Part shown: piece after piece, positions 1 to 64,000 of the stretch | Layout: the number at the start of each line of letters is the position of its first letter | How positions within the stretch are numbered: the stretch's first letter is position 1 | DNA from: Macrocystis pyrifera | Lineage: Eukaryota > Sar > Phaeophyceae > Laminariales > Laminariaceae | Assembly (NCBI GenBank): GCA_031763025.1 | Contig: JASSKH010000003.1 | Span: 4,392,718 to 4,456,717 of the forward strand | Direction: 5' to 3' | DNA: 64,000 nucleotides | Translations under genes and position numbers: made by a program | The notes under the pieces: generated by a model | Told to the model about the DNA's origin: nothing | The model's input: only the letters and a program-made list of their open reading frames with translations | Databases searched by the model: none

Positions 1-259
1 GAGCTGGTATTGTTTTTTTCAGGCATTGTTTGGTATTTGTTGAACCAAATTCGTCCCGACATGGCCGTTTCTGCCATGTTGACATCCGTTGCTTGCTGCA
101 ATCCGTTGCTTGCTGCATCGGGAGGGCGCGACGTGCAACGCAACGCATTTTGTTCTTTTTTACACAGCAGTGTTCAGTGTTTGTGCTGGATAGAAGCCTG
201 GCACCTCAAAATGTGCCCTCCACGCCTCTTCCTTGGCACCCGTTTCTCTCGGCTAACAG

Positions 260-428
260 GTGCTCAACTGGAGCGTCCTGGGGCCCGAGTACACAGCCTT
301 CGACGGGCTGGACGCGTTTGAACCGACGAAGGCGCTGGCGGTCCCGTCTACGACCAGCCTTGCCGCCTGCAGGGAACAGGACCCGGTGATAGACCAGGCC
401 AGCCATGATTACCACTACTTCTTGTCAG
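260..428 (+). CDS. putative internal exon of an unidentified host gene
   Basis: A 169-nt segment is open in one frame for 56 codons plus one base. It is preceded by a pyrimidine-rich stretch ending in an acceptor-like ctaacag at 253-259 and followed by a donor-like cag|gtatgt at 426-433. The translation has mixed composition (starts VLNWSVLGPEY, ends SHDYHYFLS) and is not a low-complexity shadow. I do not recognise the protein family. If real, it is one exon of a spliced gene whose other exons lie outside the window or in parts I could not resolve; the reading phase at its end is 1. The flanking DNA on both sides is AT-richer and has no comparable open frame. The ORF could be fortuitous. Confidence 0.35.
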
Positions 429-1116
429 GTATGTACTATACACCATTATGCCTGGTGTGCGTACGGCTTGCGTGCGTATATACATAATATGTACCTGGTA
501 CGTTTTTTTTTTTAGTTCGTTTTAGGTCGTGCCGCAGTTGCTATCGTATCGTACTCGTGCTGTAAACGGGTTCAACAAGGGTATCAGGCGTTTTTTAGGG
601 CTGTTCGCGGGGGCGGGTCCGGCCAAAACTCACGGGTCGGTTCGGATGTGGTCACCTATGTAGCCCGGCCCCGACGGGAGTTTTTTGGAGACCTCTTGAG
701 CCGACCCGACCCGACCCGCATCAAGGTCATGACTCGCGAACTGCCCCTGTATTTTTTTGCGCCAACTCTTTAAAGTGTGCGGGCAATTTCTCCTCCAAAA
801 GGACTGTTTCGAGTGTGCATTGTTATGCCCGGAAATATGGGGAATGCTTGGGTAGTAGCATGATGTACCTTACCTGCTAGTACCCAAGAACAGATGTCCT
901 CACTTGTCCGGAGAGAACTCTACCGTGTTTACTTGGAAGTATCTGAATGTAGGGTATTGTTGCGGGGGCCCATAATAAATAGGACCTACGGTGCACACAA
1001 AAACATATACCTGGTATATATTTTACCTAACAATGTTTGGTCCTACTTGCTATGCCCCCCCGTACTATATCTCAGATATAGTAGGATGATGGGACAACAA
1101 TCGTTGTTATTATTTG
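429..1116. other. unassigned DNA with a small inverted-repeat element
   Basis: No coding signal is visible. The only structure is a short fold-back at 597-747 whose ends read agggctgttcgcg on the left and cgcgaactgcccct on the right, with a GC-rich interior containing gggtcgg and ccgacccg stretches. The end sequence resembles small hAT-derived MITEs, but the flanking T-rich DNA gives no clean 8-bp target duplication. Confidence 0.3.
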
Positions 1117-1317
1117 GTTCGTTGTGACTTTCCCGAGAAAATTCCCGTACCAAAAAAACAAAAAAAAACTCCCCCCCCTACGGGATAATAAAGTTGACAA
1201 AAAGTTCCCATGTAATGTTCGTTGTGACTTTCCCGAGAAAATTCCCGTACCAAAAAAACAAAAAAAAAACTTCCCCCCCCCAAGGCATAATAAAGTTAAC
1301 AAAAAGTTTCCATGTAA
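1117..1317. repeat. 100-bp tandem duplication, two units
   Basis: The motif gttcgttgtgactttcccga starts at 1117 and again at 1217, exactly 100 bp apart. The two units stay alignable through an A-rich and a C-rich run to catgtaat. The ORFs that cross it on both strands are repeat shadows. After it, 1318-1647 holds no recognised feature apart from a short (cccgtc)n stretch near 1461-1480. Confidence 0.85.
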
Positions 1318-1647
1318 TATATGGAAATCGACGTAACAGTGAACGCCCGACTGTTGGAGGTGTATCTGTGGTCGGAATAGAAACGGTGCCCGTCTTGATG
1401 GGATGCGGGGTCAATGGTCATATGGTTGTAGTAAGGCAACTAACAAGCGAGTATATACCCCCCGTCCCCGTCCCCGTCCCCCCTGCCCTCATCACCTACC
1501 GCCTTTACCTACCCCTGCAGAACCTGCGGAAGACGTAGACCCGTCCTCCTGCCCGGAGCCTTGCACGGGGCTGGTGATCACCTACTACTGGTCATCCAAC
1601 ATCGGGTCCATCTACAAGCTCGACCAAGCCTCGGCCGATGCCGACCC

Positions 1648-1747
1648 NNNNNNNNNNNNNNNNNNNNNNNNNNNNNNNNNNNNNNNNNNNNNNNNNNNNN
1701 NNNNNNNNNNNNNNNNNNNNNNNNNNNNNNNNNNNNNNNNNNNNNNN
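1648..1747. other. assembly gap of 100 N
   Basis: Exactly 100 N bases. The gap falls just upstream of the readable gag of the first copia element, so that element's true 5' end, leader and 5' LTR cannot be judged. Confidence 0.99.
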
Positions 1748-1749
1748 AA

Positions 1750-3258
1750 ACTTGATACTTATCGCCAGGGGGGTTTAGCCGCGAAAGTGTGCACAAACAT
1801 ACACTGGTGTGGAATTTCCTGTCAACAGCCCTCAAAAACAAGAGCGAAAAGCCGAGGCAAGCGTGCGACGCTCTCCGTGCGTGGTACGGCCCTCAGACGA
1901 CGGGGGCCAAATCAGACCTCTCTAGACGCCTTAACAGTTTCAAGATGGCGCCGGGGAGCAACCCGCTCGAGGAGGTGGGCAGGATCGAGGATCTTGCCGC
2001 GGAAATGCGCACAGCAGGAATGTCAGTATACGACCACATGCTGTGCACCATCTGTATTGACGCTCTGCCTGCAGAATACGAGATATAGGCTCGGAACCTG
2101 GCATCACGTGACAGAATCGGCCGTGATGACATCATCAAGGCAGTTCGAGAACGGCATCACCGACTTTCTGGAAACAGGAAGAAGGGGTCCAACGCTGGCC
2201 ATGCAGGCCATGCTATGTACGCTGGCGGCGGCGGTGGCGGTGGTCGCGGGAAAGGTGGAGGAAATGGCAAAGAAAAAGGTGAAGGACGGGGTCACGGACG
2301 AGGCGGTGGAGGCACCAACGAGGACGGGGGTGGCTCGGTCGCGGCTGCTGGTGGCAATGGCAGCAGCGCCAAAGCCGCCAACGGAAGTACTCCAGTAGGC
2401 AAGTGTATTAGGTGTGGCAAGAAGGGCCATTGGAAGAGCGAGTGCACGGCGAAGCTATGCAGTCGATGCCAAGGACGCGGACACTCTGCCGATGCCTGTC
2501 CCACGTCCATGGATCGATGCAGTCGATGCAACAGGCGGGGACACGCTGCTGATGTCTTCCCCTTATCGAAAGAAGAAGCTGTCATGGCGGTGACGAGCGA
2601 GGATGGGGCAAGGGACGACGACCAAGAAAAAGGTACGGTCCAGGCCTCAGCTTTCAGGGCCGAAGAGACAGGCAAGTGCAGCGGTGGTTCGGGGGAAGGG
2701 GAGTCTGCTTGGCAGGCAGGAAACGAGACCTGGAAATGCAATAGTGGTGCGTCTACTCACATGACGCCCTCCGCAGACTGCATGATAAACTATAGAGAAT
2801 GCAACTTGACTCTCCCAATCGCTGACGGATCCACTCGAGCGATCGAAGGTTTCGATGTCGTGAGCGTTGTCTTTCGGTCCGGAAACGGTCCCGTGGAAAT
2901 GCTGCTTACGAACGTTGCGCGCGTGCCGGATCACCGCTACCACTCATTTTCCCTGCCCACTCTCGTCAAAAAACGGCCATACTGTCGAAGGGCGCCCACG
3001 GGGCTTGTAGTCAGGCTCAAGTCAGAGCGTTCGATCGTGTTTCCGTTGAGTGGGACCCTCTACAGCCTGTACGGCTGCCGAGTCGACCACAGTCGTGGGG
3101 AAAATGCCTGTGCTGTACTCGCCTCGGCGCAACTGCCCAACCAGCCTGCACCACCTGTACCTGCCGAGGCGAATGGCTCCCTGTCTACGGAAAAGGGAGG
3201 GTCAGAGGCAGACGACGTGAGCACGTCGGATCGAGGTGGTTGGGGGGGTGGTGGATGA
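1750..3258 (+). pseudogene. copia 1 gag-protease region, one in-frame stop
   Basis: Frame 1 encodes a copia-type Gag (about 1775-2400). It is interrupted by a TAG at 2086-2088 and then continues in the same frame without a shift. A Gly-rich stretch leads to three CX2CX4HX4C zinc knuckles beginning at 2404, 2458 and 2518. The first two are intact (CIRCGKKGHWKSEC, CSRCQGRGHSADAC). The third ends in Phe instead of Cys. The aspartic protease follows, but its catalytic motif at 2731-2750 reads WKCNSGAS, with Asn (codon 2740-2742) where the family has Asp. A short LYSL-like remnant of the pre-integrase region ends near 3100, and the frame closes at 3258 after a Gly/Trp run. The usual HHCC and DDE integrase blocks do not follow. 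Confidence 0.8.
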
Positions 3259-3889
3259 GCTGGACGACGGTCTGGCTCACTTGAACGACCTTGACGTGAC
3301 GTGGGGTTTTGACCTGGACGCGTTTATGCAGGAGCGTGCACAACAGGCACCTGCCGTCGGCGAGGCCGGCGGCGAAACACCCGAGACAATGAGTTCGTCT
3401 CAAGGGGGCGCTGTAGACGCTTCCTCGGTCCCGGCAGAAAGGGCCGAAACAGCCGAGACGATGGATTCGTCTCAAGGGGGCGCCGTGGACGCCTCCTCGG
3501 TCCCGGCAGAGAGGGCCGGAAGCGACCCGGGCGCACCATCAGCCTCCGACACCGGCCAAGAGGACTGTGAGGATCCCCCCATGGTCCTGTCGGGAAGGCC
3601 AGCACACGAGCTCAGCAGCTGGGGCCGGCTCCCCCCGACAGTACGGGGCCGGACCCGGTGTCAGAGCCAACGCCTGGAGAGTGAACCTGCTGTGCACCAA
3701 GTAAGGATGGATGGAGGAGCCGCAGGCGCGCTGCTTGCGGCAGCGTACGAGTCGTGGACGAAGCCTGGGAGTATGCTGAATCGTTTCTGGACGACGGAGG
3801 ACGCAGTGGCTTTGATGGCCGGAGGACCAACTGTGGAGAACAAAGGGGAGTTGACTTGTTCATGCCCAGTGGTTTCCCGGAAGACGTAG
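3236..3889 (+). pseudogene. copia 1 acidic linker with internal 60-bp repeat
   Basis: This frame-2 stretch joins the protease to the RT. Its translation is rich in Glu, Gly, Ala and Ser and contains a tandem duplication (about 3388-3510) in which an MSSSQGGAVDASSVPAERA-like unit appears twice. No known domain is seen. In copia elements a variable hydrophilic linker sits between integrase and RT. Here it sits directly after the protease, which is how the loss of integrase shows. The RT frame takes over between 3754 and 3889 through a frameshift. Confidence 0.6.
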
Positions 3890-4831
3890 AACCGCCCCCA
3901 CAGTCCGTAGCAGATGTAGAGCGTTCTCAATACAAAGCGGCGTGGCACGAGGCCATGAAAATTGAGTTGGACGGTCACAAAACGACCGGTACGTACGAAG
4001 CCGCGACACCGCCAAAAGGGCGGAAAACTGTAGGTGCGAAGTGGGTGTGTACCTACAAGACGGATAAGGATGGCCTGATAGTACAGACAAATGCCAGACT
4101 TGTGGCTAAGGGTTTTAACCAGGTGCAGGATGTAGATTATTTTCAAACGTTTGCACCAACTCCCTCTTCAGCGTCAGTTAAAATTCTGGCGGCTGTTGCA
4201 AATGAACATGGTTTGAAGATTTTTCATCTAGACGTCGCACAAGCTTTTGTTCGCGCGAAACTCGACGCCGAGACATACATGAAACTATACGGTGAGTGTG
4301 GTGACATGTCAGGAAAGATCGTCCACCTCAACAGATCACTCTATGGCCTAAAGCAGAGCGGACGGCAGTCGGCCGGATTATTGGTAGAGACCGTGGTAGA
4401 GTACGGAATGGAGCAATGTAGGTCTGACCCGTGTGTGTTTCGCATGGTTGTGGACGGCAAGGTAGAACTGATCATGGCCGTTCATGTAGACGGTATCGTG
4501 ATCGCAGGATCAGATGAGACATACAGAGATTTCCATACGGCGCTAGCTATGAAATTTCCCACGAATAACCTCGGCGAACTGACTTGGTACACTGGTTGTG
4601 CTTTTGAACGCAACTGGGAACTGGAGACATTGGAGATTACGCAGAAGGCGTTCATTGAGAGCATGCTGAATCATTTTGGTGTTAACTCATCCTCTGACAT
4701 CCCCGCGACCCCCGGTGTGGAACTAGGTCCAAGAGAGTAGGGCGAACTTGGAGGAGACTGGCTGTACAGGGAGACTGTGGGCAGCTTGATGTGGCTGTCG
4801 ACCATGACGAGGCCAGAAAGTCTCGATCGCT
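3754..4831 (+). pseudogene. copia 1 reverse transcriptase, HVDG at the catalytic site
   Basis: Frame 1 carries the copia RT (RVT_2) block: GAKWVCTYKTDKDG and ARLVAKGFNQ at about 4037-4120, QTFAPT at about 4144, LDVAQAFVRAKL at about 4228 and SLYGLKQSGRQ at about 4338. The catalytic motif, normally YVDD-like, reads HVDG at 4483-4494, so the second metal-binding Asp is replaced by Gly. A TAG at 4738-4740 interrupts the frame. Downstream, YRETVGSLMWLSTMTRPES continues in frame to about 4815, after which the product shifts to frame 2. The family normally reverse-transcribes element RNA within virus-like particles; this copy should be inactive. Confidence 0.85.
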
Positions 4832-5440
4832 GTGCGTGCTGTGGCGCGCCACTCTCACAACCCAACGGAGAGGCACTGGAAGGCAGTTTTGAAGACTATG
4901 GCTTACCTTCACGGGACCAGGTTTATGGGATTGACTTTCGTGCGGGGCTCGGGATTGGATTTGACTGGGTATAGTGATGCTGATTCTGCGGTTAAGTCGA
5001 ACGATAGGCGCTCGGTATCGGGGACGGTAATTACCCTAGGGGGTGCGGCCTTCAGTTGGGCAAGTAGCACGCAGAGGTGTGTTACGTTGTCGACAGCAGA
5101 AGCAGAGTATGTCGCCCTGGGTGAAGGGGTGAAGGAAGCTTTGTTTACGGGCGCGGTGTTGTCGTTTATTTGTCCAGAGCTAAGCGGATCATGTGTCCGG
5201 GTTTTCGAGGATAACCCGGGGGCCATAGCGTTGGCTGAGAACCCTCTTAGTTCTGCTCAGACTATGCATGTCGACGTGCATTTTCATTTTGTCAGAGAGC
5301 CACTTCGTGCTGAGAGGATCGACATTCAGTTCGTAGCTTCGGAAGAGCAGCACGCGGATATTTTTACGAAATCCCTTGCTGCGACCCCTTTTAAGTCTCA
5401 CCGTAGGTTGTCGTTGAATCTGCCTTTGGAAGGTCAATAA
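4832..5440 (+). pseudogene. copia 1 RNase H region
   Basis: Frame 2 continues the C-terminal part of the copia polyprotein after a frameshift near 4815-4832. Recognisable RNase H signatures are YSDAD (about 4968), STAEAEYVALGEGVKEAL (about 5093), a VFEDN-type Asp (about 5200) and the terminal SEEQHADIFTKSL (about 5340). The frame ends at a TAA at 5438-5440. The helix that usually reads SKHID carries substitutions (QTMHVD). It is a continuation of the RT entry and not an independent gene. Confidence 0.85.
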
Positions 5441-5974
5441 GGGGGTATGAGCATTATTCGATGAGTACCATGTTTGAGTGATGCGAGGAATAATTTGTCA
5501 ATGTCGCCAAGCCTGCGCTACTTTGAGGGGCATGGGGGAGTAGGGCACCGCTTGGCATTTTATTTTCTGGCCATGGCCATCGTTTGGAATGCGGCCGTTG
5601 TTTCAATTGCAATGGTTTGAATTATATGTGTTATGCAGGGGGTTTTAACCCGGTGGCCGGGTGTCCTCCTGCGGGACTGTCGTTGGCTGTTCTTAAGTTC
5701 TAGCAAGTCTAGAATGTCTTTTCGGTCTCGTCACTGCTGTGAAGAGCCAGGGAGGGATTTCGTTTGGATCGTTCCAGCAGCGACGGTTACAAGTTGTAGA
5801 GGGTTGCGTATATCTTCGCAAGCGTTATTGTGAGTTATGCCGTGTGTTCATGAGGAGAGTTTAAGCACTCCGTTCTCTGCTCCGAGCTACGAGCTAGGCT
5901 CCACTATCTCTCCCCTCCTCTGTCCTCTAATACAACGACTATAAAGCATCTCATCAGACCACGTGGTGGTCAGG
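5441..5974. other. 3' flank of copia 1, probable degenerate 3' LTR
   Basis: After the polyprotein stop comes a purine-rich stretch at about 5523-5540, then roughly 400 bp that could be a 3' LTR. No matching 5' copy exists in the window, so I cannot define its borders. No other coding signal is seen. Confidence 0.35.
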
Positions 5975-6406
5975 GCATCCAGGCTTAGACTCTACGAACA
6001 CTCGCTTCTTTCGCACGCCTCTCGCACACGTACCGGGAAAGCGTGCGTCGCCCCTGCTCATCCTCCTTCCTTTGCATGATGCTGCAGCTCGCCAACCGCC
6101 GCTGTTGCTGTTGCCTGCTGCTGACGTGAAGAGGAACCGCAACAGAGAAACCACCACAGAAACCACGACAGTAGGCCTAGCCTCTAGGCCTATCAATCGG
6201 CAGCGAGCAGTGCCGTGCTCTACTCGTGCACCTATCACGAGAAGCTAGGAGGCGGCACGGGGCGAGTATGATCGTTCTTCTCTTCTCTCTGCCTCAAAAC
6301 AAATTAACCCATTTAGTTTCCGTCGGTAGAGCCCATGACTACAAATAATTAATTCCGTCGGTTGTGAACAAAACAGGCATCTCACGTGAACTTAGAGATG
6401 CTACGC
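5975..6406. repeat. orphan A-type terminal repeat of the large tyrosine-recombinase retroelement
   Basis: This block aligns with the right ends of the two large elements (31070-31418 and 43140-43499) and with 34480-34709. Shared landmarks include ctctcgcacac, cggcagcgagcagtgccgtg, gtttccgtcggtagagccca and aattccgtcggtt. It ends in a hairpin, gcatctc (6377-6383) pairing with gagatgc (6395-6401), five bases before the common boundary at acgc (6406). No B-type terminal sequence or coding region adjoins it here, so it is a stand-alone remnant. Confidence 0.75.
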
Positions 6407-8528
6407 TTTTTTCTGTCGACATGTTGATCCTCTCACGTCCTTTTTCATGCCGTACTGCTGTGCTCGCGCAAATTATCTATGCGCACATCATTTAACTCCA
6501 AGTAAGGTAATAGCCACCTACCAGTATTAACCAACAGGGAATGCTCAGGCTGGTAAAAAAGGGTGCGTTGTACTCGTATAAATTCAGTACGTTATAAAGG
6601 CTCCCGATTCACTTGTTTTTTACTTAAATCTCGACCTGGTTTTCTTTTTACTGCTTGTGGCAGTCCTATTATAAATCGGACAGGCCACGACTTCCAGTAC
6701 GGAGTAATAGATGATCTACAATAGGTCCGCTATGATATGTTTGGGAAGATCTGTACAGTACAGATCCCAAACAGGAAAAGTTTCGTACTCGTAGATATCA
6801 AGCAGGATACACGGCTCCCACCCGCCAATATTAGCTGGCTACTACAGATCAGGCTTTGGGCTGCTCTCTGAAAAATCTACCCACGGGTTGATCATTCGTG
6901 TGGAAATCGATGACCGGTCCGATGCTTTTTCAAGTCTGTCCCCCAAAAAGCGGCGGGTTCAATTTTCACGGGCATAATAATAGAAACAAGACGAAGTCCT
7001 CTCATCTCTCGTACTCGTACTCGTACATCTTGCTACCTCGTACCTCTGGACACAAATATGTGGACTACTACTGTTGTTGTCACCTGCGGCGTCCATGCCT
7101 GCTGTAGTACTGGTCCAAGAAGACCCGCCCTCTACCGGCCCCTCTGTCATAGCCGTCGCCCTCTGAGCGGAAGCTTTCACTGATGATGCTGCTCTCCAGC
7201 GCCGTCCCCAAAAACCCTGCCAAGGCGTCAGGTGACATCTCCAACTAACTGGCCGCCTTCAGGTACCGGTTCGATCTTGTCGCGCACGAGAATTCGGTCA
7301 AGCCGCTGCTGTTGTATACCCACAGGTAGACTTATATATGGACCCTGTAGCAAGTAGACCTGGTATACGAATACATACTGCTGTACCATACGTACAGACA
7401 GTATACGTGGCAATAACAGACACAGGTGTCGATCAGTGATGAAATGCGAATTTTGAATTTTGAATGTTATGGGTTGTGGGCCGCACTTCGTCGGGATATC
7501 GTACTTTGGAATAAAACGTTCAAGTAGATATCAAGTTTGCATCGTGTGGAGTATGGTTTCTGAATCGGAAACTTGCGCCAATTAACAAGACGTCCTGACT
7601 ATGAGCACGCGAAGCAAGCGGCGAACGGGATGGGATGCAGCACTCGCGGTTAAGACAGCAGCAGCAACGACTCCGAAAGGTCGGCCATTCTTACACCCGG
7701 AAAATGGTATGCAAAAGGTTCTCGATGTTTCGCGGACAAACTTTTCAGGGCCTGATTTGCTGGGCACGGCAGAAGAGGAGGCAGCAGAGCACCCATAAAC
7801 CAACCATTGGCGCCTGTAGCTATAAGGCTTCGTCTCCAGTCCCCAAGTGAAGTGCACACCCTGGGTGCTCACAGTTCTGGTCTCCCCGGTCAGTAACGCC
7901 TACACACAATGAACGCCATTCTTACATGTACGTGGGGACAGGGGATGGGCTTAAACGTCCCCTGCGAGTCCCCAATGAAAGTGTCATTCCCATTGCATAA
8001 TACGTTGTTGAATGTCGAGCGGTGTATTTGAAGAGCGGGGGGGGGGGGCGGCGAAACGAGACACGATATGATATTTTTCCTCATATTTTTGTCAAAACAA
8101 AGCAAGAGAAAGCGCCTGTGATGATGTAGACAAAAATAATTTTCCAGTGGTACGAAAAATTCAAGAAAAAAGACATGGTCGCGGACAGCGTTGAAACCGT
8201 TGAGCTGTTGGACCCTGCGCATGCCAGAATTTTAACCACTCGCCGACCACCTGGAATATCTTCGTTCTGTACGCACTCGTGCTTCCTTTCATCATATTTT
8301 TGTACTTCGAGCTGACCCCCAGCCGGGCTGGACCTTGGGCGCTGGTGGTGCAGAGAAGACATGTTGTAGAGGTGCTGATCTTGCCTGCTCACTGAAATAT
8401 AGTACGTATTCTACATACATACATCGTACGCGACGGTTTACGAACGGCCCTGTATAAAATGTTTCCCCGCCATTGGACCTACTGTTTGTACTGCTGTTTG
8501 TAGTAACACACTATTATTATTGCTGCTG
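6407..8528. other. unassigned DNA
   Basis: I see no supported gene. Small ORFs at 7601-7798 (+) and 7582-7872 (-) overlap each other and have no recognisable domains. Short simple-sequence stretches occur, for example gtactcgtactcgtac near 7013-7026 and a G-run near 8037-8049. Confidence 0.5.
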
Positions 8529-9028
8529 TGTGAAGCGGGGCCCGTGGTATGGTAAGGGTAAGGGTAAGGGTAAGGGACGCAGGTGGTTCTGGCAGCTGGA
8601 AAGCAGTGCTTCGCTTCTTCTGATTTAGATATTCTTATTGGTGGCGAGAGCTGAGGAGATGCTCTGGTAGAGAAGTGAGAGGTAGGGGGGAGGGACTCGA
8701 CGCCCAGATATAATCGTCCCACCCCACGCCACAAGCTCTCCTAAATTCCTCTTATCTGATGTACTCCTACAGAACTTTCCTTTGGCTACCGACCGTTCTT
8801 CTGCTAATATAAGAACTTCTCACTTCGTGGTCCTATCTGCGTTAAGGAACATTACTCTCGTCTAACGGGTTATCCGCCCTAGGGAACATTCCTAAAAGAA
8901 CGTTACTCTCGACTAACGGAATATCCGCCGGGTTAATCCATTCTTCGGATTATTCTCGTATTCGTGAGACTACAAACCACAACATATTAGCTATATCTAT
9001 AGCCCATGAGTACTCCACTCCTATCACA
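8529..9028. repeat. solo-LTR-like repeat, family B copy 1
   Basis: The 500-bp block begins TGTGA and ends TCACA, short inverted termini of the 5'-TG...CA-3' type seen in LTRs. It is flanked by gctg at 8525-8528 and 9029-9032, a possible 4-bp target duplication in a gctgctg context. It is closely related to 44370-44858 and 63488-63983. Near its 5' end it carries a short (ggtaag)n run at about 8549-8577 that also appears, shortened, in the other copies. No coding sequence is present. Confidence 0.7.
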
Positions 9029-9475
9029 GCTGCTACTATTGCTACCTGGTACAGTAATAAAACTGCTGTGCACGTGCCTGCGGATTATACTGCAGTCTGG
9101 TATGCTATGGGCGAGTAGACGGATGGTACGAAACATTGTCGTCGTGTTCGTGTCCATGTAAACGTAGCGTAGTGTAAATTTATATACCAACAGCGGCACG
9201 TGGCTACGGCAGCGTGAATCACACCACCAGTTAGCCAATCCACGAGTTACACGGTTCTACATGCCAATATGAGTTTCGTATTAAATTCGCAGTACACCGC
9301 GGTACTGCTGTAAAGTCTTCAGCAGGAGTCGCGGTCCTGTTATATCGCGGTGTGCGGTGCTTTCGGGCAGACGGCGATATGCGCAAAATAAGCGGGGCCC
9401 CGACCATGGCGACGTGCTGGTGCGGTGGTAGTTCGCTCTTCCACCCTTTTTATATGTTTTGCTTTATGAGTCTCT
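9029..9475. other. unassigned DNA
   Basis: No gene, repeat or RNA feature recognised. Confidence 0.4.
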
Positions 9476-10450
9476 ACTTCTTTCGTGGAAGTTTCCATCC
9501 ACTGCCATGGGAAGCTTCCACCAACTTCCATGGAAATAGATCTGGAGAAATCTACTTCCACGGATAGTTCCATCTATTTTTCCAGTGATATTCGTTTCCT
9601 CTACTTTCAGGAAGCTTCAATCCACCTCACCCACCTACTCCTATCTATTCCCATTCCCATGCGGGCATGCACGTCCAAAAGTTCTGAAACTGCCACCGAC
9701 TTCCATCTACTTCCACTAGTACTCCAGCTTCCACATATTCGCTCTATGGAGTTCTCCCGACTTCTGGTGACTTCCACGAGCTTCCGCATATACTTTCACG
9801 AGCTCCCATACCGGCCACGCCCATCTCCATCTATTTCCAAATCTGCTTCCACCGACATCCACGAGCTCCCATGTCGACTTCGACCGACTTCCACAATACA
9901 CTTCCATCTACTGTACGTCCGCAAATACTTCCTCTACCGATTTCCATCTAGACTTCCGTCTTATTCCACGAGCTTCCATATCTACTTCCAATGAATTCCA
10001 TTGGCTTGTACGGGCTTCGACTTAGACACGGTGCTATTACGGCTCGTGCTTTGCACTCTCGACCTCCGGAGGTTCCTGCGGAGGGCTGATGCTATGTTTG
10101 CCACTAAGTTGGGACGGGGTACTGAATAGGCTGTAGTCCGGGTGAGACTAGGGTGCCGAGTGGAAGCTTCCTAAAAAGCAGGAGGTAGACTCTGCTTGCG
10201 CACAAGTGTATAAATGGAGGTACGAAGTATTGTGCTGTTTCCATGAAAGCTTCTGCTAGTCCCATGCAAGCTACAGTAGTATACTTTCAATTAAGCTAGA
10301 AGTGGATGTTGTGGAAGCTTTCATGGAGGTGGATGAAAGTAGATGCAATTATATGAAAGCTTCCATGGAGGAAGTAGATGGAAGTAAACGGAAGCTTCCA
10401 TTAAAGTACATGCAGGAAGTAGACGGAGGTGGATTGACGCTTCCACGGGA
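9476..10450. repeat. TTCCA/TGGAA-rich degenerate repeat with a strand switch
   Basis: From about 9476 to 10010 the plus strand is packed with irregularly spaced cttcca words (cttccatctacttcca, cacgagcttcca). From about 10230 to 10450 the complementary words dominate (ggaagtagatggaagt, ggaagcttcca). The halves therefore have opposite polarity and could fold back on each other. Small ORFs across it are Ser/Thr/Pro-rich shadows. A further patch of the same composition lies at 18650-18915. Confidence 0.65.
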
Positions 10451-10974
10451 ATTATGTACAGTGCACGCGAATATGCCGTGGGCAGCCGCCTTGTCTGCAA
10501 GGCGCGCGGGACTCATGCGGTGGAGTGGGTTATCACTGCCTGGATACATCTCTTTACTACACAAATGCGGTCGAACAGCCGCCATCACTGTTAGTTGTAC
10601 TCGTAGTTTTCATCACCCTTTTGCATGAGGAGGTTCTCAATCTTTGCGAGCCGTAAATACTGTTGGGCAGCCCCTCTTGGCTCCAATCGATCCTCGAGGG
10701 ATCCAGCAAGAATCCACCACACCGTTTAGCTGCGGCGTGTCCGGCGTGGTGAATTATTGCCTGATGCTGCGATCGTTGTACAATTCCCTGAACGCTCCAC
10801 CACAAACGGTAGGCTGGTCGACCAGCTAAAGCCTTTGAGCTGCAACCAGCTTCGTGCTCGTCGACCGCTCAGCGCTTTCTGGGACTCAAACATCTGCTGA
10901 GTAATCTTATCGTTCGCCTCGGACAGTCCTTCCGAGTGCGACTCTTCCTAGATTTATCCAACCGGATGATACCA
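10451..10974. other. unassigned DNA upstream of a gag scrap
   Basis: No supported gene. It may include diverged 5' gag sequence of the fragment that follows, but no motif can be read. Confidence 0.35.
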
Positions 10975-11545
10975 GCGGTTCATCACGCTGACGTGTTCCT
11001 GGTCAAGGTGCTGGAGGAAATGGTGGCAGCCACCGAGGTAATCGTAACAGGGGTGGTCACGGTGGTGGCCGGGCAGGCATGGGCACCCAAGAGAGGGCAT
11101 CTGCATCGAGTCAGGGGCAGCCGTTCAACGGTAGCAACGGGGTTTTCTTCCAACAGTCCCGGCTTTTGGTGATTTGTTATAGGTGTAATCATCCTGGACA
11201 CGGACACATCGAGTGCACGGCCATTATCACCATAAATCCCAGCAGTACTGTTGGGCAGGGCCATACTGCCATACTGCTATCATCACACCGCCACCTCTGC
11301 CGCCGAGCTCTGCTGGTCCGTCTACCTCTACGTTGACCACGGTGCCGACGTACTCATTTTCTCCCTCCGGTCGACACTAGCGTCCCCAACAATTTATGGC
11401 ATGTTTGGTGCCGTCGGGTAGATATGGATTGACGAGACAATTCTATTTTTTCTCGCACTCACGAGGGCCTCGCAGTATGGATCAGCGACAGTGGTAGTAG
11501 CTCGTGCATGACTGCTGATTGTACCGGCATGTGTGACTGCGTTCC
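10975..11545 (+). pseudogene. gag-protease scrap of another copia element
   Basis: A Gly/Arg-rich segment (about 11000-11090) is followed by a CX2CX4HX4C zinc knuckle, CYRCNHPGHGHIEC, at 11175-11216. Some 270 bp further on, VWISDSGSSSCMT with the protease catalytic Asp codon at 11487-11489 marks the start of a copia aspartic protease. Stops and shifts separate the two, and no integrase, RT or RNase H follows. It is a 5' fragment of a copia-like polyprotein distinct from the two larger copia copies. Confidence 0.65.
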
Positions 11546-12097
11546 TCGCCCAGCACGCTTTATTCCCACGGTAGGTGCATCCTGCTGAGCAGGTGCAAAA
11601 CGAATGTTACACACTTCAGTCCCGAAAAAGTGAGTCAAAGCTAAACATATCTTACAACAAGAACTGTAGATACCAGTCACCACAATACTTGTAATTGTTA
11701 CGTCGACCGACGGCATGCCGAGCAACATGTGGACCAGATCGCGGAAAAAAAAAAAATCTCCGGTGCATAGATTCAGTTTCGCAACCACAACGATAAGTCA
11801 CGACAGTACACACGCGCAAGTGATAGTTCATTTCGAGTAACCCGACAATGGGATGTAGTGTTCTGAACGCACCCCGAAATCCCCAAATGCAAAGCACCAC
11901 ACAATGTATTATATAGCGTTGAACATTAACGTAGACAAAATTAACGGGGTAGGCGATAAGCAGCGAGGGGGTTTTGTCGAAAGCCTGCCATAGTTGTATC
12001 TCAATATACAGGCAACCAGTAAATTCTGGGCTCGATCTCAAATTAAAAAGCGCGCCTGAGGCACGATCTGATTGCACTCACATGCGGTGCGCACTCT
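11546..12097. other. unassigned DNA
   Basis: Beyond the protease scrap no motif is readable. A run of 12 A at about 11744-11755 is the only simple-sequence feature. Confidence 0.35.
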
Positions 12098-12510
12098 GTT
12101 ATGGAATTGTTGGCACATGTCCTTGTACTCGTCAATGTTCAGAAGCATTGCTTCTTCGTAGATCGATCGTAGATCTCTATGTATCGAATCGTATGTAACG
12201 TATGTATGCGGAGGAATAACTGCCGTAGGATTCTCTGCTTGCCGGATCGCGTATCTCACTCTCCATGTGTGGATCTTTCTGGATCGTCATGGTACTTTAG
12301 CTGTCCTAGTCGTCTCTGGAAGCTACCGTCGTCTGTACTCTTGCATACTCTGGATTATATCAGTGTGTGTTGGCCACATAAGCGCCGTGTGTAACTCTTC
12401 ACGTCATCTTCTATACCGCGGATACCCACTCGCACAGTGTCTCTACCTCGAAACGTCGAAGGCACAGCAACTGTCGGCAGCGCCAGGGTATACTACAAAT
12501 ATCCACAATA
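12098..12510. repeat. left arm of a 415-bp inverted repeat pair
   Basis: This block matches, in reverse complement, 20268-20683. It runs from gttatggaattgttggcac to tactacaaatatccacaata. Similarity stops sharply at both ends of both arms. The arms bracket the minisatellite and the second copia element. They may be diverged LTRs of one family inserted in opposite orientation, but no clear TG...CA ends were found. Confidence 0.8.
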
Positions 12511-12967
12511 GGTTTATGAGCCTCGAGCGTGGCGAGTGGATAGTCTCGGTGATCGCGGCTGTCTGTCGTTGAGCGCTATTGACGTGCGCACACATACATC
12601 TACATATCTTCCTCGGGGGGGAACTTCGTGCTGGAGTGGGCTCTCTGCCGGAGGTCTACACTGAGTCAACCCGCTTGCTCCTAGGATCCGGACTGAACAC
12701 CTAGGTTCACGGCTGCACATTCGGTACCATACCGCTGTGTGTACTGCATTCGGGGGCATAGTTCCTAGGCGTTGATATTCATCGGCGGATAGAGTTGTGC
12801 AAACTTTGATTGCTGATTCCACGTGCAGAGTACCTCGGTGTTCCACGTGTGTGCAACTGATTTCGAAATCACCTGCGCGTAGTTTTCGTGAGGTGAAGTC
12901 TGTCCAAGATATCTTCAACGTGCTCAGTGCTGTCTTAGTAGCGTGCGTAGAGTGAGGATCTGACTGG
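12511..12967. other. unassigned DNA between inverted repeat and minisatellite
   Basis: A minus-strand ORF (12514-12918, 134 codons) is open but shows no recognisable domain and no start or splice support. I do not call it a gene. Confidence 0.3.
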
Positions 12968-13241
12968 GCCTGTTAGCATCCGTGCTGAAGCCACAAGTCT
13001 GTACTGAAAGACGTGTAGCAAGGCCTGTTAGCATCCGTGCTGCAGCCACAAGTCTGGACTGAAATACGTGTAGCGAGGCCTGTTAGCATCCGTGTTGCAG
13101 CCACGAGTCTGCACTGAAAGACGTGCAGAAAGACTATTAGCATCCGTGCTACAGCCACAAGTCTGCACTAAAAGACGTGTAGCAAGGCCTGTTAGCATCC
13201 GTGCTGCGGCCACAAGTCTACACTGCAAGACGTGTAGCAAG
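12968..13241. repeat. 55-bp minisatellite, five units
   Basis: Units beginning gcctgttagcatccgtgctg start at 12968, 13023, 13078, 13132 (variant gactattag) and 13187, giving periods of 55, 55, 54 and 55 bp. The core cagccacaagtct recurs in each. The minus-strand ORFs with repeating CRLVAAARMLTGLA units are its translation shadow. It lies a few hundred bp upstream of the second copia gag and could be part of that element's leader. Confidence 0.9.
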
Positions 13242-13586
13242 TCTGAGCAGTACATCAGACCCGTGTGCCTGCAGAACATGGCCTGAGTTGGTTACTCCGA
13301 CGCCACAACACCGCAGATTCGCAACCTCCGGTAGGTTGGAACTGTGCCCCCGCGGAGCACAGGAGTCTGGGCAGACATTGGACAGTGTCCGACGGGCGTG
13401 GCTTGGGAGCTGCAATAAAAAATACGTGAGTCTACATCCGTGTAGCAATATAAACATCTTCCTGCGCTGCTTGCGCACCGAATCGTCTATACGTAATCGG
13501 GGCGCTAAAAGCGTTCGCAAGCCTACGCGTTCTACGCGTAGCACCGGGGCGTCGTGTCCTGCGGTCGCGTGAAAACTCGGGTAGAG
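13242..13586. other. probable 5' leader of copia 2
   Basis: No coding feature. The sequence precedes the gag start directly. Comparison with the DNA after 18562 gave no LTR match. Confidence 0.35.
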
Positions 13587-14633
13587 ATGACGGAATCGAA
13601 TACTTCTGGGCTCAACCGAGCGTTGGAAGCCGTCGGTAGATGCGATAGACAGGCCAACTACCCCGAGTGGAAAGACAAGATGCGTCAGGTTATTGCTCTT
13701 TTCGCGCCGGAGCTCCTCGCCGTGCTCGACGTGGTACCTTGACTCACAGCCGCTGGGCTCAACTCTGCGGACGTCGCTGCCTGGCAGAAGCCATACACCC
13801 GCCCCTACTCGTTGCTCTCTTTCTCAACCGCCGGGTCAGCGTATATTACCGTGAAGGCTCACCAGGACAACACTCTCGGTTCCGTAGGCGATGGGGCGGC
13901 GGCATGGAAGGCACTGAAAGACCGCTTCGCCGGCAACACCAAGGAAGCTCAGAGTGCGTTGCAGGAGCAGCCCAACGGCCAGAAAATGAATACAGGTGCA
14001 GATCCCACTGATTCCATCGCCACCATGGAAGACCTTCGGCTCCGTCTGAAGGACACAGGGGAGGAGATTTCCGACGAATCCTACACGGACTTTGTTCTTC
14101 ATGCCCTCACGTCGGAGTGCCAGTTCGTCAAGGATAAAAACTATGAGCTGGGAGACGCTTTCAACTACGAGCTGCTCGCGCGAACTGCTACCAATTACTA
14201 CATACCCAGTAGTCGGGAAGCCGTTGGCACCGCCGGGTTCGGGGCGTGGAGCAGGGATGGCGACGAGTGCGTGTAAAACGGATCAATGCCATCAATGCAG
14301 GACTTACGATCACTTCAAGCGCGACTGCCCTGAGCTGGCGAAGAAGAGTCGTCCCAAACGGGGAAAGAAGAAGGGAAAGAACACAGGCGGCGACCCTTCA
14401 CCCAAGTGGTGTTCTTACCACAAGATCCACAACCAAAGCGACGAGGAGCGCCACAAGCAGAAAGAGCCCCAGAAAGAGCTCCAGGACAAACAGAAAGAGC
14501 TCCAGGCCCTGACTGCACACTTGTCGCTTATCAAACTACTTTCTGACCCAGCACGCTTCGCCAACATCGGAAGTGCTCACCTGGCGCAACCAAGTCAACC
14601 CGAGTCAAGTACGTTCGGTTCTCCTTTAGCGCA
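13587..14633 (+). pseudogene. copia 2 gag
   Basis: The frame opens at ATG 13587 (MTESNTSGLNRALEAVG) and reads a UBN2-type copia Gag, including YPEWKDKMRQVIALFAPELL. A TGA at 13740-13742 interrupts it and the same frame resumes directly (LTAAGLNSADVAAWQKPYT) to 14276. A frameshift between about 14240 and 14276 then moves to frame 1, which holds the zinc knuckle CHQCRTYDHFKRDC at 14287-14328 and a Lys-rich tail with a KELQxKQKELQ coiled-coil-like repeat near 14460-14515. Gag normally forms the particle and binds element RNA. Confidence 0.8.
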
Positions 14634-15182
14634 ATGGGTGATTTTCTAGCTGAGGTGGCCGCGTCGTCTTCCACTTCTGGGATGCCTACAGCAGACTCTG
14701 CCGTCGAATCTGCGGCAGCTGTGTCTACCTCGATGGAGACGCCCAAACACGACCGCCTTTTACCTCACGGGGGTTTTGGTGCGTTCATCGTGTCTTCTGC
14801 AGACAGATCGACTGCAAACCTCTGCTCAGACGGATCGTTTATCAGGATGCTGGTGGATAGCGGAGCGAGCGACCACTATGTCGACCCGAGTCTTACTCCC
14901 GGGCTGCGGGCCTCAATGAGCGACTTCGAAGTTCTACAGGTTCCTCACACGATCGTCCCCGCTGGCCAGTATCTTCTGAAAGGCGCTGCGACGGGCACTG
15001 TTCATGGCACCGTTGCCGACGACGGTGGCAACAAGCGTCATATCTCCTTTCGCGTGGTTGAGGTACCAGGACTGGGCACTAACCTGTTCTCCGTCACCAT
15101 GGCAATGCTGAAAGGAGTCGCTACGTTGTTTCACCAAGCCAATCCCCGGTTGGAGAAAGGCGGCGGACGCGTTCTACAATAG
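14634..15182 (+). pseudogene. copia 2 aspartic protease
   Basis: Frame 0 encodes a Ser/Ala-rich linker followed by the pepsin-like retrotransposon protease. The catalytic motif LVDSGASDHYVDP is intact, with the Asp codon at 14856-14858. The flap and C-terminal region (VEVPGLGTNLFSVTMAM) fits the family. The frame ends in TAG at 15180-15182, where an intact element would continue into the pre-integrase domain. Confidence 0.8.
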
Positions 15183-15609
15183 AGGTAGCACATTTCCGCT
15201 CAAAGGTATTCTTAATGACGGGGTTCCTTACCTCAAAATCGTTGGAATACCAACCTTTTTTCGAAACATGACCCTTCCGTATACTTGGTCCTTGGGATTA
15301 TTCATCGGGATGCAATGTGAGTTTTGCTGAAGTCAGTTTTCAGGTGAGGTATGGAGCTCTTCAAGTGAGGAGCCTCAGAAAAAAAAAGGGTGGACCTCTA
15401 TCGTAGAACGCCTCGGCGTCGTTCTGCCGATGCAACAATTGGGAACTGACGAAACGAACAGCAAGTGCTGTGTTCCATCCATGCGAATCTTGGGGACGGT
15501 GTTGGCGGCGGTATGGAATTTGGCGACAACTCCGACGGTCTTGCTTTGAAGGTCGAGTCCACCGATCTGTAGCACCGGCACATGAGACACATCAATCGAA
15601 AAAAAAAGC
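15183..15609 (+). pseudogene. copia 2 decayed pre-integrase segment
   Basis: Remnants of the GAG-pre-integrase/HHCC zinc-finger segment can be read across frames. Near 15561-15596 the sequence encodes a TDL-stop-HRHMRHIN pattern in which the expected Trp codon is TAG, followed by an A-run at 15599-15607 where the frame slips into the integrase. Upstream, 15183-15540 has stops in all three frames. Confidence 0.5.
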
Positions 15610-16524
15610 TTGGACGTCCTGAGGAAACTGCCGGACAATGGTGTCAATTACAATGGGGACATGCAGGCCTGTGGTGTTTGTTCTGTCGGCAAGGGTAAGC
15701 AACTAGCTCATCCAAAGAAAGCGACGTACGACGTACGGCATCCTTTCCAGCTAGTCACCGTTGACACCATGGGGCCCATCACCCCTCAAGCTCTGCGCGG
15801 TTTCAAATACGCCACTAAGTCCGTCGATCAGCAAACGAAGTGGAACGAGATCTTCGTCATCAATGAGAAGCCGCAAATGGTCGACTCTCTCGAGTTGTAC
15901 AACAAGGCCCTCGTGATTACTACTGGATATCGCCTGGTCCGTGTCAAGGCGGACAAGGGCACGGAGTTCACGGCGACGGTTTTTCGCAAGTACTGTCTCG
16001 ACATTGGCGTAAAATTAGAACTTGCTGATACCAACACCCCTCAGCAGATCGGAGCGAACGAGCCGGCAGGCAGAACGCTTGCCGGCATCGTACGCTGTTT
16101 GATTGCCGATTCGGGACTACCGAAGTTCCTCTGGGGAGAGTTGATGCAGACGGCAGTATACCTGATCAACCGGGCTCCACACGCGGCACTGAACAATGGG
16201 ACCCCATACACGGCACTCTACGGCAAAGATGCTTACCTCGAACACCTTCGGACGAACAGGGCTAGCGCGTTCGTGCATGTGGAGACCCATACCAAGAAAC
16301 TCGTCGGGAACAGCATGGACAGCAAGTGCATTCGGGTCTACAACCCAGAGACCAGACGTGTGCGGGAGGATCGAAATGTGATCTTTGTTGAGACGCCTTC
16401 TGTCTTGCCTCGTCCGGATGTTGGTGTGAGGGAGAGTTCACGTATGACGACTACGACGACATGGTGCGAGATGTGCGAAACTACACTTTCAACCAAGACA
16501 TCAGTTCGCCTTTCCCCAACCTAG
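15610..16524 (+). CDS. copia 2 integrase, DD35E intact
   Basis: One frame of 304 codons holds the CX2C half of the integrase zinc finger (ACGVC at residues 20-24) and the rve catalytic core. The acidic triad is present at D52 (VTVDTMGPI), D115 (RVKADKGTEF) and E151 (GANEPAGRTL). The last two are separated by exactly 35 residues, the canonical DD35E spacing. The end of the core, VYLINRAPHAALNNGTPY, is typical of copia. Integrase inserts element cDNA into the host genome. This segment would be made only as part of the Gag-Pol polyprotein, so the first codon given is the first Met and not a true start. The flanking segments are broken, so expression is doubtful. Confidence 0.85.
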   Translation: MDVLRKLPDNGVNYNGDMQACGVCSVGKGKQLAHPKKATYDVRHPFQLVTVDTMGPITPQALRGFKYATKSVDQQTKWNEIFVINEKPQMVDSLELYNKALVITTGYRLVRVKADKGTEFTATVFRKYCLDIGVKLELADTNTPQQIGANEPAGRTLAGIVRCLIADSGLPKFLWGELMQTAVYLINRAPHAALNNGTPYTALYGKDAYLEHLRTNRASAFVHVETHTKKLVGNSMDSKCIRVYNPETRRVREDRNVIFVETPSVLPRPDVGVRESSRMTTTTTWCEMCETTLSTKTSVRLSPT

Positions 16525-16963
16525 CCGTTGCAGACCCGTCAGTCCATCAAACGACTCCACCTGATGACAGTCCATTGGATGCTGCACCAGGGGGGGGACG
16601 GCCCTGCTCCACCTTGGGGAGCCTTCAAGAGCTGGGTGAGGGTCCTCAGCCATCTGGGTCTCTACCATCTGGTGCTGTGCCATATGGTTCTACGCCATCT
16701 AGTCCTGCGCCGTCTGGTCCTGCGTCGCGTTGAATCTCTGCACGTGGTGGCTCTGCGTGTGGAGGATCTACGTCGCGGGGTGGAGGCGGTTCGCGAGCGT
16801 GTTCTACGCCAACGCAACCTGTTTTACCAGAGCGGTGACAAGCGCACCTAACGCCAAGACTCTCAGCGAGCTGAGACGCCTAGCATACGTGAGGCGTCTA
16901 GCACACGCACCAAACACGAAGGGGGGGTGTCCGGACGTCGCCCACAAGGACGATTCCAACAGA
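16525..16963 (+). pseudogene. copia 2 integrase-RT linker
   Basis: A Pro/Ser/Gly-rich hydrophilic linker is readable in frame 0 to 16733, with a short repeated SGPLxPSG-like pattern. A shift leads into the frame-2 RT ORF. No domain is expected here in copia elements. Confidence 0.5.
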
Positions 16964-17985
16964 GTCGTGGAGTATGCGTACGCCGTAAGAACCTTACGAC
17001 CGGGTGTTCCGAGGACGTTTCAGGAAGCGATGAAGATGCCCAATGCTGAACTGTGGCGTTCTGCTTTTAAGAAGGAGACCAAGTGCTTACAAGAACTCAG
17101 TGTCGACAAGCTGGCTCCACGCTCTACAGTCCTGCCAGGACACAGCGTTTACAAATCGAGGTGGGTAAAGCCCAACACGACCCACAAGGCGTGTCTGGTA
17201 GTTCAAGGCTGGAATTATATCCCAGGAACGGACTGCGGCAGCACATTCGCTCCAGTGGGCCGACTACAAAGTGTACGGGCGGTGCTTGCTATTGCTGTGC
17301 ATTTTGGCTGGGAAGTACAGCAGATGGAAGTGCAAACTGTTTTGTTTTACGCGGATATTGACGAGAAGCTGTTCGTGAAAGAGCCACCTGGTTTCGAGAC
17401 CCAAGACAAGGATGGAAGCCCCTTTCTGATGAAACTCGGGAAGAGCCTCAACGGGCTGGTGCAAAGCCCCAGGAATTGGTTTTTTACTATCGACCCCGTC
17501 CTGATTGAGATCGGATTTGTTCCGATGAAGCCCGACACCTTTGTGTACATCTACCATCCCAACGGAGTTACTATCATCTTCACCGTTTACGTGGACGATC
17601 ATCTCATCGTCGGTGCCAACATCGAAGTGATCGGGACTCTCAGGAAGAAGCTGATGGAGAGGTTCAAAATGAAAGACATGAGAGATGTATCGCTTGTGTT
17701 GGGGATGCAAGTTACGCGAAACCGTAAGAACGGTACGCTGACGATCAGCCAGGAGAACCACACTAAGTCGATCCTGGATCGGTTTGGCATGACGGACTTC
17801 AATTCCGCTAGTACTCTAGGCTACGATTCCGAGCTTTCCACGAAACAACCGGAAGATACGATCCTCAATGAAAAAGAGACCCAACGGTACCAGGCCACTA
17901 CCTGCTCGGTCGTGTATCTCGCTCAGATTATGGGTATAACATCATTTACGCAGCGGGTCAACTCGCTCGTGCTATGTCGACACCT
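16964..17985 (+). pseudogene. copia 2 reverse transcriptase, YVDD intact
   Basis: Within the frame-2 ORF (16730-18151) the RT begins around VVEYAYAVRTLRPG. Expected blocks follow: STFAPVGRLQSVRAVLAIA at about 17240, a MEVQTVLFYADIDEKL block where the usual DVxxAFL Asp is Glu, a SLNGLVQSPRNW block at about 17442, and the catalytic YVDD at 17588-17599 followed by HLIVGA. The C-terminal RFKMKDMRDVSLVLGMQVTR and TKSILDRFGM blocks are typical. Near 17975 the copia product shifts to frame 1. The protein would copy element RNA into cDNA. Confidence 0.85.
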
Positions 17986-18562
17986 GCGAAGGTACACCAG
18001 GGGGCGGCTAAGGATCTTCTGCGTTGTCTGGCTGGAACCACAGACTTCACCATCGTTTACAAGAAAGGAGGCTTCAAACTCAAAGCATTCTCGGACTCCA
18101 ACTGGGGCAACAACCCCAACAACGGCAAGTCAATTTCGTGTTACATCATGATGTCGTCCAGGGCTGCGGTGAGCTTCAAGTTAGGAGTTCAAAGCCTTAA
18201 CGCAATGTCCACGTTAGAGGCTGAGCCGGTTGTATCGGCTCTGGCCATTAAGGGAGCGGTGTTCTGCTCGAGCATGCTGACTGAGCTAGGGTTTGGTAAG
18301 GAGTTCAAACAAGTGCCGTTGAACATAGACAACACGGCTACACCTCATGTCATCGGAAAAAAAGGGAACCGGGCATTCAGTTCTAGTACAAACACATCGC
18401 GCTGAGATTCTTCTCCATCCGTCAGCTGGTCAAGGAAAACAATATCACCACCCCCACTACTACGTCTCCACGGAGGACAATCTGGCAGACATCGGGACGA
18501 AACATCTGAACAAGCATCGTATTCAACAGCTTCTGCACAAGATTAATAACTTAATCAATTAA
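17974..18562 (+). pseudogene. copia 2 RNase H, two frames
   Basis: Frame 1 carries FSDSNWGNNPNNGKS (first Asp), MSTLEAEPVVSALAIKGAV (where STxEAEY is usual) and LNIDNTATPHV (third Asp). A second frameshift near 18355-18375 moves to frame 2, which ends STEDNLADIGTKHLNKHR with a stop at 18560-18562, the characteristic copia polyprotein end. Both breaks are small indels rather than large losses. Confidence 0.8.
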
Positions 18563-18649
18563 TGTTATACGTTTTGAGTTGGTGAACCTGTTGCGTGTGT
18601 GAATCAGTTCCCTATCTCAAGCTGCTTGTACCGGCGGTTTCACAGAAAT

Positions 18650-18915
18650 GCATGGAATTTTACCATTCGTGGACTTCCACTATACTTACATGGAAACTTC
18701 CATTTAGAAAAGTCCATCTATTTTCAACAAAACTGTCACGTGCTTCCACTTCAGCTTCGATATACTTCTGTTTGACTTCCAATACTTGCATTTGACTTCC
18801 ATTTGGATGTCATTGGGAAGTTGAACTTTCATTTGGAACTCATTTGGAAGTCAAATGGGAGATTCGGGAGTTGGATTGAAACTTCCATTCTACTTCCTCC
18901 CATTTTCCAAGTAAT
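18650..18915. repeat. second TTCCA/TGGAA-rich patch
   Basis: Words such as acttccact, atggaaacttccattt, tttgacttccatttgg and tcatttggaagtcaaatggg recur with both polarities. Composition matches 9476-10450. It lies about 90 bp after the end of copia 2, so copia 2 and its surroundings sit between two patches of the same repeat. Confidence 0.55.
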
Positions 18916-20267
18916 GAGTAGGAGCAACGACAACACCAGTGCTGTCTAGCTTTCTGCTGCACGTACTGCTGGACAACAGTCACACCACGTCACCCCGTAC
19001 ATATGTAGGCGGTACTTCTTGACAGCGCGGTAATAGGTACGGCGAAACAAAACTTCAAGCACCAGCAGCAGTAACGAAGGCTGGGGCTTTGCTGCTGAAC
19101 TGGGGTTGCTGATGCACAGTAGTAGCTGTATCGCTTACAATAGCTGCCGGGGCTGCTGTTGCTGCTGAAAACGGTGTTTTCCTGTTCGTAAAACCGGAGG
19201 ACAGTCATCATGCCATCATGTGCTTGTAGACATCATCATAGATGGCAGGTAGGAGCACGTACCTTTACATGACGCCCGTTCCTCTCTCCGCTCGTGAAGA
19301 ACAAAGGCCGCCCGCCTGGGTCAGCAAAGGATGGTATCTGCAACGCCGTAGTGCCCGCCGGGAGCTTTTCAGTTGTGAACAATTCAGGTTTCAACAGTAG
19401 CGCACTCTTACAACAATAGCGCACTCCTATCGAGAAACGCAGATCATCGCGAAGAATGCCACCACGTTGAGGTGAGGTTGATTTAGGGCTCGGCAGATGG
19501 CGTAACGGAGTGGTTCGTTGATGACTCGTTGGATTTTGAGCTGTGTATCTCCGCAACAGATGCGATGCGTGTCAAATTAGGCTAGGAGGGTAGCTCTTGA
19601 TCGTGTCTCTATCCCACATAGTATGCCCTTCACCCTTCTGGTCGCCCGTAGCTACAAGTTGGCACAATGGCACCCACAAGTTCTCCACCCGCTTTCGTGC
19701 GATCTGCTGCTGTTGTTTCTTGCCACTACCGTGCGGTTGGGTGCAGTAGACAGAAATATCGCCACGCACGTCGAGCAGGCTCTCGCGCGCATCGCAGGGG
19801 TCAGAGTCGTCGCGGACAACATCGGTGAAGGCCATCTCTTATACTTCCAGGGGAGAGCGATGCTGAAAGTGGTACGAGAAAAGGTCCGTACGCCCTGCTC
19901 ATGTGATGGCCGTCTAGCTAGTACGTAGGCCATTTTCGATCATTTGGGCCAAGAATCGCCCCCCAGAGTACGAGTACAAGTGCATAGATGAGCAGAGCGC
20001 CTTGGCCCGCTAATAATTTTCTACTCTTGGGGGCAGGTATGCCGAGCAAGTGAGCCGAAGAGTATGTACCCGTTGTGCCGATGGACAACGAGAAGTAGTG
20101 CAAGCGTGATGTCTTCGCAAACACGGCGATCTGTTGGGTTGTACTATTAATACGTAGCATGCGTTCAGGCCAAAACGTTCTTTCCAACGTGTGGCTCGTG
20201 CTGAGGATGAGTTTCACAACGTCAAAGAACCTACCATAATCAGAGGCGACAATATTTCCATGGAGTG
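18916..20267. other. unassigned DNA
   Basis: No supported gene. A minus ORF at 19572-19835 (87 codons, starts MAFTDVVRDDSD) has ordinary amino-acid composition and might be an exon or ORF fragment. I recognise no family, and I saw no clear splice or start context. The rest contains short CTG/CAG-rich runs near 19060-19170. Confidence 0.3.
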
Positions 20268-20683
20268 TATTATGGATATTTGTAGTATACCCTGACACTG
20301 GTGACAGAGGCTGTATCTTCGACGTTGGTCGAGGCAGTGACACTGTGCGAGCAGGAAACCGCGGTAGAGAAGATGACGTGAAGAGTTACACACGGCGCTT
20401 ATGTGGCCAACACATACAGACATAATCCACAGAGTATGCAGGAGTACAGACGACGGCAGCTTCCAGAAATAACTAGGACAGCTACGATACCATGATTTTC
20501 CAGAGGGATCCACACATGGAGAGTGAAATACGCGATCCGGCAAGCAGAGAATCCTACGGCGGTAATTCCTCCGCATACATACGTTACATACGAACCGATA
20601 CGTCGAGATCTACGATCGATCTACGAAGAGCAATGCTACTGAACACTGACGAGTACAAGGACATGTGCCAACATTTCCATAAC
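20268..20683. repeat. right arm of the 415-bp inverted repeat pair
   Basis: This is the reverse complement of 12098-12510. The segment tattatggatatttgtag at its left matches the far end of the left arm, and the gacgagtacaaggacatgtg region at its right matches the start. Small indels and substitutions are spread throughout, so the arms are diverged and not a recent palindrome. Confidence 0.8.
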
Positions 20684-21224
20684 ACTCCCTCAATGAAATT
20701 TGCAGTGAATTGTGAAAACAAAACTGCAAGGTGATCGTAATTAGTCAAGCAAACCAAATCATTTGGTTGTCAACTACAGAAATACGTAGCAAGCGCTACG
20801 TGATACGTTCACACGTACAAACATTCATGCGCTTACGGTACTGCCATTCTTATTGCACAAACCAAGTTACCATTGCTTCCAGTCATACACGGCTTCTTTT
20901 TTTGCACCAGCGATGATGCAACAGATTCACATCTAACCCGCCAGGCAATAAAAACACCTCATAGCCCAACTCACGTTGTTGCAACATTCCGGGCGCCTTG
21001 CAGCTGCATTTGCCGCAAGGAAAACGGACTCGGCCGTTCAGGTCAAGGCCGTTGTCTGTGTCTCTTCATTGTCCAATGCCAAGAAATAATGCGTTTCCAC
21101 ACGAGGATAGTGGGTGCGTTGCGATGCGAAGCAAATTAAGCAATATTTCGGCGAATGCAGACCTGCCCCAGAATACCAGCGACTCGTCTTGCACGATGGG
21201 AATGAGGAGCGTGACAGACCTTCA
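20684..21224. other. unassigned DNA
   Basis: No supported feature before the (TAC)n array. Confidence 0.4.
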
Positions 21225-21660
<436 letters not shown>

Positions 21661-22099
21661 TGCTATTACTGCAGCTACCACTACCCTTCTAAATATGTTA
21701 ATGCCACTGCTTTCCTCTTGAAGTCTCTATCGTACTCATCTTGCATCTTCGTTTCAAACAATGACAGTCGTGAGTTCATCTCTCCGGTCGTACTTGTCTT
21801 TTTCTTCTCTCTTCATTTTCCTACATTATACTTTATTTTCCATCCGATTGATCTAGTTCGCCCTGTTATTTTCTCTCCTTCCAATTATGAAATAGGCGTA
21901 ACTCGCAGGTCCAGGGTCACGAAGCAGGCTCTTCTCCCTCCTCCCCACTCGGTTCTTGCTTCGCATTTTCATCACGAGAAGACTTCGGCTCTTTCTTCTC
22001 TCTTCGACTCGCATCGAATCGCCCCATATATATCCGCATGACCGACGGTCGAGTGAATCTGCGCTATCATTTTGCCAACATGCCGGCGGGGCGGGTGCA
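21661..22099. other. unassigned DNA
   Basis: T/C-rich sequence without a readable gene or repeat. Confidence 0.4.
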
Positions 22100-22430
22100 C
22101 TTTACTTCAGACGAAAAGAGGTCCTTGCTTTTCTTTCGAAATTTTCCAGGCCAATGTGATCGACGCAGGAACACAGATTTGGTGTTCTCGATATTTTATG
22201 TCTCCATTTCGTGGCTCAGATCTGGTGTCGAAAAGCGAGCACGCCCCCTCCTCCCCCCTCACCTTGCTTTTTCCTCCAAAGGTTTTCAGGCCAATGTGAT
22301 CAACGCAGGAAGCAAACGAGAGGAGCTGCACACATATTTCGTATTCTCTACATTTCATGTCTCCATTTCGTGGCTCAGATCTGGTGTCGAAAAGCGAGCA
22401 CGCCTCCCCCCTGCCCCCCCACTTCGGAAC
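22100..22430. repeat. imperfect tandem duplication of about 140-160 bp
   Basis: The words caggccaatgtgatc (22147 and 22287) and atgtctccatttcgtggctc (22198 and 22357) each occur twice in the same order. The offsets differ, 140 and 159 bp, so one unit carries an insertion. No coding content. The DNA from 22431 to 22519 up to the next element is unassigned. Confidence 0.8.
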
Positions 22431-22519
22431 TAGGCTACTGCCGCTACTACCTATTACCTTTTACGTTGGCAGTCAAAGACATACTACGAATCACGTATCT
22501 TTTACCTGTTACCTATTTA

Positions 22520-22737
22520 TTTGTTGTATATATTTCGAATTCATATTATTATTCTCTCCGACGTCGGGGGGGAAGTCTCCTGGCGTGGTACGAGAGCCGC
22601 GGCACCGGTCGCTGACTCTCGTTGCCTTATCGTACTGCCAGTACCCGAGAGTTCCCCCCCCCCAGCCGACTGGCCGGGGCTCTAACAAACGCAGTCTCGG
22701 ACGACCGAGACCCCCCATGGTAGAAAACCATTGACAT
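22520..22737. repeat. B-type terminal repeat of copy 1
   Basis: Starts tttgttgtatatatttcg and is shared with 34112-34343 and 34710-34936. It contains a C/G-rich segment flanked by palindromes: ccgacgtcgg, a hairpin gtctcgg-acga-ccgagac, and near the inner end a tggta...accattg hairpin. It lies just downstream of the recombinase stop in coding sense. Confidence 0.85.
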
Positions 22738-22763
22738 ACCCCTATACCGTGGTCGCGTCAATA

Positions 22764-23906
22764 CTACGGTGTTCGGCCCCAAACAGTACCCTGACCTGGC
22801 TGCCTCTGCCCTATCTTACCCGTCTCTGCTAGTTTACGAGAAACGATACCCGCGTCCTCTCGGTTGTTGGGGGTGTACGTCTTGGAAGACTCTGGGGACT
22901 TCCATCTACCTTCTTTCTGAATCACCCTCTGCGGCACTTCGCCCCCCGCCGCTAGAGTAGTGGTTGCGCCGATACGCAATGAATGGAGGCCGCTGGGGTC
23001 GTCTCCTGCTTCCGCTACCACTTCGCGGAGTGCCCCGAGGGTCTCCGTGTACCCCCACACTCTGACCTCATTACCGTACCGATACGACGACAGGGGGGGG
23101 CTTTTTGGCAACGTCGGATATCCCGACAACAACTCCACCATGAGAGCGACGGCACCACCGCCTGCTCCTACCCCGGAACGCGCCCCGAAGGCGTCGTCGC
23201 GTGTGCGCACGATATCCGATCCTTGCTGAGCCTGGTCGCCTTTATGGCCTCGAAATAGAACCTCGATGCTGGTAGCCTGATGCCACTGCACCGAGTTCAA
23301 CCGCCGCCCCACCGCGAACAACGCTATGTCCCCCCTCGTCAAGCAACGCACGGGGTGTACTACTCCGGACGAGGAGGCGAACTTTTCGTCAGACCTCGCC
23401 ATGAAAAAATAGCCCAACGCTATCGACAGCCAAAGCACTCGGCCGCCCGGGCCCCACGACAGGGCCAGGCCCTGTCCTTCCAACAACGTGTCCCACGATA
23501 TAGGGCGCCGAATTCTTTTCGGGGTATCGGCGACGACGTGCGACGGTGCCACCCCTTTCAAAGCGCGTTTAACAAGCGGTGACGACGTGGGCAACTCCAT
23601 CTGCACATTCACGCGGTGAAAATGCAACACGGCTGATAGTTTACTGGCCATAGTACCGGCTTGGTTGCCCTCCGACGCGCACCACGCTACGAACTCAAGT
23701 GACATTTGAATCTTATCCGAATTGGAGGCTGACGTGTCGAAATACGGAGCCTCCCTGATCAACCCCCGAAAAGAGGTCCAGGACCAGAAACCTGACGTAT
23801 TACAAGCTCGGTGAGACGACGGCGCAACCGACTGGCGGATGAGCTGGCTGCCAGCACTCCTGAGCATAGCGCGACACCCGTTCGCCCCAAGAACTGTTGG
23901 CGCCAA
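22764..23906 (-). CDS. tyrosine recombinase of copy 1, uninterrupted
   Basis: A single 380-codon frame encodes a DIRS-type tyrosine recombinase. Catalytic positions can be read in order: R171 (FMARSDEKF), K222 (FRGHKGDQ), H308 and R311 in HSLRIGATT, W335 in the EGRW motif at the usual His/Trp position, and nucleophile Y344 in SKTYTPNN. The family integrates a circular cDNA by strand exchange, without target-site duplication. The ORF overlaps the end of the RT-RNase H frame (23759-24007) in another frame, so expression probably needs frameshifting, reinitiation or a separate transcript. I took the first Met of the open frame. A slightly different start is possible. It is the only long intact gene of the element. 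Confidence 0.85.
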   Translation of the reverse strand: MAPTVLGANGCRAMLRSAGSQLIRQSVAPSSHRACNTSGFWSWTSFRGLIREAPYFDTSASNSDKIQMSLEFVAWCASEGNQAGTMASKLSAVLHFHRVNVQMELPTSSPLVKRALKGVAPSHVVADTPKRIRRPISWDTLLEGQGLALSWGPGGRVLWLSIALGYFFMARSDEKFASSSGVVHPVRCLTRGDIALFAVGRRLNSVQWHQATSIEVLFRGHKGDQAQQGSDIVRTRDDAFGARSGVGAGGGAVALMVELLSGYPTLPKSPPLSSYRYGNEVRVWGYTETLGALREVVAEAGDDPSGLHSLRIGATTTLAAGGEVPQRVIQKEGRWKSPESSKTYTPNNREDAGIVSRKLAETGKIGQRQPGQGTVWGRTP

Positions 23907-25959
23907 GCCACATCGGGCCGGGACGCGCGGAGGTTACCGCCGATCACATCCGGCTTCCACCGTGATATAACGTCGGCAATGGTGTTCTCCACGCCCGCGA
24001 CATGCAACGCGTCGAAACACTATCCTACCTCCATGCACCCTAAAAGACGCATGAGTGCTCCCGATCGGAGTTCACTACCCCCCTACTTGGAGACCCAGTG
24101 CACATCGGACGTGTTGTCTCCCCGCATCAGGATGGTGTCCCACGCGTAACTAGGCCACACGTCCAACTGGTTAACGAATGTCCACGCTGCCACGACCATG
24201 CCCAGCAACTCGAGAACATTAATCGACAGATCGTTCCAACCACAAACCTTCTCGCGCAGGCGAGCGCGAACGTCGGCGTTAAATTCGACACGCCACCACA
24301 CGCCGGCCCTGGGAACGGACCCCAAAAAATAACCCCCCATGGCGTCGCCGGAAGCGTCTGACCACAGTGTAAACGCCGGCGGCTGCATGTAGCTTCGGCA
24401 CAGGGGGGCAGACAGGCGACCCGCCACGGAGCCTAGCCCTGCTTCTATCAACAGACGCCAGAAGGATACATCGGCGTGGAACATAGGACCCAATTGAATC
24501 CGTGAGGACGACGCCGCGGGCGCGTGCGGCGGCACGTGGAACTTCTCGCTCCACGCGCGAGCAGGGGCCAGGCCTACTTGGTTGAGCATGCGTCAAACAA
24601 AGTATTTTCCTGGTCGCACGACTTCGCACAGGTGCAGTAACCGACCGGTCAGAGAGCGGAGCCTCCCCTCGGACGCGAACGCGCGGTCCGAAGGCCACTC
24701 GCTCAGCGTGTCGCGGAGTTGCTCCGGCTTGGCTACGGGAACGGAAATAGTCATTGCCACGGTATCAATTTCCCACCCCAGCACGCACAACACGGTGTCC
24801 CACTGTGATATCTTTCGAGAAGACAGCAGAGGGGGGTCCCGTGAGGATCTCTCCCCGAAAAACCGAAAATGGTCCGACGCCAGAGATGCGGACGCGCGTC
24901 TACAGCGCCGACCGTCAGGCCACCATTAGACCTCCACTAGTATCCCGTCATCTACATAATCCCGCGCGAAAAATTGGCTACGCCTCCCCCCCCACTTCTC
25001 GACGGGAACCCGTCACCCAGGTGGAAAGGGGGTCGGCCGGTCGGTTGCCCTCGGCGGGGTGACCACGACGTTTTGGGTCGCGATACGCCCCTGATCCATT
25101 ACCACAGCATTCTCGTACGACGTGTGGCGATGCTCGTGTTCGAGGGCTGCCGAAAACATACAAAAGAACCCCGGTGAACTGAGCCATCTGAACTGGAGCC
25201 GGCAGTCGGTCACAATCCACTCCCGAAAGCCGTATCCAAATACGGGCGCCCCTGCCCGCTGCACGTTAATCCGACGGAACGCCTCAGTGGCATCGATTTT
25301 ACTCAAAACAATACGCGCGCTCGGTCCAAACCGCCGACGCAAGTACAAAATGCACCAAATAACGTCTCGCAACCCGTGGCCCAGCGCCACGGGGGGGGCT
25401 CGCTCGAAGTCAGTATCCGCGTTGACGCTGTGGGCGTACTGCGACGATGACAACGTCAGATCGTGGATGATCCGGGTTTTAGACGGGGATACAATCACGG
25501 CTAGCGGAGACAACCGCAAGCCGGGGATGGTGTCGTCTCGCTGCGCGGAAATATGACTGCCCGCCCAAACCGTACGTCGTCAAAAATCTTCGCGATTATA
25601 GTGTCAGAGTGTCGGGCTACACTGCTATGGTTTGAGTATGTCAAGGCCGCGCCAATGTCTGTGCTCCCCTCCACGTGGACGGGCGCGCCGTGTTCGACGA
25701 TATCCGCTAACTGCTCTACCCCAGGGAACCCTTTCTATCGTCCGAACCAAAAACGAATCCTAGCTGCTTTCACACGCGGGACGTTCAGGGATGTCTCGAT
25801 GGCACGCATACACCCCAAGCGGATACCACTCGCCCGAAAATACTGTAAATACTGCTGAGCTACGCGGTCCATAATCTCCGACCGGGACGCGCTAGTAGGC
25901 GATGCGACATGCTGCATATCGCGCAACAACACCACACAACGGTCCAACATACTCGTCAC
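23759..25959 (-). pseudogene. RT-RNase H of copy 1, several stops
   Basis: A segment MTSMLDRCVVLLRDMQ (25959-25735) opens the region. A one-base difference from copy 2 near 25525 shifts the frame. From 25519 down to 23759 one frame carries the rest: RT motif A SKIDATEAFRRI (Asp codon 25292-25294), RT catalytic YVDD at 24947-24958, RNase H TLWSDASGDAMGG (about 24355), SINVLELLGM (about 24220) and RGDNTSDVHW (about 24105). It ends with a GVENTIADVISRWK block. Stops interrupt at 25013, about 24911, 24593, 24083 and about 24019. At least two look like transitions (CGA to TGA and TGG to TAG) when compared with copy 2. Confidence 0.85.
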
Positions 25960-26030
25960 ACCTGGTCCCCCAACGGACGCCGAACCCGGACGTGCAAGCT
26001 GTGCATCTCGCGCTGCTGCTTCCGTACGCC

Positions 26031-28095
26031 CTACGATCGGTCTCGCCCCTGCTGAGGGGCGAGGCCCGTCCCCCTACTCGTCAGCCCTGGCCGCCGCCGA
26101 GCGAGTGACGGCCCCCCGGCCCCCCCGCTCGACGCCCCCCCCCTGCCCCTGCCGCTGCCGCTGCCGCTGCCGCTGCCGCTGCCGCTGCCGCTGCCGCCGC
26201 TGCCGCCGCTGCCAGAACCATGGCCGCTACCACTGCCGCTGCCGCTGCTATTGCCGCCGCTGTCGTCGCCGCTGCTCCCGGTACTCGCACCGCCGCCCCC
26301 CGCCCCCCCCCCCCTTCCCTTGCCCTTGGCCCTCTTGGCCGGGGGTTCCCCGGATGCAGCACCACTGGCTGCGACGCCGCTATCGGCAGAGTCCCCGCCG
26401 GTAGCCGCCTTGCGCTTGTTGCCGCTGCTCGTCTTGCGAGCGGGGCCGACGTGGGTGAGCACGCAGGCGTCACCAAAGCGGCACTTGCCGGTCTTCCCCC
26501 ACTGCCGGCATTCACCGGCCCCGACCCCGGCCACCGTGGCGGAGGTGCGGCGAGGTTGCTGGACTTCGGCGTTGATCAGGCCGCCGAAGGCGACGTATCC
26601 GGAAAGGCGGGGCCAATGGGGCCCCGGGATGGCCGGAAGGACTCCACCGGCGGGGGGTAGGCCAAAGCGTGGCCACAAGAGTGGGAGACGCGACGCAGGT
26701 CGAGCGCGAAGGTCTCGAGGTCCTTCGTCACCAGAGCCGCCAACCTGGTCCGGTTCGCCGGGCGGTCGGCGACCGCAAAGTGCTCCATCACGTGATCGTT
26801 GAGGATCGTCGCCCCCCCGCGCTGAAGGCTCGGGCGAGTGCCTCCAAGCGAGCCCGCGCCACCTGGAGATCCGCGCCGCCTTGTGGGAGTCTGCGGGACG
26901 CGATCGTGACGATCGCGTGCCCCAAAATGCTCAGGTGTTACGTTAGTGGGAGGGTGATGCCTGCTCTGCCGCGCGATGTGAAGGCCAGAAAGTTGAGGTC
27001 GTCCAGCACTTCCAACATACCATGGACGCCGGCCGAAATGTTGACCGAGGCCCCCACGTACCCCTGCACGGCCGCCCTCTGCATCGACGCCGGGCGGTCG
27101 CCGCATAGGATCTGCCATAGCCGAGTCGTGGGGTTGGCTCACGATGCCACCGCGCGGTTGGTCATGATTTTACTGACCTGTCTGCCCAGGGCGGCAAACG
27201 GGTTGCCGGCGCTGCCGTCCCCGTACATTTCCGAGCCGACCGCGAGCCCGCCCGGCTCGTCGTTGGCCACATGGCCGAGTGCAGCCGATGGCGCGCCGTT
27301 GGCTACTGTCCCGCCCGGGGCGAAGCCGAGGCCCCGGGCCGAGCCGGCGGCTAGCCCACCCGCTTGTCCGGAGAATGCGCCGGCGCCGCCGGTGCCGCCC
27401 GCATATGCCCCGTAGGCGAGCCCCCCCCCCCGGACCCACTACGAGCCCGCTCGCCTGGCCGAGGTGGACGCGGGCGGCTCCGGTACCGGCCAGAGCACCA
27501 TCGTAGGTCACCCTTCTGGCTGGGCCCGCGGTGGCCCCGGTACGGCCGGAGACGCTCCCGTAGCCCCGCCCTACCGGTCCTACGGCGAACTGGCCTGCCT
27601 GTCCGAGAGGAGCGCCGGCGGTTCCGGCGCGGCCCGGAGTATCGCCGTAGTCACCTGCTCGCCCCGAGCCTACGGCGAGTCTGCTCTGCGCGGGGTTGAA
27701 GGACCCGTGCAGATCCGCACGGGCGCCCGCGGCTCCATCGACGGGTTAGTCGGCGATGCTCGAGTCTGGGCGAGGACCCCGGCGACGGGGCTCCCGAAGA
27801 ACTGTCCGGTCGGCGGTTCGAGTAGGGCGGTGTTGGGGAAATGGTCCAGCGGGGTGGCCCCGGCAGCAGAGCTACCGAGCTGCGGTCCGGACCCGCTGGC
27901 GTCACCTCCCCTCCCCCCGTGGGTGGAGCGACAAGAGGCCTCGATGACCTCGTCCATCGATCGCTAGAGGGCCGCCTGGAGCTGGGCGACTTCGTTCGCC
28001 GTCTCAAGCTTGAAGGTAGCAAAGTCAGCGAGCGACACGGGAGCCTCCTCGTCGCCGTCGCTACCGGACGTTATCCCGATTCCTTTCTCCGCCAT
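26031..28095 (-). pseudogene. Gag of copy 1 with a CCCH zinc finger
   Basis: The first ATG at 28095 begins MAEKGIGITSGSDGDEEAP, an acidic N-terminus, followed by an amphipathic helix-like stretch ending VAQLQAAL. A TAG at 27964 replaces a Gln codon present in copy 2. A Gly/Ala/Pro-rich middle follows with further frame breaks near 27670 and 27170. The last open segment (26678-26031) holds a CX8CX5CX3H finger, ECRQWGKTGKCRFGDACVLTH, at 26451-26510, a basic KRAKGKGR patch and a long (Gly-Ser)n tail. Retroelement Gags usually use CX2CX4HX4C knuckles; CX8CX5CX3H is the fold of RNA-binding CCCH proteins. Assignment as Gag rests on position and composition. Confidence 0.65.
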
Positions 28096-28206
28096 TGTTC
28101 TCGCCAGGCCCCTGCGAAAACAAAAACAAATTGGACGCGACAGTACGGCGTGGACGCAAGACAGGGCACAGGTGCGGCGACAACGGACAACGCGGACGCG
28201 GAACGG

Positions 28207-28266
28207 ATGGGGGGGAACGGGGGGGGGGGGGAGGGAGGGAGGGGGGGGGAGGGGGCAGCGCGACGG
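28207..28266. repeat. G-rich (coding-sense C-rich) tract upstream of gag, copy 1
   Basis: Long G runs with scattered A lie about 110-160 bp before the gag ATG in coding sense. In copy 2 the equivalent is an uninterrupted run of 32 G. Confidence 0.8.
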
Positions 28267-30420
28267 GAACGAATTTAGATAGAGGCGACGGTGAGCACTA
28301 TCCATGCACCGGCCTGGACGAGGGTGTGGCTTACTTGTCCCCGTGCTCATGTGCGCTGGCACACCGTGCGTACGCGCCGGCGTTCGCCGCGGTTGTTGGC
28401 ATGCACCGGCATCTTCCTGTCAACGGGTTAGCTACTTGGTACTACGCATCGCGCATCTCGTCCCCCAGCCGAGAGCTTCCCTTGTGGGAACGACTTTAGA
28501 TAGAAGCGACGGTGAGTACTACCCATGCACCGGCCTGGGCGAGGGTGGGGCTTACTTGTGCCGTGCTGATGTGCACTGCCCCCCCGCGTTTCTACGCGCC
28601 GGCGTTGTTTATTGCCGCGGTTGTTGGCATGCACCGGCATCTTCCTATCAACAAGTTGGCTATCTGGTGCTATGCACCACGCATCTCGTGCCCCGGCCGA
28701 GAGCTTCCCGTGTGGTGACACGCTCCTGTGTCTTTGGTACGAATGTATCGATAGTGGGGGGAGGTTGGGGGGGGGGGTGAGGCATGCACCGATATATATT
28801 CCACTCGAACTCGACTTGTAAGCCGGTGCTCCGGTCCCGGCATGTGGACCGGCGCGTACTCCGCCACTATCGACCGCCTCCTGGTGCGCCGGCACAGCGG
28901 TATTGCTACATGCGTCGTTCCTTGTGTACTGCGGCGTTTCTGGTATTATCGCAAGTGAGGGACGGAACGAGAGCCGACGCGATGGCTCCGGCCGCGCCGG
29001 CACATAGTCCCTTCCGTCGCCCTTTTTAGTGCCCCGCCACAGCGTCGTTAGCACATACAGCAGTACATTGTGTCTCTCAGTGTGTATGGTATGTATCGGT
29101 GGTGAAGAGACGGGTCACCGGCCGACGCGTTGGCGCCGGCCACGAGACCTGCACCGGCACTTATTCCTTCACTACCGACCGCTTTTTTTAGCGCACCGGC
29201 ACAGCGTTGTTGATATGAACAGTGGAACATGGTATGTATCGGTGGTGAGGGACGGGTCACCAGCCGACGCGGTGGCGCCGGCCACGAGACCTGCACCGGC
29301 ACTTGTTCCGTCACCACCGACCGCTTCTTTTAGTGCACCGGCACAGCGTTGTTGGTACGAACAGTAGAACATAGTGTCTCACTACTAGTATGGTCTATTC
29401 ATAGTGAGTTCCTGCGCGTCGTGACGTCTACGATAACCATCGATAGCGCTTAAGTGCACCGGCACAGCGTTGTTGATATGAACAGTAGAACATACTAGTA
29501 TGGTCTATTCGTGGTGAGTTCCCGCGCATCTTGATGCGTGTGATAAGTATCGATAGAGGGGCAGGGCCGGGGATGACGCATCGGCGCCGGCCCCAAGCCG
29601 TGCGCCGGCACATGGCGCCTCGCCCTCGACCGCCTTCTAGTGCGACGGCACATCGGTGTTTTTATTTTGCGTGCATGGAGCGTACAGCAGTACCCTGTGT
29701 CTCGCGATATGTATTCTTAGTGACACCGGCCCCAAGTCCCTCGCCATCGACCGCCTTGTATTAATAGTGCACTGGCACATCGTTGTTGGTAGGTACGGCA
29801 ATATGATGTGTCTCCCGACGAGTATGGTATATATCGTTATGCATAGTATGATATATCGTTGTGCCTAGGGAGTTGTTGTGCGGCGCGACGCGTATGATTG
29901 ATATCGTTAGCGAGGGGCAGGCACCGGCCGGCGGTCAAGGGCAGACGCGTAGGCGCCGGCCTCCTCGATCGTTTTTAAGTGCGCCGGCACAGCGTCGTTG
30001 GAGCTTACAGCAGTGCTTACAGCAGTACACGTGTGTCGCAGCGTGTATGGTATGTATCGTTAGTGACACCGGCCACAAGTCCTTAGCCATCGACCCCGTA
30101 GTTGGGATATACAGCAGTACAAATGTGTCTCGCGATTTGTATGGTACGTATCTTTAGTGGCGCCGGCCACAAATCCTTGGCAATGGATCCCGTATATAGT
30201 TGGAGCGTACAGCAGTACAAATGTGTCTCGCGACGTGTATGGTACGTATCGTTAGTGCCACCGGCCCCCAAATCCCTAGCCATCAACCCCTTTTTGCTGC
30301 GCTGCCACATCATTGTGGTACGTACAACAGTCCGTTGTGTCTCGCGATGTGTATGGTGTGGGTCGATAGTGATGAACGGGGTCAGGGCCGAAGGCACTGG
30401 CCCGGCGTTGTTCGTCCCGT
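28267..30420. repeat. leader repeat array of copy 1
   Basis: Two units of about 221 bp start at 28267 and 28488 (gaacgaatttagatag... / gaacgactttagatag...). They are followed by roughly eleven degenerate units of 100-160 bp. Each of these carries a caccggcacagcgttgttg-like word, an acagcagtaca-like word, a gtgtctcgcgacgtgtatgg-like word and tatcgttagtg. The array is non-coding on both strands and is present unit for unit in copy 2, so it is a stable part of the element. Confidence 0.85.
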
Positions 30421-31069
30421 CAAAAAAGCATCAGACATACGTCGATATATACCAGTATATGCGAGAATGTATCGCGTTCCTGAGTACGGGATCTGCGAGA
30501 AAAGGCAAAGGAAAAACCTGGCAGCTACTCATATACCACATATACTCTCCGCTCCGGTGTCGTCGGTGTTCCCATATTAGTGCCGAGTACTCTAGGTCCG
30601 GGTATGTATTTCTTTTCCTAGGTATAGCCTTTTTTTTTTGGGATGTATCTGGTACGTGATAAGCGCTCTCTGCGCCGGTGATACGCTCGTCTCATTCACG
30701 CATACCTACTTCTTAGGCAGGAGTCCTGTCTATGCTGCTGCAGCTATCTTTAGTGTTCCCTCCTGTGAACGGCCGATTCGCGTATTCGCGGGTTTAGAAA
30801 GGACGTGAGTTGCCTTCTCCCCGTGCCAGCTATAATAACTTCATGCATGTACACGCTGCTTTTTCCCCATCCGCTGGGACGAACCGGCCAAGAGAAAAAA
30901 CCACGTGGGAAAGATCATGGCTGGCAGCCCCGAGCGAGTGAGTTAACGATGCTTGCTTGCGGAAGCATGAGACGGGCCTGTGTATCATTGTGTACCAGAG
31001 TCGACAGCTCCACGCGCCATTGTGATCGAGTTCAGGGTCTAGACCCACGAACGCCCGGGGCCCCCGGTA
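30421..31069. other. distal leader of copy 1
   Basis: Non-repetitive leader shared with 42431-43139 of copy 2. It includes a tatataccagtatatg near-palindrome at about 30453 and a T-run at about 30630-30640. No ORF with recognisable content. Confidence 0.6.
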
Positions 31070-31418
31070 GTTCGCGCGCCTCTCGCACACATACCGGGAA
31101 AGCGCTCGTTGCCCCTGCTCTTCCTCCTCCCGTTGCATGCTGTAGCCCGCCGACCGCCGCTGTTGCTGCTAGAAACCACAACAGTAGACCTAGCCTCTAG
31201 GCATATCAATCGGCAGCGAGCAGTGCCGTGCTCTGCTTGTGCACCTATCACGAGAAACTAGGCGGGGGCGCTGGACGAGAGTGGCCGTTCTTCTCTTCTC
31301 TCTGCCTCTGGGCGACTTCAGCTATTAGTTTCCGTCGGTAGAGCCCATGGCTATAGATAACTAATTCCGTCGGTTGTGAACAAAACATGCATCTCTCTTG
31401 AACTTAGAGATACTGCGC
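31070..31418. repeat. A1 terminal repeat of copy 1
   Basis: The 5' terminal repeat in coding sense. It matches 5975-6406, 34480-34709 and 43140-43499. The outer end carries a conserved hairpin-like atctct...agagat just inside the acgc-type boundary (31418). Confidence 0.85.
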
Positions 31419-31835
31419 ATCTCATCGTTTACAGATGGTCGCGAGTAACATTATTTATTTGGCGAACAACTATTTTGTCCCTCCCTGTTCTCGTAGACGA
31501 CTTACCTGGTACTATATATGTATTTTTCGTAGGCACTATTTATTTTGATTCCGTCAGGCATGTTCCCCCGGCGTCGGTGCCCGTCAGCAAGGCTTATCGT
31601 ACACACAGAAGAGCGCGAACGCCGGCTGTTCGGGTTGACACTTGCCTATTAATAGTCAACCGTGAAGATAAATCGTGTCGGATTAGCAAAATTCTTGGAT
31701 CTGCACTGGTCTGCATGTAGCCTTTAAAAGCAGGGCATACGTTGTAACAGCGTAAAACCTACACACATTTTAGCGTTGGGACTGGCTTTGGTACCGTGTG
31801 CGTTGAGCTCGGTGGACAAAGGTGGTCGAAACATA

Positions 31836-31938
31836 TGTTGAATCACACACCCACATGTTGGTTAAGGTGTTACCTGGTATCTACTGAGCTATGGGGGTAA
31901 AAGATCGCTCGATTTACCCAGCCCGGGGTAATCCCTAA
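31836..31938 (-). repeat. degenerate tRNA-like unit 1 (SINE-like)
   Basis: The minus strand reads acccccatagctcagtagat, which resembles the acceptor and D-arm start of a tRNA and contains an A-box-like tagctcagtag. A weak B-box-like tgattcaac follows. The 3' acceptor strand needed to pair is missing, so it is not a functional tRNA gene. A related unit lies about 250 bp further right. Confidence 0.4.
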
Positions 31939-32076
31939 AATACTCTTCCCGCCTCTGAACAGCGGGATCTTTGGGGCGTCGGTACCGTATACGGCCGTAC
32001 GCTGATCTATCCGCTTCGTTTCAATACCTGGGGAACCAGGGAGATATATGTCTACAGGGACTGCACGTGCAAGCAT

Positions 32077-32203
32077 TTCCTTAAAAGAATCGTTCGAAGT
32101 GAGATTCTAGCCCGGGTCCTCGGCGACGTCAAACGTGAAGGGTTTACCTACTGAGCTATGGGGGTGAATGATCGATCGATTACCCAGGCCAGGGTAATCC
32201 TTG
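32077..32203 (-). repeat. degenerate tRNA-like unit 2 (SINE-like)
   Basis: The minus strand reads acccccatagctcagtaggt followed by a T-arm-like ggacccgggctagaatctc. Upstream on the same strand both units share a hairpin-forming gattaccc...gggtaatc. The acceptor stem does not close. It is best read as a tRNA-derived retroposon fragment. Confidence 0.4.
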
Positions 32204-34111
32204 CAACACACACATTTACAGAGAAACGAAAAACAAGGCCCCCTAACTCTTGCACGATCCGTCGTGAAAGGTTTTTTTTCCCTCGGAAAACCAAGATAAA
32301 CTGACTCGCGCGGCAGATTATTTTCTTCACAATTCGGGTTTCAACAGAGAAAAGAACGAGATAACCGCAGTGTGACAATCAGCATCCCGGGATATTTCAT
32401 AGTGAGAGGTGTTGTTGTCAGCGATATATAACTCGCAGAGATTTTTGACACGTGCGCACTATGGTACTTCTAGTGTAGTTTTTGTGCTGTTGCGCGTTCA
32501 CTCTACAGTAGGTCCTACGCACTGCATTGTAGAATTATATCCCCGAAAGGGTCAACTTAGTTAAGAGTACGCTGTGCAATAGAACAGTATTATTCTTATT
32601 ATTAATAGATATTTATTATTTTGCGACCTCGGAACTGCTACCACCGGCATCTGCGGCCGTTCTGATGATTACCTTGAGCCACCTACACCGACCATACCTG
32701 CCACCGCTCCGACTTCTACGCTCTGAGCGCAAGACCAATTCATCGTCACGGCCACCGCCCACGCCTTTATCGACGAACTCTACTGGATTATTACAGCGTC
32801 AACCACCGCGCCTACACGGACAATGCAGAGAAGGCACTTTTCTCGACTAAGGCCACCGTCCACGTCTACTTCGACCACCCTTAGTGGACTACCACCGCCT
32901 CGCCACCTACACTCCATAGCGATACCACGACCATTCGTAAACATCACGCCATCACCGGCTCGCGCTAGGAAACTGCAACACCCCCAATCCACCTACCCCT
33001 CTACGTTTCGCCGGCCAACCGCGCTCCTTCGTCGGCCGCGACGACCATACAGCCATCGTCTCGCGCTTGAAGTGTCCTACCGTATGCATTCAAGACCTCC
33101 CATCGCGCTTCATGGGATGCTTCTTCGAACAACCTCTACACCACCAGGCTCTTCGCCAACCCTGGCCCTCTACCAAGATCAACCTCCGCCCTGCGCATTC
33201 CACGTCTTCACGCAGCACCAACTACGGATCTGCGCGACTGCAACGCCAGAAGACGGAGCCTAGCTCGTGAGGTCTGGCTGCATTGACGCACTGCCCCCCA
33301 TTACTAGTCTTGAATAGCAAGAGTGTGTACTTGCTGTGGGGTTTCGAGTTTCAGCCTTTTTCAGATGTTGTATGCATTGTTATTTTCGCTTTTGGGTTTG
33401 TCCTATTCTTCGTCTGCACAACTGCAGGCGTCTTGTGTCGGTGTCGTACTCCAACTCAGCAGCCACTGGTTTCGCTCGCCTTTTCGCCTATGGCCGCAAC
33501 CCTGTTGTGTTCGGTCTTCGCTTTCCGCTGATCTAGCTTGCTTCCTTTCCGAAACTACGAGTAGGAAGTAAACCTGCCGTGTTTTCGGAAAGGCATCAAG
33601 CCCACTCTGCTCTCCTTCTACTAACCCGCTAGATGGGTAAATACCCTTGTCCGAGGAACGTTCCTCGGGCGCTTGTCTAATCTTCTCTTGTCGGCTATCC
33701 TAACCCTTGGACTGCAAAGGAAACTTCAGAGCCCCCGGGAATAGTCGTAGGGTATTCAGGACTTTGATACTACAGGCTGTCTCGTAACCACTTCTTGTAG
33801 CTGATACTATATCATACCATCCGACAAGGCGCGCAGCAGGAGCTTCAACGTTGATCAGTCAAAACATTCCCGAAAGACGAAAACAACGGAAATAAAGGAA
33901 GCCTATCTATGGTGAGGTCTATCCACCTTTAATGTCCACTGCCCGTTATACTTTGTCTACAATACTCTATTAATAGTAGTATTTTGAAGATGGCCTACAG
34001 CACACACCCAATGCCACCACTGCCTATCACCGAATCAATCACTCCCCCCCCGCCCGTTTTCCACTCGGAATGACGTTGGTCATCGGATTGGTACCAGGTA
34101 TATTATATAAT

Positions 34112-34343
34112 TTTGTTGTATATCCTTCGAATTGTCGTGTTATTATTATTATCTCCGACGTCGGGGGGGGGAGTCTCCTGGCGTGGTACGAGAGCCGCGG
34201 CACCGCCCGCTGACTCTCGTTGCCTTATCGTATTGCCAGTACCCGGAAGTCCCCCCCCCCCCCAGCCGACTGGCCGGGGCTCTAACAAACGCAGTCTCGG
34301 ACGACCGAGACCCCCAATGGTACAAAACCATTGGCATACCCCA
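34112..34343. repeat. B2 terminal repeat of copy 2
   Basis: Direct repeat of 34710-34936 and 22520-22737, starting tttgttgtatatccttcg and ending near attggcatacccc. It forms the 3' terminus of the element in coding sense. Confidence 0.85.
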
Positions 34344-34479
34344 CTCTTCTGGTGAGAGCCCCGAATCGCTACCAGTTAATAGCAGATAATAATACAAGTA
34401 TAATACGGTGTGGCCAGCACCCTGTGGCCGCTCCGTTCCACCCACCTTCGAAAGAAGAAAGGGGCGGGTGGGCGGGAGG
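34344..34479. other. spacer between B2 and A2
   Basis: 136 bp not matched in either terminal repeat. It may be diverged inner A2 sequence or an insertion. Confidence 0.5.
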
Positions 34480-34709
34480 AACCACAACAGTAGACCTCGG
34501 CAGCGAGCAGTGCCGTGCTCTGCTTGTTGACCTATCACAAGAAGTTAGGCGGGGGCGCGGGACGAGTGAGTGTGGCCGTTGTTCTCTTCTCTCTGCCTCT
34601 GGGCAACTTCAGCTATTAGTTTCCGTCGGTAGAGCCCATGACTATAAATAATTAATTCCGTCGGTTGTGAACAAAACATGCATCTCTCATGAACTTAGAG
34701 ATACTACGC
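34480..34709. repeat. A2 terminal repeat of copy 2
   Basis: Direct repeat of A1 (43255-43499), from aaccacaacagtagacct to agatactacgc. It lacks a short agcctctaggcatatcaat segment present in A1. It abuts B1 with no intervening base. Confidence 0.85.
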
Positions 34710-34936
34710 TTTGTTGTATATCTTTCGAATTGTCATATTATTATTCTCTCCGACGTCGGGGGGGGGGGGTCTCCTGGCGGGGTACGAGAGCCGCGGCACC
34801 AGCCGCTGACTCTCGTTGCCTTGTCGTACTGCCAGCACCCGGGAGTTAGCCCCCCCCCAGCCGACTGGCCGGGGCTCTAACTAACGCATTCTCGGAAGAC
34901 CGAGACCCCCAATGGTAGAAAACCATTGAGACACCC
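34710..34936. repeat. B1 terminal repeat of copy 2
   Basis: Starts tttgttgtatatctttcg directly after A2 and carries the same palindromic C/G-rich core as the other B repeats. The recombinase stop lies just inside it. Confidence 0.85.
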
Positions 34937-34958
34937 CCATACCGCGGTCGCGTCGATA

Positions 34959-36105
34959 CTACGGTGTTCGGCCCCAAACAGTACCCTGACCTGGCTGCCT
35001 CTGCCTTATCTTACCCGTCTCTGCTAGTTTACGAGAAACGATACCCGCGTCCTCTCGGTTATTGCGGGTGTATGTCTTGGAAGACTCTGGGGACTTCCAT
35101 CTACCTTCTCTCTGAATCACCCTCTGCGGCACTTCGCCCCCCGCCGCTAGAGTAGTGGTTGCGCCGATACGCAATGAATGGAGGCCGACTTCGCTGGGGT
35201 CGTCTCCTGCTTCCGCTACCACTTCGCGGAGTGCCCCGAGGGCCTCCGTGTACCCCCACACTCTGACCTCATTACCGTACCGATACGACGACAGGGGGGG
35301 CGCTTTCTGGCAACGTCGGATATCCTGACAATAATTTCAACCATGAGAGCGACGGCACCGCCGCCTGCTCCTACCCCGGAACGCGCCCCGAAGGCGTCGT
35401 CGCGTGTGCGCACGATAATCGATCCTTGCTGAGCCTGGTCGCCTTTGGCCTCGAAATAGAACCTCGATGCTGGTAGCTTGATGCCACTGCAACGAGCTCA
35501 ACCGCTGCCCCCCAGCGAACAACGTTATGTCCCCCCTCGTCAAGCAATGCACGGGGTGTACTACTCCGGACGAGGAGGCGAATATTTCGTCAGACCTCGC
35601 CATGAGAAAATAGCCCAACGCTATCGACAGCCAAAGCACTCGGTCGCCCGGGCCCCACGACAGGGCCAGGCCCTGTCCTTCCAACAACGTGTCCCACGAT
35701 ATAGGGCGCCGAATTCTTTTCGGGGTACCGGCGGCAACGTGCGACCGTGCCATTCCTTTTAAAAGTGCGTTTAACAAGCGGCGATGACGTCGGAAACTCC
35801 ATCTGCTCGTTCACGCGGTGAAAGTGCAACACGGCTGATAGTTTACTGGCTATAGTACCGGCTTGATTGCCCTCCGACGCGCACCACGCTACGAACTCAA
35901 GTGACATTTGAATCTTATCCGAATTGGAGGCTGGCGTGTCGAAACACGGAGCCTCCCTGATCAACCCCCGAAAAGCGGTCCAAGACCAGAAACCTGACGT
36001 ATAAGCTCGGTGAGACGACGGCACAACCCACTGGCGGATGAGCTGGCTGCCAGCACCCCTGAGCATAGCGCGACACCCGTTCGCCCCAAGACCTGTCGGC
36101 GCCAA
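34959..36105 (-). pseudogene. tyrosine recombinase of copy 2, frameshifted
   Basis: Clearly homologous along its length to the intact 380-residue protein of copy 1, but split over four partly overlapping frames (35590-36105, 35337-35777, 35216-35413, 34959-35261). The final frame keeps HSLRIGATT, the EGRW motif and nucleophile Tyr in SKTYTRNN. The indels fall mainly at short homopolymers such as the G-run near 35293-35300. Confidence 0.85.
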
Positions 36106-37764
36106 GCAACATTGGGCCGGGACGCGCGGAGGTTACCGCCGATCGCCTCCGGCTTCCATCGTGATATACCGTCGGCAATGGTGTTCTCCACGCCCGTGAC
36201 ATGCAACGCATCGAAACACTATCCACTGCCTACCTCCATGCACCCTAAAAGACGCATGAGTGCCCCCGATCGGGGTTCCCTACCCCCCTTACACTTGGAG
36301 ACCCAGTGCACAGCGGACGTGTTGTCTCCTCGCATCAGGATGGTGTCCCGCGCGTAACTAGGCCACACGTCCGACTGGTTAACGAATGTCCACGCTGTCG
36401 CGACCATGCCCAGCATCTCGAGGACATTAATCGACAGATCGTTCCAACCACAAACCTTCTCGGGCAGGCGAGCGCGGACGTCGGCGTTAAATTCGACACG
36501 CCACCACACGCCGGCCCCGGGAACGGGCCCCCCCCCCAAAAAACCCCATGGCGTCGCCGGAAGCGTCTGACCACAGTGTAAACGCCGGCGGCTGCATGCA
36601 GCTTCGGCACAGGGGGGCAGAGAGGCGACCCGCCACGGAGCCTAGCCCTGCTTCTACCGACAGACGCCAGAAGGATACATCGGCGTGGAACTCAGGACCC
36701 AATTGAATCCGCGAGGACGCCGCGCGCGCGTGCGGCACGTGAAACGTCTCGCTCCACGTGCGAACAGGGGCCAGGCCTACTTGGTAGAGCATGCATCGAA
36801 CAAAGTATTTTCCTGGTCGCACGACTTCGCACAGGTGCAGTAACCGACCGGTCAGAGAGCGGAGCTCTCCCTTGGACGCGAACGCGCGGTCCGAAGGCCA
36901 CTCGCTCAGCGTGTCGCGGAGTTGCTTCGGCTTGGCTACGGGAACGGAAATAGTCATTGCCACGGTATCAACTTCCCGCCCCAGCACGCACAACACGGTT
37001 TCCCACTGTGATATCTTTCGAGAAGACAGCAGAGGGGGGTCCTGTGAGGATCTCTCCCCGAAAAGCCGAAAATGGTCCGACGCCAGAGATGCGGACGCGC
37101 GCTCGGTCCAAACCGCTGACACAGGTACAAAATGCGCCAAATAACGTCTCGCAACACGTGGCCCAGCGCCACGGGGGGGGCTCGCTCGATTTCAGTATCC
37201 GCGTTGACGCTGTGGGCGTACTGCGACGATGACAACGTCAGATCGTAGATGATCCGAGTTTTATACGGGGATATAATCACGGCTAGCGGAGACAACCGCA
37301 AGCCGGGGATGGTGTGCGCCTCGCTGCGCGGAAATATGACTGCCTGCCCAAACCGTACGTCGTCAAAAATCTTCGCGATTATAGTGTCAGAGTGTCGGGC
37401 TACGCTGCTATGGTTTGAGTATGGCCGCGCCAATGTCTGTGCCCCCCTTCACGTGCGCCGTGTTCGACGATATCCGCTAACTGCTCTACCCCAGGGAACC
37501 CTTCCTTTCGTCCGAACCAAAAACGAATCCTAGCTGCTTTCACGCGCGGGACGTTCAGGGATGTCTCGAAGGCCCGCATACACCCCAAGCGGATACCACT
37601 CGCCCAAAATACTGTAAATACTGCTGAGCTACGCGGTCCATAATATCCGCTCGAGACGCGCTAGTAGGCGATCCGATTAGCTGCATATCGCGCAACAACA
37701 CCACACAACGGTCCAACATACTCGTCACACCTGGTCCCCCAACGGACGCCGAACCCGGACGCAC
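35961..37764 (-). pseudogene. RT-RNase H of copy 2 lacking the RT catalytic core
   Basis: The N-terminal region (MRPGSASVGGPGVTSMLDRC to RIRFWFGRKEGF) and the RT fingers (KTRIIYDLTLSSSQY) are readable. At 37095-37101 the sequence then jumps from FGPSAR to ASASLASDHF. Compared with copy 1, 421 bp are missing between two acgcgcg words, removing motif A and YVDD and shifting the frame. RNase H blocks (LWSDASGDAMG, SINVLEMLGM, RGDNTSAVHW, GVENTIADGISRWK) remain, with a frame shift after the C-run near 36530 and a TAG where Trp is expected near 36219. Confidence 0.85.
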
Positions 37765-37799
37765 AAGCTGCGCATCTCGCGCTGCTGCTTCCGTACGCC

Positions 37800-40218
37800 C
37801 TACGATCGACCTCGCCCCTGCTGAGGGGCGAGGCCCGTCCCCCTACTCGTCAGCCCTGGCCGCCGCCGCCGAGCGAGTGAAGGCCGCCCCGCTCGACGCC
37901 CCGCTGGTACTGCCACTACCGCTGCCGCTGCCGCTGCCGCTGCGGCCGCTGCCGGAACCACTGCCGCTACCACTGCCACTGCCGCTGATACTGCCGTCGC
38001 TGCCGCCGCCGCTACTCCCGGTACTCGCACCGCCGCCCCCCGCCCCCCCTTTTTTCCCTTGCCCTTGGCCCTCTTGGCCGGGGGTTCCCCGGATGCAGCG
38101 CCGCTGGCTGCGACGCCGCTATCAGCCCGCCTTGCGCTTGTTGCCGCTGCTCGTCTTGCGAGCGGGGCCGACGTGGGTGAACACGCAGGCCTCACCGAAG
38201 CGGCGCTTGCCAGTCTTCTCCCACTGCTGGCATTCGCCGGCCCCGACCCCGGCCGCCGTGGCGGAGGTGCGGCGAGGTTGCTGGGCTTCGGCGTTGATCA
38301 GGCCGACGAGGGCCACGTATCCGGAAAGGCGGGGCCAATGGGGCCCCGGGATGGCGGGGAAGGACTCCACCGGCGGGGGGTAGGCCCAAGCGTGCACGCA
38401 GGAGTCAGAGACACAACGCAGGTCGAGCGCGAAGGTCTCGAGGTCCTTCGTCACCAGAGCCGGCAGCCTGGCCCGGTTCGCCGGGCGATCGGCGACCGCA
38501 AAGTGCTCCATCATGTGATCATTGAGGATCGTCGCCCCCGCGCTGAAGGCTCGGGCCAGCGCCTCCAAGCGCGCGCGCGCCACCTCGAGATCCGTGCCGT
38601 CTTATGGGAGTCCCCGGGACGCGACCGTGACGATCGCGTGCCCCAAAATGCTCAGGTGTTACGCTAGTGGGAGGGTGATGCCTGCTCCGCCGCGCGGTGT
38701 GAAGGCCAGAAAATCGAGGTCATCCAGCGCTTCCAACATGCCACGGACGCCGGCCGAAATGTTGACCGAGCCCCCCACGTACCCCTGCACGGCTGCCCTC
38801 TGCATCGACGCCAGGCGATCGCCGCATAGGATCTGCCATAGCCGAGTCGTGGGGTTGGCTCACGATGCCACCGCGCGGTTGGTCATGATTTTTCATCCAG
38901 CGCTTCCAACATGCCACGGACGCCGGCCGAAATGTTGACCGAGCCCCCCACGTACCCCTGCACGGCTGCCCTCTGCATCGACGCCAGGCGATCGCCGCAA
39001 AGGATCTGCCATAGCCGAGTCGTGGGGTTGGCTCACGATGCCACCGCGCGGTTGGTCATGATTTTTCATCCAGCGCTTCCAACATGCCACGGACGCCGGC
39101 CGAAATGTTGACCGAGCCCCCCACGTACCCCTGCACGGCTGCCCTCTGCATCGACGCCAGGCGATCGCCGCATAGGATCTGCCATAGCCGAGTCGTGGGG
39201 TTGGCTCACGATGCCACCGCGCGGTTGGTCATGATTTTACTGACCTGTCTGCCCAGGGCGGCAAACGGGTTGCCGGCGCTGCCGTCCCCGTACATTTCCG
39301 AGCCGACCTCGGGCCCGCCCGGCTCGTCGTTGGCCACATGGCCGAGTGCAGCCGATGGCGCGTCGTTGGCTCCTGTCCCGCCCGGGGCGAAGTCGAGGTC
39401 CCGGGCCGAGCCGGCGGCTAGCCCGCCCGCTTGTCCGGAGAACGCGCCGGCGCCACCGGTGCCGCCCGCATATGCCCCGTAGCCGAGCCCCCCCCCCCGG
39501 ACCTACTACGAGCCACCCGCCTGGCCGAGGTGGGCGCGGGCGGCTCCGGTACCGGCCAGAGCACCATCGTAGGTCACCCTTCCGGCTGGGCCCGCGGTGG
39601 CCCCGGTACGGCCGGAGACGCTCCCGTAGCCCCGCCCTCCCGGTCCTAAGGCGAACTGGCCTGCCTGTCCGAGAGGAGCGCCGGCAGCTCCGGCGTCGCC
39701 CAGAGTACCGCCGAAGCCACCCGGGCCTGCCTGTCCGAGAGGAGCGCCCGCGGCTTCGGCTCCGCCCGGAGTACCGCCGTAGACACACTCCCGCCCCGGG
39801 CCTAGGCGAGCCTGCTCTGTGCGGGGTTGAGGGACCCACGCAGACCCGCGCGGGCGCCCGTGGCTCCATCGACGGGTCGGTCGGCGATGCTGGAATCTGG
39901 GCGAGGACCCCGGCGACAGGGCTCCCGACGAATTGCCCGGTCGGCGGTCCGAGTAGGGCGGTGCTGGGGAAGTGGTCCAGCGGGGCGGCCCCGGCAGCAG
40001 AGCTACCAAGCTGCGGTCCGGACCTGCTGGCGCCACCTCCCCTGCCCCCGTGGGCGGAGCGACGAGAGGCCTCGATGACCTCGTTCATCGATCGCTGGAG
40101 GGCCGCCTGAAGCTGGGCGACTTCGTTCGCCATCTCCTGCTTGAAGGTTGGCTAGCGACATGGGAGCCTCCTCGTCGCCGTCGCTACCGGACGTTATCCT
40201 GATTCCGTTCTCCGCCAT
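37800..40218 (-). pseudogene. Gag of copy 2, rearranged
   Basis: Starts MAENGIRITSGSDGDEEAP at 40218. A small deletion near 40145-40155 shifts the frame shortly afterwards, while the following coiled-coil-like segment keeps the Gln codon that is a stop in copy 1. The Gly/Ala-rich middle contains repeated GGTPGGAEAAGAPLGQAG-like units. A 173-bp segment is present three times (38719-39237). The zinc-finger region reads ECQQWEKTGKRRFGEACVFTH: the second Cys of CX8CX5CX3H is Arg (TGC to CGC), so the finger is broken. The Gly-Ser tail is shorter than in copy 1. Confidence 0.65.
38719..39237. repeat. 173-bp tandem triplication inside Gag of copy 2
   Basis: Three near-identical units start at about 38719, 38892 and 39065, each beginning tcatccagcgcttccaacat. 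Copy 1 has a single unit at about 26998-27170. Since 173 is not a multiple of three, the expansion destroys the reading frame. Confidence 0.9.
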
Positions 40219-40330
40219 CATTCTCGCCGGGCCCCTGCGAAAAAAAAACAAATTGGACGCGACAATACGGTGCGGACGCAAGACAGGGCACAGGTGCGGC
40301 GACAACGGACAAGGCGGACGCGGAACGGGG

Positions 40331-40331
<1 letters not shown>

Positions 40332-40363
<32 letters not shown>
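40332..40363. repeat. 32-bp poly(G) run, poly(C) in element sense
   Basis: An uninterrupted homopolymer 114-145 bp upstream of the gag ATG. The true length is uncertain because such runs sequence poorly. Confidence 0.85.
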
Positions 40364-40364
<1 letters not shown>

Positions 40365-40373
40365 ACGCGACGG

Positions 40374-42430
40374 GAACGAATTTAGATAGAGGCGACGGTG
40401 AGCACTATCCATGCACCGGCCTGGACGAGGGTAGGGCTTACTTGTCCCCGTGCTCATGTGCGCTGGCACACCGTGCGTACGCGCCGGCGTTGTTTATCGC
40501 CGCGGTTGTTGACATGCACCGGTAACTTCCTGTCAACGGGTTAGCTACTTGGTACTACGCATCGCGCATCTCGTCCCCCAGCCGAGAGCTTCCCTTGTGG
40601 GAACGAATTTTAGATAGAGGCGACGGTGATTACTACCCATGCACCGGCCTGGGCGAGGGTGGGGCTTACTTTTGCCCGTGCTGATGTGCATTGCCCCCCC
40701 CGTTTCTACGCGCCGGCGTTGTTTATAGCCGCGGTTGTTGACATGCACCGGCATCTTCCTATCAACGGGTTGGCTATCTGGTGCTATTCACCGCGCATCT
40801 CGTGCCCCGGCCGAGAGCTTCCCTTGTGGTGACAACCTCCTGTGTCTTTGGTACGAATGTATCGCTAGTGGGGGGAAGTGGGGGGGGGGGTGAGGCATGC
40901 ACCGGCATACATTCCACTCGAACTCGACTTGTGAGCCGGTGCTCCGGTCCCGGGATGTGGACCCGCGCGTACTCCGCCACTATCGACCGCCTTCCGGTGC
41001 GCCGGCACAGCGTATTGTTACGTGCGTCGTTCCTTGTGTACTGCGGCGTTTCTGGTATGTATCGCAAGTGAGGGACGGGCCGAGAGCCGACGCGTTGGCG
41101 CCGGCCGCGCCGGCACATAGTCCCTCCCGTCGCCCTTTTTAGTGCCCCGGCACAGCGTCGTTAGCACATACAGCAGTACATTGTGTCTCGCAACGTGTAC
41201 GGTATGTATCGGTGGTGAGGGACGGGTCACCGGCCGACGCGTTGGCGCCGGCCACGAGACCTGCACCGGCACTTGTTCCGTCACCACCGACCTCTTTATA
41301 GTGCACCGGCACAGCGTTGTTGATATGAACAGTGGAACATGGTATGTATCGGTGGTGAGGGACGGGTCACCGGCCGACGCGTTGGCGCCGGCCACGAGAC
41401 CTGCACCGGCACTTATTCCTTCACCACCGACCGCCTTTTAGTGCACTGGCACAGCGTTGTTGGTACGAACATTAGAACATAGTGTCTCACTACTAGTATG
41501 GTCTATTCATAGTGAGTTCTGCGCGTCCTGACGCGTACGATAAACATCGATAGCGCTTAAGTGCACCGGCACAGCGTTGTTGATATGAACAGTAGAACAT
41601 ACTAGTATGGTCTATTCGTGGTGACTTCCCGCGCATCGTGACGCGTGTGATAAATATCGATAGAGGGGCAGGGCCGGGGGACGACGTATCGGCGCCGGCC
41701 CCGAGCCGTGCGCCGGCACATGGCGCCTCGCCCTCGACCGCCTTCTAGTGCGACGGCACATCGGTGTTGTTGCGTGCATGGAGCGTACAGCAGTACCCTG
41801 TGTTTGCGATATGTATTCTTAGTGACACCGGCCCCAAGTCCCTCGCCATCGACCGCCTTGTATTAATAGTGCACTGGCACATCGTTGTTGGTAGGTACGG
41901 CAATACGATGTGTCTCCCGACGAGTATGGTATATATCGTTATGCATAGTATGATATATCGTTGTGCCTAGGGAGTTGTTGTGCGGCGCGACGCGTATGAT
42001 TAATATCGTTAGCGAGGGGCAGGCACCGGCCGGCGGTCAAGGGCAGACGCGTAGGCGCCGGCCTCCTCGATCGTTTTTAAGTGCGCCGGCACAGCGTCGT
42101 TGGAGCTTACAGCAGTGCTTACAGCAGTACACGTGTGTCGCAGCGTGTATGGTATGTATCGTTAGTGACACCGGCCACAAGTCCTTAGCCATCGACCCCG
42201 TAGTTGGGATATACAGCAGTACAAATGTGTCTCGCGATTTGTATGGTACGTATCGTTAGTGGCACGGACCACAATTCCTTGGCAATCGATCCCGTATATA
42301 GTTGGAGCGTACAGCAGTACAAATGTGTCTCGCGACGTGTATGGTACGTATCGTTAGTGCCACCGGCCCCCAAATCCCTAGCCATCAACCTGTTTCGCTG
42401 TGCTGGCACAGCAATATGGTACGTACAACA
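40374..42430. repeat. leader repeat array of copy 2
   Basis: Same array as 28267-30420: two units of about 227 bp (40374, 40601), then about eleven 100-160-bp units with the same words in the same order. Differences from copy 1 are scattered substitutions and small indels; the last units differ most. Confidence 0.85.
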
Positions 42431-43139
42431 ATAGGGTCAGGGCCGAAGGCACTGGCCCGGCGTTCTTCGTCCCCATAAAACTAGACAGCCGTCAGCTGTG
42501 AGATCGAGAGTATCAGGCATACGTCTATATATACCAGTATATGCGAGAATGTATCGCGTCCTGGGTACGGGATCTGTGAGACAAGGCAAAGGAAAACCTG
42601 GCATGTACGCGTACACCACACATGCCCTCCGCTCCGGCGTCATCGGTGTTCCCATATTAATGCCGGGTACTCTAGGTCCGGGTATGCATCTCTTTTCCTA
42701 GGTATAGCCTTTTTTTTTTTGGATGTATATGGTACGTGATAAGTGCTCTCTGCGCCGGTGGTACGCTCGTCTCAGTCACGTATACCTACTTCTTAGGCAG
42801 GAGTCCTGTCTATGCTGCTGCAGCTATCTTCAGTGTTCCCTCTTGTGAACGGCCGATTCACGAATTAGCGGGTTTCGAAAGGACATGAGTTTCTTTCTAC
42901 CCGTGCCAGCTATAATAACTTCATGCATGTACAAGCTGCTTTTTCCCCATCGGCTGGGGCGAACCGGCCAAGAAAAAAAAAACACGTGGGAAAAATCCTG
43001 GCTGGCAGCCCCGAGCGAGTGAGTTAACGATGCTTGCTTGCGGAAGCATGAGACGGGCCTGTGTATCATTGTGTACCTGAGTCGACATCTCCACGCCCCA
43101 TTGTGATCGAGTTCAGGGTCTAGACCCACGAACGCCCGG
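42431..43139. other. distal leader of copy 2
   Basis: Matches 30421-31069, with an extra agacagccgtcagctgtgag-like segment near 42483-42503. No gene. Confidence 0.6.
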
Positions 43140-43499
43140 GGCCCCCGGTAGTTCGCGCGCCTCTCGCACACATACCGGGAAAGCGCTCGTTGCTCCTGCT
43201 CTTCCTCCTCCCGTTGCATACTGTAGCCCGCCGACCGCCGCTGTTGCTGCTAGAAACCACAACAGTAGACCTAGCCTCTAGGCATATCAATCGGCAGCGA
43301 GCAGTGCCGTGCTCTGCTTGTGCACCTATCACGAGAAACTAGGCGGGGGCGCTGGACGAGAGTGGCCGTTCTTCTCTTCTCTTTGCCTCTGGGCAACTTC
43401 AGCTGTTAGTTTCCGTCGGTAGAGCCCATGGCTGTAGATAACTAATTCCGTCGGTTGCGAACAACACATGCATCTCTCGTGAACTTAGAGATACAACGC
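43140..43499. repeat. A1 terminal repeat of copy 2
   Basis: Matches A1 of copy 1 and A2 of this copy. The outer end atctct...agagatacaacgc carries the conserved hairpin-like motif. Confidence 0.85.
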
Positions 43500-43783
43500 A
43501 TACTATAGTATGTACCAAGGTACCCTGTAAAAAGCAACACCGTTGTACCAGCTTCAAGACGTGTTTTACCAATAGTGCATACTACCAGATAAAGAAATAA
43601 CGTTGTCGTCACTACGCATCAACGCGTTTTTTTTTTGTCGTTCATTGACCTTGTAATCGATTCCTGAGCATGGGTGACTTGAACGGCGAAGACGTTGAAG
43701 TATTTATCGATATAATCTCACAATATGATCACTGGTAGCTTCAACTTGAGCGCTCACCCATGAACATCCCCAGAAAGAAGGTA
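43500..43783. other. unassigned DNA between copy 2 and the hAT-like element
   Basis: AT-rich sequence with no recognised feature. Confidence 0.4.
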
Positions 43784-43809
43784 CTTACAATCAAGGCTTA
43801 TCACAGTGA

Positions 43810-44252
43810 CTGAGAGTCGTGACGGGACGGGACGGGACAGATTTGACTCGTTTGGCGGGGGAAAACAAAATGACAACAAACGGGACGGGACGGTAAAATG
43901 AGGACATAAAACGTTGGCGGGACGGGACGGCACGGGACAGCGGATGCCAAATTTCTTGACGAGACGGGACGGTAAAATTCAACGGGGCTGATTTTCACGA
44001 CGGGACGGGACGGTAAATATTTTTCCTCTCGGCGGGACGGGACGGTAAATATTTTTTCCTCGGCGGGACGGGACGGTAAATATTTTTCCTCGGCGGGACG
44101 GGACGGTAAATATTTTTTCCTCGGCGGGACGGGACGGTAAATATTTTTTCCTCCGCGAGACGGGACGGTAAATATTTTTTGCCACAGCGGGACGAGACGG
44201 TAATTTGTTTTTCTTCAGCGGGGCGGGACGGTAATTATAGTTTCTTCTTTCC
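43810..44252. repeat. left subterminal repeat array of the hAT-like element
   Basis: A unit of about 35-38 bp, core gcgggacgggacggtaaata followed by a T-rich spacer, repeats about eight times between 43985 and 44250. Looser copies precede it from 43810. Confidence 0.9.
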
Positions 44253-44369
44253 CGCCGCAAGGTCGGCGCGGTTGTACGCGAAAAAGTTCCCGCCCACCGC
44301 TGGTTCCGAGGGAGCTATCCCGACGCAGACGTTTTCTTCTCGACCCGCGCAGCCCAATGTGATGCGGAG

Positions 44370-44858
44370 GCCGCTCTAGGGTAGTGGTAAGGGTAGTGGT
44401 AAGGGACGCAGGTTATTCTGGCAGCTGGAAAGCGGTGCTTCGCTTCTTCTGATTTAGATCTTCTTATTGATGGCGAGAGCTGAGGCGGTGCTCTGGTAGA
44501 GAAGTGAGAGGTAGGGGGGCGGGACTCGACGCCCAGATATACTCGTCCCACCCCATGCCACAAGCTCCCCTAAATTCCTCTTATCTGATGTACTCCTGCA
44601 GAACTTTCCTATGGCTACCGATCGTTCTTCTGCTAATATAAGAACTTCTCACTTCGTAGTCCTACCTGCGTCAAGGAACATTACTCTCGCCTAACGGGCT
44701 ATCCGCCCTAGGGAACATTCCTAAAAGAACGTTACTCTCGACTAACGGAACATCGGCCGGGTTAATCCATTCTTTGGATTATTGTCGTATTCGTGAGACT
44801 AGAAGACTGCAACGTATTATCTATATCTATAGCCCATGAATACTCCACCCATATCACA
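44370..44858. repeat. LTR-like repeat, family B copy 2, nested in the hAT-like element
   Basis: Closely related to 8529-9028 from about ggtagtggtaaggg to tatcaca. The first few bases of the family are replaced. After the tatcaca end it continues ttagcctaccctgaata, which also follows copy 3, so copies 2 and 3 may carry some internal sequence. Confidence 0.75.
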
Positions 44859-45497
44859 TTAGCCTACCCTGAATAGTCGTATATGCAGACCACAAGATGG
44901 TCGGAGGGTGATGACAAAGTTCATCCCAAACGGCCAGGAAAAAGGTGGTCGAAGATGCGGCCATTCGAAACAAAAGAAATGAGGCTATAGATCCCCCCAC
45001 ACCTCGTATTAAAACCCAAACACTGCGTCTCTCGGTTTTAGTAGTCCTTAGTGCACGCAGCCCTCATAGCACTCTAGCTGTGTCTCTTCTGTCTCGCGTG
45101 ATGTCTACCTTGTTAGGACCTTCGCCACAAGACAAAGCATGGCGCCTAGCGGATATGCATATGTTTTTGAATTGTGATCACTGTTTGTCTCCTTCTTAGA
45201 GTTTCCTCGTTCGCCAACCCGGTTCAGCGAACAACCCTTTCGTACCTCCTTGGGCCCCAGACAATGGCTCCAGTAATACGCTTGTACGTCCTTCTTTTGC
45301 CTTCACTTCTGTCTTCGTTTTCTTCTTCAGCCTTCGCTTCGGTTTCTGTCTCCTTTTGCGTTCACACCAAGCCCCGAGAAGTGCTGCCCCTACACGGGCG
45401 ACGTCTTCTGATTTCTTCCACTCCTTCCCCAAGCACTGCTGTTGTTGCGTTGCCAGCTCATCATGGTGGCTGTGCTGATGGTTGTGCTTGCGCTGTG
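44859..45497. other. interior of the hAT-like element, unassigned
   Basis: Overlapping short ORFs on both strands (45174-45551 plus, 45196-45681 minus) have biased composition and no recognised domain. Confidence 0.4.
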
Positions 45498-46058
45498 TTA
45501 CTGTGTAACTGGTGGTTGTGGAGGTGGAGGTGGTGGCGGCGGCGGTGGTGATTCTAGTGCCGCTGCTGGTCGATCGACCCCGCCCGTGAGATAGGCATCC
45601 ATGGCGTCCGTGCCGGTCACACCAAAGATGATAGGAGAAGGCACTTTCACGCCTTGAGAGACAGCAACTTTGCATTGACATGCTTTGACTGACACCAAAC
45701 TACTAGGTTTTAATGTGTGACACTCGGCCCTACATCCTTGACAGCACACGTCCGCTTGATGACATGTCTCCTGAATTCTTTTTGGACCACACCAGCACTG
45801 CTGTGGTGTGACCGTGAGTTGAGTGGTCTCTGTGCTGTTTGTGTGTGGTGGCGAGCCTGTGGCAGGTGTTGTGTTATGATACGCTGCCTTCAGTTGGGAG
45901 TGGAAATACGAAGCATGAAGATTTCTAAAAAAAAAGAAAAAAAAAAAAACACCACCAGGTATACACTTACTACTTGGTAGTAATTTTATTCCTTTTCGTA
46001 GATGGTAATATTTGTACTTACCTTCATTTGAAAGTATATAAAACAAATCATCAACCAC
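45498..46058 (-). CDS. Cys-rich ORF with intron-like boundary inside the hAT-like element
   Basis: The minus strand has a strong donor, gaag|gtaagt at 46022/46021, and 97 bp later an acceptor preceded by a long T-tract, ttttttag|aaat at 45925/45924. The following exon-like frame encodes a Cys-rich stretch (CWCGPKRIQETCHQADVCC, then CRAEC and CQCKV) and ends in a Pro-run with a stop near 45498. I do not recognise the family. When the two sides are joined at these sites the long frame meets a stop at the end of the upstream exon, so either the splice choice differs or the gene is broken. It could be a host exon captured by the transposon. Confidence 0.35.
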   Translation of the reverse strand: MVDDLFYILSNEGKYKYYHLRKGIKLLPSSKCIPGGVFFFFFFFRNLHASYFHSQLKAAYHNTTPATGSPPHTNSTETTQLTVTPQQCWCGPKRIQETCHQADVCCQGCRAECHTLKPSSLVSVKACQCKVAVSQGVKVPSPIIFGVTGTDAMDAYLTGGVDRPAAALESPPPPPPPPPPQPPVTQ

Positions 46059-46439
46059 ATCAGCTGCTGATCAACACCAGCACAGCTTTTTCTGCTAAAA
46101 AAAAGAAGTAAATGTGGTGCGTAGCAATTCATACCATTGACCAGGTATTATACAACATGACGATGAAAATACGTCATCTGTGAGTTCGACCGGTTAATAA
46201 TTGAATAGTTGATATCTAATTTTGCAAGCTGGGTAATACGCCTACTACTATTTTATACGTACTTCATTCATAGATGGGAGTTGTGCACAATTTATGACAA
46301 CACACATGTATTTGTAAAGGAATTACTATTGAAGTTTGGTACAACTCGAAATTTCTTGATTAAATTGTAATTCGTGGTGGAAACGGATGGGAACAGACGA
46401 CCACGAATGTTTTTTCTAGGGGAAGAGGCCAGTTATGTC
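46059..46439. other. AT-rich interior of the hAT-like element
   Basis: No feature recognised. Confidence 0.4.
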
Positions 46440-46800
46440 CGCCGGAGGCAGTGTCACGACGGGACGGAACGATAGTTTCCTACGTGAGAGATTTTATCAG
46501 CGGGACGGGACGGTAATTTTACGATGTCACGGCGAGACGAGACGATAATTTTTCGGTGTCACGGCGGGACGGGACGGTAATTTTTCGGTGCCACGGCGGG
46601 ACGGGACGGTAATTTTTCGGTGTCACGGCGGAACGGGACGGTAATTTCCAACGGGAGAAATTATTCAGGCGGGACGGGACGGTAAGTGACGACGGTCAGG
46701 GATCTTGTCGGCGGGACGGGACGGCGGGACCATTTTGACGGCGGTTTTACCGTCCCGTCCCGTCCCGCCGTTACCACCGATACCGTCCCGCCGAAATTAC
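46440..46800. repeat. right subterminal repeat array of the hAT-like element
   Basis: Repeats of cggcgggacgggacggtaat with a ttttcggtgtca spacer, about seven units. The last 60 bp switch strand (ttttaccgtcccgtcccgtc), which makes the very end an inverted copy. Confidence 0.9.
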
Positions 46801-46822
46801 CGTGATAAGCCTTGCTTACAAT

Positions 46823-47905
46823 AGTATCGAAGAAAAAACTTAAAATGAGAAAGACGTAGAAGGCAGATATACCTTGTGCACAGGTTTCCTGGGGATTTTT
46901 TCCGGGGTTTTCTTCTTTCAGTAATCTTTTGAGTGATCAACGTTCAATTCAAGCTCATCACGCTGCACATTGTCGGATGGCAAGCATAATAATAATATGA
47001 AAAGCAATTACGAGTATGAACGGCCGCACGTGCATGGTCTTACCTGGAGCCAGCAAATAAATTAAAAAAACGAGGGAGCAAAGCGACCAAAGTTTTTTTT
47101 TGCCGATAGGCGAAAAAAAAGTACTTCGTATAGCGGTGGGTGCAGGCTTCGTCTGTCTGTAACTAATGTTGTGTTTTTGTAATAGTGATTGCGAGAGCTG
47201 CACCTAACCGATTTCCACACACTCGACATTTACAGAAGCGGACAATCGTGGGCTAACGCGTGAAACTTGTTTCGCTGCACAAGCTGTCTCGAGTTTGTCA
47301 CTGTCGGAGTGCTGCTATGGTCTTGGCGATTTTTTGGGAGCGGGGCTATTTCGTTTGTAGTTTGACTGCGTTTTCTGTGAACTCACACGGCCTACGGCAT
47401 GTAACAGACAAACTAGCATTCTCTATCTATCTGCTGGTACTGGCCGACAATACGAGTACTACAGCTTTTGGGTCTGTTTACGCTGGTCCACAACACGGAT
47501 GCTGGCTACGTTTGACTTGATGATCTCCGTCTGTTAGATACTGGTACACTTCTTTCTTCTCGCCTTTCCTCTGGATATTTTCAATAGGTCTGACGATGTT
47601 TTTCTGCAGCGACCGGTTCAGTTTGCCTATGATATTTCCACGAGCACTTACTTATGGTGAGTAAGCAGCTAGCCCGGTCGGGTGAAGTCAATAACTATTA
47701 ACTACGTGCAGGTGGAAGAACGTGCCCATGGGAAGTCATCATCGGGCTTACAGGTGTGCGCATCGTATCTTCTATTGAACCTGAATCGGGTAGTTTCTCG
47801 AACAAAACATATTTCCATTACGCTCGTGAATCCTCGTTAGGGGCGACAAGCAGAAACATTCTTCCCCCGAAACATATAAACCCAATAAGTTCTTCGCATA
47901 TATAT
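46823..47905. other. unassigned DNA
   Basis: No supported gene. A poly-T/poly-A hairpin, tttttttttgccgataggcg followed by an A-run, lies at about 47093-47120. Confidence 0.4.
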
Positions 47906-47910
47906 CAAAC

Positions 47911-48175
47911 TGTTGATTGATCCCTAAAGGTATGGGCGCAGTGGCACGGGAACGTGTGGCTGACTCCAGACATGACACGGAACTCCTCTTATATTACATC
48001 CTCGTTGTAGAGTTGACTCGCCTCACATGCAGTAGAGGGTTCCACCTGACGAGTGGCATTGGTGGGCACACATTACCCCGATATCCCAATACCCTATTGC
48101 CGGAATCCCTTTCCAGCGTGGAACTCCCCAATCTACCATGGATCTTATATGTCGTGTATCTAAGTACAATCAACA
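47911..48175 (-). repeat. 3' LTR (inferred orientation)
   Basis: TGTTG...CAACA termini. It differs from the other LTR at only a handful of positions, which suggests a fairly young insertion. Confidence 0.85.
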
Positions 48176-49964
48176 TCCCCCCTACTCAATATGCACGACC
48201 ATACTCATATCCCCCCTGCTCCTGTGCATGAGCAATGTTCCCCTCAGCTCTGTGGCAAACACATAAAACTCTCGAAATCCAATGCCAGGTAAAACGGCAT
48301 TCTTCTCGGATTCAGTCAGGTAAAACGGCATTTTCCGCGGAATTGGTCAAACGATATTCAGTGGAACCTCGTCGACTTAGTACAGTGATCTCCGGGGCCT
48401 TCCCCTCGCCAAACGCTACTGGTGTCTACAGGCACACTATCATAATCATTCGTATTGTCTCCAGCGCGCACGCTCGAAAAGATCAACTTACGAATTCGGC
48501 GAGAATTCAACTCCCGACCCACCCTAGGGAACTATATAGCACTACCTGCTAGACCACTCAGTCAGTACTGACTTTGAACAAAAGCACAAATTTTCAAGAA
48601 CCAAAAAAAATCAAACTCTCAATTTCCGAAATACTACCCAAACCTTCCAAATCAGAAAACATTTTCTATGGACCGCACACGCCCCCATGCGCTTCATAGT
48701 CTCTCTTCAACCTTATCCACAAAATCTCCCTCTATTTCATGAGGAATTAATGCAAATCATATAAAATATCACAGTAGTCCTACTCATCAAAAATAAAATT
48801 AAGCCAAGAAATTAAATGCCAGAGATCGCGAGGAACCCCGTTCCCCCGGACAAGAGTCGCCCCTTATCCCCTACTCCCGTCATTGATACACAGATCGCGA
48901 CGGTAATGCGAGATAGCATACATTCCTCCACTTGAAAATTATTTGATATTGAAACTACTCGAAAACACCAAAAAATCTCGCGGACTCCAAATCGACCAGA
49001 AAAACAATTCCAACATACAAGCAATGAAAATATTCATCCAGATTCAAAGGCAACCACATTTCAGTAAGAATCACCCCGATGCCCCGAACATTACTGATGT
49101 TGCCTCCGCCGCGGCTGCCTCTCCGTTCGGTCTCATGGCGTCACCGCAGCTCGGGTCATCCAGCTATTCCTCCTGGTGCGGACGTAAGTCCTTGCCGGTG
49201 GCGCCTCGATCCCTTCTCTTGGGGCACCGCATCCCGAACAGATGTTGATCCAGACTCCTCCCCCTGCGCTCATCTTCGCTCTCTCCCTCGACTCTTTCCT
49301 CGTGGGCAACGTCCCCCCCATCAACCACCTGCGGGCGTGGTGCTTCAGCAGTCCAGGCGGATTCTGCCAGAACGCTTTCAGCGTCGCTTCCGCGGTCTCC
49401 ACCTTCCCTCCCGGCTCCTACCGGCCAAACACCCTCTTTCATATAATAATATACGTTCTACATGTCGCCAGCGCGCAGCGAACCCACAGGTTCAGGCAGA
49501 TGCTTGGCTATCCCGGGGTGTTGCAGCAGCGACGGTTACGCGGCGGTCGACACGACGGCGGCGGGAACGGTGCTTACTGCATGCGCTTCATCGTCGCGAC
49601 AAAAGTGCAGCAATCCTCTGACTGCTGACGTTGCTGACGGTGCTGCTGGAGCTGCTGCTGTCCCTGCAACTACTACTCTCCAGCGTCTTCGCCACCAGTG
49701 CCAAGCGATTCTACCAGGTCCGGCTCAACCTTGGCCCCGCTGGGATCGCTGCTGCTCTCCTGGTGCGGCATCTCCTGACTCTTCTTCTTACACACACGTC
49801 CGCTCCTCCAGGACCTCGATCTCATCTTCAAAATACACACACATGCTGGCTCCCTCACGAAGCACATCATCTAAAAAGGATAGACATGCTGGAAGCAGGT
49901 TCCCGCCTCTTTGGGTTGGCCTGGGCTACGCTTGCCAATAGAAGATCACCGGTATCCACTAGTG
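48176..49964. other. interior of the compact LTR element
   Basis: Short minus-strand ORFs (49133-49402, 49164-49442, 49673-49870) overlap in different frames and show no known motif. A short direct repeat aggtaaaacggcatt occurs twice near 48288-48333. A tRNA-like sequence lies at about 48496-48570. Confidence 0.5.
48496..48570 (-). repeat. tRNA-like sequence inside the LTR element
   Basis: The minus strand contains an A-box-like tgactgagtggtctagc and a T-arm-like cgggagttgaattctcg with four of five stem pairs possible. The acceptor stem does not close. It is read as a tRNA-derived fragment and not a working tRNA gene. Confidence 0.35.
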
Positions 49965-50230
49965 TGTTGATTGATCCCTAAAGGTATAGGCGCAGCTGGC
50001 ACGGGAACGCGTGGCTGACTCCAGACATGACACGGAACTCCTCTTATATTACATCCTCGCTGTAGAGTTGACTCGCCTCACATGCAGTAGAGGGTTCCAC
50101 CTGACGAGTGGCATTGGTGGGCACACATTTCCCCGATATCCCAATACCCTATTGCCGGAATCCCTTTCCAGCGTGGAACTCCCCAATCTACCATGGATCT
50201 TATATGTCGTGTATCTGAGTACAATCAACA
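49965..50230 (-). repeat. 5' LTR (inferred orientation)
   Basis: Direct repeat of 47911-48175, followed by the second copy of the caaac target duplication. Confidence 0.85.
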
Positions 50231-50235
50231 CAAAC

Positions 50236-53200
50236 ATATTCCGCTCTCAGAAGCTGTGCACCGCCCGTACGTGTCGGATGTAGTTTGCAAGCACAGCATG
50301 TTACATTTCTTGTGGAACAATCAAGACACGTGAACCATACGTTGATTAACAGAATGCCCAACACAAGAACACAACCATCCTCGTAGCATCAACGGAGTAA
50401 AAACGTCGCCTACAAGCGGTGGCAGAATCCATCCCTGACGCATATCGAGACAGTGCACATGCTGCACGCATCGTACGCCACAAGACTTAATCTAACAGTA
50501 TTGTTCGGACCGCCCGCACTCGACGTGCGGAATCATTTTGGGCTAGAATTTCAGCCCGCCTGACACATTTCGTCTCGGGCGCATACAACTCGCACTCCCC
50601 TCTGAATTTCCAATTTTCGTCGTCTCCTTCGGATGCTTAAAAGTTCCGGGAAAGCTCGTCGGGTGCATAGGACTTGATGCACCTTCCACCTTGGTGCTGC
50701 TGCCAAAAGTGATTGTGATGGTCTTTCTGTGCCCCCGCTGCCATCTCATACCCCCTGGCAAACGCGCGAAAATCTGGATGGCATTGACGACAGCACAGCT
50801 ACCCTCTGCCCCCCCCCCTGATCTCGGGCAGCTTGATGTTCTGCATACTATCGGCTCAAACTGAAGTCATCAGCGATTCAAGCAAAGCGTTTGCCACGAG
50901 TGGTGCTTATGGGGCCTCCACTACCAACGAAAGCGCGGCAGTTGGTCCTGATGGGGGCACCTGTCGCGCGAACAACCCTTAGCGGTTCCCTGGTGTTGAT
51001 GTGGCCGTGATGCCTGCGTCACCACCCGTGAAACGTCGAAAGTGGGAAGGACGTGTCAGCCCAAATGCCGCAAGAAAATTACCGGAATTATACAAGCCCT
51101 CACTCGAGCATCCGAAACTTTAGAACACGAAAACGGGCTGGGTTTTACTTGCTGTTTTAACAGTACACCTCGAGGTGGCCGGCCTTGTTGCTCAAACTGG
51201 GGATAACGACGTTCGTTACCGCTTCCATATCCGCGACGACATCGTTCTCCTTCAGATTCGCACCATTGTAGCTATCCTCCGGCACGTGTGAACATAGCGA
51301 CATCGGTCCCGTTCCAGTGTTATGTCTACATCGTCTTGGCGCCCGCCCTACTGGCGGAGGGGCTGTTCCACTAACGCGAAGGTTCATGGCGAAGGTTCGC
51401 CTCCGCGAAGTCTTCTGCACGGAAGTTTGAAAAATAGCTATTCGCCAATCCTAAAACATGCATACTATTGCAGGCGCCGTGGCAAAGTAGGACACTGAAT
51501 CGCATGGAAACCTCTAGGCGCATGCATACTCCGGCCGACGACGGTGGCAGGGGAAACAAGAGTCATGGTACGTTTAACACGGCACGCAGTACAACTACAC
51601 CCATATCGCTGGTGCTGCTGAAGCATAAACGGCACGACCTGCCGTACCCTACCTACTGCTTTGGCACGGCACGAGAAATCACAACGATAGGCTTATTGCT
51701 CACAGAGGTGGTGTGCAGCGTCAGTCACCACGAACAAGTAGATAGAGGTTGGGGTAAAATCAAACGTCTAATTTACCCTCAAAGCTTGATGCAAAGTGCG
51801 CAAAAACGGCGACGAAAAGAAGTGCCGGTGACTACTTAGTCCGAGTGCTGCTCACCTGAATCAAGATTTCCTCCCTACCCTCTTCATGGAAAACGCCGGC
51901 GTTCGCGTTATCACCAATGGGCCCTTGCTTTCCGTCGCCGTTCGGGATTCACCCATCGTGCACGCCTGCTCCTCCTCCCTCACCCCACCTCCACACCTGC
52001 TACGACGGGTGTGGGTTCAGCGCTGAGAGCTACGGCACCGTGGAGTGTTTCACCCAGGAAGTGAAACCGGCGGCGAGGCGAGTTCCCTCTGCCCCATCTC
52101 CGTCGCACGTAGCTCACTCGCCGCGCCGGGCAGGTGTGGTGTCCTTTCCTGTCCGCCAAGACGAGAACCTTTGCCGTTGGCGTTTTCACCACGGCGTGCG
52201 GTTCCGGACTTGGGTCTTGCCATGGGGTTGAGCGTACAACCCTCACCACCCTCACCCGGCGGGCCTGCTCTTTGCGCCGACTTTCATGCACGCCTACTGC
52301 TTACTACTGGTTGGTTTGTAGGGTTCCTTCAGCGAATTGACTCCCTCAGCAAGCAACGCCTGTGTTGGCCTTCCTGCGCTCCCTCTCCACCGTCGCCGCC
52401 GCTGCAAGAGCATCGCTTTCGGCTGCGTGCAAGACAATCGCACGACAAACACACCACGTATATGTTGCAGGTATGCGACACCACTTTAGCATATCTTATT
52501 TTCTTATTTCGGATCAGACTCATTTCTTTTCATGTGAGACGGGGTGTGTCCTACTCAACTTCCAGTGTAAATAATGCCACATCCTTATCTTTCTCCAAAT
52601 CTCGAGCCTGAAGCTATAAACTCCTGTCGCGTACTGTAGTTGTTTTATCTGGTGTCAGCATACTGCCTGGTGTTGCACTATTTCTAGAGTGAAAGAGGGG
52701 CGTGAATGCAAATAGAAAAAAGAACAAGAGGTGGTACATCGTCAGTGCCAGCAGTGCTGCCAGTACCACTACCTCTCCGCATTGTTCTCAGCATGATTTC
52801 AAACGCCACTCATCGTTCGACTAATAATATCAAAACGTAGAGCGCGAAAATGGTACCGATCATTGCTCCTGTCAGTGCTGCTGCTGTAGGTACATATATA
52901 ATCAGTGCGGTGACCAATAACTACGATATGTGTTGGATGGACTGCTGCGCAAGTCAAAACCGGTGCCCCGCCGGGTGCGTGTAGCGATGAGGCCAAGAGG
53001 TGCCTCGCAGGTAGTTCTTCTTATACTTCTGTAGCATTACAGTGCTGTAGCTCTACATACCACTCTGAACGGAAGTATAAGGATGTTTTCGTATCCATAA
53101 AAATGTGTACACGCTAGCTATATTTCCGTTCAGAACGGTACCGGGTGACATATTCGAGCTGTATATCATCAGTACCAGGCGTAACTACAACAACACACAG

Positions 53201-53576
53201 CTGCTGCTGCTGCTGTGGGGGGAGGTGTGAGTACAAAGAAATAGGCGAAGCTTGTAGGGTGCAGGCAATAGGGGTCAATCCTGCCCAAGTAGTAGCGCAC
53301 CAAGAGGCAGAGTCCGTACAGCAGTACACGCACCTTGTACAAGGTACGTACGGCTGTACCTGGTCTGGTAGGTCGGAGGAAAAGTCTACAGCAGCAGTGC
53401 TCGACGTGCATACTCTGCATTCATCGCCACTCTTGTACAAGACGACACTACAGTAACAGGCACCTGGTGTATAGACGTCTCCTCCGTTGTATCTGTCCTG
53501 GAGGCAAGCTGATGGGACTCCATTAGAGCAGTCTCCCACCCGGCGACCAAGTTGCGCCTGCCGTAGCAAGCTCTCA
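50236..53576. other. unassigned DNA
   Basis: No supported gene. Several medium ORFs (51468-51839 plus, 52045-52611 plus, 53114-53665 minus) overlap others and carry no recognised domain. A hairpin of 10 perfect pairs, ctgaacggaa at 53065-53074 with ttccgttcag at 53124-53133, flanks an AT-rich loop. Confidence 0.4.
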
Positions 53577-54580
53577 TACTGCGACCGCGAAGGGCCGCCG
53601 TTGCCGGCGAGCGGTGCAGTCGCTCGCGTCGGACTACTTTCGCCTCCTGGGCGAACGTGGGGCATCTGACCCTCCCCTCTTGTCTGACCGTAAAATAACC
53701 AACTGGGATACTCGATTGGAGGTGTTGAGTTGGATCATTGACATTGATGCCCTTACAGTTACGCTACCGCCGCGTGAGCGAGGCAAGCTGAGCGAGCTTT
53801 TCGCGGCTTGGCCTGTGTCTTGGACTTGCGCTTCCGCGAAGCAGGTGTCGACGCTCGTCGGGTTGCTCATGCACGTATCCTTCGCCGTCCGTTCGGTGTC
53901 GTTCTGCGTGCAGCGCATGTTGGCCTCGGTGGGGATGCCGCGTATCACCGCCGGCGCTGACTTCGCTTGTCGTACCGACAACCCCGGGCGGCGGGTCGCC
54001 CTCGGTCCCGAGATCCATGGGGACCTCGAGGTTTGGCGATGGTTTGTTGCTGAGGGACTCGGCGCATGGGGGGGTTGTCTGTCGGCTCAGATGTACCACT
54101 TGCTTGAGCACCCGGCCCGGCGTAATCTGTTTTCGGATGCTTCCAAAATTCTCTCTTGAACCTGGGGTGTACTGACGCTACGCGCTCGACCCCGCCGAGT
54201 CTCGTTTCTGCGGCTCAAGCAAGGCCGTCGCTGGCGAGAACGACATTTCCAGCAATATGCTTGAACTGTTGGGAATGGTGGTGTCGGCGTGGGTCCTTGT
54301 GTCTCCGTGCGCGTAGCGCCCGTCAGCGACGGGCGACTGCGTCTTGATACGTGGGAACAATCAAGCCGCCGTGGAGTAGGTGCGTTGGTGCCGTGGGGGT
54401 AACGAGCCCCGATCAGGTGCGTTGATGCGCCTCCTCGGGGCATTGGAATTGCATTCTGGTTGGCATTTTGATGCAAACCACGTGCGGGAAGTTTTGAACG
54501 TCGCTGCAGATGGTATCTCATGCTGGGATCGCGACCTTGTCCTCCGTAACCTGCACTCCATTCGCCCTGACGTTTCATGA
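53577..54580 (+). pseudogene. RT C-terminus and RNase H of the plus-strand element
   Basis: The frame from about 53577 to 54159 reads GRRCRRAVQSLASDYF and continues through the RT connection domain to NLFSDASK (RNase H first Asp). RNase H then continues over shifted frames: NMLELLGMVVSAWVLV near 54258, a RGNNQAAVE block with Asn where the other family has Asp, NEPRSGALMRLLG near 54405, and a terminal NVAADGISCW block near 54505. The reverse transcriptase catalytic motif lies outside the truncated sequence. Confidence 0.75.
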
Positions 54581-54592
54581 CGGGCTCAGGAC

Positions 54593-55665
54593 TTGGGGGG
54601 TGCCGCAACGTCTCTCTGTACTTCGTTGTTGGCCTCGAGCTCATGCGCAACGCAGTTGCGGTCTGGTCTGAACAGACTTATCTGGGGCATTTTGGCTCCT
54701 AGGTGGACTTTCTGGTACATTGTGGAGTGCCGGTGTTTCTACAGCACGGGAGTGATTATATGGTCAACGTCTGGCGCTTGTTTGAGTACGTAGCGTACGC
54801 GTTTGCCACCAAAACATTGCGGTCGGCGACCATCGAGAGTCATTTGGCGGCGATCAAATACTTTTACCGCATTTCGCGCGGTTTCGAGCTCGACACAACC
54901 CCCTCCGTTATCGCTAGAGCCCTCAAAGGCGCTGCTCGTTTGCACGCCGACGCGGGAAATCAAGCAACCGTGCGTCGACCTATTTCATGGGTGATGTCGC
55001 TTGCTGGCGAGGCTCTGATCCCGTCGTGGTGCGATGGGGTCGGGTCCTGTGGCTTGCTCTGTGTGCATCGTTTCGCTTCCTGACCCGCGCGTCGGAAATG
55101 TTTATGGAAACGAGGTCGCGAATTCACGAGTCGTATTGTTTGCGGCGGGCCGATGTAGCGTTCTTCCGCGGTGATGCCCAGCTGGTTGAAGAAGCGCTGT
55201 GGTCGACCGCTGACCGCGTTGAGGTCCGCTTTCGCGGATCAAAGGGGAATCAGTTGCGAAAGGGGGCTGTCCTGATGCGCGTGCGGGAGGGTCCTCCGAG
55301 GCCCGTGGGCGCCGGGGGGGGGGGGCGCGTCGATCTTATGATCGAGTTGATGTCTTGTTACTTGTTCCTTCCCTCGTCAGCCGGTCCCCCTGGTTGCGTT
55401 AGGTGCTGGTAGCGGCAGTGGGGCCATGTGGACCAAGCAACAAGCGACGTCTGCTCTGCGAGCGGTGGTTGCGTTGACGGACGTGCGGGCGGAGGATTAC
55501 GCGCTGAATACCCTGGGGGCTGGAGGCGCAACTCACCTGTTGGCTGGGGGGGCTACACCAGAGTTCTTGCAGCGTGAGGGTCGGTGGACGTCCGACGCGT
55601 ACAAGGCGTACGTACGTAGTAACGGGGAGGACGCAGGTTGGGTAGCAATCGTGATGGCTCAATAG
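54593..55665 (+). pseudogene. tyrosine recombinase of the plus-strand element
   Basis: Readable over four frames: 54593-54793, 54703-55083, 54987-55412 and 55426-55665. Recognisable parts are an N-terminal SAM-like segment (SATIESHLAAIKYFYR), FRFLTRASEMFM with the first catalytic Arg, FRGSKGNQ with the Lys, REGRW and a SDAYKAYVRSN segment with the nucleophile Tyr. The HxxR box is replaced by ALNTLGAG, so both of its catalytic residues are missing. The gene should be inactive. Confidence 0.75.
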
Positions 55666-55881
55666 GGCACGGGTAACGGGATCCATGGGCAGGGTACGGA
55701 GTTGGGGCAAGTGAGAAAAACCTCCCCGGGCTAGGCAGGAAGCAGTACCAACTGGAACGTGTGTAGGTATGGTTATACGAGCCAGGTGGTCAAACGGAGA
55801 GGCAGTAAGGTACCGCAACAATGCACGGGGTGGGGGCGGGGGTAGCGTAGGCATCCGTGAAGTGAGTCAACCCCATGTTGG

Positions 55882-56054
55882 AGGCTGGAGTCGAGAGTTC
55901 GACGTCGCCAGTTGGGGATGGAGTTTGACTCAGGTTTACGGATGTTAGCAGGGTTGCTACTGGAGCAGCCCCGGGGGTCTGCCCCTCTCTCCACCCCCCT
56001 TGCTCCGAGCGGGGGGGTGCGCATTAGTATGATACAACTTCGATAGCAAATGCA
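55882..56054. repeat. B1 direct repeat of the plus-strand element
   Basis: Matches 56920-57094 from aggctggagtcgagagttcg to tagcaaatgca, with over 90 percent of positions agreeing by eye. It lies about 215 bp after the recombinase. Confidence 0.85.
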
Positions 56055-56919
56055 AAGCGGAGTATTAATATTTGTTTTGTATGTACGAGAGAAGTTGACC
56101 AATCAGATCAACACGGGTTGTTGTGCTCGTGTAGTCCAAAGCGCACCTGGGACCGGTTTTGCTGTAGCAGTTGACTCGCGATCGAGAGGACGCAGCGAGG
56201 CAGGGTCGTCAAGACAGGTCCAAGGTGTGGTAAAGATCGGTTTAGCTTCCCACCCACCCGCCAGTGTTTTAGAGGGAGTCCGCGGAGAGGGAGTTACCTA
56301 GACGCAGCAGTGTATGACGTATTGGCTGCTGTTCGGTGTACGTACTTTGTTGGCGCCGTTGTTGGCATCCGAGTGTCGCAGATTGCGCAGGGTGAGGGAG
56401 GGACTAGCCGCCGTAAGGTTTGTGTTCTGATGCACGATACGCGGTCTGTAAGGGGCGTGGTGTCGGGTGCATCAGCTGTTGGCATGGCGCGGGGGACGTT
56501 GCTGTTTATTTTACTGTGTTCGGCTCGCGCTTCCCCAAGCTGGGGGCGTTCTTCCCCCGTCCGGGGACATGTTTTACTTGACGCGTAAAATACAGCGGAG
56601 TGATTGTCGCCTTTTCTGCGTGCACGTCATGGCGTCGCGTCATCAGCTCGGATTTGCGCGCAATCTGCAACGTGGGATAGAGGCCTTTATCCGTAGGAGG
56701 GATGGCAGGGGGCGTTGAGTATATTGTATATTGTTTACGTTTTCGTCTGTGTGCATTGGTATGTATACGCCATGTATATACTGCGCTTTATTTTTGTGCA
56801 TTTTTCATGCATATTACTTATACGGTTTTTGTTGTTATGTATGTTTTTGTGTATACGTTCCGTATATATTTGTTCTTACTTGGTATTTGCCTCTGTATGT
56901 ATTGTCATTCCAGTCTGTT
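56055..56919. repeat. A2-like interval of the plus-strand element
   Basis: By analogy with split-direct-repeat elements this 865-bp interval should equal the element's 5' terminal repeat, which is missing here because of 5' truncation. It contains no convincing gene. The second half is T/AT-rich (tatacg and gtatat words). Confidence 0.5.
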
Positions 56920-57094
56920 AGGCTGGCGTCGAGAGTTCGACGTCGCCAGTTGGGGATGGGGTTTGACTCAGGTTTACGGATGACAGCAGGGGGTTGCTAC
57001 TGGAGCAGCCCCGGGGGTCTGCCCCTTTCTCCACTTCCCTTGCTCCGAGCGGGCGGGTGCGCATTAATATGATACAACTTCGAAAGCAAAATGC
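56920..57094. repeat. B2 direct repeat of the plus-strand element
   Basis: Second copy of the repeat at 55882-56054, offset by 1038 bp. It is the presumed 3' end of the element. Confidence 0.85.
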
Positions 57095-57354
57095 AGAACA
57101 CAGTGAAAACAAAGAAGAGTACTGGCCGTACGATACAAGGTCAACATAACAAACCACGTCAAAAAAACCACACTCCATCAAATACGAACCGACAACGAAA
57201 GTGCAAACAACCTAAACAACAAAGCCCTAAAAGCCACACAAACATCGTGCAAGGTTTTGCAAATCTGAGTGCACGTGACAACCTTCCACTTGGCAGCAAT
57301 CGAACACGCAAACAACAACGTAAGCAACAAAAACTGGCAACAGCAACACACAGA

Positions 57355-57450
57355 GGGATCGAACCTCATCTAGAGGAGTAAGGCGGCCAGCGCTACGTTG
57401 CGGTGGATCGGTTTACTTTCGTAACTGCCCCAGTTACTCCTGCTGCGCCT
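57355..57450 (-). repeat. tRNA-like sequence with perfect B box
   Basis: The minus strand contains gaggttcgatccctc, a T-arm with a 4-bp stem and canonical ggttcgatcc B box, preceded by gtagcgctggccgccttact resembling a tRNA D-arm/anticodon-arm stretch. The acceptor strands do not pair, so a SINE or pseudo-tRNA is more likely than a functional gene. Confidence 0.4.
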
Positions 57451-60400
57451 CCTTCGACATCTATCGTCCCTGTCCCCCGCCGACCCCCGAGCGAAGCGCC
57501 CAATAATTCCGTTGATGCCCACTTGGTGACTCGTTGGCAAGTTGTTTAGGATGTTTCTACTACTCCATAGCGAGTTAGAAGCGCATGTACCGCTCGATCT
57601 TCCTTCAGCTCGTCTGTACGGCTCCACGCTCCCAGGTTCTTCGCTGCCAGCGATCCAGATCTTAGTTTCGGTTGGCAAATTGAACAGCGGTAGGTGTAAT
57701 CTCGCGGTAACCAATCGACTGTCGTTCGTGCCCCCTCCGGTAGCCCTTGCCCCCCACCTCCTCCCCAAAAATCTCTCGCTTCAGTATTTCTCGTTACCCA
57801 TAGGAATCATACGAGCCTCAAACCCCGCGAAACCCACCCTCCGTGTACGAACTGCTGTTACGGCGCAGTCAGTCAAAAGCGAGCGCGACTGTGTAGGATA
57901 GCACGCGGAAGTCTGACTCGTTGTGGCCTCACGTCATATACAGCATGGTCTCCAGTACGTCAGCGATGAGCATCCGTGCATTGCATGTAGTGGCAGGCCA
58001 CACAGCTTGATATGTGCGTTGGTAGATAGTACGCGCCGGTTTGGTTTCCACCCTGTCTTTCACGACAGTGTGCGAAGGGTCCATACCTTAGATTAGAAAT
58101 ACAACCAACACCCACTTGGACCAGCTCCACGTACTGAGGCAGCCACAACATAGAAGAAGAAAGAATATACTGCCGTATAAACGGGGCGGTTTAGGGTTAG
58201 GTACGTATAGTCCAACTGTCCCTAGGAAAATGGCATGCCCAAAGCCAACCGGTTACTTGGTATGCATGCTTTTGAACGGTGCCACCGCGACATCCGACGT
58301 GTTTTGAACCTTCACAAGAATACGCTGCAAAACTACAGAAATACCTAATATTTCGCGAAAGGTGGGAAATGGCCTATAGCCCCGAGGAAGAGTCTCTTCA
58401 CTGACGCGCCCCACAATGCACATCTCAATTTATTCCATCAAATTATAGGCGCCAATCAAAACAAACAAATTGACGTATATCCGATCCAACACTGCCTGTT
58501 GATGGTGGAATTGTTAGCTGCACACGGCCTATATGCCGCCGGATACATCTATCCACCACAAGTTGCGCCTGCGGGAAACTCCGATCTCAATCAACGCACA
58601 AGATCCCGAAAGTGCTCCGTCCGGGGTGTTGCTGGCGGGACGAATCACGTAGCTGCGACACATACATCATCCCCGGGGAAGCCAATCAGCGTATTTCCCT
58701 CTCCAACTTCGCCCACGGTGCAGCCGGCGCTGTCCATGTCGTCCTGTACAAGAATCAATGGCATAAACGGCACATACGTAGTGGCAGACCGGCGAATCCA
58801 ATAAGTCACCAATGCTAGCGTGTTCGAATGTGGCGACTCGGTTTAACCGAGTGTATCAAGTCGTGCGGGCATGAAGCGCAAGCGCGACTTCGCACAATCT
58901 TCTCGCCCACGAACAGAGAAAACATACTATTCATATGCCAGCATGGCACACTACATGCACCAGGCACGGCGTGAAGAGGAAACAACTAGCGATCAACACA
59001 AAGATGTACAGTCTCGAGTGGGTGGAGGCTTCGAGCATGCCTGACGATGGGCAGCCAATTGACTTTGCAACATCGCGAAGGGCTCGAGCCCACGAAACGC
59101 GCAGTCATGCAATAACGGACGGACCTACAACCTACCCCGTCCGTGGTGTCCACAGTGTTGTCCACGAAGCGCACAGCGGACGGCCTCTCGAAGGTAAGCG
59201 AGCCAAACCCAGAGTCGCCAAGGGCGCGGCTGCGTAAGACGAAACGTAAAAAGGCACGACGAATACGGGGGAAGGCCGCGCGTGTCACGGGTAACTTTCC
59301 TTGTTGCGTGTTTTTTTTCTGGTTGCGTGAAATGTATCGGGAGAATAGTAATTTCTACTTCGAATGGCATGCGTTGGTTGTCGCGCCATTGGGCACGGAA
59401 TCGGGGGGGCACTAGCCGTTCAACCGAAAAATACTCAGGAGACAGCAATTTGTACCCTTGACAGACATCAATTCTGCCTTGACTTCACTTGACTAGCACC
59501 ATACACCTGCTTGGTAGGTTATAGAGTGTCATAGCGTGGAACACTCCGCCCTATACCCTTGATAGTGCACGTTTTTCCTTGCCTGGCTTGTCTCCTTACA
59601 TTGTTTTGTTCAACAGGGTGGCTCTAAAATGCTATCATGCATCGCCTTGAACACCTAAAACAATAAACGTTTGTGGTAATTTCGAAAAAGCTCACCTTTC
59701 GGAGAACAGGACGGAAAAGGCGCCGCCAGATTCAACAGCAGAGTTTCCCCTGAACGTTACCCCCCTTCTGAACCTGTCAAGGCGGACAGACACGACATAC
59801 GGGCGATCAGTCGGGTGGCTGACCTCGGGCGACATTGGTTTGTTCTACAGCAGTAGCGAAACTCGGTAGGAAAGCCGAAGACCTACGGCATACGTGTCTA
59901 CCCGCGTATTTGTGCTCACTAAACGAAACGTGACAATAACGCCATGCCGTTTGCGAGAAGGAAGTACTCCGCGTTTAGTTGGACGCAAAGACGGCTTGCA
60001 GTACGAGGCAGCTCATACCTCTTCTTGAGGAAGATATGGTAGAGGCGAAGGAGCTATATTAGCAGATTTCCCCACAAACAACGTTGAATATGCAGGGCTT
60101 ATATGTTTTACACCCGCAAGACACGACGCCTACCCGATTACTGGTGGGTGGTCAACGCTCCCCCGCGTCCTTGAGCACACACACACCCGAACTTAGCGGT
60201 CTTCGTCCTTACGTATACATATATATACTTAGGTTCTTTGGAATCAACTTTATTCTACAGGTAACTACGAAATGCCCGCGCTACCCAAAGACATGTTTCA
60301 CAACACTCACGTCACGTCTCCACCGTCAACAGCGATGGCACCACCGTTGCCCTCGGAGAAGTTGTTGTTGAACTGCACAGCTCTTCGGAATCTGTGACCA

Positions 60401-62416
60401 CCAAACAAAGTACAACCAGGAATAGGCGTGCCACACGCTCATATTTGTGAATGTAATGTGATGAACCAGAGCGAACTGTACTTGACCCGGACGTCAAACT
60501 AAGCCTTTGCGCCATTATTCTCGTCAGGCGTATATATATGGCCAAGCAGTAAGACCGACACGTGGCAGTCGTGTCTGTGGACACTCACAGCAGATACCTG
60601 CAGTGATCCATTGCCCAGTAAGTGCTCTGTGAATCGACGTCCAATGCAAGCTGCCGCCAAAGACATCCACGTTTGTCGTCAAGATCGAACTACCACTATC
60701 GAGACACAGAAGTTGCTGCGCTAGTGAAAGCTCAACAAGAGCAAACGTTCGTACCATAGTAATTTGCACTACACGTGCGTATGGTGCCCAACGAACGCGT
60801 GAGGTTCGTGTCGAGCAGAATGCGATGCACTCACGTCATTGATCCGAACTGGTTTCGAATAGCGCCACCGTTTGCCCCAGCTGCGTTGTCATTGAAGCGC
60901 GCCCTTCCGTTGAAGCTATGGGTTGGGAACGGCAGGGTTGCAGGGGACCAGCGTCATTACGTGCACCGGAACATCCCGTGTTATTTTCCAAAGGGAAGGG
61001 GCGGATTGCTGCGTGTATCCGACCTATACACGAGCGACACATCCCATCCTACATAGTTTGAGGACAAACATTTGACCCAATCATTGAAACAAGGAGTACT
61101 ACAGCATGGCGGGGTGTGGGGTCACGTCTTTGTATTTCTCATGACCGTATGATACGCTCGAATAGTGCTTTCCGAGGAGTCCTTGATGTAATCTGCTATT
61201 CCGCACAACGTGTCGCCTCCGATACCAAGCCAGACAAATGTTTTCTTGCCCAGCTACAGTATACCCCATTGCCAGATGGCGCTGTATAATGCAGACAATT
61301 CCAGCAAATGCTTAGGTCGGGATCGCTCGAGTAGTGGGGTCGATCAACGTTAGCAAGGGCGGCGGCTCACGTCATTTCTCCGTTGTTGTACACCGGCGGG
61401 GCTTCAGCGTTGGTGCACCTGCTGCTGCTGTCTGAGCGACTCCACTTCGTTGGTTGGTTTGCGCTCAGTCAACCATGGGAATTTCTCTAGTGTTTTTTTT
61501 CCTGATAGGGTAGCCGCGGCTCCACGCTTTCTTGTCCGTGCGTTAGATCTTAATATTTATTTCTCGTGGTTTTTGCTTTTTTGTCTTAGTTAAGGGCACG
61601 GTGGCTCTTATCCACCCCCCTCCACCCCCGTGTATCCGGGCGACTCTAATATCTAGATGTTCTGCTGCAGGATAGAAACCCCGGCGTTGTTTTTTGGCAT
61701 GCTCTGCATTTATTTTGGACAACACCTTCGGCTAGTTCGTGCCTCTGCAGAGAGCTAGCGGATGTCTGAATCTGCAGCGGTTAGTTTGCGATCTGTTGTC
61801 GACATCGGCCGCACGCAGGTTCTGTCTCAACCAACGGAGGTCTACACCTCGATTTTTTGGGGTGCTGCACGCAGTGGTGGAAATCGGTCGATGCTCGGAA
61901 GGCACATATTATTGACTGAAAAAAAATCGACGGGTGCACTGAAGTAAATATGGGGCTCCTTCCTTGATGGAGGAACCGCAGGAAAAAAATGGTGCACTTC
62001 TTACCAAATGAACATTTTTGCACTTCACTAGCTTGCGGACAGCTACTTACTGTATACAGCTCCTCGAAACTCGAAACCACCCGCGGCACGCGAACTCGAG
62101 GCACGGTGCTGATAGGGTGTGTGTGAGGGCGTCGGATTCACAAAAGATATAGGAGTCGCACGAAGTCAGAAACGACTCACGAGAGGTGATTTCGTGTGCT
62201 CGAAGTTGCGAGTCGGCAGCAGCAGCGGCAGCAGCAGCAACACAAAAATGCTGCAGAATCGCTTATTCCTAGGTAGGGTCTCTAGGAGCAAAATTAAAAA
62301 CCTGTCCCACAGAACAAAATACCAAAAAACAGTACACCAGTGTTTTTTTTTTTTTTGCCATTTTGCGGTACATTTTTTTCAAACCAGGTAGTCAGGGTAC
62401 ACTAAACGAGGTCCCC
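57451..62416. other. unassigned DNA
   Basis: About 5 kb without a gene, repeat or RNA that I can support. ORFs up to 119 codons (57542-57901 plus) exist but show no recognised motif, and no splice-bounded exon stood out. Confidence 0.4.
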
Positions 62417-62418
62417 TA

Positions 62419-62707
62419 GCAATCTGGGAGAAGGGATCTTTAGGTTGGTAGGCTGTTCAGGTATTTTGGTCCCTGTTGGGATCAAGGTACGAGCGAAGAC
62501 CCAACCCAACCCCTGACCCTAACCGTAACCCTAACCCTGACCCCAAACCGCAGCCAAAACGGGCCAAAACTGGCCATAAACGCGGCTGCGCCGCGTTTGC
62601 ATCGAACCAGGAAATTTCTGAATTGCAGACGACGATTCCGAAGTGCAGACTGCGCTACGCAATTTTTAAGTCAAAAACACCCCTAAAGATCCCTTCTCCC
62701 AGATTGC
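62419..62707. mobile_element. 289-bp terminal-inverted-repeat element (MITE-like)
   Basis: Perfect 26-bp inverted repeats occupy 62419-62444 (gcaatctgggagaagggatc...) and 62682-62707, flanked on each side by TA (62417-62418 and 62708-62709). Perfect arms with a TA duplication are typical of Tc1/mariner-type MITEs. Inside, 62511-62547 contains telomere-like gaccctaaccgtaaccctaa. No coding capacity. Confidence 0.75.
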
Positions 62708-62709
62708 TA

Positions 62710-62844
62710 AACCTACTCCACTAAACCCAACTTAGATGACGTGTTCTGTCATGGTATACCTTTTTCTGGTAAAATGTCGAAGTCTGGTGTAGCTTGCAAT
62801 TACGAACGAAAACCGCGTTCATGAATACAAGCGCTTTATCGTGT
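62710..62844. other. short unassigned spacer
   Basis: Nothing recognised. Confidence 0.4.
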
Positions 62845-63487
62845 TCATACGAATAGACAAGCGTAGATTATATTTCTGAACAAACACCTCACGAACGAGA
62901 AAAATGCCAAAAAAGGGCGAAACCGAGGAAAAACGTTAAATAATCGACAAACCGAAAACGAAAAAATAGACAAAAGAACTCAATAAATTTATCGACCAAA
63001 CATCCCAAAACAAGATAGGAAATAATCAAAAATGAGCGAGATATTCGCGAAAAACGGATGAAAACGACTAAAAAATCGCGAAAATGGGGGGTTCATCGTG
63101 AATTCTTCGAAAAACGAACTTGCAAGCGGTGCTTCACGTGCGTCCCCTTCTACAACTCATACAAATAGTCAAGCGTTGCTTATATTTATGAACAAATACC
63201 TCACGAATGAGAAAAATACCAAAAAACTGGCGAAACCGAGGAAAAACAGTCAAGAATCAGCAAAAAAAAAAAAAACGAAAACGAAAAAAAAAAAACGTAA
63301 AAAAAGAACGACCAAAAATCCAAAAAAAAGTGGAAAATAATCCAAATTGAGCGAGATATTCGCGGAAAAACGGACAAAAACGGCTAAACAATCTAAAAAA
63401 ATGGGGTAAATATGACTTATTCGAAAACGAACATGAAAAGCGGTGCTTTACGTGTGTCGCCTTCCACAACTCATACGAATAGTCAAG
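62845..63487. repeat. 313-bp AT-rich tandem repeat, two units and the start of a third
   Basis: The word tcatac(g/a)aatag begins units at 62845, 63157 and 63471 (periods 312 and 314). Within the units, gagcgagatattcgcg and acctcacgaa recur in register. The third unit is cut after 17 bp by the LTR-like repeat that starts at 63488. Confidence 0.85.
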
Positions 63488-63983
63488 TGTGAAGCGGGGC
63501 CCGAGGTAGTGGTAAGGGTAAGGGACGCAGGTGGTTCTGGCAGCTGGAGAGCAGTGCTTCGCTTCCTCTGATTTCGATCTTCTTATTGATTGCGAGGGCT
63601 GAGGAGGTGCTCTGGTAGAGAAGTGAGAGGTAGGGGGGTGGGACTCGATGCCCAGATAAACTCGTCCCACCCCACGCCACAAGCTCTACCTAAATTCCTC
63701 TTATCTGATGTACTCCTACATAACTTTCCCATATGGCTATCGATCGTTTTTCTGCTAATATAAGAACTTCTCACTTCGTGGTCCTATCTGCGTGAAGAAA
63801 CATTACTCTCGTCTAACGGGTCATCCGCCCTAGGGAACATTCCTAAAAGAACGTTACTCTCGACTGACGGAATATCCGCCGGGTTAATCCGTTGTTTGGA
63901 TTATTCCCGTATTCGTGAGACTACAAGACTGCAGCATATTATCTATAGCTATAGCCCATGACTACTACTCCACTCATATCACA
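63488..63983. repeat. LTR-like repeat, family B copy 3, at the window edge
   Basis: Begins tgtgaagcggggcccg and ends tatcaca like copy 1. The last 17 bases of the window (ttagcccacccggaata) match the bases that follow copy 2, so this may be the 5' LTR of an element continuing beyond the window. Confidence 0.75.
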
Positions 63984-64000
63984 TTAGCCCACCCGGAATA

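What the first reader, a model, noticed from the sequence alone, without database searches (positions are those of the whole stretch)
34112..43499. Complete split-direct-repeat architecture in a DIRS-order retroelement
Copy 2 shows A1 - Gag - RT/RH - YR - B1 - A2 - B2. A2 and B1 meet without a spacer at 34709/34710, the junction expected if linear termini were joined in a circular intermediate. PAT and Ngaro elements use this plan; DIRS1 itself uses inverted repeats. Finding both terminal types in one window (A alone, B alone, B1-A2-B2) lets the boundaries be set from sequence alone: tttgttgtat for the 3' end and acgc for the 5' end.
Basis: partly seen in the sequence, partly recalled or inferred. 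Interest (0 to 1): 0.75.

Follow-up and report, generated by a model that had tools for sequence, protein, structure and literature searches.

The report
Ngaro-type retroelement with split direct repeats
The window holds an old, decayed copy of a common jumping gene of the Ngaro type, whose oddly split end repeats are real and shared by other copies in the genome; broken copies carry joints that hint at how such elements copy their ends.

Summary
In 36 genomic loci found with B, all 25 B-A contacts are gapless; 22 loci are canonical on that side, 7 have B but no A2/B2, 4 are solo A-spacer-B. Ends coincide, no target-site duplication is seen, and the 3 bp before the 5' end are WAW in 30 of 35 (middle A in 35 of 35): as expected if a tyrosine recombinase inserts a circle with a 3-bp core. 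Frames lack room for a methyltransferase: Ngaro-like, not PAT. Copy 2 is old and segmentally duplicated 492 kb away.

Less ordinary: 10 copies have A1 joined to a displaced internal point, three to an inverted (snap-back) piece; in 9 of 10 the A side breaks at A 240-247 of 247, the inner edge of A. Behind A2 a polypyrimidine tract begins there. I read these as reverse-transcription strand jumps onto an end at the A2/spacer edge, perhaps where minus-strand synthesis starts. The clustering is shown; the priming site is inference.

The parts
43253..43499 (-). A1, left (5') terminal repeat of copy 2; outer end GCG (element sense) at 43499
37800..39876 (-). Gag region of copy 2 (broken; 173-bp segment three times at 38720-39238)
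   Evidence: CCCH zinc finger PF00642 E 9.1e-5 in another copy, L027
36199..37362 (-). RT/RNase H region of copy 2 (broken, about 0.4 kb deleted)
   Evidence: RNase H motifs
35132..36132 (-). tyrosine recombinase region of copy 2 (broken)
   Evidence: 93.7% identical to the copy 1 YR frame, which gives Pfam PF00589 E 0.0051, below the curated cut-off
34710..34937 (-). B1, internal copy of the right repeat
34709..34710 (.). gapless B1/A2 junction (circle-type junction)
   Evidence: same in 25 of 25 B-A contacts
34478..34709 (-). A2, internal copy of the left repeat (18-nt deletion)
34450..34477 (-). polypyrimidine tract directly behind A2 in element sense (25 of 28 C/T)
34344..34477 (-). spacer (SP) between A2 and B2
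   Evidence: 425 first-look candidates genome-wide, 40 scored
34112..34343 (-). B2, right (3') terminal repeat; outer end ACAACAAA (element sense) at 34112
22520..31418 (-). copy 1: A-coding-B without A2, spacer and B2
6010..6406 (-). A repeat with a stub of the leader (truncated copy)

Best explanation
A Ngaro-like (DIRS order) retrotransposon family. SHOWN in the copies read: architecture A1-Gag-RT/RH-YR-B1|A2-spacer-B2; fixed outer ends; no target-site duplication; a WAW triplet beside the 5' end; B1 and B2 of one copy more alike than between copies; copy 2 with strongly diverged repeats and a segmental duplicate; displaced A1 joints that gather at the inner edge of A, some with inverted internal pieces. 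INFERRED: the RNA lacks parts of its outer ends; minus-strand DNA is started just behind A2 (at the polypyrimidine tract) and runs to the 5' end of the RNA; the B2 end of the RNA anneals to B1 on that strand and is extended across B1|A2 up to the strand's 5' end, giving an acceptor whose 3' end is the inner edge of A; the finished minus strand transfers to it, copies A, B2 and spacer, and closes a circle with a B2|A1 junction; the tyrosine recombinase inserts the circle at a WAW core. When the minus strand stops early (or folds back on itself) its end jumps to the same acceptor end, giving A1 fused to a varying internal point.
For: Repeats. Copies: (40 scored of 912 candidates, 36 loci): 25 of 25 B-A contacts gapless (24 without the duplicate L013). 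B1/B2 more alike within a copy than between copies: mean 98.5 vs 97.9%, 11 of 20 pairs without a substitution, permutation p at the floor of 20,000 shuffles (5e-5); A1/A2, 10 loci, 98.1 vs 97.5%, p 0.0016. Target: -2 is A in 35 of 35, WAW in 30 of 35, 2.9 expected; overlap of left and right flanks 0.71 nt vs 0.79 for unpaired flanks, 17 loci. Motifs YVDD, SDAS, HVAGVENTIAD, ARSDEI, HSLR, SKTY in most of seven copies scanned; Pfam PF00589 E 0.00088. Jumps: of 83 A inner ends, 41 meet the spacer, 20 the leader, 10 a displaced internal point, 12 other; A-side breaks 247, 247, 240, 245, 165, 247, 247, 247, 245, 247; binomial p 5e-26 for 9 of 10 in a 10-nt stretch, 1e-17 for 8 of 14 after correction for choosing the stretch. 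Inverted pieces in L045, L086, L087. Slip duplications at the same edge in L028 and L069. The polypyrimidine tract begins at that edge.
Against: Priming site and order of steps are not observed; no RNA or cDNA data. One jump of ten (L020) breaks at A165. L086 and L087 share nearly the same joint (inverted INT 3827) and may be one event. Deletions with the left break inside the internal part also exist (INT 4882-6919, 6594-6952, 5530-5943, L050, L056, L075). The copies read are the best-scoring ones, not a random sample. The first bases behind A2 do not look like a tRNA primer site (TGG; PMC5006619). PF00589 and RVT_1 (E 0.061) are below Pfam's curated cut-offs. In the A1/A2 test one of ten pairs (L019) is not a true A1/A2 pair, and the own pair is not the closest in 6 of 10. 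RT tree not made.
Confidence: 0.7

Rival explanations
1. The displaced A1 joints are ordinary deletions after insertion (microhomology end joining), and the copying mechanism leaves no trace in them.
For: Microhomology of 0-4 nt at the joints read; other internal deletions exist.
Against: 9 of 10 A-side breaks lie in A 240-247; three carry inverted pieces with a turn point, as when a DNA strand copies itself; slip duplications at the same edge.
Confidence: 0.1
2. The acceptor end at the inner edge of A is an RNA 3' end (transcript cleaved or ended at A2/spacer), not the run-off end of a strand set by the minus-strand primer.
For: Explains the edge equally well; a hairpin is predicted behind A2, but the fold is not significant (z -1.6).
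Against: No added A-run at the ten joints; spacer and B2 follow A2 in 22 of 36 B loci, so they must be copied in most copies.
Confidence: 0.25
3. The split-repeat plan of copy 2 is a chance tandem: an A-coding-B circle inserted by the recombinase at the A end of an older solo A-spacer-B.
For: A-coding-B type right ends (7 of 36) and solo A-spacer-B (4 of 36) exist, and a tandem of two A-spacer-B units (L040). In copy 2 B1 and B2 are the least alike pair (rank 20 of 20).
Against: Over all pairs B1 and B2 match within the copy beyond chance; copy 2 also fits an old insertion whose two repeats drifted apart.
Confidence: 0.1
4. The solo A-spacer-B and A-coding-B forms come from recombinase acting on the two B|A junctions of one circle, rather than from homologous recombination between A1/A2 or B1/B2 in the chromosome (a question beside the main one).
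For: Both forms have the same ends and mostly the same WAW target core (two solos, L015 and L017, have AAC).
Against: Homologous recombination gives the same ends; not told apart here. PMC8547959 suggests recombination of 5' and 3' repeats for isolated AB units.
Confidence: 0.35

Closest known systems
Ngaro retrotransposons (Cafeteria burkhardae; Ectocarpus DIRS/Ngaro families)
   Same: A1-[ORFs]-B1A2B2 plan, Gag-like, RT/RH and YR, isolated AB repeats (PMC8547959, passages seen); 15 Ngaro families in Ectocarpus, 2.45% of the genome (PMC12477816, passages seen)
   Different: About 9 kb here against about 6 kb in Cafeteria, with a long repetitive leader; CCCH zinc finger in Gag; displaced A1 joints not mentioned in the passages seen
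VIPER / SIRE of trypanosomatids
   Same: A1...B1 A2 B2, and a short form that spans A2 and B2 with its own internal piece (PMC6681497); no target-site duplication (PMC12278014); passages seen
   Different: Other hosts; sequence relation not tested
PAT-like (Pat1, Toc3, Kangaroo)
   Same: Split direct repeats (PMC4157794, passages seen)
   Different: PAT elements are described with a methyltransferase domain; none found here
DIRS1-like
   Same: Tyrosine recombinase, circle, 3-bp junction, no target-site duplication (PMC3266345, PMC5633606, passages seen)
   Different: Inverted terminal repeats; none here
Skipper LTR elements of dictyostelids
   Same: Polypyrimidine tract in place of a tRNA primer site downstream of the left LTR (PMC5006619, section 7 and passages seen)
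   Different: LTR element with integrase; only the position of the tract is alike

Membership tests
Ngaro-like | split direct repeats A1-ORFs-B1-A2-B2 | tested here: met
Ngaro-like | reverse transcriptase and RNase H | tested here: met
   motifs YVDD, SDAS, HVAGVENTIAD (that these mark RT/RH is recalled); Pfam RVT_1 only E 0.061
Ngaro-like | tyrosine recombinase, same direction as RT | tested here: met
   PF00589 E 0.00088, below curated cut-off; R, HxxR, Y motifs
Ngaro-like | no methyltransferase domain | tested here: met
   RT/RH frame of L027 ends about 80 codons after the RNase H motif begins and overlaps the YR frame; no such Pfam hit
Ngaro-like | insertion without target-site duplication | tested here: met
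   17 loci with both ends
Ngaro-like | place in an RT tree | not tested
   no reference set at hand; scans of viral contigs found no relative
PAT-like | methyltransferase domain | tested here: not met
DIRS1-like | inverted terminal repeats and internal complementary region | tested here: not met
   0 inverted pairs of 60 nt or more in 30000-46000

The most novel reading that the evidence does not exclude
Ngaro elements prime their minus strand like an LTR element, at a polypyrimidine tract directly behind the internal repeat A2, and B1|A2 exists to give the finished strand an acceptor; the A-edge joints are genomic footprints of that strand transfer and can be counted in any genome with such elements.
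Probability: 0.35. Interest if true: 0.7.

Novelty: new member of a known kind. Interest (0 to 1): 0.45.

Why it matters
How tyrosine-recombinase retrotransposons start reverse transcription and rebuild their ends rests on proposed models (passages in PMC6681497 and PMC5633606; the latter says not fully proven for DIRS-1). Some 900-1000 candidate copies of one family in one genome, with joints that gather at one place, make the question countable. The element itself is ordinary.

Tried and rejected
Splicing of the RNA as the source of the displaced joints: rejected, the A edge is followed by TA or TC and not GT, the internal sides lack a common AG, and inverted pieces cannot come from splicing. 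L019 as a snap-back by reverse transcription: set aside, its two flanks look like inverted copies of one another, so a chromosomal rearrangement is as likely. L011, L019, L022: internal sequence begins without A; not counted as jumps. L050: internal deletion, not a jump. Plasmids, solved structures (one unrelated weak hit), viral contigs, Rfam and tRNA in the window: nothing. The published Ngaro models could not be read: Poulter and Butler 2015 is not held, and I did not ask for Goodwin and Poulter 2004 by id. Parts of my inferred cycle may already be in them. Paper searches on truncation, template switching and priming: nothing in the titles and abstract starts listed points to such joints; the library is open-access only.
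Full report
WHAT WAS CLAIMED.

CHECK IN THE WINDOW. Both repeat pairs are real and far beyond chance: 34112-34333 against 34710-34928 at 89.7% (E 2e-75) and 34497-34709 against 43291-43499 at 90.1% (E 1e-73). No inverted repeat pair of 60 nt or more was reported in 30000-46000. The order is right if read on the minus strand. A second copy, 22520-31418, has A-coding-B and nothing more; 6010-6406 is an A with a stub of leader. In copy 2 the longest minus-strand frames are 304 and 234 aa.

WHAT THE ELEMENT CODES FOR. Other genomic copies hold longer frames: Gag, RT/RH and a 390-codon YR frame that overlaps RT/RH by about 170 nt. Pfam finds Phage_integrase (E 0.00088, below its curated cut-off), a CCCH zinc finger in Gag (PF00642, E 9.1e-5, above its cut-off) and only a weak RVT_1 (0.061). 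Motifs YVDD (RT), SDAS and HVAGVENTIAD (RNase H), ARSDEI, HSLR and SKTY (YR) occur in order in most of the seven copies scanned; copy 2 lacks the YVDD match and copy 1 the ARSDEI match. That these mark the families is recalled. In L027 the RT/RH frame ends about 80 codons behind the start of the RNase H motif and already overlaps YR, so there is no room for the methyltransferase of DIRS1/PAT elements. That places it with Ngaro.

GENOME COPIES. The window lies in a 537-Mb, 223-contig assembly. B as query gave 912 first-look candidates, 40 scored, in 36 loci; all 36 were read at least around B (window). These are the best-scoring copies, not a random sample. Twenty-two are canonical on the right side (B1|A2-spacer-B2); 7 have B followed by sequence without A, spacer or B (L020, L021, L025, L026, L035, L039, L043); 4 are solo A-spacer-B (L015, L017, L031, L036); one is a tandem of two such units (L040); L028 has B1|A2 and then host-like DNA; L019 is rearranged. 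Wherever B meets A the gap is zero: 25 of 25, the duplicate L013 included (in L027 the last two bases of B are substituted).

DUPLICATION. The region of copy 2 (32610-43389 as far as fetched) recurs at 99.4-99.8% identity on the same contig 492 kb away, flank included, and the A of copy 1 has a partner there too: a segmental duplication after insertion. L013 is therefore not an independent copy.

AGE AND UNITY. B1 and B2 of one copy are more alike than between copies (20 loci incl. L013; mean 98.5 vs 97.9%; 11 pairs without a substitution; permutation p at the floor of 5e-5, also for the 17 loci without the three old ones); A1 and A2 likewise (10 loci, 98.1 vs 97.5%, p 0.0016; 8 loci, p 0.015; one of these pairs, L019, is not a true A1/A2 pair, and in 6 of 10 another copy's A2 was closer than the own one). 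The pairs L041 and L042 were fetched later and are not in the test. PMC6681497 (passage seen) says that the proposed model implies repeats nearly identical at insertion. In copy 2 the B pair is the least alike (90.75%, rank 20 of 20), as expected of an old insertion.

TARGET. Of 36 left ends, 35 after dropping L063, whose flank matches L058 (L013 gave none), position -2 is A in 35, -1 is A/T in 32, -3 is A/T in 32; WAW in 30 against 2.9 expected. Two more ends read later (L086, L087) also fit. The right end is AAA in all 30 ends listed. Left and right flanks share no more than unpaired flanks (0.71 vs 0.79 nt, 17 loci). This is what recombination of a circle junction ...ACAAC-AAA-GCG... with a target W-A-W would give, the target triplet kept on the left and the circle triplet on the right; PMC3266345 describes a 3-bp junction and no target duplication for DIRS1-like elements (passages seen).

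THE A-EDGE JOINTS. A as query gave 988 and 1026 candidates (40 scored each); 27 of the 42 places (the other 15 were already held or duplicates) and 7 new places were read with short stretches; three more places meet the leader by their coordinates and were not read. Of 83 A inner ends classified (L013 and both L058 and L063 among them), 41 run into the spacer, 20 into the leader, 10 into a displaced internal point, 12 into other things (A2 with end deletions, host-like DNA, slips, L019, a stub, another repeat). The ten: L009 (A247/INT 5871), L012 (247/7153), L016 (240/3615), L018 (245/7601), L020 (165/7528), L024 (247/about 6430), L067 (247/2955, the left end of L035), L045 (247/inverted 4150-3619, then forward), L086 (245/inverted 3827-3676, then forward), L087 (247/inverted 3827-3659, then forward). 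L086 and L087 may descend from one event. Nine of ten break in A 240-247. For breaks spread evenly over A and the internal part the chance is 5e-26 (9 of 10 in 10 nt), 2e-23 if five internal deletions are added, and 1e-17 for 8 of 14 after correction for choosing the stretch. L028 and L069 carry 15- and 13-nt slip duplications of the last bases of A at the same edge. The inverted pieces are what a DNA strand gives when its 3' end folds back and copies itself; in L045 the turn lies at or near a GGCCATGTGGCC hairpin, and the displaced point of L016 lies within about 20 nt of it.

READING. Something with a 3' end at the inner edge of A accepts minus-strand ends, whatever their sequence. The edge is where A2 meets the spacer, and there a tract TCCCGCCCACCCGCCCCTTTCTTCTTTC (25 of 28 pyrimidines) begins; only one other place in the unit, around INT 2589, reaches that count (30 of 9182 windows in two clusters). 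Most Skipper elements of dictyostelids have a polypyrimidine tract in place of the tRNA primer site behind the left LTR, which its authors take to suggest non-canonical priming (PMC5006619, section 7 read). I infer that minus-strand synthesis starts at this tract, that B2 of the RNA is extended on B1|A2 to the start of that strand, and that this extension is the acceptor. This gives the B1|A2 pair a reason to exist and yields a circle with B2|A1. The alternative, an RNA end at the same place, is not excluded.

KNOWN OR NEW. The plan, isolated AB units and lack of duplication are known for Ngaro and VIPER (PMC8547959, PMC6681497, PMC12278014; passages seen), and Ngaro families were reported from Ectocarpus (PMC12477816; passages seen). 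The element is a new member of a known kind. I saw no report of A-edge joints in the listings of searches; a key model paper was not held, so I cannot say that the idea is new.

Noticed in passing
window 22520-43501; G000:C211 4.916-4.929 Mb: Segmental duplication (99.4-99.8% over the part fetched) 492 kb away on the same contig, holding copy 2 with its flank, and a partner of the A of copy 1; the 173-bp Gag repeat has 3 units in the window, apparently 2 in the duplicate.
   Followed up: partly
L028, L045-L048, L050, L051: A lineage with a shared internal deletion (about INT 4882-6919, most of RT/RH lost): a likely non-autonomous subfamily; another with INT 6594-6952 missing (L044, L049).
   Followed up: partly
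L040:236-1470 (element sense): Two A-spacer-B units in tandem with a gapless B|A contact.
   Followed up: no
L069: A with only about 10 nt of leader; part of its left flank recurs behind it, reading CCTAAAAAGCG like a would-be empty site.
   Followed up: no
L059; L028 right end: A247 plus TC joined directly to DNA without match to the element.
   Followed up: no
upstream of Gag in fetched copies: Long C- and T-rich tract ending in CAG just before the Gag start, like a 3' splice site (seen in the print); the leader holds 140-bp tandem repeats.
   Followed up: no
Gag frame, L027:4404-6653: CCCH-type zinc finger (PF00642) in Gag.
   Followed up: no
window 43992-44249: 31-bp satellite-like array next to copy 2; about 500-bp repeats at 8529-9028, 44358-44858, 63505-63983.
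   Followed up: no
window 21230-21684: Minisatellite array inside a 231-codon open frame (20965-21660, + strand).
   Followed up: no
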